A stretch of DNA of 64,000 nucleotides from Siphonodentalium dalli (taxonomy: Eukaryota; Mollusca; Scaphopoda; Gadilida; Siphonodentaliidae), in the NCBI GenBank assembly GCA_032622095.1, contig CP136064.1:279705614-279769613 (forward strand), given 5' to 3'. A program made the position numbers and the translations under genes. Of this stretch, positions 1 to 64,000 are shown piece by piece. Position 1 is the stretch's first letter, and each line of letters opens with the position of its first letter. Under the pieces are notes generated by a model. It ran no database searches and was not told the DNA's origin. It saw nothing but the letters and a program-made list of their open reading frames with translations.

Positions 1-1112
1 ATTAATGTCATGTTGAAGTACAGACACACCGATCTTGCCAGGGCCAGACATGTGAGAAACCGACTTATGATTTGCTAAGCTCTATATATTAGAGATGAAG
101 GTCATTTATTGTTCTCACTGTAGCTTTCAGACACTATTCATGGATTTAATACGATTTACCCAGAATTGGCTGAGAAATATACAACGCAGATCTTTTTTCT
201 GATCTTATTAACTACACAGTGTAGTACCTGTACATCTGCAGTCACGGCATGTTCATGGAAATCCCACACAATAATATATATTCTGTACCACTCAATCATT
301 CTGTATGAATCAATCAATGAAGGTAATCAGTAGAAAGTTATCAAATCATTTGAGTCTGCCAGACAGGAATGTGATGACAGATGGCAGTAGGGTTTTCTCA
401 CTACCTTACAATGGCGGCCCAAAATTTAAAATGAAGAAAAATTGAAATCTTAAGGGTCTAAAGGGAACTACTCATCAATGATTATTTAGTACAGAAAACT
501 TTAAAGATAAGGCAGATGCATTGGGTGTGGGTTGTAATGGAATTTTGTTTAAAAATAAGTTCAGCTGGTACAATGTTGGGATCTGATTGACATTCAAGAT
601 CCTCTAGCCTAGTCATTGAAGCTAGATATACCGGTAATGCCTTAAATAATTGACTCCTTAACTACAGCAGAATTATGGGTAACTTTTCAGGATTTAGATG
701 GAAATATGGCTTATTGCCATTCATCGGAAAGGTCTCACTGAGAGCTTTCCGATGAATGGCAACAAGCCATATTTACGACTAAATCCTGAAAAGTTACCCA
801 TAATTCTGCTTTGGTAAAGGAGTCGATTATTTAGGACATTATTGTACATGTAACGTACAGGGTACAGTATGCAAGGAATTTATTCTGCCCACAACAACCA
901 GTTTAAAGATGTATTCATGGCTCCAGGCTAATTTTTATGAAACCTACTTCAATTCTTAAAGGGACCCAAGGCTTTCACAGTGGATAAATGTGAAAAATTA
1001 GTCAAAATAATTGTTTGAGAATGGGGATATAATTAGACTTGTTATGCTGTTAATATTCTGACTGCAGCATTGGAATCCTGAATACTTCTTGAAGTTAAAT
1101 ATGGCTACTTAC
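1..1112. other. ULK1/2 intron 4, partial
   Basis: Non-coding. It holds one palindromic MITE (633-845). I see no exon in the rest. Confidence 0.7.
633..845. mobile_element. Palindromic MITE, family M1, copy 1
   Basis: The terminal inverted repeats are long and extend nearly to the centre. The left arm runs from TAATGCCTTAAATAATTGAC through the AGCAGAATTATGGGTAA motif, and the right arm is its reverse complement ending at GGACATTA. The same foldback occurs at 5381, 10333, 22886, 28425 and 51512. There is no coding capacity. The autonomous parent is unknown; a TA target is possible. Confidence 0.85.
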
Positions 1113-1145
1113 CTCCATGACGAGGTATACATGGTTTGTCGTTTC
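1113..1145 (-). CDS. ULK1/2: ULK1/2 exon 4 (33 nt)
   Basis: Eleven codons ([11 protein letters not shown]) lie between a TTTTTCAG acceptor and a GTAAGT donor. VYLVME is the beta5 strand leading into the kinase hinge. The expected next residues (the YCNGGDL motif of the family) are not seen between 1 and 1112, so the next exon is probably outside the window. Confidence 0.85.
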
Positions 1146-4100
1146 CTGAAAAATACAAAGAGAAATACATGAAATAAAATGGTAGAATCTGTGCATGCTT
1201 AACACTGATACAATCTATCGTATACATGTACATGTATATATATCAACTTTGTTCATACCTGTACAACATGTATATGTGACATCAGAGAAGAAATTGCCCT
1301 GTCATGAGAACACCAGCACCCATAATGGCCATATAGTCAGGGACATGGCTAAAGTGTCGTGATTGGGAAATTTCCAACTGCACACACCCTGTGCCAAGAC
1401 AACTCCAGGGACATAACTTTCAACCCGGGAAGAAAACAGACAATCTCTAAGTCGCGGGGGCGCTAGATTACCACACATATCGGCGCCACTGTTGGCTACA
1501 TCAAGATTGCGAAATACTGGACATCGAAACAGATTAGTGGACACCATGCAGTACGCATACCCGATACATGCACACGAGGAGAATCGAGAAGTAAACAGAA
1601 CGATTATGGGATTAGCGAGACGAGATACTTCGCTAGGAAAAGCTACTGAAACCTAACGCAGCGCGATGGATAGGGAGCAGAGTTTGAAGAACACACAGGA
1701 AAACTACCCCGCCTGGTTAACCTAGGAACGCCCCAATTAACGTACCATGAAATGCGAACCGAGCCGGAATAATACCGTTCCTGTATTTGAACGCGGACGA
1801 ATCGAGACCCGACAGACAGTTCTCAATGAGCTACAAGATGTGACCAACGACTCTCGTGGCGCTAAGAAGACAGCTAGGATCTCCGGCCGGAAACATGGAT
1901 AGGAATACAAGGTAGTGCTGGGCGGTATTTCGGTATACCGATTATAATCGGTAAGATTTTCAATACCGTTACCATTACCGTCATTCTTTTCCATAATCGG
2001 TAAACCTTGAAGACGGTATTATCGCGGTTACATGTCATACAGGCACATTACTGAGTATATTGTGGTTTTCCTTTGTCGCGATACAAAGAAATTACTTCGT
2101 TTCTATACACTGTATTTCACCGAAATCATAATTAAGAGGTAGCGAGTTTGTGTCAGGAGACAGCGTTGCTGTAAATTGGGCTGAGGTAGCTACTAGTGTT
2201 GCGGATTCTGTTTACCAAGTCATCCGCGAAATTGGCGCGAATATATTTCAAGATTTACGTTGTGTACCCCATGCACGTGCTCATCGACAATTTTAAAATG
2301 ACTAGTCCGTTTCAATGATTGGCGTGTGCAAGTTTATGCAACGCCCTTTATGTGTATTCATCCCATGTTGCATTATCTTTTAGTTGGAAAAAACTGTTCA
2401 ATCTTCACTCATGTCACTTCTTTCCCCCATGTCATTTCCAAACAAAATGTATTCCTTCGCTACCTGGGACAAAACCCAGCACAACATTATATTGCAAGGT
2501 ATGATTGCATCATTCTGTGCTATTTTTTATCGACCGAATTTATGGGGCAGCTCATTATTTCAAGGGTGTTATCGAGTGGGAATAATTGATCACATTCATA
2601 AACCGGGATTTAAAAGTATGATTATAATAATTCAACGGGAAGTCAATAATAGTTCTAGAAGTTAAATACTTTGGAAGTAATACACTTTATTTCCCGGCAT
2701 TTAATAAAAGCATTGTACTTATTCTTAAGTTATTCACACCCGGCGGAACATTCCAATATCAACATCACAGCACGTGCTCTGCAAGTCGGCACTGTCAGTG
2801 GGGGATTGTTTCAAAGCTCTTGGGTGTATCCGGCTTCGCTGAATGATGCTTGCATTAAGTTGCATAAATCGCAATTATTACCTGTATTTAAGATCAGCTC
2901 ATGAATCCATGCTTGCAGATAATGATACATTCATTGATTGCAATCCATAATTTAATAAAACGGAGCGTACATTTCCTTATTTTATGTAATCTGTAGCGAT
3001 TAGATTTTCCTCCATAAACAGTCGATCTGTGCACCAAACGAATGCTACTAAACGGGGGTTTTAAGGGATTAGTTTAAATAATCGGTAATACCGTATACCG
3101 CGGTATTATTTTAGGATTACCGCGGTATTTTTATGCTTAAATACCGCCCAGCACTAATACAAGGTAAACGTTACAATCTTGTATTTCTAACAACGCTACC
3201 CCAATGTGCCGACGAAGGAGCGAAGCAGACGACAGGAAGACGAACTCGACCGGAACTCAACCGAGCAGAAGAGCAGACGACAGGAAGAAGAACTCAACCG
3301 GAACTCAACCGAGCAGAAGAGCAGACGACAGGAAGACAAACTCAACCGGAACTCAACCGAGCCGATGACAAGCAGACACGCCCAACATATGAAGACGGAA
3401 GAAGACCCTAAACCGAGCAGACGACAGGAAGATAAACTCAACTAGGAGAAACCCAGATGCCGATGATTGAACATTATTGACTTTGTTGTAAATAAATAAT
3501 CAAACTGTTCTGATAGCCTTAAGAGTTATATGTACCCGTATTGGCACAACCCCTTGAATCAGCAGATCAAACTGCTAAGTTTGTAAAACACCATTTGCAC
3601 CACTCCCCCTTTGGTTGGAACATGGGTTGAAACTTTCTGCGGTAACTGGTACCTCAAACTTTTCAACTGTTGGAAATTTCCATATTTTTTACCAAAAGTA
3701 AAGCCCCCCCCCCATATGTCCCTGACCATAGTCGCAATGAATGTTATCCAAGGTGCATACAACTGAGTCACCTAGCTGTCTCTCAAGTTTCATACTACAT
3801 ATATATACGAGCACCTGCGGCGCATAAGATACTATGGGTGGCGGGATGGGGTGGTGGGTGGGTACTACCTACTAGTATATACGAGCGCCTGCGGCGCATA
3901 AGATACTATAGGTGGCGGGATGGGATGGTGGGTCACAGGGTATATACTGACGGGATGACGGAAAGCATAATGAAGCTGATTCACTGCAGGATGCACTGTA
4001 AAAATGCATCCATTATTCTTCCTCCAACAGAAAAAAACTTAATTTCTTAATTTCAGTGGGCTATCACGCTGAAAATCCTGTGTGCAAACCTTGATGTGTA

Positions 4101-7100
4101 CGGCCATGGCTGTTGCAACATCCATTAGAAGTACATGTACATGTATTATCAAAGGGCAGAATCAAATGAAGCATTGAGGATTAAGAGCTTAAGCCAAGAA
4201 CTAAAGTCAATCGCTGCCAAAGTATAAAGAATTAGAACGCTAATATAGGTTGATATGTGCAGGTAACTTGGTTCCAGACAAAGCACTAATGGTTGCCAAA
4301 TTTTCAATTGCTTCATTCCTATGCCTGCAATCATGATTATAGCAAAAATATATATTTTCGGTAGCAATAATTTCTTTTTTAAATCCTATGAAAGCAGATA
4401 TATACATACACAGAATGACACGAGTGTGATAATGGGTTTGTCCACACAACGTGAGTGTTTTGTGGAAGGATAGAATGAAAGGGGCCCCGATTATAAACTG
4501 GACAAAGCATTTAGCAGGGATTAAAAGTTCTTCCATTTTGTAATCAAAAGAATTATGTAAGAACTACATAGGCCACTACTGCATAACAACAAAGAGAGAA
4601 AATGCATTAATTAACAGTATGCATGCTGGAATCACACACCTGTTGTTGTTGCCATCTGTGAAGGCACATGGCCCTCAGTCTGATTCAAACAAAGAGTTTG
4701 GAAGAAAGTAACACATTTACACAAAGGGTGGCATGTGCCAGGGATCAGGTGGTAATTGCATAACTCCCATCAAAGAACATCTACTAAGATATTCACAACT
4801 AGCTGAATCAGGCTCCCTTCGAGAGTCTTTATTCTGCTTCAGAGAGGTCTGGCCCCTTTGTGCATTAGAGGCCCGCCTTTTTGTGCGCACTTTTATCTTG
4901 GACAGAGTCTTTATTCAGTTGTGGCTCCTTTGTGTGCTTTGCACACATTTTGACCATTTAAACATTTTGATAACTTAAAGATAATTTAAATTCAAACAAA
5001 AATGTTCAATTTTTGTTTTAGATTAAACTCCTTGCTCAATTTAATATAAACATTTTTTTTAAATGAAATTAATTTGTGTTGTATTTATCAAACCGTTAAA
5101 ACATCCGCCAGGGTTCCCCCGAGTCATCACACCAAATTTAGTTGAAATTTACCCATGGATCTGGGAGAAAATCTGGGAGAAAAATTGTGAACAGAAAAGA
5201 TGGACAGACATATCCTACTCTTTTATACACATGTATATAGATTCTTGCCAATGTTCACTTCCACCCCCCCCCCCCCCCCAAGACTGAACACTGGACTGGA
5301 TTAAATATCACAAAATGAAAATCAGAACCAATTAAAAGACCATCAAGTGGTGCAAATATTGCCGAAATTCATAAATTTACAGTAATGCTCTAAGTAATCG
5401 ACTTCTTAGCCACAGCAGAATTATGGGTAACTTTTCAGGATTTAGTCGGAAATATGGCTTGTTGCCATTCATCAGAAAGCTCTCCCCGAGAGCTTTCCGA
5501 TGAATTGCAACAAGCCATATTTCCGACTAAATCCTGAAAAGTTACCCATAATTCTGCTGTGGTTAAGAAGTCGATTACTTAGAGCATTTACTGTATTACA
5601 TGGCCCTCCATTCAAGCACATTCTGTTTGGCGGACCTTGAATGGTTATCTGTCAAAATTAATCCAGGTTTTAAAGGCCCCACATGAACCTTGTTCTCAAC
5701 TCATTGTACAATGGAATGCATCTACATGTATAGCATGGACTGACAATGATGTTCAGGTCAGACGAAAATTAATTGGCATGTGGAAGGGGCAAGCCAAGGA
5801 AAGTTTTATAGATCCAAGTGGCCTCTCCTTCACCCCTGGTATTTAATTACTAGTATATCAAGCCAGAATTATTCCCTTTGGTGAAGAATGAAGATAGAAT
5901 TATGTAAGAGCTACCTACATTTGTATAATGTATATAGATACCTAAGCTTCTTGAAGTGAATCCTCTGGAATCATGCACCTGTTACTACATATACCCTATA
6001 TAACTGTGAAGGCACATGGCTGCCAGTTGGATTCAAAACAAAGACTGTTGAATCAATTAATCTCATTTCACACATGGGGTCTGGAGCAGGAGGTGGAGGG
6101 GTGGGGTAAAGGCAAGAATCAACAAAAGTAAACTATGTTATTGACATAATTTTCAGCATTTACTGGTATGCTCTACATATATTCTCAATTTTAGTGTCAG
6201 AGTTGAATCAGCTGTATGTGTTGAACATCTTACATGTAAATAAAATTCTGTCGACAAATAGAATATGCCTAACAATGGGCATAGATGTGACAAAGTTTAG
6301 TATTATGTGGTTTGAAATAAGGACATATGGTTTCGGACAGTATATTTTGATGATGCGCATTAGTACATGCGTTAGTCAGTCCCACATTCTCTATGTTAGG
6401 GTCAAATATTTTCATAACAAGTACATCACTATTTGCAGTGTCCGTTTCTCATCTGACTAAAAGGGAAGCCCTTTTCCGGATATTGTGCCCCCATTGCCCT
6501 TGGTTGATTCCAGAGCACCTGATTCGACAATCAGAATCCACAATGCAGCTACTGACTGAGTCACCAGGGAGAAAGCATTTAGCAATCAGAATCCACAATG
6601 CAGCTACTGACTGAGCCACCAGGGAGAAAGCATTTAGCAATCAGAATCCACTATGCAGCTACTGACTGAGTCACCAGGGAGAAAGCATTTAGCCATCAGA
6701 ATCCACAATGCAGCTACTGATTGAGTCACCAGAGAGAAAGCATTTAGCAATCAAAATCCATAATGCAGCTACTGACTGAGTCACCAGAGAGAAAGCATTT
6801 AGCAATCAAAATCCATAATGCAGCTACTGACTGAGCCACCAGAGAGAAAGCATTTAGCAATCAGAATCCACTATGCAGCTACTGATTGAGTCACCAGGGA
6901 GAAAGCATTTAGCAATCAGAATCCATAATGCAGCTACTGATTGAGTCACCAGAGAGAAAGCATTTAGCAATCAGAATCCACTATGCAGCTACTGATTGAG
7001 TCACCAGAGAGAAAGCATTTAGCAATCAGAATCCATAATGCAGCTACTGATTGAGTCAGCAGAGAGAAAGCATTTAGCAATCAGAATCCACAATGCAGCT

Positions 7101-10100
7101 TCTGACTGAGCCACCAGAGAGAAAGGATTTAGCAATCAGAATCCACTATGCAGCTACTGATTGAGTCACCAGAGAGAAAGCATTTAGCAATCAGAATCCA
7201 TAATGCAGCTACTGACTGAGCCACCAGAGAGAAAGCATTTAGCAATCAGAATCTACAATGCAGCTGCTGACTGAGCCACCAGGGAGAAAGCATTTAGCAA
7301 TCAGAATCCACAATGCAGCTACTGACTGAGTCAACAGGGAGAAAGCATTTAGCAATCAGAATCCACAATGCAGCTACTGACTGAGTCACCAGAGAGAAAG
7401 CATTTAGCAATCAGAATCCACTATGCAGCTACTGACTGAGTCACCAGAGAGAAAGCATTTAGCTATCAGAATCCACAATGCAGCTACTGACTGAGTCACC
7501 AGAGAGAAAGCATTTAGCAGGGATTTAAGCCTTTCATGAGGGATTTTGTTTGGTCCTTCTTTCAGTGTTATAACTGGTAATGGTATATTTCTTCATAAAT
7601 GCTGACCAGTATTACATTTATTTACATATTAAATACATGTATCTCAAATGAACCATCTTTTTAAATTTTAATGGGTACATGTGTAGCGGTCGCAGTGTAA
7701 ATACAGAAGGCCGATGACTTCTCTGCACGAGGGGTCTAGATCTCTTGGTCATGGTCGTTAAGACGCTTTGTATGATAACCGAAGTTAAGCAACGTCGAGC
7801 CCGGTTAGTCCTTGGATGGGTGACCGGTTTGGGATTCTGGGCGCTGCTAACTTTCGGTGCGACTCCCGCACTTCTCTCTCTCGTTCTGTTACACATGTAT
7901 TGCTAATTTAAATGTATACATGTGTCATCTTTGTATGCATCAAATTATATAGATACGGTATAAAGGTATATCATTACCAGTAAATAGACTAATTAATCTA
8001 ATAGCGCTTTTCAGCATAGCGAAATGATGCTATTTATAGAACAGCGAGAGCACGTGGCGTTGTTTATAAACAGAGGGTCGGACATTCTCCGGTATTGCAA
8101 TACGTTGTCCTATCTTGTGCAATGTAAACATGTCATCACATAAAACAGTGATTGTAGGTCTTATAATAAAAAATGGGCCACCACAATTATTGGTATGGCT
8201 TATGCAACAATGGCAGAAGAAATGTGGGGAAAATCACTTGGAAAAATTAACTTTGACGCCCTTTCCTAAGCTAAAATCAAACAGATAAATTATGTGATTT
8301 ATGGATTAATTATTTGTTGCTAATACGAGAAATTAACTGTGTATACCGTTAAATTTGTGCAGCAAATATTTTGTTCGTGTCCGTAGCCCCACTAAGGAGT
8401 TCCCGGACCCAATTCCTGTCACATGCGGTAAACTTCCGAGCAAATTATGACATATTTGTATAGACGTCAAAATACGACTGGATTCACAAAATTCGAACTG
8501 TTCTACTATAGTGTCAAGTGATATTGTACTATATGCATATGTACAATGTATAGGTGCATGCAAAGCACGAGAACATGTAGGCCCTATAGGGAACGTGATG
8601 CCACAGAAACTGTTATATGTCCCAGATTCCCTTGGTTATTTTAGCTATGTCAATTACGCGTGGAGAGTAATACAGGGACCAAAGATGCCGTCGGTGCATT
8701 ACTGATTCGTGAAGAATAAACATGTATTTTGTGAACTAAGAACTGGTGTTGATGGCAAAACTGAAAGGCAACATCACCATAAATATGCTTTCGTTATATA
8801 AGCATGGATCAAGTGAAAAAGTGATTCGATAATATGACAAATCACCACAAAATATGATATAATTGATTTGGTCGAGTATCAAACACCTGCATGCATGCAG
8901 GGGGACGCTTACTGTTGACATTTCTTATTATAACATTGTCCTACGTGTTATAAATAGCCTTATATAATGTTTGACAATTTTGGCTTGAGAACACCATGCT
9001 TTCAACTATGTGCAACATTTTACAGTATTTTATCGTTCATATATCACAGACATTTTCAAATCAGTTTGTATTTTACATGTACAGGTTGCAGTTAATTTAC
9101 ATATTCAGGATAAGACAGACCTACTGCAAAACTGGATCTTGATATTTACAAGATTAATGTTTCAGGGATGTGTATCTTAATTGTTACGCGCGTTGTTGTT
9201 GTTGTTAAAATGAAAATACAATATTAAATAAACCAATGTATATTTGCACCCATTGAGTTTTACAACCTGTGACATGTGTGACAGTTTCAAGAATGCCACC
9301 GTGACCCTTACAAATTTGCATGTTTACATTCCGACGGCCACGAAATGGTCCAAATAAGCACGCGACATGACATAAATTTTATTACTCTAAATGTTCAAAT
9401 CTCAATATAGGGCGCCGACTAATGAATTTTATGCATGTCATACGTCCGTAAACAGTAGAAACCCTTGTGTCCAGGTGCAGACATGACCACATGCAGTAAC
9501 AGGCGTTCTGTAACATCTGGTAAATTATTCCGATCGTTTTTACAATTTATATAGGCCCTAATTGTCATTGATTGTTTCACTGCATATTGAAATTTAGCAC
9601 CGGGCACTTCACCCTGCATCAATTTTGAGTTTAAAACGGACGACCGGGCATTGTTTCTATACAGAGATATGAATACTGGCTCCAATGAATGTCCGACCCT
9701 GATGCTAAATTGGCTCCGCCCACATATGATGACGTCTATGCTGAAAAGCGCTATTCTGCTCATTGTTCAGAACAATTTATTTTGGCCAATAGCTCTGTTC
9801 AGCAATGCAAAGCTACACTATTTGATGAATTTTGCATTGGTGAAATATTAGGCAAAAATCAGGGTCTCCTCATACATAAAAACTTTCAATTTATCGATAG
9901 AAAGAATTATGCAAGAACCACTAGTATAGGCAACTTATCTACTAACAACAAAGAGACAAAACACATTAATTATGCATGCTGGATTCGTGCACTTGTTATT
10001 AACTGTGAAGGCACATGGCCCCCAGTCTGATTCAAACAAAGACTGTTGAAGCAAGTTACACATTTACACAAAGGGTGGCATGTGCCAGGGATCAGGTGAT

Positions 10101-13100
10101 AACCACATAACTCCCAACAAAGAACAGTTAGTAACACAGTGTTGCTAAATATGGTTGTTTATGGTAATTATCCCCACTCCATTAACAGTGAATAATTAGA
10201 TGTAACCATGTGTTAGTACAGTTACTGTCTGTCACCCCCATAATAGTATACCTGTAATAACAAACAATTGTGTGGTTAAATGAGGTCACAAATAGAGTGC
10301 ACATGGGACAAAGAAGTTGGATATACATGTACATTAATGCTCTAAGTAATCGACTCCTTAACCACAGCAGAATTATGGGTAATTTTTCAGGATTTAGTCA
10401 GAAATATGGCTTGTAGCGAGAGCTTTCCGATGAATGGCAACAAGCCATATTTCCGACTAAATCCTGAAAAGTTACCCATAATTCTGCTGTGGTTAAAATG
10501 AGTCAATTATTTAGGGCATTACTGTACATGTAACAGTATGAACTTAATGAAGAATTAACTAGTACATCAGAGGCATCACAGCAGGGAGTTTGCAGGGGCA
10601 CCAAAAACAAAGAAAATCTTATCCCCCCCAACAGAGTTCCTCATATCATGTATTTCCATGGATTAAGTCCTAGAGGATTATCCATAATCTTTCCTTAACC
10701 CGAAGGTCCCTACTGATTAGACATTTAAAAAGAATGCCTGGAAAATTCATGATGGAAAAAAACCGCAGAGCATTCCACTTGATTTATGTGACCATGATAT
10801 GAACAACTTGTCAACCTATGTCACATACATGTATATATTATAAATACTGGTGCTTCGTAAACCATATCCTTCTTATTGACATACAGAGTATACATGTACA
10901 ATGTATACACAAATGCGAATAAACCCTTAACCAGTTACATCGCTAAATTGGTTATTGTCACATGGCTACCTATGTTTTGACGAGTATGATAATGTCTTGT
11001 CTAAGTGTGGTAATACTCAGAAAATTCCATTACATTAGTGTGATCTATTTACACTGCACGTTATACAGTAACCTATTGTTCACCATCCTTTAACCGATTT
11101 TATTATCCAGGTCAGGGGCATGCAAAGTATTGCAAACCCATTGCTTAACTTTGTTGAGTTTAAGGGGTAATGTACCCTAAATCCAGTCATTTATCAGACT
11201 TTTGGGACCATCTCCTTTTATACTCAACAGAATATATTCCACAAATGAATGAATTTGAGCCATGGATTAGTGCAAAATACACCCATGTGCTCTATGAACA
11301 ATGCAAACAACATGGTAATTATAATGAAAATGAATTTATTAATGGATTCATAACTTCATTTTCTTTATAATTACCATACAAAAGTTAATTCAAACAGTAC
11401 CATGAGAAGAAACAATCTAAGAATCAAATTTGTTGATATGTCAATAGCAATGGCCTGGTATAAGAACCCATTCTACGACTCATTTCCTCCATATTAAAAT
11501 AAAATGAAAATGTCATTGATTAGTGCATCAGTATATATAAATGTTAACTAAAATATTAACCCGTTCATGACTGGTGCTTCCTGATTTTTTGCGAAAACCC
11601 TGTGCCAATCCATTCTCTTATATATGCAAGTCGCCCTATAGTACATTATATAAGAGAATGCATTGGCCTAACAAAATTTACTTGGATCTTGTAAGCCAGT
11701 GTATTCTCTTATAAATGTGAGGCTCTCTATGGGAGAGTCGCATATATAAGAGAATGCACTGGCACAGGATCTATAATGCTGCACCAGCGCAGCTCCCATC
11801 ATGAAAGGGTTGAGCATGTGGTGAAGAATTCAGTTGATGACAAGAGTTTTTTTTATTTGATTTCTCCTTCTATTTCATTATTTAACCCTTTGAGTGCCAG
11901 GTCCGATTTTTGTATCGACCCATATACCCTGTGCCAATGCATTCTCTTATATATGCGAGTCGACCATAGGTTGCCTCGCATATATAAGAGAATGCATTGG
12001 CCTAACCCAAAAAAAAAATTCAAAAATTCAAAAAAAAATCCTTTTTTTTAGGGCACTCTGCATACCATAAATTAGGGCCGATGAGATCGGCCCCTGGCAC
12101 TAAAAGGGTTAAACTGTTTATACCTCAATTTCTTTACAATAATCTGTATAGAACTTATCATTTTCAATAAACTTCTGAATTTCATGTACATTTTCCATAT
12201 TTGTCTGTTGTTGGGGAGGGAAAAGACAAAGGTATTTTTATCATTATTTTTTTCCCATCTGCACTGTTTAGAGTCCACTTTTTTGTCACCTGCATGTTCG
12301 TAAACCATGTTATTATTGTTGAAATTGACTCATTTAGCACTGTGTTCTATTGTAAGTACTAGTATGTTGGCAAGCCTTGAAATAGGGTATATGACATTCC
12401 CCAGAGGGAGAATTTAGTTATGCTATCCCGCATGGCAGGATAGCACCACCAAATTCACCCTCTGGGAACCTCATTGTGCTTTAGGACTATACATGTACTA
12501 CTAATGAGTAATGGAGACCTAATGTAGGATTAGATTGAAGTTCCCAGTTGAAGTTGGTGATGTTCGCCCATTAGTCACCTCCATTGATACCGGTATGCAT
12601 TTATCTTCTGCAAATTAGGGGATATACATGTAGAAGGCCAAAGCAGAATGAGGTCCCTAGAGGGTAAATTTGGTGAAGTTAGCCCACTGTTTTGGGTAGC
12701 ATCACTAAATTCACCCTCTGGGGACCTGATTTTGCAAATGTCAGAAACACTACTTCAAGGCTTGATTGTTGGACTGACCTCAAGAATGCAGACAGACAGA
12801 GTATTTATATTATTATTTATACCATGATCGCCTATCTTACTATATAAATAAAGCCATCTGTTTAAATTTTACATTTAATCAACACCTGTTGATTAAACGT
12901 GCCTACTGTTGATTAAACTTCGCAGAGTGGATTAAACTTTCTCCATACAATTTGAACGGAAAAGTGTTTATCCATCGCATTGTAAAGATCGTGGCATAAA
13001 CTTCGCAGAGTGGATTAAAATTTCTCCATACAATTTGAACGGAAAAGTGTTTATCCATCGCATTGTAAAGATCCTGGCATAAACAAAATATACGCATAGT

Positions 13101-16100
13101 GTTTCTGAATAACACATTTTATCCACTGCATGTTCGAAAACCAAGTTATTATCATATTTGTGAAACTGCCTCATTTAGCACTGTGTTCTAATGGAAACTT
13201 GTTGGCTGACCTCAAGAATGCACACAAACTGTGTTCTAATGGAAACTTGTTGGCCTGACCTCAAGAATGCACACAAACTGTGTTCTAATGGAAACTTGTT
13301 GGCCTGACCTCAAGAATGCACACAAACTGTGTTCTAATGGAAACTTGTTGGCCTGACCTCAAGAATGCACACAAACTGTGTTCTAATGGAAACTTGTTGG
13401 CCTGACCTCAAGAATGCACACAAACTGTGTTCTAATGGAAACTTGTTGGCCTGACCTCAAGAATGCACACAAACTGTGTTCTAATGGAAACTTGTTGGCC
13501 TGACCTCAAGAATGCACACAAACTGTGTTCTAATGGAAACTTGTTGGCCTGACCTCAAGAATGCACACAGACATGGCCAACCTTATTTGAGATTAATAAC
13601 GTATGGCTGATTACTAACAGATTTTGTTTACCCTGTGCCAATGCATTCTCTTATATATGCGAGTCGACCATAGGTCGCCTCACATATATAAGAGAATGCA
13701 TTGGCCTAACAATTTTTTACAATTTTAATAATTTGTTCTTGTATTAATTCTTTAACAATTTTATAATTTCACCCATACAGAGCCCCAGACAAACATGAGC
13801 AGACGACACTCTTCTATATGCTTCTATATATGTGTGGGGCTCCCTGCAGGGTAATGGATGTTTTTTATTTTATGGCCTAAAAATTGTAAGAAACATTTAT
13901 TTAAAAAACATGATAAAAAATTGTTAGGCCAATGCATTCTCTTATATATGCGAGGCGACCTATGGTCGACTCGCATATATAAGAGAATGCATTGGCACAG
14001 GGTAAATTTTTTTAAACTTGTTGGCCTGACCTCAAGAATGCACACAAACATGGCCCATCTTATTTGAGATTAATAATGTATGGCTGATTACTAACAGATT
14101 TGAACCAATCAATAATCAGATATTTTCCTCAGCATCACTCCCGCTGAATGAGAGATTGTTATGATCCGCTGCCTACACAAAAATTCCCTTTCTCTAATCA
14201 ACGCAGCATTTCAACAGTGAGAACAAAGAATAGAATAAATCATAGTTGGCTCTAGTTTGATCTTATCGTGTAGTAATGTATAAATCATAGTTGGCTCTAG
14301 TTTGATCTTATCGTGTAGTAATGTATAAATCATAGTTGGCTCTAGTTTGAGCTTATCGTGTAGTAATGTATAAATCATAGTTGGCTCTAGTTTGATCTTA
14401 TCGTGTAGTAATGTATAAATCATAGTTGGCTCTAGTTTGAGCTTATCGTGTAGTAATGTATAAATCATAGTTGGCTCTAGTTTGAGCTTATCGTGTAGTA
14501 ATGTATAAATCATAGTTGGCTCTAGTTTGAGCTTATCGTGTAGTAATGTATAAATCATAGTTGGCTCTAGTTTGAGCTTATCGTGTAGTAATGTATAAAT
14601 CATAGTTGGCTCTAGTTTGAGCTTATCGTGTAGTAATGTATAAATCATAGTTGGCTCTAGTTTGAGCTTATCGTGTAGTAATGTATAAATCATAGTTGGC
14701 TCTAGTTTGAGCTTATCGTGTAGTAATGTATAAATCATAGTTGGCTCTAGTTTGAGCTTATCGTGTAGTAATGTATAAATCATAGTTGGCTCTAGTTTGA
14801 GCTTATCGTGTAGTAATGTATAAATCATAGTTGGCTCTAGTTTGAGCTTATCGTGTAGTAATGTATAAATCATAGTTGGCTCTAGTTTGAGCTTATCGTG
14901 TAGTAATGTATAAATCATAGTTGGCTCTAGTTTGAGCTTATCGTGTAGTAATGTATAAATCATAGTTGGCTCTAGTTTGAGCTTATCGTGTAGTAATGTA
15001 TAAATCATAGTTGGCTCTAGTTTGAGCTTATTGTGTAGTAATGTATAAATCATAGTTGGCTCTAGTTTGAGCTTATCGTGTAGTAATGTATAAATCATAG
15101 TTGGCTCTAGTTTGAGCTTATCGTGTAGTAATGTATAAATCATAGTTGGCTCTAGTTTGAGCTTATCGTGTAGTAATGTATAAATCATAGTTGGCTCTAG
15201 TTTGAGCTTATCGTGTAGTAATGTATAAATCATAGTTGGCTCTAGTTTGAGCTTATCGTGTAGTAATGTATAAATCATAGTTGGCTCTAGTTTGAGCTTA
15301 TCGTGTAGTAATGTATAAATCATAGTTGGCTCTAGTTTGAGCTTATCGTGTAGTAATGTATAAATCATAGTTGGCTCTAGTTTGAGCTTATCGTGTAGTA
15401 ATGTATAAATCATAGTTGGCTCTAGTTTGAGCTTATCGTGTAGTAATGTATAAATCATAGTTGGCTCTAGTTTGAGCTTATCGTGTAGTAATGTATAAAT
15501 CATAGTTGGCTCTAGTTTGAGCTTATCGTGTAGTAATGTATAAATCATAGTTGGCTCTAGTTTGAGCTTATCGTGTAGTAATGTATAAATCATAGTTGGC
15601 TCTAGTTTGAGCTTATCGTGTAGTAATGTATAAATCATAGTTGGCTCTAGTTTGAGCTTATCGTGTAGTAATGTATAAATCATAGTTGGCTCTAGTTTGA
15701 GCTTATCGTGTAGTAATGTATAAATCATAGTTGGCTCTAGTTTGAGCTTATCGTGTAGTAATGTATAAATCATAGTTGGCTCTAGTTTGAGCTTATCGTG
15801 TAGTAATGTATAAATCTTACATGTAGTTGGCTCTAGTTTGAGCTTATCGTGTAGTAATGTATAAATCATAGTTGGCTCTAGTTTGATCTTATCGTGTAGT
15901 AATGTATAAATCATAGTTGGCTCTAGTTTGAGCTTATCGTGTAGTAATGTATAAATCATAGTTGGCTCTAGTTTGAGCTTATCGTGTAGTAATGTATAAA
16001 TCATAGTTGGCTCTAGTTTGAGCTTATCGTGTAGTAATGTATAAATCATAGTTGGCTCTAGTTTGAGCTTATCGTGTAGTAATGTATAAATCATAGTTGG

Positions 16101-19100
16101 CTCTAGTTTGAGCTTATCGTGTAGTAATGTATAAATCATAGTTGGCTCTAGTTTGAGCTTATCGTGTAGTAATGTATAAATCATAGTTGGCTCTAGTTTG
16201 AGCTTATCGTGTAGTAATGTATAAATCATAGTTGGCTCTAGTTTGAGCTTATCGTGTAGTAATGTATAAATCATAGTTGGCTCTAGTTTGAGCTTATTGT
16301 GTAGTAATGTATAAATCATAGTTGGCTCTAGTTTGAGCTTATCGTGTAGTAATGTATAAATCATAGTTGGCTCTAGTTTGAGCTTATCGTGTAGTAATGT
16401 ATAAATCATAGTTGGCTCTAGTTTGAGCTTATCGTGTAGTAATGTATAAATCATAGTTGGCTCTAGTTTGAGCTTATCGTGTAGTAATGTATAAATCATA
16501 GTTGGCTCTAGTTTGAGCTTATCGTGTAGTAATGTATAAATCATAGTTGGCTCTAGTTTGAGCTTATCGTGTAGTAATGTATAAATCATAGTTGGCTCTA
16601 GTTTGAGCTTATCGTGTAGTAATGTATAAATCATAGTTGGCTCTAGTTTGAGCTTATCGTGTAGTAATGTATAAATCATAGTTGGCTCTAGTTTGAGCTT
16701 ATCGTGTAGTAATGTATAAATCATAGTTGGCTCTAGTTTGAGCTTATCGTGTAGTAATGTATAAATCATAGTTGGCTCTAGTTTGAGCTTATCGTGTAGT
16801 AATGTATAAATCATAGTTGGCTCTAGTTTGAGCTTATCGTGTAGTAATGTATAAATCATAGTTGGCTCTAGTTTGAGCTTATCGTGTAGTAATGTATAAA
16901 TCATAGTTGGCTCTAGTTTGAGCTTATCGTGTAGTAATGTATAAATCATAGTTGGCTCTAGTTTGAGCTTATCGTGTAGTAATGTATAAATCATAGTTGG
17001 CTCTAGTTTGAGCTTATCGTGTAGTAATGTATAAATCATAGTTGGCTCTAGTTTGAGCTTATCGTGTAGTAATGTATAAATCATAGTTGGCTCTAGTTTG
17101 AGCTTATCGTGTAGTAATGTATAAATCATAGTTGGCTCTAGTTTGAGCTTATCGTGTAGTAATGTATAAATCATAGTTGGCTCTAGTTTGAGCTTATCGT
17201 GTAGTAATGTATAAATCATAGTTGGCTCTAGTTTGAGCTTATCGTGTAGTAATGTATAAATCATAGTTGGCTCTAGTTTGAGCTTATCGTGTAGTAATGT
17301 ATAAATCATAGTTGGCTCTAGTTTGAGCTTATCGTGTAGTAATGTATAAATCATAGTTGGCTCTAGTTTGAGCTTATCGTGTAGTAATGTATAAATCATA
17401 GTTGGCTCTAGTTTGAGCTTATCGTGTAGTAATGTATAAATCATAGTTGGCTCTAGTTTGAGCTTATCGTGTAGTAATGTATAAATCATAGTTGGCTCTA
17501 GTTTGAGCTTATCGTGTAGTAATGTATAAATCATAGTTGGCTCTAGTTTGAGCTTATCGTGTAGTAATGTATAAATCATAGTTGGCTCTAGTTTGAGCTT
17601 ATCGTGTAGTAATGTATAAATCATAGTTGGCTCTAGTTTGAGCTTATCGTGTAGTAATGTATAAATCATAGTTGGCTCTAGTTTGAGCTTATCGTGTAGT
17701 AATGTATAAATCATAGTTGGCTCTAGTTTGAGCTTATCGTGTAGTAATGTATAAATCATAGTTGGCTCTAGTTCGATCTTATCATGTAGTAATGTATAAA
17801 TCATAGTTGGCTCTAGTTTGAGCTTATCGTGTAGTAATGAATAAATCATAGTTGGCTCTAGTTTGAGCTTATCGTGTAGTAATGAATAAATCATAGTTGG
17901 CTCTAGTTTGAGCTTATCGTGTAGTAATGAATAAATCATAGTTGGCTCTAGTTTGAGCTTATCGTGTAGTAATGTATAAATCATAGTTGGCTCTAGTTTG
18001 AGCTTATCGTGTAGTAATGTATAAATCTTACACAGGCCATTATATTCCCCCAGATTAAAGTTGGTAAATACTGTGCCTAAAATATGGAAATTAGCACCTA
18101 CGGTATGGTACATGTACATGTATGATATACACATTACTGAGAAAATAATTAGATCACTCCACATTTACCAGAATATCAATGATAAATTATCCCGTCAAAA
18201 TCCTTCATTCACAGAAATAAATGCAAGAATAAAGTTTTTTTGGTGTAAATCTATTAACAGTCCTGAATTCTGACAATTATTGAAATGATGTATTTACTTA
18301 AACAGTCAGAAAAATTCAGTATGTTGTTCCAATCCCAATTTTCTGTCAAAAGGTGTATTTATTTTAATTAATGTACATGTATGAATGTCCATAGAGTGGG
18401 GAAATAAATACTTCCAGTATTTAAAGGTACTCAATCCGTAAAGAGGGTCCCCATCTCAACAGATTCCAACAACAACAATCTGATCAGAGGGTCCTATATT
18501 ACTATTTCTTTGGATTTGGGGGTAAAAAATATTTGATTCGAGTCGAGGAACCCATCAAACAAAGCTCAGAGTTATTAGATATTGATTTTTGAAATTTGTT
18601 ATGTTCTCGAGATGAGTACTAATAACTGCCGTAATCTGCTCTGGATGTGTACTCCAAATCTATTAAAACAGACAAGGATGGATAACTCTAAAATCAAGTG
18701 GTAATTTTAACGCAATTTTGACTGAGTTCTGGGCCAGATAGTATTCCCGACAATGAAAAATAATAGATTTCTAAAATCGATATCTAACAAATCTGAGCTT
18801 TGATGGGTGACTTCCTCGACTCGAATCAAATATTTTTGACCCCCGAAGCCATTGAAATAGTAATTGAGAGGAGTTTTATCGGATTGAGTACCTTTAAACT
18901 AAAATTCAACTATGGGTTGGATTGGGAAAAACTGGTATTTTCACTTTTAAAACTAGTATTCTCTTTTACATGTTTCCATGGATTACTGCTCAACGAGTGA
19001 TACGTTCTTTCAAAATTTGAAAAAAAATTTCAAATTAAGAACAGTATGTAAAATTGATAATTATGCACCAGTCCACCTTTTCAAAAATATTTTGACTCCC

Positions 19101-22100
19101 CCACACCTTCCACCATCCCTGCATGTAACCACTATGCTGAAACGTGATAGTACTATACAGAGTGGCATCATATTAAACACTAAATTAATGTTATACTGAA
19201 ACTACACATATGGGTATGGGTACCTGACCTGGACCTGACCTGGACAAGGGGCTATTGAGCATATATCAAGGCTCATCATCATACCAGCACTGATTACATT
19301 TTACACTACCTTAAACCCATTAGTACTGCAAATATAATTAGCTTCTGGTAGGTAGGCAGGTCAGATTTATATCTGTGGACCAAAGTCAGAAAATTAAAGT
19401 ACTGTATGTCTTGATGTGGAGGATACATCATACATGTACATGTAAAGGGCTCAAAATACTGAGTAGTAACCTGTCTATACCTGTCGCTGAAATGTAAAAT
19501 TGGTGGTGACAGATACTTGTACACCTGTAAAATATTCAACCTGTCACTATTCAAAATTCTCATGGTCACCCAATTATTTAATCCACTGTGGAGACAGATG
19601 GAAATTTTAAGGCATTTTGGAGCCTCGGTATATAGGATATTATCACAATATTTCTCTCACCTTGCAATCCAGTAATGAGACGACATTTTCATGGTGAAGA
19701 ATTGATAGATCCTGCAAGAAGAAGACAAGTTTTTATTATAACCCATTGAATGAGCATACTGGTAGTCCATGTTAACAAGAGAATGATTGTACAATGGTCC
19801 AATATGTACAACATAACAATGTGACAGCAGATACATGTATGTACATGTACATAAACAATTACCAGTAAATGTGTAAATAAATATCCTCTATTTAACATCA
19901 TTATATGATAATCAAGTGAATGAGCATACACATGTACATGTAGGACTTCCATGTTAAAAACAGATTCAACAGAACACTGGCTGATACAATCGTCTGATAT
20001 GTACAATGGTACTACACAACATATGTAAACAACTACATATATATTAAACATTAACCCTTTGAGTGCCAGGTCGATTTTTGTATCAACCCATATACCCTGT
20101 GCCAATGCATTCTCTTATATATGCCAGTCGACCATAGGTCGCCTCGCATATATAAGAGAATGCATTGGCCTAACAATTTTTCATCTTTTGTTATTATTTT
20201 TTACAATTTTAATAATTTATTCTTATATTCTTTAACAGACTTATTTTGTAGGTTTAGTGCCAGGGAATCTTATGTTTTTATGGGCATCAAAATTATTACT
20301 ATGAATACTTGGTGATAGTTTTGAGTTATAACATGCCCCTAAGGTGTTATCCAGTTTGTTTTTAAATTCGCTATAGCATGCTTAAGCATACCCAAAAAAA
20401 AAAAATATTCTAAAAAAAAAATTCTAATTTTTTTAGGACCGATTTTACGCACCGTAAATTAGGGCCGATGAGATCGGCACCTGGCACTCAAAGGGTTAAA
20501 CATTAATATATAAACATCCACTAGAATAATGTGAACAAAGAAGCCAAAAAAAGTAAAATAAATACTATACATGTGTATGTAGCAACATAATATCCAATAA
20601 GAAATTAACATGGATTTCCAAACAGTTTCTTGCATTACACTCCTAGCTACATAATGTACGGTATCAATAGTGAATTACTGATGAACGCTAACAAGTTAAA
20701 TGTTGACATTCCTGGCAATAGACCGAATTTCTATTAAGACTACAGTATAGAGCATCTTGGCACATTATCACAAACTACATGTATGATGTACAGTACTTGT
20801 ATATACAGTACTCAGCTACTAATTCACTAGAGAGTAACAGAATATCCTATAAAATATAGTGTAAAATAGCAACTTAAATAGTACAGCCACATGTAGGTCA
20901 ATAGGACAATCACCAAACAAACTCCACTATTGCATGGTTCCCATATGTACTACCATGTAGTACTAATATAAAAAAATTCCAAGTTAAAATCCTAAAGTGA
21001 AAACGGAATAGATTTTCCATAACAAAATGATATTCTTCAGTATTCATGGGTCTAGTTTAAATGTCATATTTGGTTTTCAACATTTTTTTATGTTGTTGTT
21101 GTAACTGGAGGTCTGGAATCCTGAGTACATCATTAACAAGATATGGTACCTAAATAAAATAATACAGTATTATCCCAACCTTAGCTAAAACATGTCCATA
21201 TTTGATGGATGCTTGTGGTGACAAATGACTGACAAGGTAAACAGGTGTATATAAATAAAAAAAAACACATTTGTTTACAAACAGGAAGAAGTTTACCTTT
21301 AGGATTTTGATTTCTTTGCTGAGCAGATTCTGTGATTTTGCCAAGTTTTTCTTTGTGATGCTCTTGATTGCTACAGGCTTGTCAGGTCTCTGAAAAAAAC
21401 AGGAAACAGATTTTACATTAACCCTTTCAGTGCCAAGTCCGATTTTTGTATCAACCCATACATGTATTTCCTTGATCATTTTTCAAATTTATTGATTATA
21501 ATAATGTGATACATTGATCAATGTATCACATTATTATAACCAATAAATTTGAAAAATGATCCAGGAAATATAGGTTGATACAAAAATCTCTAAGAGCTCT
21601 TTCCATCAATGTATCACATTATTATAACCAATAAATTTGAAAAATGGTCAAGGAAAAATATACATGTACTAGTAGGTTGATACAAAAATCGGACTTGGCA
21701 CTGAAAGGGTTAAACAAAGAAAGAAAGGGCTGTGACCATCCTCGGAGAGTACCGCTACCCTGAGATCATGCCATGAATCTCTACTCTGGCTAATGCCTCA
21801 AGCGGTCATACCCCGCTGGACAAAACAAGTGTCCATTGGCACCGCGGTGTATTTGCCGGTATTTGCCGGTGTCAGAGTTTGTAACTGCAGTTGAACACCG
21901 CGGCCGAACGGCAAGTACACTGCGGCCAAACAGCAAATTCACTGTGGCCGAAAGGCAACTACATGTACCCTCGCGGCCGAATGGCATGTACACCGTGGTT
22001 AGATTTTTATTGTCTTTTTTCAGTTTGATGAAAGTACACCATGGCAACTACACCATGCCAAATGGCGATTACACCGCGGCCCAACTGTATTTAGCCGGTG

Positions 22101-25100
22101 GAACCGTGGTGTAATTGCATTTCAGCCGTGGTGGCAACGCTAACCGCACCGCAGTTAAGTGGACACTTGTTTTGTCTAGCAGGGTATTTCACTAGTACAA
22201 AACCTTGGAACTTTTTGAAGTTTTGACAGGGAACATCATAAAATCGAAAAAATAATGTGGGGAATATATTTCTTAGTTAGTATGTGTTCCTTAATAATGT
22301 ACTCACTGTTTGTGAAGGTCCCAACTCAAATGTTTTATGGCCGAACGACCCCAAAATAACTCGTTCCCATCTAAATGTGAATATTAACATCCATGACAAA
22401 TTTCATGATAATCAGACGAACAGTACGACCTGTAGACCGCGCCAATGGATTTAATTTTGAAATCCAAGATGGCCACCAGCGGCCATGTTTTTTGGCCGAA
22501 TGACCCCAAAATGACTCTTTCCCATCTACATGTCAACATTCATGACAAATTTCATAAAGATCAGAACAAAGGTACAACCTGTAGCCCGCACCAAAGGAAA
22601 TTGTTGACGGACACACGCACACACAGACGACGGACGCCAACCAATGGCAATAGCTCAAACTTACAAAGTAAGTTGAGCTAATAAGTGGGTAAAATGTCAC
22701 TGATGGAAACTGTCTTTAATATCATTAGTCATCAAGGGAGATAAGCCCTGCATGGAGTTTGACATTGTACTATAGTACCTGTTAGTTTTCGCACTACATG
22801 TATGGTGACTTTGGCACTGTCATACCGAGATTGAGGACAACGACATCACATTGATAATGGACACTTCTTTTGATACTAGTACATACAGTAATGCCTTAAA
22901 TAATCGACTGCTTAACCACAGCAGAATTATCGGTAATTTTTCAGGATTTAGTAGGAAATATGGCTTGTTGAGAGCTTTCCGTTGAATGGCAACAAGCCAT
23001 ATATCTGACTGGTTAACGAGTCGATTATTTAGGGCATTACTGTTGTTACGGCAAACATTATAAGACCACTGTCACCATTACCGGTAGTGATTTCCTTTAT
23101 TAGAAAAAAGCCAATAGCAATTTATTGCTGAAACTTTATTTTCATTTACTTTGTAAAAATTATAAGCCTCAATCTACCTCAAGTGCATACATGTAATAGT
23201 TGGGTATTTTCTAGGTTTAACGGTAAAGCACAACCACTCTATTAACCATTTCAAGAGACATTTTTGTAAAGAACAAACTACTAAATGGTGTGGATAGGGA
23301 AGTATGCATTCAGATTCAAGTTCAATCCAATAAATTTGACACACAAAATATGTCCTTCAAGGTAGTCCCCTTTGATCTAAATTATACATCTAATTCCTTC
23401 AGGAGTATGGTATGTGATCAGTGTGCACCCTGTGGTACCCACAAGTAGGTACACTGAATGTACACCAGTGATATTACAATATCACTGCTGTACACTGAAT
23501 GCCCATCAGTCTATCACATTGTAAATGAATGCTCTTGCTTTAAATTGTACATTATGTAGGTCACTAGACCAAAACATTAAAAATAAATATAGGCCACTGA
23601 CTGACATAGTAGGCAGACAAAACACTGCAGTATCAAAGTACTGAGATAGCTCTTAAGGTAACATACTACCCATAGTTCTATTGGAATATAAAGCCAAGAA
23701 TTCACTCATTATTCAGAAGACCTTTCATGTTAAAGTCTCACAATGAGACTTTTTCCGCAACAATAATTTTTTTTCCGAGTTATCCCCCTGCATAGCTTTT
23801 TTATATTATAATAGGTTGGCGATTATTGCAATACGATAGAGGAACACTCTGACTTTCGTACTCAGATTCATACATTTTTGTACCTCGCTTGCCTGACCGA
23901 AATTTTACGGGGAAATGGCTAATTTGGATTTATTTGTCGTTCTAGATATGGTTATTGTGCCTTTTATCATTCCTTTTCATGAAAACAAATTAAAAACAAG
24001 TCGAATATGTTATGATAATTTTTAAACATTCTTGTGCATGAAATTGGGGATAAATTGTTCCCAGAGTTAGAGTACGTTATTTCACAGTCCGTATTCGCCA
24101 CCCCTGCACATTCGCAATGCGCAGCCGAACTTCCGGTGTGGAATTTTTATGTGTTAAAAATAAATAGTTTTTTCATCTGTCATATCTGCTTGTTTCGTTC
24201 ATTATTCGCAGAAAATGTGTATCTCATTCTTTCGTGTACATAACGGATTAGATATAGACTGTTTTAACCCGTTTGGATGTTAGAAATACCGCTTAATTAT
24301 CAGAAAATATCATGTGAAGTGACGGGACCAATCCGAATATCGCACACTGGACTTTCACTTTGTGAAGTTGGTCAACATGACCGCTTTCGCAGATTGCTGC
24401 TTCCAGCGTAGAAGGATACGCACTACGTTCATGACTGAACTAACACTGGACTGGTCACAGACACTGTGTGTGAGTCACTGAGTGTGGCAGGTCAGGCTAT
24501 GCCGTATTCAACTGTTATTATCATGGACATTGACTCGAATAAGTGAATAGCACTGATTGACCCAAGGCAATGGAAGAATGCAAACAATGTGAATGTAATG
24601 ATTATTGCAAAATATGATGATTATAGTTCTATTCTGGACTCCTCAGCCCTTCAATGCTGAAATGCAGTCAACGCTGAAATGCAGTCAACGCTGACGCCGT
24701 AAAAGGTCATTGAATGTTCAGAATTCAGATTCTATCATTCTGCATAGTACATTAGACTGATTAGAAGTACAGTAGCTACATGTGTGTGAACTTGTGAAGG
24801 GTAGAACATGATATGGAGATTGGAGAATCAGAATGGCAATGGCACCACTCACCAGTGTCAGTGAATCGAGTGAGGATGTTTACCAAACATGTCATGAAAC
24901 ATGCAGACATGGACAATGCTGTGAAATGGATTATAATTCACCAGACTCCCGGACCATGATCATAAGTTACCGGTACATACTAGTAACATTCCGCCTTTGA
25001 TCATTAGATCAAGACTAAACCAGACTTGGATAATGAGTAATGGACAAAGACAGTTACATGTTACACATGCGGCTGCACATGGTTTTGATTCATTAAAATT

Positions 25101-28100
25101 ATTTTGTAAAAATCATGAACTTATGTTATCAAAATCAATGACTAACAGTGATCACCAAAGTCACTTACTGGTACATTGTTTATGCCAAACAACAGGTCTG
25201 ACACAACTTGAATTCCATTGTACCGGTACATTCAACTATTATGAAGTGGTGAAAATATCTCATGTACGGTACCTACTACATGTACTAAGTACAGTATATA
25301 TATCGGTGCTGGCATTTTTGATTATTTAACTGATTTACTTGTACTAGTAGTTAGAATTTTGAAATCATCTTGGTGAGAAGTTATTTATAATGTCATTCAA
25401 ATGGCATACCGGTACATGCACATGTACTTCTGCCATTATGAAATAAACAGGTCTCCTGTAATAAGCTGTAGAATTCTTTTTATATTGGAATATGATGCCT
25501 TCTCATTTGCTCTGTTAAAATTATAGTGTTATATGCATGTACATTTTAAGTGGTTGTGCATTACGAAGTGAGATGATTCCATGAAGTTTTAGTAAAAATA
25601 GAGAAAACCTGGAGTTTACGTATATACCGTACCAGTATACATTGTGTATGGTAGTACAATTAAGATATAATACATGTAGTTGAATATCACTATGATAGTT
25701 GAATTCAAGAAGAGCCAGACTTGATAATGACTTACTCATATTAGCATCTACATGTACTAGTAACGGTACTCTCATGTGCAATAATAGTGTCAATAATATG
25801 ATAGTGTCAACACTGTTATTATATTTGGAGAACACTTCCCATGATCAGATCACTAAGAGACATAGAGTGAAATTGCTGTGGTTACTATTATTAATTTTAG
25901 CTAAAAAATCCCACCTTCACTATTATTAGTTTGTCTCTATTATTAGGCAACTTAGAGGATGTTGTCTGAATGAACTATCATTTATTATAAGTACCTGATG
26001 TATCAGAACAAATTAAAAAGGTAATAAACAGGCCAGACACCTACATGTACAGTATGGTCGGTTCCAGTACTGCTAGTGTTATTGTACCAGTACTGTTTAT
26101 ATTCAGTACTAGGAAAATTTAATGAAAGTTATGCAACGAATGATTGTGTAGGCCTACTGATGTTAAAAGGAGTATAAATTTAAAATGACCTTGCCACTTT
26201 AACAAACACATCGCTATTGATATAATACTCAATAATGAGTTTGTTAAAGTGGTGCGCTCGTTTTAAATTAACATGGAGAATATAGCAATTCATGTGGGTC
26301 CAATATGTGCACATATACATGTATACCGGTACTCGCAGAGCTGATTGATTTACAATTATGGCTTTCATTATATCGTAGACAAGGTGTGGGATGTTTCTTT
26401 CATTTTCAGATGCTGTTAAAATTATTCATCAGGTTCACTGATTGTAGCTGGGACTAATACATGTATAACATATATTAGTCCCAGATTGTAGTGGGGTTGA
26501 GATATGGTTGCTGTTAGATCTTAAAGGTACTCAATCCGAATTAACGGTCGCAAATTACTATTTCCTTGACTTCGGGGGTAAAAAATATTTGATTCGAGTC
26601 GAGGAACCCACCCACCACAGCTCAGAGTGATCAGATATCGATGTTATAAATCTATTATATTAATTTTTTTTTGTGGCCCAATAGACAGTCAACGAGAAGA
26701 ATTTCATTGACCAAATTGCGGGCAAAGATGGATAACTCTAAAATCAAGTGGCTTTTTGTGTCAGATATTTGACAAACCGGTAAAATTTCGTTGAACAAAA
26801 TGTTGATAAATAACAGGTTTTGTGCAATTTTATAATATAGTTGATGGTGCTTTTCATTATTTTTGGGCAATTATTAGATTCTGAAAACTGAAGCGTCATT
26901 TCAAAAAATGTTGTTGTTGGAATGTGATTATATGGGGACCCTCTGATCGGATTAAGTACCGGTACCTGTAAGAGATTATATGGTATCTGGAACATTTCAT
27001 ATTTAATTACATGTAGCATGGCATTCAGAAATATGATATGTCGCCTTGAGGCAAAAAATTATATTACCATATTTATGGTAGTGATCGCCTACAATCCCTA
27101 CATGTATTGACCAAAATGGACAGGACTACATTTTTCTCTTGTCTTGTCTATTTCATTCCTAACTTAGAAGTATGTCGATCTGGTAAATAATTGACTGGAG
27201 AGAATAGCATTTATGTCTTGGCCACTAACTGGGAGCTGTGATAATAATAGTAAGTTATCGTTGGAGACCCCCCCCCCCCCACAATGGAGATCTCTAGTCG
27301 CATCCATGTAGCCAATGTGTCTTATACCTTATAACCGGGGAGGTGGCTACATGTAGATGGTCCCCATTGGTGGGTGGTTGGGAAACTTGGGTTTGTCCAC
27401 CTTGACATTTTCAAATGTACGTACCTTGAACCAGACCAAAGTCAAATGTTCTTGAAATACTACTTTGCACCCCCCCCCCCCCCAGTTGAATTTTCCAAAT
27501 GGTACCTCAAACATTTCCAACTGAAATGTCCAACCTGACACCCTCTAAACCTAAATTGTTCAACCGATAGCCATTCCGACCAAACTTTGGACCAAAAGTA
27601 GAAGAATATACTGCTGTTGGTCTAAAAACAACACATTCCCCCACTAAATACTGGTTGGAAAATCAAACAATCAATAATATATATTGTTTGTATCTCAGGA
27701 TGTCTACTGTTCACATTTCTACCTACATGTAGCTGGGACTAATATATTATTATATATTATATGAGTCCCAGTCTCTAGTAAGCTATTATTATGGGAGGCC
27801 AAATAATAATCAATAATCAATAAATAATAATCAATTGCGCTTAAGCGCAATCATTGCGCTTAAGCGTAATTATTTGCGCTTAAGCGCAATTCATGGTTAT
27901 ATGTAACAAAACACCCCTGGTGAATAAATAGGTTTCTCCATAACTTAGCATTAACTCCTATTGACATGTCACTTCTTGGTTTCATTGGTTTGGATGGGTA
28001 GGGAGCTAGCCCAACTTCTTTATCAAAATGGCTGACTCGCAATAGTCTCACCTTCTGTTTTAGTTGGAGCGATTCGTGATAGCATTATATTATCTTCGGT

Positions 28101-31100
28101 ATATATTAGTTGGGGCTACTTGCAATAGCATTACTTTCTGTATTAGTCGGGGCGACATTGATTTTCTTAAATTTTCGAGTATACAGGCACACCATATGAG
28201 GGAAGCAAGCCCTCGGTGACACCACATTCACACTATATGATCATGGAAATACTATAGATTTGTGCAAGAGCTGCTGATTTAATAAGAAAAACTAGAGCTT
28301 CAGGACTGAGACATCAAAGCTCCAGTAATTACACACCATTTTTTGGACAGGGATCAGCTGCAGGGATGCTGATAATATGAAAATAGAGTTTTTTCCCCCT
28401 GATTTAAGTCAATAAGTAAACCATACATTAATGCTCTAATTAATCGACTCCTTAACCACAGCAGAATTATGGATAACTTTTCAGGATTTAGTCGGAAATA
28501 TGGCTTGTTGCCATTCATCGGAAAGCTCTCGAGAGCTTTTCGATGAATGGCAACAAGCCATATTTCCGACTAAATCCTGAAAAGTTACCCATAATTCTGC
28601 TGTGGTTAAGAAGTCGATTAAATAGAGCATTACTGTATGAGGTAAGAAAGCCCTCATGCAGTGACACAGCATGCATGTATAGGATATTACCATAGTAAAG
28701 ACTAAAATCTGTGCAAAAATACATTAAAAACATCATACAAAACATTCCTAGAGTTCCCGGAAGGCGACATCAATTCTTTGGATAGAGGGATGCTGATAAT
28801 ATGTAATTAGGGGATTCTCCTTGTTGAACACATACCCACAGTTTGACTGTTGAGTACAGGTCAAAATTAGCCCAATGCTCATCTTGTGTTGCTAGGTGAT
28901 ACACCAGGTCATGCTAATAGTTTATGGGTAGGTTAGATAGTAGTCACAATTACGCTTAAGCGCAATTAAGCGTAATTAATTACGCTTAAGCGTAAATGCC
29001 CTATTTGCGCTTAAGCACAATATGTGGCAATTCATTATTAAATGTGAATTTGGCCTCCCATATATTATATGTTTTGGGTTGGGAGGTAGGCCTACCACCC
29101 GGGGGTGATACGTGGTGGCTAGGAGTGTTTTTAGGTGGTATTTAGGGCGGGCCACCCACACATTCCGTTAAATCGGTCGAAATCCTTACCATTCTCGAAA
29201 ATGGTCCATACCCAATTTTCACCCCTCGGGGTGGTACCACCCGCGGGGGGTGATGGGTGGAGGTCGGGGTGTTTCTATGTGGTATTTGGGGCGGGCCACA
29301 CACCCATGCCGTCAAGTCAGCCGAAAGCGACATTTTTGAAAATAAGGAATATATATATAGGGAAGGGAATAAGTTCCAAATGTCATGATCGTTGTGATAG
29401 CGCCATATACAAATGTCTGCCATTAGCATGAATTGTAATTCGCCAGACACAAAGAATGATGAGGCGATCAGCATAATAATTGCATTAGAATATCAATTGT
29501 ATGGAATACTATTATGGCCACTTCCTAATGGCGCTTTCGGTGCGCGCCGAAAGCGACAAATGTGCGTCGTTACGGTGCATGGCGGAATCTAGACCGTATA
29601 CTATATAGATTGAAATTTGAGATATATGATGCATGTTTTTGCCGACTGACCCACAAAATGACTCGTTCCCAATCTACATGTTACCAATGTCAACAGTCAT
29701 GGCAAATTTCACAATGATCCGACCAAAGTTACAACCTGTATAGCCTATGCCAATGGCAATTGTCGACGGACGTACTTATGTTCGCAAACCACAGTGATTG
29801 GCGATGGGTATACCAAACCATGGCAAATTGGCAATATCTCAACTTGAATTTTCATATTCAGCAGCTTGAGCTATGCTGAAATAGAGTCTTACATATCAAA
29901 TTATGCAGCTTCTCATGCATGTCTCAGTCATAAATAATGATAATCCTATTTATTCGAACAACGTATTCGGAAACACAAATGAATAGTACAACCACCGGTC
30001 CCTGGCACAAAATGGTCATAATACTAAAAGTACATATATATCAGACACAGGGGTCCCTGGGGGTCCGGAATTTTTTGTTATTATATTATTTTTAGGGTCA
30101 CATTCCCCACTTTAAAGAAATAACACCAAGCTTGGTGAAAATGGCTTCAAAATCACAATTTTTTCAAAATACCAAATGTGTTGACAGGACTGCCCCTTCC
30201 TTAAATAGTATAATAGTCTTTAAAACTAACATCCATAAAATGGGATAAAGCAAAACAAGTTTTAAAAATCCATTCCCAAATTCCAAAAAATGATCGATTT
30301 TTTAATAATCTGCCGATCTGCCCGTCCGTTTGATCGCCTATATATAGCAACAGTTATAAACATTATCAGCGCCCTTAATCCCCGGGTTGGAATATCATTG
30401 GTATGGAATACTATTAGGACCATTAGGAAACATATATCTCAAATTTCAATCTATATATAGTATACGGGCTAGATGCCGCCACCGAAAACGACAAAATGTG
30501 CGATATTAACGCATGTTTCGACGCGCAGAAAGCGACAAAAAGTGCGCCATTAGTAACGCGCCGAAAGCGACAAAATGTGCGTCGTTACGGCGCACGTTTT
30601 GTCGCTTTCGGCGCGCCGAAACATGCGCTAATATCGCACATTTTGACGCTTTCGGTGCATGGCGGAATCTAGCCCGTATACTATATAGATTGAAATTTGA
30701 GATATATGATGCATGTTTTTGCCGACTGGCCCACAAAATGACTCGTTCCCAATCTATATGTTACCAATTCCAACAGTCATGCCTAATTTCATAATGATCC
30801 GACCAAAGTTACAACCTGTAGCCTATGCCAATGGAAATTGTCGACGGACGTACTTATGTTCGGAAACCACTGGCGATGGATACCAACCCATGGAAAATTG
30901 GCAATATCTCAACTTGAATTTTCATGTTCAGCAGCTTGAGCTAAAATGCATTCTGAAATAGCGTTTTATTTATCAAATTATGCAGCTTCTCATGTCTCAG
31001 CCACAAATAATGATAATCCTATTTATTCGAACAACGTATTCGGAAACACACATGAATAGTACTACCACTGGCCCCTGGCACAAATTGGTCATAATACTAA

Positions 31101-34100
31101 AAGTACATATATATAAGACACAGGGGTCCGGGAATTTTTTTTATTATATTATTTTTAGGGTCAAATTCCCCATTTTAAAGAAATAACACCAAGCTTGGTG
31201 AAAATGGCTTCAAAATCAATTTTTTTTCAAAATACCAAATTTGTTGACAGGACTGCCCCTTCCTTAAATATTATAATAGTCTTCAACACTAACATCCATA
31301 AAATAGGATGAAGCAAAACAAATTGTAAAAATCTATTCCCAAATTCAAAAACATTTCGATTTTTTTTTTAATCTGCCGATCTGCCACTCCGTTTGATCGC
31401 CTATATATAGCCAAAATCATAAACATTATTAGCGCCCTTAATCCCCGGGTTACGTGTATGATATGACCCTATGTCCACATTTTCAGAGGGGTTAAGTCGT
31501 TTTGTCGCCTTTTTCCGGACAGACACACGAACTCAATTTATTTTTATTAGTAAAGGTTAGTGCTAATGTCACTACATGTATATATTTGCACGCGTGACAC
31601 CCCGTCAACAACCCCGCCATCGCTAATGTACGTCCCTAGCCTCGGCACAGAAACTGACCAACATCCCGCGTCTGGACGTCGCCTTGATATGAATCTTGAA
31701 AGCATAATTTCGAGTTTTACTATACGAGTATAGGCTGCACTTTCAAGAATGAACAGTCCGTAGCTGCAGGTAAAATAAAGTCCATCCTGATTACGATGCG
31801 GCAAACTAACTTCATTTATATTATTCGATTAATACAAGCCATTACTCTTTTCATCATTACTATCAATAAAACACGAATTATGCATGCACGCAAGAAACAG
31901 GTCTGTTGTGACAAACGCATGGCCAAATAGCCTGTCTCTTTGAAAAGCCGACGAAATTCCTAACAGATGTACATCGTTTAGGAATTTCGTCTGCTTTCCA
32001 AAGAGACATATACGCATCGTACTCCGGTATCAGGCTATAGCTATTAGGAGGCCATGCAGCTAGCTCGTACTGCGAGAAGCACACTCGATTAATTATCTTC
32101 ATCCGGGCACTCTGAACCAACGGGGCCCGCTTCTTCGTTATGTCGCAATAATCAAAGTGCCCCTTTAAGACATGCATGATATTTTATTAATTGTGTGGGC
32201 ATTTAAATGCTGAGACGGCACAATGTCACAGAACTGGCACATTAAAAGAGGATGTCCCATTTGAATGCCTGGGATACACGTTGGTCAAAATTATAATTGC
32301 ATTTAATTTCTCTATTTTCAAAATGCCATGAATCTCTACTCTGACAACGCTCGTTCAGAGATCATATTCCACCAGTACAAAACCTGGGATCTTTTTGAAC
32401 TTCATAACGATAATTGAAATACTGGTACTAACGCAGGTAATATACATGTACTCTAAGTTAATACAGGTACATGTTCCTTAATAATTACTGATACATGTAC
32501 TAGTACATGTATGTGGTACATGTACGTCCGAAGTAACCCAATCTGTTTTACAGGACAGTGGGAGGAGTGCAAGTGATGTTCTCCCAGGGCTGACTTAAAT
32601 GTCTCTTAGTCGGCAGCATTGTCCAATTTGTTCCAGTCGAGCACTGTTCTTGGAAAGAAGGAATTTCCATTAGTCTGTATTCGTTAAATTTGGTTTGATG
32701 GCAGTCTTGTTAGTGGTCATGCTCTCCATAATGTTATCAAGGGCTGCCTAAGTCCTCAAACTTTTTTTCCTTTCTCCTTGGTCTACATGTACTCTGCTGG
32801 ACAAAACAAGTGTCCATTGGCACCGCGGTGTATTTGCCGTTCAGTTGAGCACCGCGGCCGAACAGCATGTACACTGCGGCCAAATGACAAGTACACCTTG
32901 GCCGAAAGGCAACTACAACGCGGCCGAATGGCTTGTACACCGTAGTTAGATTTCTGGTTTGTATTGTCTTTATTCAGTTTAATGAACGTACACCGCGGCA
33001 TCTACACCATGGCTGAATGGCAAGTACACCGCGGCCCAACTGTAGTTAGCCGGTGGAGCTGCGGTTTAGTTGCATTTCGGCCGCGGTGGCAACGCTAACC
33101 ACACTGCGGTTAAGTGGACACTTGTTTTGTCCAGCAGGGTACCATACTGTTACATGTATTTGGTCAGGATGGTTTTCAGATTTTATACCCACCTACTCGG
33201 GGCCGACCCCTTAATCACTTTATAACATACCCGGTAGTGTCAGTTTCTGCTCGGTTTGATTCTAGTGTTCTTTATTAAAGCATCAATGTTATGCAGCCTT
33301 TCTCTCTTAACCCTTTACCCAACAGAAGGGCCCTGTGCCAATGCATTCTCTTATATATGCGAGTCAACCATAGGTCGCCTCGCATATATAAGAGAAAGCA
33401 TTGGCTTAACACATTAAAAATTATAAAATTGTTAAAGAATGTAAGAACAAATGGTAAAAAGTGTTAAAAAAAGATTTTGTTTAGGCCAATGCATTCTCTT
33501 ATATATGCGAGGCGACCTATGGTCGACTCGCATATATAAGAGAATGCATTGGCACAGGGCTAACTGTAACTATCACAATGTGGTCAATGAGCCGGTTCCA
33601 ATGATATCCATATTTGTATGGTTCTATTGAGACAGACCGAAGATATTTTAGGCTGTTGAAGCTTTATTTGGCCGGTTTTGGCCGGTTTGTTGGGTAAAGG
33701 GTTAAGCGATATTCTTGAGAACCAAGCTGCTCCTTGTTGGGCTCTTTCTGGTTTTGATTTGTTCTTTTCATATACGGTACTTCAGCCCTCATAATTGGCT
33801 ACGGCAATCGGCAATGCCGAAGCCATTTGCTGAAGCAAACTGGGCCACGATAAAGGGTTGCTGTAGCAGATTGCCGAAGCCAAACAATCTGAATTAAAAG
33901 GGCTGGTACTTTACATGTATGTGTAGTGTGGATCCAAGATTGTTGCTGCGTATTATACCTGTACATGGATGGACTAGCACCATGCTAGTATGGTATACCC
34001 GGTACATGTACCATATGTTATGCTACAGGTACCAGTACATGTACCGGTATATAGTCCATTGGGCAGTGTCTTAGATTTTGCAGAATGAGGTCCAGAGGGT

Positions 34101-36454
34101 GAATTTAGTGATGCTGCCCCGCATAGCGGGCTAGGATCACCAAATTCACCCTCTGGGAACCTCATTCAGCTGAGGTGTAAGCAGAATGAGGTCCCCAGAG
34201 GGTGAATTTGGTGATGCTAGCCCGCTATGCGGGGTAGCATCACTAAATTCACCCTCTGGGGACCTCATTCTGCAAATGACAGACACCCTATTTCAAGGCT
34301 TGATCCTCTGAGATCAGGTTTGAAAACGGATTCAGCTTTTACTCTGAATTTAGTCTCTCCCATGTCAAGACAAGCCCTAATTTGTCAAAAACACACACTA
34401 CCAGATCGTTATTTCACCTTATTTGAAAACACATGCTGGTCATCATATAAGTTGCGCTGCGGGCAGATATTGTGTAAACCATGTTGTGGGCACAAGTGCA
34501 GATTACAGGTGGGTTTGTTTTAAGGGAAATTCTATTTGCATTAATTATTTTTGTTCGGACGCAACTCTGGATTCTCAAGGTGATTGATGAACCCAGGTTC
34601 AGCCAAATGTCTTGAAACAGTTACTGTACATGTAGATAAATACTCCACAAAGTGTTGAAATGCCCAGTCCAGTATGAGATTAAGCGTCCATGTTTCAATT
34701 TTAAGTGTTTTTTTCTGTTCAAAGTTTTGGTGATGAATTTGGACAATGTTGTCAACGCCATTCACATAAAAAATTTCTGCATTTATGTACTGGTAGGAAA
34801 ATTTCTGGTTATACTTCATGGTGTCTGAGTAAACTGCAATAAAGGATGTGATTTTTGCCCATTTGTGTTGACGGATGCCTGCATTTCATTTTACTTTATC
34901 ATTGTATGGTACGGTACATGTTGATGTACTAGTATGTTTGTTCGGAAAGATGTGTTTATTAAAATTACTGGATAGGCATTTGGGGCGCTATAATACATGT
35001 ACCTGGTTGTATAAAAACCTGTCAATGGATCATTGTCCCACACAAATAGCTCCATGTTTTCTCAATTTGTGAACATTATGCTGATTGAAACTCAAATTCC
35101 CCCCCCGGAATGCGCTTCGCTAGGATTGTGTTCTTCACAGGAAGAATTCTGAGATACATGTAGTTCGGGAATCGGTACCTTCGAAGTTCGACAATACATA
35201 CCGGTATGGTATTCCACCAGATATGATTCCCAGAGTCTGTGCTGGCCCAAAGTTGACTTTTGCCAAATGTTTTGCAAATGAAAATTAGTTTTGCATAATT
35301 CTTTTATGAGTTGCAAATTTTAGGGGTTGTGGAAAAAATTATTCTTATGCATTGACAGTGGCTATTTTAAAGACTTCAGTTGTTGTTTCAAACATTTTCA
35401 CCCACTTAATGACAGAGCAGAACTTAGGTATGGTAAGCAAGATGATACCGGTACATGTATGATACCAGTAGCTGTTTCTTACAATAAAATCTTTCTACAG
35501 CTGTTAGTCCTTCCCACAAGGAACACACAGGGAGAGTACTTAGCGCTAATGGGTTCATTGACTCATTGTCGTAATGTTTTATACATAGATGCACACCGTG
35601 TGCATTTCTGTATACATAAATGGGGTCATTGTCGTGGTATTTTCCAAATAAATGCACACGTGTTGATATTTTGTAAGTTCATTTTCTTCTCTGTTCATCA
35701 ATGAAACAACCATGCATGCAGTTCTTTCGGTCCCTGTTTAATAATAAGAACAATATGCGACCGATGATCAATTTTATTGCAGCTTCAAGCCTTCATCAAT
35801 GTTGCGATAAAAGAATGCCTTTATCAGAACTTCGGAAGAAAAATAGTGCGCCGACTGATACTGGTGTGCATTTATGTATAAATCGTTACAACAACCCCAT
35901 CAGCTGTAGGCCTACTAGCAGACTGGGATCGAAACCTGGTCAAGGTATTCTGACAAAAATCCAGACCCGTAACGGTACATGTTGTCGTGAGTGCAGTATG
36001 CTGTCCGATCAGACATGGACATTAATGGCTGTATCTACTTTCTAGTAATAATCTGCTAATGTTCTATGTACCGGTAGGTGTAACATAACAAGAAATACAT
36101 GTAGAGAAGTGTGGGAGTCGCACCAAACGTTGGCAGCGCCGGAATCCCAAGCTGGTCACCCATTCAAAGACTAACAGACTTTTACTGAGCTTGACAAAGA
36201 AGTCATTGGCCTTCTACTAGTATATTTACACCATGACCGCTACATACCGTACATGTACCACAAACAATTTGTGAAACAACTTAAATGTGACTGGAATTTG
36301 GATTTGTCAATGTCAAAATCAATATCAATTATCATGCACAATGGAATTTAGCACATACCTTTCTGTATCTTCCTTTGAAAACAACAGCAAACGCACCATG
36401 ACCTATGAGGTCTTTCTTGTTGTATTCATAATCACCAACGACCTCCATTGGCAT
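1113..36454 (-). CDS. ULK1/2: ULK1/ULK2 (Atg1/unc-51) autophagy serine/threonine kinase, N-terminal part, 4 exons
   Basis: Spliced coding sequence on the minus strand. The exons are 36454-36359, 21389-21297, 19711-19661 and 1145-1113 (96, 93, 51 and 33 nt). All junctions are phase 0 with GT donors and AG acceptors, giving 91 residues. These cover the start of a protein kinase N-lobe: glycine-rich loop [11 protein letters not shown], catalytic-lysine motif PVAIKSI, the alphaC segment SKEIKILK with its Glu, the HHENVVSL strand and the hinge-entry strand VYLVME. The order and wording match the ULK1/ULK2 family, which starts autophagy by phosphorylating ATG13, FIP200 and other partners. Invertebrates usually have one co-orthologue of ULK1 and ULK2; the start MEVVGDYEY is closer to ULK2. 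The hinge, C-lobe, linker and C-terminal EAT domain must lie left of position 1. An in-frame TAA at 36487-36485 precedes the start if exon 1 extends that far. Confidence 0.93.
1913..3156. mobile_element. Non-autonomous hAT element with 8-bp target duplication
   Basis: The ends TAGTGCTGGGCGGTAT and ATACCGCCCAGCACTA are inverted repeats. They are flanked by identical 8-bp duplications ATACAAGG at 1905-1912 and 3157-3164. Subterminal ACCG/CGGT-rich motifs occur at both ends. The 8-bp duplication and terminal motif are hAT hallmarks. None of the short frames inside resembles a transposase. Confidence 0.9.
3221..3440. repeat. 48-bp minisatellite, about 4 copies
   Basis: Tandem units contain GCAGACGACAGGAAGA and CTCAACCGGAACTCAAC. 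Because 48 is a multiple of three, several frames stay open on both strands (for example a repeating [16 protein letters not shown]). I regard this as non-coding repeat. Confidence 0.8.
3795..3945. repeat. Two-copy tandem repeat, about 75 bp
   Basis: The segment containing CCTGCGGCGCATAAGATACT and GGTGGCGGGATGGG occurs twice, with a few substitutions between copies. Confidence 0.75.
4490..4785. repeat. Dispersed repeat R, copy 1
   Basis: Shares the string GTGAAGGCACATGGC, a CAGTCTGATTCAAACAAAGA segment and a GGTGGCATGTGCCAGGGATC segment with 9899-10130, and more distantly with 5888-6110. It also carries AAAGCATTTAGCAGGGATT, which recurs at the end of the 55-bp minisatellite. Family unknown. 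Confidence 0.7.
5264..5279. repeat. Poly-C tract
   Basis: An uninterrupted run of 16 C. Similar tracts are at 27268-27280, 27470-27483, 42602-42624 and 52486-52500. Confidence 0.95.
5381..5594. mobile_element. Palindromic MITE, family M1, copy 2
   Basis: A near-perfect foldback whose arms meet at AAAGCTCTCCCCGAGAGCTTT. The outer ends are AGTAATGCTCTAAGTAATCG and its inverse. Confidence 0.88.
5888..6110. repeat. Dispersed repeat R, copy 2 (divergent)
   Basis: Contains GAATTATGTAAGAGCTAC, GTGAAGGCACATGGC and CAAAGACTGTTGAA in the same order as the copies at 4490 and 9899, but more diverged. Confidence 0.6.
6525..7520. repeat. 55-bp minisatellite, 18 copies
   Basis: Units contain GAGAAAGCATTTAGCAATCA, TGCAGCTACTGA and CTGAGTCACCAG. 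The GCAGCT core recurs every 55 bp from 6545 to about 7480. Units differ by single bases, and there are no unique spacers, so it is not a CRISPR-type array. Confidence 0.95.
7683..7880 (+). repeat. 5S rRNA-derived interspersed repeat (SINE-like)
   Basis: Positions 7775-7850 closely follow the 3' two-thirds of animal 5S rRNA: CCGAAGTTAAGCAACGTCG, GCCCGGTTAGTCCTTGGATG, GGTGACCGG and TTTGGGATTCTGGGCGCTGC. This includes the positions of the pol III internal box A and box C. The 5' third of 5S is absent, so it is not a functional 5S gene. Flanking, non-5S parts (GTGTAGCGGTC, GAAGGCCGATGACTTCT, GGTGCGACTCCC) recur in a second copy on the minus strand at 36108-36245. That indicates a dispersed retroposon with a 5S-like head. 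Confidence 0.75.
7905..9895. other. No recognisable feature
   Basis: AT-rich intronic DNA with TACATGTA motifs. Open frames here are short and show no family signature. Confidence 0.6.
9899..10130. repeat. Dispersed repeat R, copy 3
   Basis: Near copy of 4548-4785, with AAAGGGTGGCATGTGCCAGG and CATAACTCCCAACAAAGAAC shared in order. Confidence 0.75.
10333..10524. mobile_element. Palindromic MITE, family M1, copy 3
   Basis: Same foldback family. The centre has lost part of the left inner arm; GGCTTGTAGCGAGAGCTTTC replaces the usual loop. Confidence 0.87.
11556..11813. mobile_element. piggyBac-like MITE, copy P1
   Basis: The left end is TTAACCCGTTCATGACTGG and the right end CATGAAAGGGTTGA (last TTAA decayed). 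It carries two hairpins of the ATGCATTCTCTTATATATGC type. The TTAA target and CCC termini point to piggyBac mobilisation. Confidence 0.75.
11882..12112. mobile_element. piggyBac-like MITE, copy P2
   Basis: Flanked by TTAA at both ends, with termini TTAACCCTTTGAGTGCCAGG and CCTGGCACTAAAAGGGTTAA. It contains the core hairpin CTGTGCCAATGCATTCTC with its inverse. Confidence 0.88.
12371..12764. mobile_element. hAT-like MITE, family H, long form
   Basis: Ends CAAGCCTTGAAATAGGG and TTCAAGGCTTG. Two palindromes contain AATTTAGTTATGCTA-type and CACCAAATTCACCCTCTGGG motifs, separated by a spacer shared with the copies at 50916 and 57712. The flanks TATGTTGG and ATTGTTGG are an imperfect 8-bp duplication. 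Confidence 0.82.
12918..13083. repeat. 83-bp tandem duplication
   Basis: The segment beginning CTTCGCAGAGTGGATTAAA and ending GTGGCATAAA is repeated once with almost no change. Confidence 0.88.
13181..13570. repeat. 49-bp minisatellite, 8 copies
   Basis: Units contain TGTGTTCTAATGGAAACTTG and GACCTCAAGAATGCACACA and are nearly identical. A further partial unit with the same right-hand flank (TTATTTGAGATTAATAA) recurs at 14015-14101. The latter lies beyond an inserted palindromic element, so the flank was duplicated around it. Confidence 0.93.
13627..14006. mobile_element. Nested palindromic element with two core hairpins (P3)
   Basis: Begins TTTACCCTGTGCCAATGC and ends with its inverse. Each end is itself a hairpin around CGACCATAGGTCG. 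It has the core of the piggyBac-like MITEs without their outer TTAACCC ends. Confidence 0.8.
14235..18028. repeat. 45-bp satellite, about 84 copies
   Basis: The unit contains ATAAATCATAGTTGGCTCTA, GTTTGAGCTT and ATCGTGTAGTAATGT. Copies are nearly identical across 3.8 kb. Variants (GATCTT, TTGTGT, ATGAATAAAT) are enriched toward the two ends, and one 6-bp insertion lies at about 15817. Because 45 is a multiple of three and one minus-strand frame lacks a stop, a 1317-codon frame (18164-14211) with a 15-residue period ([15 protein letters not shown]) stays open. I treat it as non-coding satellite in ULK intron 3, not a gene. Confidence 0.95.
18420..18898. mobile_element. Inverted-repeat MITE, family T, copy 1
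   Basis: Ends TTTAAAGGTACTCAATCCG and CGGATTGAGTACCTTTAAA. The arms share GATTCGAGTCGAGGAA and ATTTGATTCGAGTCGAGG motifs in inverse orientation. Related copies are at 26520 and 49753. Confidence 0.87.
19661..19711 (-). CDS. ULK1/2: ULK1/2 exon 3
   Basis: Seventeen codons ([17 protein letters not shown]) lie between a CTTCTTGCAG acceptor and a GTGAG donor. They align with the kinase segment before the hinge, which reads KHENIVALYD in relatives. Position, phase 0 and strand fit exons 2 and 4. Confidence 0.88.
19712..21296. other. ULK1/2 intron 2
   Basis: Non-coding. It holds one piggyBac-like MITE (20051-20499). The rest is AT-rich with many ACATGT motifs. Confidence 0.75.
20051..20499. mobile_element. 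piggyBac-like MITE, copy P4
   Basis: Termini TTAACCCTTTGAGTGCCAGG and CCTGGCACTCAAAGGGTTAA are perfect inverses that include TTAA. Core hairpin at 20098-20170. Confidence 0.9.
21297..21389 (-). CDS. ULK1/2: ULK1/2 exon 2: catalytic lysine and alphaC helix
   Basis: Thirty-one codons lie between a TTTTTTTCAG acceptor and a GTAAAC donor. The exon encodes the ATP-anchoring lysine in PVAIK, the family-typical [11 protein letters not shown] stretch and the alphaC glutamate in SKEIKILK. A piggyBac-like MITE begins only about 27 nt upstream of the acceptor. Confidence 0.93.
21418..21713. mobile_element. piggyBac-like MITE, copy P5, next to ULK exon 2
   Basis: Ends TTAACCCTTTCAGTGCCAAG and CTTGGCACTGAAAGGGTTAA with TTAA on both sides. 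The interior is different from P2 and P4: three copies of an AATGTGATACATTGAT/ATCACATTATTATAACCAAT palindrome. Confidence 0.9.
21766..22345. mobile_element. Foldback element family F, copy interrupted by another MITE
   Basis: Left part ATGCCATGAATCTCTACTCT and right part ACAAAACCTTGGAACTTTTT match the left arm of the large inverted repeat at 38204-39075. The match is split by the MITE at 21811-22185. Confidence 0.7.
21811..22185. mobile_element. MITE with CTGGACAAAACAAGTGTCC termini, copy 1
   Basis: Inverted ends GCTGGACAAAACAAGTGTCC and GGACACTTGTTTTGTCTAGC. The interior holds repeated GCGGCCGAAYGGC motifs. A second copy is at 32792-33139. Confidence 0.87.
22325..22680. repeat. Dispersed repeat G, forward copy
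   Basis: Contains GGCCGAATGACCCCAAAATG, CATGACAAATTTCAT and GTACAACCTGTAGCCCG, ending at AAGTAAGTTGAGCTA. Related sequence forms the large array at 42640-44205 in the opposite orientation, and occurs at 29640, 30715, 58550 and 60050. Confidence 0.8.
22886..23043. mobile_element. Palindromic MITE, family M1, copy 4 (right arm deleted)
   Basis: The left arm is complete. The right arm jumps from CAAGCCATAT to the outer GGTTAACGAGTCGATTATTT, so an inner segment is lost. Confidence 0.82.
26447..26484. repeat. Short hairpin, family S, copy 1
   Basis: CTGGGACTAATA and TATTAGTCCCAG form a perfect inverted pair. The same hairpin with a different loop is at 27732-27771. Confidence 0.75.
26520..26969. 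mobile_element. Inverted-repeat MITE, family T, copy 2
   Basis: Left end TTAAAGGTACTCAATCCG and right end CGGATTAAGTACC. It shares the ATTTGATTCGAGTCGAGGAA segment with 18420-18898. Right arm decayed. Confidence 0.78.
27793..29059. mobile_element. Unclassified element with GGGAGGCCAAAT ends and clustered GCTTAAGC palindromes
   Basis: Inverted termini GGGAGGCCAAAT (27793) and ATTTGGCCTCCC (ending 29059). Just inside each end is a cluster of three to four near-palindromes of the form TTGCGCTTAAGCGCAA or ATTACGCTTAAGCGTAAT (27832-27889 and 28950-29020). The interior holds an M1 MITE (28425-28637) and degenerate tandem repeats. AT-rich flanks hide any target duplication. No transposase frame seen. 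Confidence 0.65.
28425..28637. mobile_element. Palindromic MITE, family M1, copy 5
   Basis: Full foldback with centre GGAAAGCTCTCGAGAGCTTT, nested in the element at 27793-29059. Confidence 0.9.
29060..29345. repeat. GC-rich degenerate tandem repeat, 2 copies
   Basis: Two units of about 150 bp share TGTTTTTAGGTGGTATTTAG/TGTTTCTATGTGGTATTTGG, GGGCGGGCCAC and a CACCC-GGGTG palindromic stretch. Confidence 0.6.
29577..31451. repeat. Tandem duplication of an about 0.8-kb segment, with palindromic GCGCCGAAAGCG spacer
   Basis: 29577-30387 and 30656-31451 match nearly end to end: both start GCATGGCGGAATCTAG and both end GCCCTTAATCCCCGGGTT. The spacer 30470-30655 is full of direct and inverted GCGCCGAAAGCGACAAAATG units, also seen at 29530-29577. 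Each copy includes a fragment of dispersed repeat G. Confidence 0.88.
32321..32487. mobile_element. Foldback element family F, fragment
   Basis: ATGCCATGAATCTCTACTCT, AGAGATCATATTCCACCAGT and CAAAACCTGGGATCTTTTTG match the left arm of 38204-39075. The right arm is missing. Confidence 0.65.
32792..33139. mobile_element. MITE with CTGGACAAAACAAGTGTCC termini, copy 2
   Basis: Ends TCTGCTGGACAAAACAAGTG and its inverse CACTTGTTTTGTCCAGCAGG, with GCGGCCGAA repeats inside as in the copy at 21811. Confidence 0.88.
33307..33705. mobile_element. piggyBac-like MITE, copy P6, with different outer ends
   Basis: Ends TTAACCCTTTACCCAACA and TGTTGGGTAAAGGGTTAA. The interior carries two copies of the GCCAATGCATTCTC hairpin in opposite orientation, as in P3. 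The outer ends differ from P2 and P4. Confidence 0.88.
33782..33903. mobile_element. Small palindromic MITE, family C, copy 1
   Basis: Ends CAGCCCTCATAAT and AATTAAAAGGGCTG. The interior has GGCTACGGCAATCGGCAATG and its imperfect inverse. Second copy at 47359-47487. Confidence 0.8.
34063..34302. mobile_element. hAT-like MITE, family H, double hairpin
   Basis: Two hairpins of AGAATGAGGTCC-AGAGGGTGAATTT with inverse; right end CTATTTCAAGGCTTG. Left terminus decayed. Confidence 0.85.
36108..36245 (-). repeat. 5S-derived interspersed repeat, minus copy
   Basis: The reverse complement carries GTAGCGGTC, GAAGGCCAATGACTTCTTT, TTAGTCTTTGAATGGGTGACC, CTTGGGATTCCGGCGCTGC and GGTGCGACTCCC in the same order as 7683-7880. 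It has lost the GAAGTTAAGCAACG part, so it is more decayed. Confidence 0.72.
36359..36454 (-). CDS. ULK1/2: ULK1/2 exon 1: start codon and glycine-rich loop
   Basis: Thirty-two codons end in a GTATGT donor. Two in-frame ATGs (36454 and 36448) give [11 protein letters not shown] or MEVVGDYEY. The second matches the usual family start, but the sequence does not decide between them. The P-loop [11 protein letters not shown] is complete. Confidence 0.92.
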
Positions 36455-38065
36455 TAAAGATTGTGTTGATGTAGTTTCAATATATTAAAGTTTTTATGAC
36501 CAAAACAACTAGATGGTCCAAATCGAATTATCCTGGTCATAATTCTCTACATCTTTGTAGTTTGTTGTGAATGTGACCGAGTTTATTTCATCATAATTGA
36601 AACCTTATAGATGTCAAAACACAGATGATGATGTCACGTGAAGCACATTGTAATCCTCAAAATAACGGAATCGGATAATAAGAATGTTCTGTTATCAGCC
36701 ATAAGTAATGTTAGTATAATTATATATACGCAGAAAATGATTATAAATGCAGTCACCCAATGTCAGGGTAAACCATCTGATTATGTTTTGGTTTTGACGG
36801 GTTTCATCCAGTGCATACGCATCAAGATATAGGGCGAATATAAATTTACATTACTGTCAGAAATTTTTCACATATATTTTTATTTTATGCCAACTAAGTG
36901 AAATAATTTGGCCGTTTGATTCATTATGTCATTTAAATAATGGAATATGATCTTGTTTTGTCTATATCAAACGCGTATTAATATACAAGGTGCCCAAGAA
37001 GGAAATCAAAAGGTCTAAAAATAACTCTAGAATCCTCACGCAATATCACGCGAGAACAGCTTTTGTGTTTCGCGAAATTATCAACAAGCACGTGCAAGAT
37101 GTTGCATTCAATTTCTCTATTTTCAAATTATTTGAGTATTTTCGACTGTTGACAACACGTACGGCATTTACATATTTACTGCATGCATGTTTTTAGAATG
37201 TTTTGTGGTCTGAACAATGTGTTAGTCGTCTGAAATTTATTTCTCAATTTTTTGTTGTCCTCGTTTGTCCTACCAAAATGTTCGCCATGACCGATCCAAA
37301 TGTTATTGAATGACATATTGCTTAGCTTATGTCTGTTGTGTCAAAGTTTTTTTACAGCAACGGTGTGCTTATTATGATTGTATGAATCATTTGACTAGTT
37401 TACCCACTGCATGTTCCATTTCAAGATTCGTTTGACCTTGCAGTCTATCAACGAATGTCTCTCCCATTTTCGTTTACCAAGTTCATTTTCAGTTTCACTT
37501 TGACTTTCAGACAAGTTTTCTATTCAACTTATCTATGATAATTTGTTCACACACATTATATCAAAATATGAAAACATTATACTAGGCCAGTGCCGCCAAC
37601 CATTCTGATATAACCATCTCTTTTACTAACATGACTTTATGGGCATTATGATTTATGCGTAATTTACAGAGAGGGATCGGGTTGTTGGAAATTCTTACTC
37701 CGATCACAGATACAGTTACCGAACTTAGCGGCCATCTGGTAAAGTTTTCATAACTTGTGATTCTACATTTACGATAACGATTTATAAATTTTATTAAAAC
37801 CTTATTTTTGGGACATTATGTCCAGTAACTGTGATAACTCTGATAATTACACATATCATTACGGGAATTCAAACAGATTAATGTTGCAAAAATCAGCATA
37901 TCATAGCTCATCATGTGAAGTGCAATCGATTTTCAATTTATTATTCGAATCAACCTAGTTATTCAATTAAAATTTTATTTGACTTTTAAACAACAAATGC
38001 TAATTTTGAATACTTAAAAATTGTCAACGTAAAAGTGATGCACATGTCGATAATCTTCTAGCTCT

Positions 38066-38190
38066 TCCATGACTGGAGCTTCCTGAAATTTTTTGAAAAA
38101 CCCTGTGCCAATGCATTCTCTTTTATATTCGAGTCTCCCATAGTGACCATCGCTTATATACCGTAAGAGAATATATTGGCCTAACAATAT
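38066..38190. mobile_element. Truncated piggyBac-like MITE, copy P7
   Basis: CATGACTGGAGCTTCCTGA followed by CCCTGTGCCAATGCATTCTC matches the left half of P1. The right part is lost. Confidence 0.7.
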
Positions 38191-38203
38191 TCACATTGAC
38201 AGT

Positions 38204-39075
38204 TAGATCATGCCATGAATCTCTACTAATGCTAACGCCCGTAGAGATCATACTCCATCAGTTCAAAACCCGGGAACTTTTTTTAAGTTTTGGCAGGGAA
38301 CCGTATAAAGTCGAAAGAATAACGCGGGGAATGTACTTCTTTGTTCATACCTGTTGCTTAATGATTTATTCATCGGTATGTGAAGTTCCCAGCTCGAGAT
38401 TACATTATTTACGTGACTTTTGAGACCCGATTCTGCGATAAATATTTATTTTATTCCCTGTCGCCAAATTCAGGCCGCACGCGGAAGCAATTCTTTGTCA
38501 AGCTCCCCCTGCATACTCCCCCTGCATAACACACACTCACACAATCCAATGCGACGGCAGTCTCTGTTATCGGGGACACCACGGGCTGTAGTACATGTAT
38601 ACAAGTTTCTTCACAACAGAGACAGATACAAACGATTTATGCACGAAACAATGTTTTATTCCAAATAAATGGCAATATAAAGCAGATATTATAGTGTGTA
38701 TTAATCCAGTGTGAGTGTTACGCAGGGGGAGCTTGACCAGCTTGCAACCGGTTCGGTGGCTGGAAATTATAGTTTCGGTCATCGACCAATCAGAATTGCT
38801 TCCGTGTGCGGTCGCTTACGGCCTGAATTTGACGACAGGGAATAAAATAAATATTTATTGCGGAATCGGGTCTCAAAAGTCACTTAAATAATGTAATCTC
38901 GAGCTGGGAACTTCACGTACCGACGAATAAATCATTAAGCAACAGGTATGAACAAAGAGTACATTCCCCGCGTTATTTTTTCGACTTTATACGGTTCCCT
39001 GTCAAAACTTAAAAAAAGTTCCCGGGTTTTGAACTGATGGAGTATGATCTCTATGGGCGTTAGCATACTTCTAAC
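38204..39075. mobile_element. Large foldback element, family F
   Basis: Left arm 38227-38540 and right arm 38709-39066 are inverted copies of about 320-360 bp, containing TAGAGATCATACTCCATCAG, GTTCCCAGCTCGAGATTAC and GGAAGCAATTCTTTGTCAAG or their inverse. The loop is about 170 bp and has no transposase. The right arm has an insertion of about 50 bp. Confidence 0.87.
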
Positions 39076-39770
39076 GAGTCGAGATAAAACACATCTCAAA
39101 ACACACTATGCTATTGTTGTATTTATCTTATGCCAACTGACACTATCATTTTAATTCAAATTAAGCCAAATTTATGACAGTTTTCAGACAAAAACAACCT
39201 ACATTTTTGTCATAGAAGAGTAATTTGGTAATTTCGAAGAGCAATTCCTGTTACGCATGAATATGCAGTTACAGTACATGTGATGAGGTCGCGAATTTAT
39301 GGAACATTGGGGTGATTTGTCAGCAATAAACAAGATATAAGTCCTGATTAAATATGAATCCATGTACAGAAATCGGAACTGTGAAATTCTTTCAATAAAA
39401 TATCAATGTTCTCAAACAAAAAGCAAAGTCATTCAAACTGTTATAGTTAAGAATTCGCTAGATTGAAAATAACTGTGCAAGTTCTGAGAAAGTGTATATC
39501 GTAAATTTTGTGCAGTGCAAGCTGTCTAAAATGACGGGAACAGAATAGTGTAAGCTAAAATTTAGTCTTATTAGGGACATTTAATCATGTTTCATCGAAT
39601 ATGTAGCTACATTACTATTTTATTCCACTTGTATGTATTAATTTATTCTTTTAAACCATCCGAAACGCTAAAGTAGATGTGGCCCAATTTCGAGGCGAAA
39701 GTTTTTGTTGATACGTCGCTACGGCAGCAACGTCGTGAGTGCATAGTCCTTTCTTGGGAGTATAATACAC

Positions 39771-40549
39771 CAGGGTTGGTCGATTTAAATCAAATTTTTT
39801 CAAATGATGATAAAAAGTCAAGAAATGTAATATCTAACAGGTTTTCTGTAAACTAAAACATGAGATGATTAAACAATATACAAATTGGATAATATATTTG
39901 AAACTGTACAGTAATTATCAACCATATAGAAACTACAGCATGGTACCGTATTTACTGTTCTAGCAATGGCCTGTTCCGCTTTATAGCATTGTTCGTATTG
40001 TTTGTAACTATACACTCAGATTCAGCACGCCTCACTATACACTGTTTAATTTTCTTTCCCCCTTTTCTCATTGCCGTACATGTAAATGTTAACTGAGTAT
40101 AGCTCTGCCATATACTCTGCCATATAAATACTCTAGCTGTCTAAGCCTGTCTTGTGCCTATACTTGATATATAGTGTGATTACCGTATGTCCTCAAGTCA
40201 CTGAGAGCAAACGTGATTGATAAAATATTCAGTTTTCATCTAAAATTGACTAAATATATTAGTAAAAGTTTAAGCACAGGTCTACCTTTCCAGATATCAC
40301 AACATTGGAACCCACATGGACCCAAGTGTAATTGTGTATACATAAAGCACATGGTCGCTATATCTGTACTGCCATGATATATGTGTTTCATTGGTATACA
40401 AAAAATAATAAAAAAATCACAGAATTATGATTAATCCAGCCTAGGATATAATAAGCAACACCTTTCAGAACCTTCATTTATCAGAGAAATTGCACAATTA
40501 CATATTTGAATAACATTTAGAAAAAAAATCAAAAAAATCACCAACCCTG
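39771..40549. mobile_element. Non-autonomous hAT with perfect 8-bp duplication
   Basis: Ends CAGGGTTGGTCGATTT and ATCACCAACCCTG, flanked by TAATACAC at 39763-39770 and 40550-40557. The interior is AT-rich without coding capacity. Confidence 0.88.
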
Positions 40550-41438
40550 TAATACACATGTAAGATATACTAGTAGATAAAATTTAATACACAGTATAAC
40601 ATCAAACCGGTATAAGATAAATACTGATTACACAAATACTTCCTAACTTTAATCATTTAGTGTAAACAGTATTTATTCCATATAATTCATAGAGTAATTA
40701 CAGTAAAATACTTTAGTCATTTAAAGGCACGTGAGGCCTTAGTTGTCGAAAATATTCATATTTGTTCCAATCACCGTAAACAGAAAAACATTAAAACGCA
40801 TACAGTTTCGTTCATATATACCATGACCATCGCGTAAACAGCATGTTATCATAAAGATTTACTATATTTTACCTAAGCAAGAGCCTGATTGTGTTACAGA
40901 AGACAGCACAATGCGGCTAGCTAATCACACACTAATGGCATAAACGCTCTTTATTCGTTCCATATCAGGAATTCACCAATAAAGAACGCTCTTTATGTTT
41001 ACCATCATAATATAAACAAACACCAGAAAAGTAACTTTTTATGCTTTTGTTTACATAACAATGGTCAAAGATACGACAATAACATACTGTTTATGCGATA
41101 TTTCTTAATTGTATACGGACAAAGTCTGTCTATATTTTGTTGTTCTTTCTGTTTGTGGCGGTTTTTGACGGGTGGAAATATTTTCACAGGATACCCACCG
41201 CCAAGGCCAACCGTACCTTTAACTACAAGCTGCTCCAATTTCAGAATAAATGCTAATAAGAGCAGAACATGTTTAAAATAATGACATTGAACTGCCATAC
41301 CTGTACTATATTTATATTCATGCATCACCAAATGTTTTGGAAGTCATATTCCAAATTCCTGTCTATTATAATTGACACACAGGGTTTCCGTTACCATGGT
41401 ACTAGTGCTGAATAGGTCATTGTTGCATGGTTTCTGGC

Positions 41439-41521
41439 AAAAAGACACCCAGGATCTCTTAAACTGTCAAAAAGACACCCAGGATCTCGTAAACTGTCAA
41501 AAAGACACCCAGGATCTCAAA
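41439..41521. repeat. 33-bp tandem repeat, 3 copies
   Basis: AAAAAGACACCCAGGATCTC followed by TAAACTGTC, three times. Confidence 0.9.
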
Positions 41522-42117
41522 GTCTCACCAAATAACGGGAATTTTGTTTAGTCGTCTGCTATTAATATTATGATAATTATTTGTTTGCGATCGGAGTGAA
41601 ATATCAACGAAATTTAATTCGGCTTTGAGTTTGACTGACGCGAGTTAGCTCAATTATACCCTCGATTGCCCAAATGCATCTTGATTAACAAATCATTCTT
41701 TTATTATTTGTCCACTGATCACCAACTGTATTCCGATTTCCCACATCTTATTCATAACTCAAAGTAACCATTTTCCAATGTGAATTTATTGTCCTGAAAG
41801 AAACAGCAGTCAGTTGTTGAATTATAACTCTCCTTACCATGTACATTTTTGAAAAGTCTTATATTGCAGTCATTATACGTACTATTAATTGTAAATCGTC
41901 GATTATTGTTTGGAGATAATCGTTTATAAAAATCAATAATCGTGGCAGCCCTAATGTTTAATTACGCATTGTGATGTTTACATGCTTTTAGTTGATTAAG
42001 TTGAGGTCAAAGACACATGATATCTTTCAATTTGCTTTCTATGCGAAGCTTCAATAAGAGCAAGGAAATGACTACTTTTCAATGACAAAATTCCAAATTT
42101 TATGTGTTTCTCCAAAC

Positions 42118-42205
42118 GTCAGTGTTGAAACGATTAGTCGACATCGACGCGATTATTAAATTAGTCGATCCCGAAATATGCTAGTCGACTAGTCGAGAAA
42201 AAGCA
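42118..42205. mobile_element. Short relic related to the hAT at 52631-55759
   Basis: AGTGTTGAAACGATTAGTCG at the left and GCTAGTCGACTAGTCGAG at the right resemble the terminal and subterminal sequences of the larger hAT. A separate solo end with GATTATTGTTTGGAGATAATCG and CGTGGCAGCCCTA lies at 41880-41957. Confidence 0.55.
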
Positions 42206-42601
42206 CTACCTAAGTGCTATCATGACAGCAGTGCCATTGCATGGCAATATTATCATGTAATCTGTACGGTTAATACATATTATCTTCTTAGAGATTATTG
42301 CATTGTTCCTTTAACGATGCCACTGCCAGTCATGCACGAGCGGTGAACTCCATGACCTGAACTGAACCCAATGTATGCACATGTATGCGCGGTTTCTTTT
42401 ATGTTGATCACCAAAGACACGAAGTGTCGCTGCCGACCGAACACTGTCTAGTTCAATGTGACGCAATTGACCAGTGATAACTTCTAGAGTAATGATGCAA
42501 CAAAATGGCTTCAATGATATACAAAACATAATTCGCGACATGTCAAGCTGGTAAAGTCAACTCAGTAACTGAATAGATCCTAGATCATTCTAATACCCAT
42601 A

Positions 42602-42624
42602 CCCCCCCACCCCCCCCCCCCCCC
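42602..42624. repeat. Poly-C tract
   Basis: C run interrupted by one A, directly before the repeat G array. Confidence 0.9.
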
Positions 42625-42639
42625 ATCAACATTTAGACC

Positions 42640-44205
42640 AGAATGATTAATTTTGGGGTCATTCGGTAAAAAAACATGGCCGCCAGTGGCCATCTTGCAT
42701 TTCAAAATTCAATCCATTAGCACGGGCTACAGGGCGTACTGTTTGTCTGATCGTCATGAAATTTGTCATGGATGTTAATATTGACATGTAGATGGGAACG
42801 AGTAATTTTGGGGTCATTCGGCCCAAAAACATGGCCGCCAGCAGGCATCTTTGATTTCACTCTTTGTATGACTAAATCCTTTAGCACGGGCTACAGGTCG
42901 TACCTTTAGTCCGATCATCATAAAATTTGTCATGGCTGTTGAAATTGGAATGTAGATCGGAACTAATAATTTTGGGGTCATTCGGCCAATAAACATGGCC
43001 GCCAGTGGCCATCTTGGATTTCAAAATTTAATCCATTAGCACGGGCCACAGGTCGTACTGTTCGTCTGATCATCATAAAATTTGTCATGGATGTTAACAA
43101 TGACATGTAGATGGGAACGAGTAATTTTGGGGTCATTCGGCCAAAAAACATGGTCGCCAGCAGCCATCTTGGATTTTACTCTTTGTATGACTAAATCCTT
43201 TAGCACGGGCTACAGGTTGTACCTTTAGTCTGATCATCATAAAATTTGTCGTGAATGTTAATAATGACATGTAGATGGAAACGAGTCATTTTGGGGTCAT
43301 TCGGCAGAAAAACATGGCCGCCAGCAGCCATCTTTGATTTTACTCTTTGTATGACTAAATCCTTTAGCACGGGCTACAGGTCGTACCTTTAGTCTGATCA
43401 TCATAAAATTTGTCATGGCTGTTGAAATTGGAATGTAAATGGGAACGAGTAATTTTGGGGTCATTCGGCAGAAAAACATGGCCGCCAGCAGCCATCTTTG
43501 ATTTTACTCTTTGTATGACTAAATCCTTTAGCACGGGCTACAGGTCGTACATTTAGTCTGATCATCATAAAATTTGTCATGGCTGTTGAAATTGGAATGT
43601 AAATGGGAACGAGTCATTTTGGGGTCATTCGGACAAAAAACATGGCCGCCAGTGGCCATCTTGGATTTCAAAATTTAATCCATTAGCATGGGCCACAGGT
43701 CGTACTGTTCGTCTGATCATCATGAAATTTGTCATGGTTGTTAATATTGGATTTTACTCTTTGTATGACTAAATTCTTTAGCATGGGCTACAGGTCGTAC
43801 CTTTAGTCTGATCGTCATAAAATTTGTCATAGATGTTAATAATGACATGTAGATGGGAACGAGTCATTTTGGTGTCATTCGGCCAAAAAAAACATGGCCG
43901 CCAGCAGCCATCTTGGATTTTACTCTTTGTATGACTAAATTCTTTAGCATAGGCTACAGGTCGTACCTTTAGTCTGATCGTCATAAAATTTGTCATGGAA
44001 TGATGTTAACGATGACATGTAGATGGGATACAATCATTTTGGGGTCATTCGGCCGAAAACATGGCCGCCAGCAGCCATCTTGGATTTTACTTTTCTCTTC
44101 ATGTCAATAAACTAGTATTAGACATTCAACTTTCCACATTCCTAATCGCTCCATTGACTGTAATACATTAAATTATTCCCTTTCCAAGTTGAGCTACAGT
44201 GTCAT
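42640..44205 (-). repeat. Repeat G array: about 9 units of 160-165 bp in two types
   Basis: Each unit has TTTTGGGGTCATTCGG, ACATGGCCGCCAG, a CACGGGCTACAGGTCGTAC-like stretch and AAATTTGTCATGG. Type A continues GTGGCCATCTTGGATTTCAA. Type B continues CAGCCATCTT with TTTACTCTTTGTATGAC. Units are mixed as A-B-A-B-B-B-A-(B)-B-B. The orientation is opposite to the copy at 22325. Confidence 0.88.
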
Positions 44206-46347
44206 TGACACTTTCATTTAGTTTTTACTGAAATGCTCTGGATTCTGAACAGGCACACCCGGCTCTGCACGTTGCACGCTAGCTCCAACCTGCAGACACA
44301 GTTAGATGAACTGAGGAAGTGATCAAACCCGACATCGCTAGAACACATGCTTTGGAGTCCGCTGGTTACGAAAAATGACCGCCGATAATTTAATCATACC
44401 CACTGATATATATCACTCCATTTTTTCAAAGCATCTTATCTATGTTTATTATAATTTAGCTTGATATTTAGAACTAAAACATTGCGCCTTTAGGCCTAAA
44501 AAAAATTATCCGTTTTTCTGCTAACCCGACCGACCCATGTTCAAAACCCCTGACCCTAATTTTTCCGGACTGTAATTTAATTTTTTTTTCCTGAACTACG
44601 GTAATTTCTTTGCTTTTGCCTGTCCAAATGTGCAAAATAATCTTCCATTTTCGTTTACTTGCGGTCAGGAATTTAATTCAATGAGTCATACTAATTAACT
44701 GTGAAAATCATGCTCACAAAACCCATCAAATCGGGGTTAATTGGAAACAAACTTCCAAAAAACGTGAATTTACAGACTACCTCGAAAATAGGGAACATTA
44801 AACAAACACAAAACGATGTCTTTTGGTCAATATTTGAGCCTATATATACCTTTATTAACTTTGATATGTGAAGGAGTGTTGGTTAATAGAACTTAAATGA
44901 GCTGGGACATATGTGACAAGTGATTGTTTGTAACTTTGTTCAAATAAAATATTGTTTAAACTAAGTGATTGTTTCATAGAATTTCTCACTACTATAAACT
45001 ACTGTATTAGAGTATAGAATATCACATAGCACCAATCATGGCTCATACTATTTAACACAGTTGTTTTAAGATCACCATGTACCTCTTGTGTTTGCGAACT
45101 CCAGTGGCAAGATGACTTCTTAATCTGATTTTGGGAGACTTTTTAATATCTATATCTGCTATTTTGTAATACTCAGGCACCTGTGAGCCAATTTCCTGTC
45201 AAAATTGATATATAACTAATCACCTTATTGAGCTGGATTCAGTTCTTTCCCCACATAATGCATAGACAGGCTCCACATATGAGGATACATTTAAGCATTA
45301 ATGATCTAAACATATTGCTTGCTTTAAAAAAAAATTCCCTTCCTGTCTACCTGGAATTTTTGGTTCCATATTAATATATTATAGGAAACAACTTCAAACA
45401 AGTAGTTTTGTTTTCGCCTTAGCTACAATATAGCTACATGTATTCATGTCATGGTTGAAGTACTGTCAATACAGTAGCATCTTTACAGCATTGTGATCAA
45501 TACTGAGTTCATCTGATTTGCATGCCACAGACAGTACAAAATACATCGTCAGTTTTAACATAACGCTGGAATTTTAAAGCCTGAGAAACTAAAGTTTTTA
45601 AATAATTTTGATACTATTAGTTTTATTTTAGACAATATCAAATTTTAACTGGGTATGGCGACTATGGTTGATTAATCGGGAAACAATCAGCAACTAAAAT
45701 AAAATAAAAATAATAAATACAGCTTTCACAGTGACCAATCTAGTTTAAAACTAGATAACACGTTTCTATGTATTCGTTGTTTGGAATTTGTTGGGGCAAT
45801 TAAATGGTCACTCAGGAAAATGTATAAGTTTGTGATTCCCATTGGTGTGAAGTGTCAATGGGTCACAGCCAGTTGTTGCCAGGAAATATACAAATTGAAT
45901 ACATACATGTATATTATTCCTTCAGCAGTTCTTGGTAAACCTACAAGTTATAAATTCAGGCCCATTTGTAACGCGGGGAAAATTCAGGCCCATTTGTAAC
46001 GCGAGCCTTTTTGTAAATCATCTTACACATATATTTCAATACTGAATACAAATTGTATGATACATTTAATGGGGAGTGTAATCCATCAATTGTGTATATC
46101 TAATATCTATCCAATCTTCCTTCCCTCTATTTTGGAATAAAATTTAAGACTGTTTATGACCACTCGGTTGTCAAAATATCATAAATACAGCTTGGAGCAC
46201 CTCCGAGCGGGGTGTGACAAAAAAAAAATTTAAAAAAAAAAAAAAAAAAATCCCTACCTACCTACCCTACTCTAGACAGGTCCCGTTAGCAGAAACACAG
46301 ATAATTTTTTTTTAGGCCTTATTCTATTCCTTCATTGCTTTCAACCT

Positions 46348-47067
46348 GCTAATCGTCTATCTGCTGAGTGTTATATTCCGGCATGTTATGCATCCGAACT
46401 ATCTGCCGAGTCTTGAATAGTGAGTCGTTTCACTTCAACGGGCGCGTTTCCGTATACTGGGAACAACGCAAGGCCTTCACCACCGGTGATCTATAACCTG
46501 GCAATTAATTTTTATCGAATAAATTTTCTAGGATTTAAAGTTATTGCGGTTGATAGCATAGTAACTTGGGTAGAAAATGGATGCAAAACGATCAGCAAAT
46601 CTTCTCTCTGATTCTTCTATTGGCCGATACAACAAAAGTAGGTCCACTAGTGATTCCACGACATTGAAAACATTGACTGCATTTTCCCCTCGGCAGATAC
46701 AGGACCCGCTAATCGTCTATCTGCTGAGTGTTATATTCCGGCATGTTATGCATCCGAAATATCTGCCGAGTCTTGAATAGTGAGTCGTTTCACTTCAACG
46801 GGCGCGTTTCCGTATACTGGGAACAACGCAAGGCCTTCACCACCGGTGATCTATAACCTGGCAATTAATTTTTATCGAATAAATTTTCTAGGATTTAAAG
46901 TTATTGCGGTTGATAGCATAGTAACTTGGGTAGAAAATGGATGCAAAACGATCAGCAAATCTACTCTCTGATTCTTCTATTGGCCGATACAACAAAAGTA
47001 GGTCCACTAGTGATTCCACGACATTGAAAACATTGACTGCATTTTCCCCTTGGCAGATACAGGACCC
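46348..47067. repeat. 360-bp tandem duplication, almost identical copies
   Basis: 46348-46707 and 46708-47067 differ at only a few positions (for example GAACTATC versus GAAATATC, and CCTCGGCAG versus CCTTGGCAG). Each copy has a short frame starting MDAKRSANLLSDSSIGRYNK. I do not recognise it and cannot say if it is translated. The position 1.3 kb upstream of AKAP1 would suit a duplicated promoter or first exon, but no motif proves this. Confidence 0.9.
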
Positions 47068-47358
47068 GTTCCCCAAAACCTGGCGGAAAGCCTGACAGAT
47101 GTACATTCTGACTCAAATTTATCAGACTGAACTGGACTGAAGATTGTTACAGCCCTCGTGATTGGCTGCTACATGTACCGGTATGTCATCAAAATTCAAA
47201 TGTCACAATAAATATATGTTCACACTTTCCAACAAGTCTTGAAGTCGTGTTCTGCACTTTTTGTGGTCTTTTCCCGAAAATTAACACTCAGTTCTCCATT
47301 CGGGTGTTACCACTTTGCCTCCCTCTTAAACAAATAGTAATTTTGAATACTTAAAAAC

Positions 47359-47487
47359 AGCCCTCATAATTTGCTACGACAATCGGCAATGTCGAAGCCA
47401 TTAAATTTTGCTGAAACAAACTGGGCCACGACAAAGGATTGCCGTAACAGATTGCCAAAGCCAAGTCATCTGAATTAAGAGGGCTGG
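47359..47487. mobile_element. Small palindromic MITE, family C, copy 2
   Basis: CAGCCCTCATAATTTGCTAC to TTAAGAGGGCTG, same layout as 33782-33903. Confidence 0.8.
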
Positions 47488-47586
47488 TTGTTATCAGTGT
47501 TCTTGATAAATTATTTTATACACTTAAAAAAAAATGGGACGTACCGCTACATGTATTTATATGTTATTGGTCTGTCCATCTGTCTG

Positions 47587-47890
47587 CCATTCGCTTTTTT
47601 CTTTCTGGATGATAACATTAGTAAGTCTGAACTGAATTGAATGAAATTTGTTATGTGGGTTTATTTAATAGCACAAAATACAGGTCAAGTTCGATTTCGT
47701 GTTCTGCTCGCCAATTTTTGCCAGAGTTACGACCTTTTTTGTTTGAATTTGCACTGAATTTGTTTTCCCGATTGATAACTTAAATAAGTTAGAACTGAAT
47801 GGAATGACATTTGAGTTTACTAGCCTAAAATACAGGTCAAGTTCGAATTTGGGTTCCGCCCGCCAATTTTCACAAGAATTGTAGCCCTTT
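47587..47890. repeat. Two-copy tandem repeat of about 165 bp
   Basis: Both units carry AAATACAGGTCAAGTTCGA and CGCCAATTTT. They look like part of a dispersed repeat of unknown class. Confidence 0.6.
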
Positions 47891-48000
47891 GTTAAAATTA
47901 CCACAGGTGTATTTTGCCACGCCCTGACGATGCTTTTGTTCTGAAATTAGTTTGTGTGCCCAAACCCTTTGGAAGGGTTCGAAATAGAACTGGATCAGTC

Positions 48001-48254
48001 CAAGCCTTGAAATAGGGTGTCTGTCATTTGCAGAATGAGGTCCCCAGAGGGTGAATTTAGTGATGCTACCCCGCATAGCGGGCTAGCATCACCAAATTCA
48101 CCCTCTGGGGACCTCATTCTGCTTACACCTCGGCAGAATGAGGTTCCCAGAGGGTGAATTTGGTGATGCTAGCCCGCTATGCGGGATAGCATCACTAAAT
48201 TCACCCTCTGGGGACCTCATTCTGCAAATGACAGGCACACTATTTCAAGGCTTG
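48001..48254. mobile_element. hAT-like MITE, family H, 254 bp, with 8-bp duplication
   Basis: Ends CAAGCCTTGAAATAGGG and CTATTTCAAGGCTTG, flanked by GATCAGTC at 47993-48000 and 48255-48262. Double hairpin. It ends about 60 bp upstream of the acceptor of the first AKAP1 coding exon. Confidence 0.9.
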
Positions 48255-48325
48255 GATCAGTCCCTCCTGCATGAACTATTTCAAATGGCTGATGATTAAC
48301 TTTATATTTCCAGGTTAAGTAAACT

Positions 48326-49687
48326 ATGGCAAACTTGAGGACAATCGTTGCTTACGTTGCTCCTTCAGTGACACTGTTGTTTGGTTTCTTATGGTACTTC
48401 ACACGGAGCCGAGATAAGGATGATCCCGCGACGAGTGAAACTCAACCTGCTGCTGTAACGGAAGAAATCAAAGTAAAGGAAGTGGATTGCAATCATGTTG
48501 AAAGTCCGCTTACGGTATCGAAATCTGAAGAATACATGAATGTATATCCTCAGTCGGAAAAAGAGAGTCCGCTTACGGTATCGAAATCTGAAGAATACAT
48601 GAATGTATATCCTCAGTCGGAAAAAGAGAGTCCGCTTACGGTATCGAAATCTGAAGAATACATGAATGTATATCCTCAGTCGGAAAAAGAGAGTCCACTT
48701 GAATCATCCACATCTGAAGAGTACATGTCTGTATGTCCAGTGTCTGAAAAAATGATTGTGGACAATGTCGTCACTAAGCTGAAGGAGGATGCTTCCGCTG
48801 TGACAGAGGTAACTTCAATTACAGACATATTATCAGATATTTTGGATGAAGAAATAGACATGGTGAAGTCTACTAGTCCAAGGCAGATTAGAATTCTTTC
48901 CAGAAATGTCAACAGCAATGCTCGGGATGATGACAGTGATTACACAGATGTCAGATCTCCAGAAAAAACACCTGAACAAACGCACACAGATAGAGCTGTT
49001 GTAGAAGAGATTCTGACATTAACATCGGTGAAAGAATCGCATTGTGAGGTGAAGGCTCCAACGGTTAAACCAGTGATAGCAGAAGGCCAAGAAATGCCAG
49101 AGAAATCGTCGGGTCCTGTGCTGTTGTCTTCTGATGATGATGATGATGTTGTTGTTGTAGAAGAAATCAGTGTTTCAAAATGTGTACAATCCTTCAAATC
49201 GCCAACCTCATTCTCCGACACAGTTCAGAAAGAGTTAGACAACCAGACGCCTGATGTTGTTGTACAAAATGGCGATATTGAAAATAATAATCCAGAGGAT
49301 GAATGTCTCGATAATCTCTGTTTGAGGTGTGGGTCAAATTCAAGAGACAAATGTCTTCATGATAATTGTAACTTGAACAGTACCAAAAATATGTCAGACT
49401 CAAAAAGTCAGTCAACGGAATTTAAAAGTTCCACGCTGGAAAGTAAGACTGTGACGCAAGATGTGAATAAAAATCCTGTCTCAAAAACCTCACAACCAAA
49501 TTGTGTCTCAAATAGTAATAATTCAGTGTCAAACACTCCTAAGACAATCCTCTTACGATCGGAAACCAATTCGTCATCACAAAACTCTGTCAATCAGGTG
49601 CCATCTGATGACCCTAAATCAGACTCTACTGATGCCAAACATTCACTCGGGAGTCCAGAATCATCAAATTTTGATAGTAACAGTGAT
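48326..49687 (+). CDS. AKAP1: AKAP1 exon with start codon, membrane anchor and disordered region
   Basis: 454 codons ending in GTAAGT, phase 0. The ATG is preceded directly by an in-frame TAA (48320-48322), which fixes the start. An AG acceptor at 48313 (TATATTTCCAG) suggests a separate upstream 5' UTR exon. After the anchor the protein is acidic and Ser/Thr-rich. A Cys cluster [17 protein letters not shown] near residues 326-342 is of unknown meaning. The open frame continues 11 codons into the intron before a stop. Confidence 0.92.
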
Positions 49688-52600
49688 GTAAGTATCATTC
49701 ACAATAGACTAAGAGTAAGATAGTAAAGTTACAATGTTCTTGCAATATTGTGCTTAAAGGTTCACAATCCGATTCAATGGTCCCTGTATCATCAGATTCC
49801 AACAACAACAACATTCCTTCAAAAGACACTTTAGTTATCAGAATCGATTAATTACCAAAAAATAATGCTAACCACTGCAAACGTGTTATATATCAACATT
49901 TTGTTCAACGCAAATTGGTATCGAGAGTATGTCGGTCGGCTCGTTGAATACTAAATATTCCTGGCAGGTGGTGAAAAATAATAGATAAAAAAAATTTATA
50001 TCTGAACACGAGCTTTGATGGGTGGGTTCCTCGACTCAAAATCAAATAATTTTTACCCCCGAAGCTTATTAGTAATTTAGGATCGTTAATTCAGCTTAAT
50101 CCTAATTCAGAATTATATAGCTATACCCATATCCTTATTTCCCCCTCTCCTGGTCGCAATTTTCGCCCATTACTAGCGCTGTTTAAAGGACAACAATTCT
50201 GTCAATTCAGTGGAAAAGCATTTTCAATTGGCGAACAAACTCGTGCAATATTTATGTTCACAGATGTTGAGACCAACACAACAGGTATAAAAAAAATCAT
50301 AAAACATCAACTTAGTAAACGTGATTTCCCACATGCTATTAAACCGGATCTATTTATTAATCACATGATAGTCCTGAATCTCCCGAAATTCTGAAAATGT
50401 TAATAATAGTGCAGAGCGGAATAAAAGTTCTGTTTACAATTTGTCAAACATTTTTCTTCCCAAAAATAAAAAAGTTAAATTCTTTGTATGTTTTTAGATA
50501 CTATAATAATAAATCTGATATTATTGAAATTTAGACTTCAAACGACAGTGGTAAGGGAGCGAGTGTGATTGAACCAGCAAATATTCCTACCCAGAACGAG
50601 ATAACAACATACGAGTTCATCTTCCCAACTGATCGGTGTGGGTTGCTCATTGGTAAAAATGGCAAGAATATCAACTACATTAAGGAACAATCTCATGCAA
50701 CGCTGAGTGTGAGAAACAACTTATATACGCCAGCCTTCAGAATATGTACAATAGAGGGTAAGTTTGTTGTAAAATGAAGACTTATTTCTGCCATGTTGCC
50801 TGGCAACTGAATAACTATGGTTCTTTAACCCCCCTGAGAATTATACAAATTGATGACAATATTTTTTTACAGTATTGAATTGATTGTCAGAGCAAATATT
50901 TCAGCTATTGGTTATCAGGCTTGAAGAATGAGGTCCCCAGAGGGTGAATTTAGTGACGTTACCTCAAGCACAGTGGGCTAGCAAGTAGCAACACTTAATT
51001 CACTCTCTGGGGACCTCATTCTGCTTAAGCCTCATCTTCTCTGGAAAGTGTCTTTATTATCAAATTGACAAGTTTTATAGTTTCTTCAGAAACTTCTTTA
51101 GAAAGTTTCTTTTTTAGTTTAGTTTCTCTCTATCCCCAAATTGGCAGACGACACGATGCATAATCGACGTGCATATCACCATCTGGGAACTTAGATCTGT
51201 GTCTAGGTCTCCCATAGCAGATAAGGCCATGCAGAATGAGGTCCACAGAGGATGAATTTGGTGACACAGGGTGGCATCACTAAATTCACCCGCTGGTGAC
51301 CTCATTCTGCAAATGTCCAGCACCATATTTTGAGGCCTGATTTCAGCAATTGGTATCAAGATTTACATTTTTATGGGACGGGGCCTTTCATAATCATTCA
51401 ACATTACGGAGCCTTTTTATAAGCCATGTAAACACCACCTTTAATCATAAAAACGCGAATAGTAAACAAAGGAAATAAATTCCATTCCAGAAACCTATGC
51501 TTTTGGTACATACATTAATACCCTAAATAATTGACTCCTTAACCACAACAGAATTATGGGCAACTTTTCAGGGTTTAGTCGGAAATATGGCTTGTTGCCA
51601 TTCATCGGAAAGCTCTCAGTGAGACCTTTCCGATGAATGGCAACAAGCCATATTTCCGACTAAATCCTGAAAAGTTGCCCATAATTCTGCCTTGGTTAGG
51701 AGTCGCTATTTATGGGCATTACTGTATATAAATCATTTTCTAGTTCAGCTTGTAGTTAATAGTATTTGCTGAATTTGTGTTGATTACTATTTAACATCTA
51801 TGCTGCTATATATCCTTACTGAGTATTGACCTACTTCAACACACTAGCATTCGGCCATTATTCACAATTGAAACACCTCGACTGGTGCATCGGTACCATT
51901 ATACATATGTCACCCACAAGCCTTGAAATAGGGTGTCTGTCATTTGCAGAATGAGGTCCCCAGAGGGTGAATTTAGTGATGCTACCCCGCATAGCGGGCT
52001 AGCATCACCAAATTCACCCTCTGGGGACTTCATTATGCAAATGACAGACACCCTATTTCAAGGCTTGGTCACCCAGGTCATGTCTATTGTCTAATTTGAA
52101 TTTATGAATGTTCTGATGTATTTTTTTCAAAAAACAGTATCTGTGAAATTTTGAGATTTTAGGTTTATTTTTTTAAGTATAAAAAAATATATATATCTGT
52201 AACCATGGTTTCACCATTAAAATGGTATTTGATTGTTGTCAATATTTTAGGTGCACAGCATGAAATAGACACAGCAATGGATATCATTCGGAAAAAGTTT
52301 CCACGCAGCAAATATCCCGAGGTAGACCTCAGTCCTATCTCACAACCTCGGTCGAGCAACCCATACGTTGTTCCAGAAATCATGCAGGTATGTATATAAC
52401 ATTCACTCACGTTAGTGCATTAGTATACTATAAAGGCACAATTGTTCATGGTTGTCTGAGAAATGGATCATTAATTATACCCCCTCCCCCCCCCCCCCCC
52501 TGCAACGAAGTTAGGGGGTGTATACTGGAATCGGCTTGTCTGTCCGTGGACACAAATTTGTGCGGAGATTTTCTGTCGTTTTTTTTATCAATTTCTGTGA

Positions 52601-55600
52601 AACTTGGCACAGACATTAACCACCATGGGATAGGGTTGAAACGATTAATCGACTAGTCGTAGACGATGCTGAAATGTCAGAACGTCGACTCTGAATTTTC
52701 CTGTCGACTAGTCGGAACATAGTGTATTAGTTCCATGTATAACGTTTTCAAGATCGATTCCGGCATAAACGGTGTTAACTGCGCGTAAGTTACGGTAAGT
52801 ATAACGTTTGGTGGCACCCGGAATTGACAGTGTTACTGGTTTAGACACACACGGTGACCCGACTATTAATTGAAAGAATGAAATTGACAACACAATGTCT
52901 CACTCTCGTTTGAGGTCAAAGACATCACTGCGAGTCTGCAACATGATGGTAATGATTGACGCGGCTTTGTCGTTTGTCGGAGACCGCTTTGATCTTGACA
53001 CTGTGTATATTTCAATTCATCTCGCACCGCCGTGTTATGATGCGACGCTATGCGAAGGTCGCTTAAGGTGACGACATTGGTGCTATACCATATATAAATG
53101 ATACTGACAGCGCTTGATCGGCACTCTGGCAATTTTCAAAGAACTAATACAAATTCATCATGGCATCAAACTCGCATAGTAAGCGTACTTCCGACGTGTG
53201 GGAGCAGTTCACTCTTTCAACAGAAAATGGCAGAGAGGTGGTTAAATGCAAGTTGTGCTTAACCAAACTCAAGTACAATAAATCGACCTCAGTTATGAGA
53301 TCCCACCTGGCAGCAAAACATCCGGCGGTGTCTAAATCTACTAGTAAACAATGAGCGCAATCTACACTAAGTTTCCAAGCACCGAAAATAACGAAAGAAC
53401 GATGGACATTAATAACGAAACTCATTGTAGAATGGTGCGCTGTGGACTTACGCCCCATTAGTATTGTCAATGGTGATGGTTTCCGAAAACTACTGAACGA
53501 ATTGGACCCGAAATATAAGGTACCGTGCCATACCACAATCAAGAACCACCTAAATGCTTTCTACAGTGAAAAAAAGAAGCAAATGATAGAAGAACTTCAA
53601 GCGATCCCACACATCTCCATAACGACTGATAATTGGACCAGCTGCACGACGAAAGGTTACATCACCGTGACATTCCACTACATTAATGACGCATGGGAAT
53701 CTAAAACCGGTGTTCTGTGTACGCGTGAACTAACTGATCATCATTCTGGCGAGAATTTGTGCGCAGAGCTCTTAGAAATACTCCAGGACTTTAATATTCC
53801 GCTGGATAAAATAGTGTCTATAACAACAGACAATTCTGCAGACATCGTAAAGGGAGTGGGACTTATTAAAATTGAACACATTCGATGCTTCGCACACAGT
53901 CTACAGCTAGGTGTGAACCGCGGTTTGGAGCTGACTAAAATAAATAGGGCAGCTAAGTGCGCACGAGTACTAGTCTGTCATTTCCGATAGTCAACACTTG
54001 CGTCTTGATGACCTGACGAAGAAGCAAGAACAGCTGTCGATTGTAAAACATCGGCTCATACAAGATGTGTCAACGAGATGGAATTCAACATATTACATGT
54101 TCAAGCGACTCCTTGAACAGAGACTTGCCATGTTTGCCGTCTTGCAGAATCGAGACATTACGTCGTATGGGGATGCTAGAACTTTAGAACTTCCCGACGA
54201 CGTATGGCTCACAATGGAACAAATAACTCCTGTGTTAGAACCATGGAGATGGCGACAACACGTCACAACAGTGACGGGGAGTGATACCTACCCAACCCTC
54301 AGCATGACATATCCTGTTATTAAGGGTCTGTTGAACATCCATTTGTCAGCGAAGGACGATACCCAGTTGGTGAAAGACTTTAAACGGACCGTATCCAACG
54401 ACATTAAGAAACGTTATCCAGTCACGCATGGTACTGACGGCGGACATTTTGTAAAGTCATGCATTGTTAAGGCGAGTGTGTTGGATATTCGTTACAAGAC
54501 ATTAAAGTTTTTATCGTCTGATCAATTACGCAAGTCGGCCTGGGCTACTATCCGGGGCGAAATGGACCCACCCGAGTCATCCGAAGGAGAAATGACAGAA
54601 GTTGATACCACTTCATTGACGCCTAATACATCGTCCAGTTCGTCCGCACCAGCAACGTCGACACCCGACACTGTAACAGCAGCACAATCAAGCAATTATC
54701 GTCCAAAATGCAAGCGTTCAAAGATCGAACAGGCAGACAAAGTTATGCAGTATCTGCTAGGCGACTATTATGAATCGGGTGACGGCACTGAGTCCACTGA
54801 CGGGAAAACATTAGACGAAGAGCTCTCTGCATACCAGAACTAAACACCACAATCTAACATTAACCCCCGCGAATGGTGGAGACAGCATGACAAACGTTTT
54901 CCTAGGCTGGCGATATTAGCCAGGAAATATCTTGCAGTTCCGGGAACATCTGTTCCCGCGGAGCGGGTATTCTCCGTTGCAGGGAATATTGTATCCAAAC
55001 GAAGGTCTAACCTGGACCCTTCAACGGTAGATAAACTTGTATTTTTGCGAGAGAATAATGTTTTCCCAGAGTCTCGCGAGATAGATGCCAGCGAAGTTGG
55101 ACTGGATCTTGATGGTGAAATATCCTGTGAATGCAACATTTGTGTGTCGCCGGGTCCGCCCGCACCTGCCACATAAGTTGACATAACTTAGAACACTTTG
55201 TTGTAATGTTGTTTAATGTTTATTGAAATCAATGTCAATGATTATTAAATTTAAAACCTGTATAAATGATCGTGTTTCTAGTAAACATCTTGATATTTAT
55301 CCAACACACTGAATGTAATTATATAACGTAGCCTATACTATAGGGCATATTTAGTCGGAACAGTAACATTTTATAGATACACCGCTTGGCACCGGTTTAT
55401 TGGTGATCACGTGACTAAACGAAATCTCGGACGCTGATATTAAATTTAAAACCTGTATAAATGATCGTGTTTCTAATCATTACCCACCACATGTCTAATT
55501 ATATAATTACATTCAGGGTGTTGGATAAATATCAAGATGTTTACTGTGTATTATTTCCCAAATAAATTGGTGTCTATGCAGGGAAATGCGCTACGCAATA

Positions 55601-58600
55601 GACCGGCATTCCACCAGTCATCAGTGTACGCCATGTACGATGAATTTCCGTACCATGTTATGTTTGAAAGTTTTGATATCGGGTACCGACTAGTCGACGC
55701 AACCCGACTTTTGGGTCTCGACTAGTCGACTCTGAAATTCACTAATCGTTTCAACACTACCATGGGAACCTGTGTACCTGCGATTATGACGTCTGTCAGA
55801 CTTTTTTTGGTGGAGTTATCCCCCCTTTTTCGACTTAGAAATTGTTTTGCAACATGCATAATTTTGTCCGAGCTTTTATTCCTACATTTTTAGGTCAATG
55901 TTTTTTAATCTTAGCACTGATAAATAGTACCATGGGAACCTGTGCACCTGCGATTATGATGTCTGTCCGACTTTTTTTGGTGGAGTTATTCCCCTTTTTC
56001 GACTTAGAACATTTTCGCAACATGCATAATTTTGTCCGAGCTTTTGTTCCTACATTTTTCGGTAATAGGTGTTATTTTATTATTTTAACTAAATGTTTAC
56101 TGAAATGTGAAACATCTTAGTATTTTTAAAACACAGGGGGTATCCTTAGTCCCATTGGGACAGTCACACCTCAAGTTTTATTGGCCTTAGTAAAGAATGA
56201 GTCTTAATATCCCTCTGAGTAAACACAAAGTAGATGCTAGAAATGTGAAGTGTATACCGTACTGACCCGCGTTTAGGCCCAGGGGGCCTTTGTTTTATTT
56301 GAGCTCAAAAATCCAAGTGGGCTTAAACTCGGATATGACCCTTTGCAAACCAAAAATCCCAAGAAATCGGGACAGTAAAACTGAAAAAATAGATCCATAA
56401 AATAAAGTCAATCCAACACAGAGTTTCAGGGAAATATACATGGCCCATGTTTGCCGAACAATGACGAGGAAATACGAATATACTACAACAACAATGGCAG
56501 CACTTCCGTTTTTCGAGAATTGACGATATTTGCAAGGAAATGGTTTACTTGTTTAAGCTAATTCCGCAGTCGCGAATTCTTAATTACAAAAAAATAAAAT
56601 GAAGTCAGAGGAAATTTTTGAAAAACGATAAAATGGAATTTGGCGGCAGGTTTTGAGTATGGGCGGGCTGGTTACCCTAAACACAGGTATTCTTCGTTTT
56701 GGCCTTATTATTCTCCCCTCTAACTTGTCTAACCAGGTGACAAGACTGCCTCTGTAACATTCAAATTTCCATGATGCCAAATAAATGAGAGACTATTGTA
56801 AATGAGTTAATTAACATATACAATTTCCATTCTGAAGGTGGAAATCCCACAATGTTTTTTTGATAATTCAGGATCAAATTTATAAAAACCAGCTTGCTGG
56901 GAAATTTATGTCCTAAAAAGTTGGAATTAAAACATGCCTGCCAGGTCATTTTTTGGCTTAAAAAATAGTATAAAAACCTGCCTATCTGCATATTTTTTGT
57001 TTAAAGTGTCGTAGAAACAGTTACTTAATTTTGTGACCTAAAGTAGTTTCAGAGTCTTCAATCTTTTGCAGATGAATCTGCCGGAGGGTGTGTCGGTTGA
57101 TGTGATAGTTTCAAGTATAGTCAATGCTGGTCAGGTGTTCATACAGCAGCCAACGCATCCGACATTCCCATCCATAGAGAGGCTTAATCAGCTCATGAGA
57201 CAGTGCTATTGTCAGGAAGGAAACATCCCACCTCTTCCAAAACCAGTCGAAAGTAAGTTTGTCAAGTGATAATAACCAATCCATTTGTTAGAGACAAGCC
57301 TGAGTTTAGTGTGCCTGTCATTTGCAGAATGAGGTCTCCAGAGGGTAAATTTAGTGAAGCTATGCCGCATAGACATAAAGCAACACTTGTCAATCGCCTA
57401 AAGCTAATTGGTTAAAATCATGCTAGGCTGAAGAACTAGACATGCAATGACTACCTCCTGATGACTTATACTGATTGTAATTCAAGATATGACAGAAATA
57501 AACCCTCACCTGAAGAGTTTTTAGAAGAGACTAGGAAAAGGGCATCGCCTTTTCATAGTGACATCATTTTTGACATTACAACTTCAAGAGACGAGCTCTC
57601 TGGTGGAAAATTGTGCCACACGGGGATCAGACATGAAGCGTCATATGGTGCATTTTTGAAACCCAATTTTCTCTATTTTGACAAGGTCGTTCAGTCAAAT
57701 TACAAAAAATATTTGCAGAATCCCAGAGGGTGAATAAGTGATATTACCCGGCACTGCAGGCTAGCATGACCAATTCACCCTCTGGGGATCTCGTTCTGGT
57801 TAGGCCTCATCTTCTGGGAAGTATCTATAGTCTCAGATTAACATTGTTTTTAGTTACTTTTTCCCTTCTGTTCAGTTTATATATCCCCTAATTTGCAGAA
57901 GATGAAATGTGTCAATGCCTATTAATCAAGATGACTGATGGGTGAACATGCTCAGTCTTCATCTGGAAACCTCAATCTAATCCTAGGTCTCCCGCAGTAG
58001 TTGAGGCTTGAGCAGAATGAGGTTCCCAGAGGGTGAATTTGGTGATGCTATCAACCGTGCATGATTGCGTCACTAAATTCACCCTCCAGGGACCTCATAC
58101 TGCAAATGTCAGACACTTGATTCTAATATATCCTTTTAGAACCAAATGGAGGAATTAATTTAGTATTGAATGGGTAAATCACTGACGTTTCTGTTTCAGG
58201 TGGGATAATTTGTGCAGCACCAATGATGAACGGTTGGTTCCGAGCCCAGGTTGTAAATACCTATGATGAGGAAGATGATTGTGATATTAGATATGTCGAT
58301 TATGGAGGTTACGCTAGTGTTAAAGCTGGCATTCTCAGGCAGATCAGGTAATGTACTAGTGTACGATATTTAATTTGTAGATTATGGAGGCCATTAGATC
58401 ATCAACGGAAACATATCTAAATTTCTAATTGTAGAAAAATTGGGTGATTAAGTTTTTAACTTTTCGAAAAATTATGAATAATAAAATTTTGTTTTTGGCC
58501 CTCTTTGGGTGATTACAGAGGTGCTTTTGAACACCTTATTTTTAGCTCAACTTGACAAAGTCATGTTTGAGCTATTGCCATGGGTTGGTATCCATAAGCC

Positions 58601-61600
58601 TGTCAAGAATTTCCTTTCGCACACCCTACCGATCACATCCTATCATCACCAAACTTCACAATGATCTTCGGGGTGACCTCTAGATGGTAGCCATAAAATC
58701 TTTTCCGAAATTCATTAACCCTTAAGGGTCTGGAGATATAGCAATATAATGACTACTGTAGGGTGGCATTAGTATAGCTCATACAACACAACAAAGGATT
58801 AAGGTACAGTGAAGTAACATATGTCAATCTCAAGGTAAATGAAAGTTCTATAAATTGTGACATGTCGCACCTGAGCTAACATGGTTGTCAACTGTCAAAT
58901 TTACCTGTAATCAACAGGTAAAATATTGAAAAACTAATAAATTGATGTTCTGAATTGAATTTCTGTCTTGTGTTTGAATATTTTCAGCATATTTGAGATA
59001 TAAGATCAAATATAACCTTTGTTGGCCAATTTCCACAACTTTGGATGGCTCGAAACAATTATCTCAGTCTCGGGTGGACGACTAACAACCAATGATTATA
59101 AGATGAAATATTCACAGATTCTGAGTTTTACCTATTGTAATGCAATGATTATTATTGTTACTTTGTGTCCCTGTACATTGTCCTGAAATGTTGTATGGGC
59201 CAATATATCTGGATGGAGGTGTCAACTTTTGACCCAGGGCTTCACCTGTCAATCAGCTGACAGTTACCTGTGAACAGGTAACTGAAAGCAATGAAAGTTG
59301 CAAATATTTTTCATAACATAAAATTTATATTGAATGTCTCAAAATAACATGTTTTCAGATACATTTATAGATGTAATGTCTTTCACATACTAATACTGTC
59401 CCAATTTGAGAGAAACTGTACTAATTACAGCCGTAAATGTCAATTTCCTGGATATAGGTGTGTCCTCCTCAACTTGTGATGAAAACAAATTTGTTTGGTA
59501 AACAATTAAGTCTAAAACTTCATCAGTCAGAAAAAGTTCCAAGAACTCAATTTCTGTTGAATTCTCACCCAAAGAATGCTGAGGACCGGTATTATTCCTT
59601 TCAAATCCTGGAATTGCATGACGAACAAGATTTTCAGTCCAGTTATCAGCATGTGTGACAGGTGTTGTTGATTGTTGAGGTGCGTCACCGTGTCCATCAG
59701 AGTCGCTATTTTCATCATCGTCAGATTTATTCTCTTCTGAGTCCGATAAACTGTCATCTAAGTCGGAATAATCTGGTATTTCAACTGGAATTATTTTCTT
59801 TCTGGGCCGCAAAGATGGCATGTTGTATCCGCAGAAACTCAGGTGTACTAAACCAGGTGTATCATGAGAAAAAACATCGAAAAATCACCGATAAAAACGT
59901 GCATGGGCGCGGACATTTTGTATGCGTAATACGTCATCACTACCGGGGTGAATACCACACCGGAAGTAGTTGATTCTATTAGAATTACGATGTTTACCGC
60001 GGGAGTTTTGAAAACTCGGAGTATTCGTATATGGACCCGTAAGGGTTAAAAAAGATGTCTGCCAGCATCCGTCTTTGATATCAAATTTGCATCCATCGGC
60101 ACACCCTGCATCCCGCATTTAATGGGAATCATTAAATTTTACAAGTTGCGAAGCATGGCTGCCAGTGGCCATCTTGAATTTTTCTTTGCATTACTAAATC
60201 GTTCGGCACACCGTATATGTCACATCTCTCATCCAATCATCACAAAACTTAAACTGGTTTTTCAGGGTGACCTCTGGGTGGAGCTATCAATTTTTACCAC
60301 AATTAAAAAAAAAAAACATGGCTGTCAGTAGCCATCTTGGATTTCACATTTGAATCCATCGGCACACCCTGCAGCCCACATTTATTGGAGAATTTTTTTT
60401 AAATGAAATTAATTTCATCCACAAAATACAATTGTTTTGCTGAAACTTTTTTACTTTTATTTTTCTTTATCATTCTATTGACTGCTGAGCATAAAAATAA
60501 CTCCTCCCCAAGTTTAGCTACAGTTTCATTGACACTTTAATTATTTATTTGGCATGTCTTATTATTAAAGAATAAATATTCATATCATTTTTCAGGAGTG
60601 ATTTTATGACGATACCATTCCAGGCAGTTGAATGCTACATGGCAAATATCATACCAACAAATAGTAAGTAATAATATACCAACATATAATAAGTAATAAT
60701 ATACCAAACAAATAATAAGTAATAATATACGAACAAATAGTAAGTAATAATATCATACCAACAGATAGTAAGTAATAATATACCAACAAATCAGAGGTAA
60801 ATATGTGAAGAAAAAAAAATGGTATTAAAAAAGTATTCTAATCTCTGTAGACGCAAACTAAAAAACAGTATTTTCTGTGCATTCATTGTCAAATTTCCAG
60901 CAATGTTACAATGATCATATACAACCAAGTAACCCAGTAACCGAGTACCAGCTTATCACATAATGCTTTATCAAATAAAATTTTTTTTTTTTATAAAACC
61001 CAATTTCAAGATAATAAACAACTTTTTCTATGAATAAAACAATGACAAACTCAAGATTGGGTATATTATTTGTATATAAAGGCACAATAAAGTAGTTTAT
61101 TCCAGTGGTTGTAGAGCAAGACATTTTGTCCTGGTGGAAAGTACTAACAAGATAGAGTTCTCCCCCTCTTGCTTTGTAGCAGCCAATTTCTAAAAAAAAA
61201 TAGTTACTACCATTTTTTTGTGGAAATGAGAACTTGCTTGCCAGAACGAGCCCTGGTGGTGACCCTGCCTAATCAAGTCTGGTTGTAGTGTGTCTTGCAT
61301 TTGTAGAATAATGTCACCAGATGTTAGCATCACCAAATTCACCCTCTGTGGAACTCATTGTGCCTACACTTCATCTTCTGGGAAGTATCTATAGTCTCAA
61401 ATTAACATTGTTTTTAGTTACTTTTTCCCTTCTTTTCAGTTTCTTTTTCACCTAAGAAGGTAAATTGCATAATCGAGGTCACTAATGGGTGAACATCAAC
61501 TACAACTGGGGAACTTCAATCTGATTCTAGGTCTAATTGATACCTAAGCAGAATGAGGTTCCCAGAGGGTGAATTAGGTGATTCTAGCCAGGTCGTGCGT

Positions 61601-63440
61601 CACTAAATTCACCCTCTGGGGACCTCATGTCACACTATGTTGAGGCTTGTGCCTAATGAGTTGCTATTTTTAACTTTCCAGATGAAGACTACTTCAGTAC
61701 AGACGCTACTATGTCGAGGCGTGTGCCTAATGTGTTGCCATTTTTAACTTTCCAGATGAAGACTACTTCAGTACAGACGCTACTATGTCGAGGCGTGTGC
61801 CTAATGTGTTGCTATTTTTAACTTTCCAGATGAAGACTACTTCAGTACAGACGCTACTATGTCGAGGCTTGCGCCTAATGTGTTGCTATTTTTAACTTTC
61901 CAGATAAAGACTACTTCAGTACAGACGCTACTATGTTGAGGCGTGTGCCTAATGAGTTGCTATTTTTAACTTTCCAGATGAAGACTACTTCAGTACAGAC
62001 GCTACTATGTCGAGGCGTGTGCCTAATGTGTTGCTATTGTTGCTTTCCAGATGAAGACTACTTCAGTACAGACGCTACTATGTCGAGGCGTGTGCCTAAT
62101 GTGTTGCTATTTTTAACTTTCCAGATGAAGACTACTTCAGTAAGACGCTACTATGTCGAGGCGTGTGCCTAATGTGTTGCTATTTTTAACTTTCCAGATG
62201 AAGACTACTTCAGTACAGACGCTACTATGTCGAGGCGTGTGCCTAATGTGTTGCTATTTTTAACTTTCCAGATGAAGACTACTTCAGTACAGACGCTACT
62301 ATGTCGAGGCGTGTGCCTAATGTGTTGCTATTTTTAACTTTCCAGATGAAGACTACTTCAGTACAGACGCTACTATGTCGAGGCGTGTGCCTAATGTGTT
62401 GCTATTTTTAACTTTCCAGATGAAGACTACTTCAGTACAGACGCTACTATGTCGAGGCGTGTGCCTAATGCGTTGCTATTTTTAACTTTCCAGATGAAGA
62501 CTACTTCAGTACAGACGCTACTATGTCGAGGCGTGTGCCTAATGCGTTGCTATTTTTAACTTTCCAGATGAAGACTACTTCAGTACAGACGCTACTATGT
62601 CGAGGCGTGTGCCTAATGCGTTGCTATTTTTAACTTTCCAGATGAAGACTACTTCAGTACAGACGCTACTATGTCGAGGCGTGTGCCTAATGTGTTGCTA
62701 TTTTTAACTTTCCAGATGAAGACTACTTCAGTACAGACGCTACTATGTCGAGGCGTGTGCCTAATGTGTTGCTATTGTTGCTTTCCAGATGAAGACTACT
62801 TCAGTACAGACGCTACTATGTCGAGGCATGTGCCTAATGTGTTGCTATTGTTGCTTTCCAGATGAAGACTACTTCAGTACAGACGCTACTATGTCGAGGC
62901 GTGTGCCTAATGCGTTGCTATTTTTAACTTTCCAGATGAAGACTACTTCAGTACAGACGCTACTATGTCGAGGCGTGTGCCTAATGCGTTGCTATTTTTA
63001 ACTTTCCAGATGAAGACTACTTCAGTACAGACGCTACTATGTCGAGGCGTGTGCCTAATGTGTTGCTATTTTTAACTTTCCAGATGAAGACTACTTCAGT
63101 ACAGACGCTACTATGTCGAGGCGTGTGCCTAATGTGTTGCTATTGTTGCTTTCCAGATGAAGACTACTTCAGTACAGACGCTACTATGTCGAGGCGTGTG
63201 CCTAATGTGTTGCTATTGTTGCTTTCCAGATGAAGACTACTTCAGTACAGACGCTACTATGTCGAGGCGTGTGCCTAATGAGTTTCTATTTTTAACTTTC
63301 CAGATGAAGACTACTTCAGTACAGAAGCTGCAGCTGTATTAGAAGAGCTTACTCAAGGGAAGCTACTCCAAGCTCAGGTTGTAGCGCGGTCAGACGATGG
63401 TATTCCATTCATCCATGTCTACCAGATAACAGGATCTCGG
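48326..63440 (+). CDS. AKAP1: AKAP1-like mitochondrial A-kinase anchor protein with KH and Tudor domains, 7 exons, 3' end outside window
   Basis: Exons 48326-49687, 50535-50757, 52251-52387, 57072-57252, 58200-58347, 60596-60663 and 63304-63440 join in phase to 752 codons. Residues about 7-25 form a membrane segment followed by RSRDK, the signal anchor that places AKAP1 on the mitochondrial outer membrane. Residues 59-142 are a fourfold 21-residue repeat. Residues 161-181 ([16 protein letters not shown]) could be the PKA RII-binding amphipathic helix; this is inference. A KH domain (about 480-547) has the GxxG loop GKNG at 494-497. A Tudor domain (about 600-745) has the core [10 protein letters not shown] and [13 protein letters not shown]1 tethers PKA and mRNAs at mitochondria. 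Only the combined anchor-KH-Tudor order supports this name. The last Tudor-side exon is missing to the right. Confidence 0.93.
48500..48751 (+). repeat. AKAP1: 63-bp in-frame coding repeat, 4 copies
   Basis: The first three 21-residue units ([20 protein letters not shown]) are identical at DNA level or nearly so. The fourth is diverged ([20 protein letters not shown]). It lies in the acidic linker after the anchor. Confidence 0.97.
49688..50534. other. AKAP1 intron after exon 1
   Basis: Contains a T-family MITE (49753-50105). The rest is AT-rich with nothing recognised. Acceptor TTGAAATTTAG. Confidence 0.8.
49753..50105. mobile_element. Inverted-repeat MITE, family T, copy 3
   Basis: CTTAAAGGTTCACAATCCGA at the left, and GAGCTTTGATGGGTGGGTTC, CGACTC and TTTTACCCCCGAAGC at the right, as in 18420-18898. 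Termini decayed. Confidence 0.75.
50535..50757 (+). CDS. AKAP1: AKAP1 exon 2: KH domain, first part
   Basis: Starts in phase 0 and ends in phase 1 before GTAAGT. Encodes [20 protein letters not shown], the KH beta1-alpha1-GxxG-alpha2 start, then [10 protein letters not shown] and FRICTIEG. Confidence 0.93.
50916..51340. mobile_element. hAT-like MITE, family H, long form
   Basis: Left palindrome GAATGAGGTCCCCAGAGGGT with inverse, then a spacer, then a second palindrome ending CCTCATTCTGCAAATGTCC. Both outer termini are diverged (CAGGCTTGA and TGAGGCCTG). Confidence 0.82.
51512..51729. mobile_element. Palindromic MITE, family M1, copy 6
   Basis: Complete foldback with centre AAGCTCTCAGTGAGACCTTT. 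Confidence 0.9.
51917..52067. mobile_element. hAT-like MITE, family H, minimal 151-bp form with perfect 8-bp duplication
   Basis: Ends CAAGCCTTGAAATAGGG and CCCTATTTCAAGGCTTG are exact inverses, flanked by GTCACCCA at 51909-51916 and 52068-52075. It has a single hairpin. This copy best defines the family and its 8-bp target size. Confidence 0.95.
52251..52387 (+). CDS. AKAP1: AKAP1 exon 3: end of KH domain
   Basis: 137 nt, phase 1 to 0, between AATATTTTAG and GTATGT. Encodes the last KH helix [17 protein letters not shown] and the linker [19 protein letters not shown]. Confidence 0.92.
52480..52630. repeat. Dispersed repeat interrupted by the hAT, left part
   Basis: A poly-C tract, then GGGGGTGTATACTGGAATCG and GTCTGTCCGTGGACACAAAT. 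The sequence resumes after the hAT at 55760 with the duplicated CCATGGGA. Confidence 0.6.
52631..55759 (+). mobile_element. hAT-family DNA transposon (3129 bp) with 8-bp target duplication
   Basis: Ends TAGGGTTGAAACGATTAAT and ACTAATCGTTTCAACACTA are inverted repeats with few mismatches. They are flanked by CCATGGGA at 52623-52630 and 55760-55767. Subterminal GACTAGTCG motifs are at both ends. It encloses a broken transposase (53160-55176). A related terminal relic is at 42118-42205. Confidence 0.95.
53160..55176 (+). pseudogene. hAT transposase with BED finger, inactivated
   Basis: The N-terminal BED zinc finger (about 53193-53330) has CKLC and HLAAKH. The RNase H-like hAT core follows: [30 protein letters not shown] and TRWNSTYYM. 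The C-terminal dimerisation region (about 54870-55080) has [13 protein letters not shown] and KRRSNLDP. The reading is broken by a TGA at 53352-53354, a frameshift between about 53985 and 53998, and a TAA at 54841-54843, so it cannot make a full enzyme. Domain order and the 8-bp duplication place it in the ZBED/hAT group. A stop codon in a functional spliced version cannot be excluded, but three separate breaks make decay likely. Confidence 0.93.
55757..56105. repeat. Two-copy tandem repeat of about 170 bp
   Basis: ACCATGGGAACCTGTG, TTTTTTTGGTGGAGTTAT and CAACATGCATAATTTTGTCC recur once. It continues the dispersed repeat of 52480-52630. Confidence 0.85.
57072..57252 (+). CDS. AKAP1: AKAP1 exon 4: start of extended Tudor region
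   Basis: 181 nt, phase 0 to 1, between CTTTTGCAG and GTAAGT. Encodes [20 protein letters not shown] and [18 protein letters not shown], as in the segment before the Tudor barrel of AKAP1 and related Tudor proteins. Confidence 0.92.
57294..58126. mobile_element. hAT-like MITE, family H, split by a 340-bp foreign segment
   Basis: 57294-57372 matches the left end (CAAGCCTGAG, TGTCATTTGCAGAATGAGG, AGAGGGTAAATTTAGTGA). 57712-58126 matches the rest of a long-form copy. The part between (57373-57711) is unrelated to the family. Confidence 0.75.
57461..57733 (+). other. Unidentified 90-codon open frame inside the MITE
   Basis: The frame begins [20 protein letters not shown] and has a protein-like composition ([37 protein letters not shown]). 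It runs into MITE sequence at its end. I do not recognise it. It could be a gene fragment captured by the element, or chance. It has no place in the AKAP1 reading, because exons 4 and 5 already join in phase. Confidence 0.35.
58200..58347 (+). CDS. AKAP1: AKAP1 exon 5: Tudor core
   Basis: 148 nt, phase 1 to 2, between GTTTCAG and GTAATG. Encodes [20 protein letters not shown] and [12 protein letters not shown], the Tudor beta strands with aromatic residues W/F and Y/Y in place. Confidence 0.94.
58550..58714. repeat. Dispersed repeat G, left fragment
   Basis: AGCTCAACTTGACAAAGTCA, TTGAGCTATTGCCATGGGTT and CACCAAACTTCACAATGATC. The related right fragment follows the piggyBac insertion at 60050. 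Confidence 0.7.
58715..60049 (-). mobile_element. piggyBac element, internally deleted, flanked by TTAA
   Basis: TTAA at 58715-58718 and 60046-60049. The inverted ends CCCTTAAGGGTC and GGACCCGTAAGGG match apart from an extra base. It carries the N-terminal part of a piggyBac transposase on the minus strand. At about 1.3 kb it is far shorter than a complete piggyBac, so it is non-autonomous. Confidence 0.85.
59390..59821 (-). pseudogene. piggyBac transposase, N-terminal fragment (143 codons)
   Basis: Starts [14 protein letters not shown], then an acidic Ser/Asp-rich stretch ([20 protein letters not shown]). It then enters the piggyBac transposase domain with [20 protein letters not shown]. 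The frame ends after SLKLGQY, far short of the usual 500-600 residues and without the catalytic Asp residues. It lies inside the TTAA-flanked element. Confidence 0.82.
60050..60545. repeat. Dispersed repeat G, right fragment
   Basis: Contains TGGCTGCCAGTGGCCATCTT, CGGCACACC and GAGCTATCAATTTTTACC, and ends with GCTACAGTTTCATTGACACT, which also closes the array at 44205. Confidence 0.75.
60596..60663 (+). CDS. AKAP1: AKAP1 exon 6 (68 nt)
   Basis: Phase 2 to 1, between TTTTTCAG and GTAAGT. Encodes [20 protein letters not shown], the typical Tudor extension motif (PFQAVEC). Confidence 0.93.
60649..60792 (+). repeat. Tandem array of the exon 6 donor, about 6 copies of a 23-28-bp unit
   Basis: The exon end CATACCAACAAATA plus donor GTAAGTAATAATA is repeated into the intron. 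Donor GTAAGT is intact at 60664, 60740 and 60768. In two copies it is changed to ATAAGT. Confidence 0.88.
60664..63303. other. AKAP1 intron after exon 6
   Basis: Begins with the donor array, contains an H-family MITE (61271-61651) and ends with the acceptor array. Between 60800 and 61270 I see only AT-rich sequence. Confidence 0.85.
61271..61651. mobile_element. hAT-like MITE, family H, long form, adjoining the acceptor array
   Basis: Degenerate left palindrome (CACCAAATTCACCCTCTG), the shared spacer (GGGAAGTATCTATAGTCTCA as at 57813), and a right palindrome GAGGTTCCCAGAGGGTGAAT with inverse. The right end CACTATGTTGAGGCTTG is the same sequence, with changes, that sits inside each unit of the acceptor array. 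Confidence 0.8.
61634..63327 (+). repeat. Tandem array of the exon 7 splice acceptor, 22 extra copies (73-74-bp unit)
   Basis: Each unit reads ACTATGTCGAGGCGTGTGCC, then TAATGTGTTGCTATTTTTAA, CTTTCCAG, then the first ~22 nt of exon 7 (ATGAAGACTACTTCAGTACA). The first acceptor is at 61681; the genuine exon copy starts at 63304. A variant tail TTGTTGCTTTCCAG occurs in about five units. All units keep the AG. Confidence 0.95.
63304..63440 (+). CDS. AKAP1: AKAP1 exon 7
   Basis: 137 nt, phase 1 to 0, between AACTTTCCAG and GTAAGT. Encodes [20 protein letters not shown] and [20 protein letters not shown], the final Tudor-SN-like strand region. Only this copy continues past the repeated start into unique coding sequence. 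Confidence 0.93.
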
Positions 63441-63705
63441 GTAAGTCTTTCCTAAATCCATGTCTACCAGATAACTGGATCTCGGGTAAGTGTTTCCTAA
63501 ATCCATGTCTACCAGATAACTGGATCTCGAGTAAGTGTTTCCTAAATCCATGTCTACCAGATAACTGGATCTCGAGTAAGTGTTTCCTAAATCCATGTCT
63601 ACCAGATAACTGGATCTCGAGTAAGTGTTTCCTAATATTTAAACAGACCAGATAACTGAATCTTGTGTAAGTGTAACTAAATCCATGTCTACCAGATAAC
63701 TGGAT
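63411..63705 (+). repeat. Tandem array of the exon 7 donor, about 6 extra copies (45-bp unit)
   Basis: Each unit is the last 30 nt of exon 7 (ATCCATGTCTACCAGATAAC plus TGGATCTCGG) followed by GTAAGT and CTTTCCTAA or GTTTCCTAA. Donors are at 63441, 63486, 63531, 63576 and 63621, with decayed copies beyond. An in-frame TAA ends each unit. Confidence 0.94.
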
Positions 63706-63810
63706 TTGTCTTTCCGTGTCATGATATAAGCGCGATAAGTTTAACAAACAGAATCTGATTTTTGCCAAATTGCGATCATGTCTTCTACTCATGAATATCT
63801 TAGATGAGTT

Positions 63811-64000
63811 TTAACCCTTTAATAGGTCGCCTCGCATATGTAAGAGAATGCATTGGTCTAACAAATTTTATATTATTTTTATAAATGTTAAAAAATGTAA
63901 GAAAAATTTATAAAAAATTGTTAAAGAATGTTAGAAATAATAATAAAAAATAATAAAAATTGTTCAAGAATAATACACTGAAGAATATAAGAAAAAATTA
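63811..64000. mobile_element. piggyBac-like MITE, copy P8, partial
   Basis: TTAACCCTTTAATAGGTCGC, then the half hairpin CTCGCATATGTAAGAGAATG and GCATTGGTCTAACAAA, continuing off the right edge. The left arm of the hairpin is deleted. Confidence 0.7.

Follow-up and report, generated by a model that had tools for sequence, protein, structure and literature searches.

Tandem arrays resembling amphioxus mirages across splice junctions of AKAP1 in a scaphopod mollusc

AKAP1 and its boundary arrays

The window, that is, the whole 64,000-nt stretch of Siphonodentalium dalli DNA analysed here, carries AKAP1, a gene with KH and Tudor domains. Exon 8 lies outside the window and was taken from a second copy of the locus (copy 2). 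The exons of the window copy (copy 1) and the arrays around them are as follows.

48326-49687, 50535-50757, 52251-52387, 57072-57252 and 58200-58347, + strand: AKAP1 exons 1-5 (from coding frame, homologues and domains)
58365-58390, + strand: decayed copy (22/26 nt) of part of the exon 5 end (58283-58308), beginning 18 nt past the exon 5 donor
60596-60663, + strand: AKAP1 exon 6
60651-60791, + strand: exon 6 donor array with a 25-bp unit (ACCAACAAATA, then GTAAGT), comprising the real donor and two of equal score (repeat scan, donor scores)
61548-61628, no strand assigned: foldback (MITE-like) element (from the sequence)
61634-63303, + strand: 22 decoy acceptor units, followed by the intronic portion of unit 23, the real one (repeat and pattern scans)
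63304-63440, + strand: AKAP1 exon 7, 137 nt, with the real acceptor at 63303/63304 and the real donor at 63440/63441 (frame, homologue alignment, identity in copy 2)
63411-63705, + strand: exon 7 donor array with a 45-bp unit (exon end plus GTAAGT) and 6 donors, or 11 in copy 2 (repeat scan, donor scores)

The 771-residue AKAP1 frame closes only via the last acceptor and the first donors. Among the 120 of 411 matches listed for residues 480-771, molluscs matched best, with Haliotis (abalone) as the best named match at 63%, and four Branchiostoma entries stood at 42-44%.

Tandem Repeats Finder reported an array at 61634-63329 (period 74, 23.0 copies, 97% matches, score 3154), in which each 73-74-bp unit consists of a branch-point-like motif, a polypyrimidine tract, CCAG and the first 26 nt of exon 7. 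We take GCCTAATG, found in 23/23 acceptor units, to be the branch-point-like motif. The acceptor pattern occurs 23 times at a spacing of 73 or 74 nt, the final occurrence being at 63304. A previous reading of this DNA, made from the letters only (hereafter the sequence-only reading), had named the gene as AKAP1 and the exon as exon 7, and had described a 73-74-bp unit repeated 22 times before the real exon; our repeat and pattern scans and the KH and Tudor domains bear this out in full. The reading had put the exonic part of the unit at ~22 nt. This part is present, but it spans 26 nt, with 21 nt identical to the exon and then a mismatch. Similarly, the claim that every unit keeps the AG and the exon start holds for the AG (23/23 units in the array ending at 63304) but not quite for the start, which reads ATGAAG in 22/23 units and ATAAAG in unit 4.

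A 38-letter acceptor pattern (two or fewer mismatches), which misses five units of a shorter TTGTTGC type, matched 18 times in the window, where 100 shuffles gave an expectation of 0. Most decoys have the sequence strength of the real acceptor, and 14/22 are identical to it from -18 to +21. Units 13-17 and 18-22 share a five-unit pattern that differs at a single base; the acceptor units multiplied on the spot, through duplication of whole blocks. In copy 1, TAATGAG is found in the first, fifth and last units, and in copy 2 in the first and last; all other acceptor units of both copies have TAATGTG or TAATGCG. Inner units are homogenised, and the edge units are set apart from most inner ones. 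The foldback stretch terminates just ahead of unit 1. Only one GT within the acceptor array scores 3 or more (3.8, versus 7.1-10.5 for the real donors), on the splice-site weights assumed here.

Consequences of decoy use and the second copy of the locus

Among the 23 acceptors, the last alone leads from exon 6 into exon 7 in the frame of the conserved protein, and no insert was seen at the exon 6/7 junction in an alignment with seven of seven relatives compared; the sequence-only reading was right on this point. Judging from the conserved protein, 63304 is presumably the acceptor that is used. Frameshifts or stops had been anticipated as the usual outcome at upstream acceptors, an understatement given that 22/22 of those in copy 1 bring a stop codon 21-89 codons past exon 6. 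The same holds for 9/9 AG-bearing decoys of copy 2 (19-74 codons past exon 6), for 3/3 alternative exon 6 donors and for 5/5 alternative exon 7 donors. Decoys 20-22 would yield exons of 211-357 nt; since this is still a normal size, exon length alone does not rule these decoys out. The idea that hairpins hide the decoys was also considered and rejected. Array RNA over five units (370 nt) folds worse than 100/100 shuffles (z +3.2), so the decoys are not concealed in this way.

Several acceptors compete for one donor at NAGNAG-type tandem acceptors and at Dscam-type tandemly duplicated exons. The AKAP1 units are neither wobble sites nor exons, because they are spaced 73-74 nt apart, the decoys bring stops and a good donor is absent. 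Tandemly duplicated alternative exons, moreover, have an acceptor and a donor in each unit, and the single weak GT across the whole AKAP1 acceptor array does not fit this arrangement. Introner-like mobile introns are units dispersed to other genome sites. We found at least 34 unit matches in the assembly, all of them within the two AKAP1 arrays, and rejected a dispersed element, including one of the introner-like kind.

The locus stands twice in the assembly. Copy 2 is inverted and has 11 acceptor units versus 23 in copy 1, and 11 exon 7 donors versus 6; its exon 7 is identical and its frame intact. Over 2256 nt of exons 1-7 the two copies, both intact, show 4 differences, and the AG is present in 33/34 of their pooled acceptor units. 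Copy 2 is probably the other haplotype. The stretch between the copies is bounded by scaffold gaps (65332-65431 and 229739-229838), which would fit an assembly artefact in which repeat misassembly has given a wrong unit number. However, the arrays occupy the same sites in both copies with different internal variants, and the units carry ordered point differences, hence we regard such an artefact as highly improbable.

Two alternatives had been offered by the sequence-only reading, a strong preference for the last acceptor or the production of many aberrant AKAP1 isoforms. The latter would follow if the acceptors were indistinguishable, and the 14 decoys matching the real site exactly over positions -18 to +21 lend it some weight. 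Yet frame and splice sites are intact in both copies, and amphioxus mirages, duplications of intron/exon boundaries to which we return below, are reported to leave regular splicing undisturbed (PMC3087553); abundant aberrant isoforms are in our view quite unlikely. A strong preference for the last acceptor appears to fit better, because the frame is intact in both copies despite the twofold difference in unit number.

Local duplications at splice sites and at random points

A copy of the exon edge lies nearby at 4/14 AKAP1 splice sites, scoring above 400/400 controls. The threshold of the duplication test was a score of 32, set at the weakest of these four matches. Local duplications were found at 14.0% (208/1490) of random points in the non-genic part of the region, no more than at the AKAP1 splice sites; this background was taken in the donor direction alone, from a non-genic pool that includes parts of both locus copies. 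Special targeting of splice sites is unsupported, with 4/14 observed where random points predict 1.95 (P = 0.12), and the expectation rises to 3.1 (P = 0.38) with an 18.6-kb satellite stretch included. The genome sequence examined beyond the window comprised eight unit-match loci, 230 kb of adjoining sequence and four 10-kb background stretches. Four myosin exons elsewhere, from 85 myosin-head matches, had duplications at 0/8 boundaries (best score 22), the exon ends here being the ends of profile matches rather than exact splice sites.

These counts bear on the possibility that the array is functional, with part of the transcripts being spliced to decoys and degraded in a poison-exon-like manner, such that unit number tunes AKAP1 dosage. 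In its favor, every AG-bearing decoy of both copies brings a stop, and the AG is retained in nearly all pooled units. Nevertheless, recent amplification (97% matches) accounts for the retained AG, two intact copies differ twofold in unit number, and random points in the region carry local duplications about as often. We therefore consider a role in dosage unlikely.

Mirages, related systems and a possible mechanism

The term 'mirages' was applied in amphioxus to minisatellite-like tandem duplications at the intron/exon boundaries, both 5' and 3', of the globins BflGb6 and BflGb9, Adh3, PGBD5 and TnC (PMC3087553). As described there, the units measure 10-160 bp, BflGb6 has haplotypes with 6 and 3 units, inner units are homogenised and edge units distinct, and AG or GT is kept in many units but not all (PMC3087553). 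Globin RT-PCR and Adh3 data suggest regular splicing, and somatic length instability is reported for the Adh3 mirages (PMC3087553); the work of Canestro 2002 on amphioxus Adh3 is cited from PMC3087553 and PMC3902484. The AKAP1 arrays are alike in extending over an intron/exon boundary, in retaining AG or GT in many of their units and in having homogenised inner units with distinct edges. Unit number also differs between the two copies (23 and 11 acceptor units, 6 and 11 exon 7 donors), which would match the haplotype variation of mirages if copy 2 is, as seems probable, the other haplotype. The intact frames of both copies would agree with undisturbed splicing. The arrays differ from those of amphioxus in that one exon is affected on either side, as are two neighbouring donors in the gene, and in having 23 units versus the 6 cited for BflGb6. 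The gene is also molluscan and lies outside the cephalochordate range of the mirage reports.

Some other systems share part of this design. Human paralogs in segmental duplications have internal tandem repeats that, as in AKAP1, vary in copy number and reach exon-intron boundaries (PMC2812944); these are tied to exon change or novel introns, whereas the AKAP1 frame and exon are unchanged. In potato RdRp, splice signals were likewise copied by tandem genomic duplication within a gene, but there an intron was gained (PMC4974935), while the duplicated part of AKAP1 stays in an existing intron and none is new. Earthworm metallothionein genes resemble AKAP1 in combining intronic minisatellites with duplicated exon sequence missing from the final transcript; in contrast, exon 4 is there copied as a whole and the array lies inside intron 1, with none seen over a splice site in that account (PMC12783039). 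Apart from the human boundary repeats, the literature that we found holds no splice-tolerated arrays of this type outside cephalochordates. AKAP1 extends mirage-like arrays beyond that range.

We consider it rather likely that the AKAP1 arrays are mirages, namely short tandem duplications straddling a boundary that expanded to minisatellites, near-neutral and tolerated via exon definition. Growth of a minisatellite would be close to neutral in a repeat-rich genome. By exon definition, the spliceosome would pair exon 6 with the last acceptor, chosen because the exon 7 body and donor directly follow that one only; a decoy acceptor comes without a good donor, and the decoy donors are on the intron side. 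Since pairing of the exon-proximal acceptor and donor would restore the exon needed by the conserved protein, the arrays would be nearly neutral and free to grow. A slight leak may occur at the decoys nearest the exon, and leaked transcripts with premature stops would be removed by NMD. Against the mirage explanation stand the similar strength of most decoys, the normal exon size that decoys 20-22 would give, the equal or higher scores of the later GT sites at exon 6 and the absence of duplication at the eight myosin boundaries.

More tentatively, and with considerable doubt on our part, splice junctions in this mollusc might be wholly unshielded from minisatellite growth, with arrays arising at boundaries as fast as in non-coding DNA. 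An equal rate is proposed because strict exon definition would let exon-proximal sites beat many identical decoys. If so, the genome would harbour a large natural collection of splice-decoy arrays that are polymorphic in a single animal, and from which new introns and isoforms could keep arising outside cephalochordates.

With 23 acceptors, of which most share an identical sequence across the recognised site, the AKAP1 array offers a natural experiment on 3' splice-site choice: site strength cannot discriminate, and therefore position relative to the exon body and donor must decide. The 23- and 11-unit versions, probably allelic, would permit a dose test within one animal. Structures of this type have been proposed as a stage on the way to intron gain.

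The sequence-only reading did not include the arrays over the exon 6 and exon 7 donors, the variation between the two copies or the amphioxus precedents. Donor-type duplication is present at 3/7 AKAP1 donors, one of them decayed, and a further GT at 60796 outscores the real donor of exon 6 (7.8 versus 7.1).

An array of acceptors at exon 7 of AKAP1

The AKAP1 gene model was built from an AKAP1 probe and a reading of frames. It has eight exons, seven of them inside the window (copy 1); exon 8 was read from a second, inverted copy of the locus on the same chromosome (copy 2). The product is 771 residues long and carries KH_1 and TUDOR domains. Residues 480-771, used as a protein query, returned 411 relatives; among the best 120 of these, the top relative was from Haliotis asinina (63%), other named molluscs were close behind (~60%), and Branchiostoma entries reached 42-44%. 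By its sequence, the host gene appears to be molluscan, with no close named relative in the database searched. We aligned exons 6-8 with seven relatives (three molluscs, Owenia, Lingula, Limulus, and Branchiostoma). None of the seven had an insert at the exon 6/7 junction, hence the conserved product needs the acceptor at 63304 and the donors at 60663 (exon 6) and 63440 (exon 7). Two of these relatives carried 1-2 extra residues around exon 7/8. Elsewhere in the gene, intron 3 holds a likely hAT transposase remnant (53355-55173), with a Pfam match to the hAT dimerisation region only in its last piece (54844-55173).

Exons 6 and 7 lie within the last 3.4 kb of the window. Tandem Repeats Finder placed an array at 61634-63329 (period 74 bp, 23.0 copies, 97% matches, score 3154). 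The sequence-only reading had described a 73-74-bp unit repeated 22 times before the real exon, with AG kept in every unit. Repeat finding and unit extraction bore this out: 22 units of 73-74 bp are followed by a unit that enters the real exon 7, and AG is retained in 23/23 units of copy 1. In its commonest form, the unit is made up of ACTATGTCGAGGCGTGTGCCTAATGTGTTGCTATTTTTAACTTTCCAG plus 26 nt of exon 7 origin. All 23 units also contain GCCTAATG, which would fit a branch point ~26 nt upstream of the exon 7 start. A shorter type, with TTGTTGC in place of TTTTTAAC, accounts for five units. Units 13-17 and 18-22 show an identical five-unit pattern save one base, and TAATGAG marks the first and last units (also unit 5), the remaining units being different in the unit listing. 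The array therefore grew by block duplication with homogenisation of its inner units. In unit 7, the loss of one C created TTCA|GTAAGA; together with the unit 7 acceptor, this site would bound a 15-nt in-frame micro-exon (62125-62139) with a weak donor (score 3.8).

Selection of the real acceptor

Joining exon 6 to any of the 22 upstream acceptors (decoys) of copy 1 leads to a stop 21-89 codons past exon 6. The earlier expectation of stops thus held for 22/22 decoys, and its "usually" became "always". In copy 2, the same was true of 9/9 AG-bearing decoys (19-74 codons past exon 6). The downstream donors tested in copy 1, three of exon 6 and five of exon 7, all give early stops as well (residues 708 and 756 of 771).

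Fourteen of the 22 decoys match the real acceptor exactly from -18 to +21; none does so when the comparison runs to +24, so the common difference starts inside the exon. Most units also differ from the real site at two upstream positions, -19 and -23. A five-unit RNA stretch was poorly structured, and the array contained only one weak donor-like site. Given near-identical sites, poor structure, and a lack of good decoy donors, the choice most likely depends on the sequence beyond the acceptor, namely the exon body and its donor. Introns 5 and 6 measure 2248 nt and 2640 nt (the latter ~1 kb if the array is left out); introns of such length are expected to be spliced by exon definition. Exon definition would take the exon-proximal acceptor and the exon-proximal donor and so yield the exon 7 that the conserved protein needs. 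Decoys 20-22 would form exons of 211-357 nt, which would not be rejected by size alone, and some leak from these decoys would be expected.

The second copy of the locus

A search of the assembly (2.23 Gb) gave at least 34 matches to the 74-nt unit; 23 are here and 11 lie on the minus strand ~173 kb away. The inverted partner spans the whole window in colinear blocks of ~93-99.7% identity, with unmatched segments of up to 8.4 kb.

About 279939000-279989000, same chromosome, inverted: partner of window positions 1-64000

A 100-N gap at 65332 terminates copy 1; the contig that holds copy 2 starts after another gap, which ends at 229838. Copy 2 is probably the other haplotype, left unmerged in the scaffold; high heterozygosity is very common in molluscs, according to PMC12005716. 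An inverted duplication is a less likely origin of copy 2. The two copies show 4 differences in 2256 nt over exons 1-7 (3 silent) and 0/137 in exon 7. Copy 2 carries 11 units in its acceptor array, AG being present in 10 of them, along with 11 exon 7 donors and a differing exon 6 array.

Several other repeats were noted. The exon 6 donor array of copy 2 is interrupted by an insertion, absent from copy 1, with ends CAGCCCT...AGGGCTG. An in-frame 63-bp repeat in exon 1 (48503-48700; 21 residues, 3.1 copies) has equally many units in both gene copies, which sets it apart from the splice-site arrays. At 14235-18027, copy 1 holds a 45-bp array of 84 copies. Counts of its 18-letter core are 77 for copy 1 against one for copy 2, which shows that array size here can vary more than 10-fold between copies. 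Beyond the window, right after the scaffold gap, merged tandem arrays extend for 18.6 kb (65432-84078, window-based numbering). A foldback, MITE-like family (61548-61628, 34080-34270, 48030-48225, and others) shares the core AATTCACCCTCTGG, with 23 matches at no more than one mismatch versus 0.02 expected; one member ends just upstream of the acceptor array, and another precedes exon 8 in copy 2.

Duplications at other boundaries and known parallels

We searched for exon-edge copies at 14 splice sites by local alignment in the adjacent 600 nt, with 400 control segments each. Copies were found at 4/14 sites: the donors of exons 5, 6, and 7 and the acceptor of exon 7. The remaining ten stayed within their controls; the lowest p among them was 0.05, for the exon 8 acceptor, which was examined in copy 2. 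The exon 5 donor copy has decayed (22/26 nt). The exon 7 donor array (63411-63705; 45 bp, 6.6 copies) offers six donors, the second of which equals the real one in score (10.46). For exon 6, whose donor array spans 60651-60791 (25 bp, 5.5 copies), the real donor and two later ones all score 7.06, below the 7.82 of a GT at 60796.

This region is rich in minisatellites: arrays (period at least 20, at least 2.5 copies) cover 15% of 294 kb; in four 10-kb stretches far from here, their coverage is 0.7-22%. Equally strong duplications straddled 208/1490 random non-genic points (14.0%), or 331/1484 (22.3%) counting the 18.6-kb satellite stretch. Since 4/14 is compatible with both backgrounds (P = 0.12 and P = 0.38, respectively), AKAP1 boundaries are neither clearly enriched nor depleted in duplications. 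Myosin exons elsewhere had boundary duplications at 0/8 boundaries of four exons, a sample too small for a genome statement.

In amphioxus, tandem duplications that straddle intron/exon boundaries, with units copied into minisatellites, are called mirages; RT-PCR and Adh3 data suggest regular splicing (PMC3087553), and lancelet PGBD5 and TnC are further cases (PMC3902484). We found no such harmlessly spliced arrays outside cephalochordates in the mainly open-access literature searched. In human paralogs, variable tandem repeats that lie at exon-intron boundaries are tied to novel introns (PMC2812944), and extra exon copies reported from earthworm are absent from the transcript (PMC12783039). 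Of the structural features of mirages that were tested, the AKAP1 arrays share three and would also share haplotype variation if copy 2 is a haplotype; as a molluscan case, they exceed the taxonomic range of mirages. The structure is real and striking, and its mechanism is ordinary as far as can be told: the arrays are a case of a known, if little-known, kind in another phylum.
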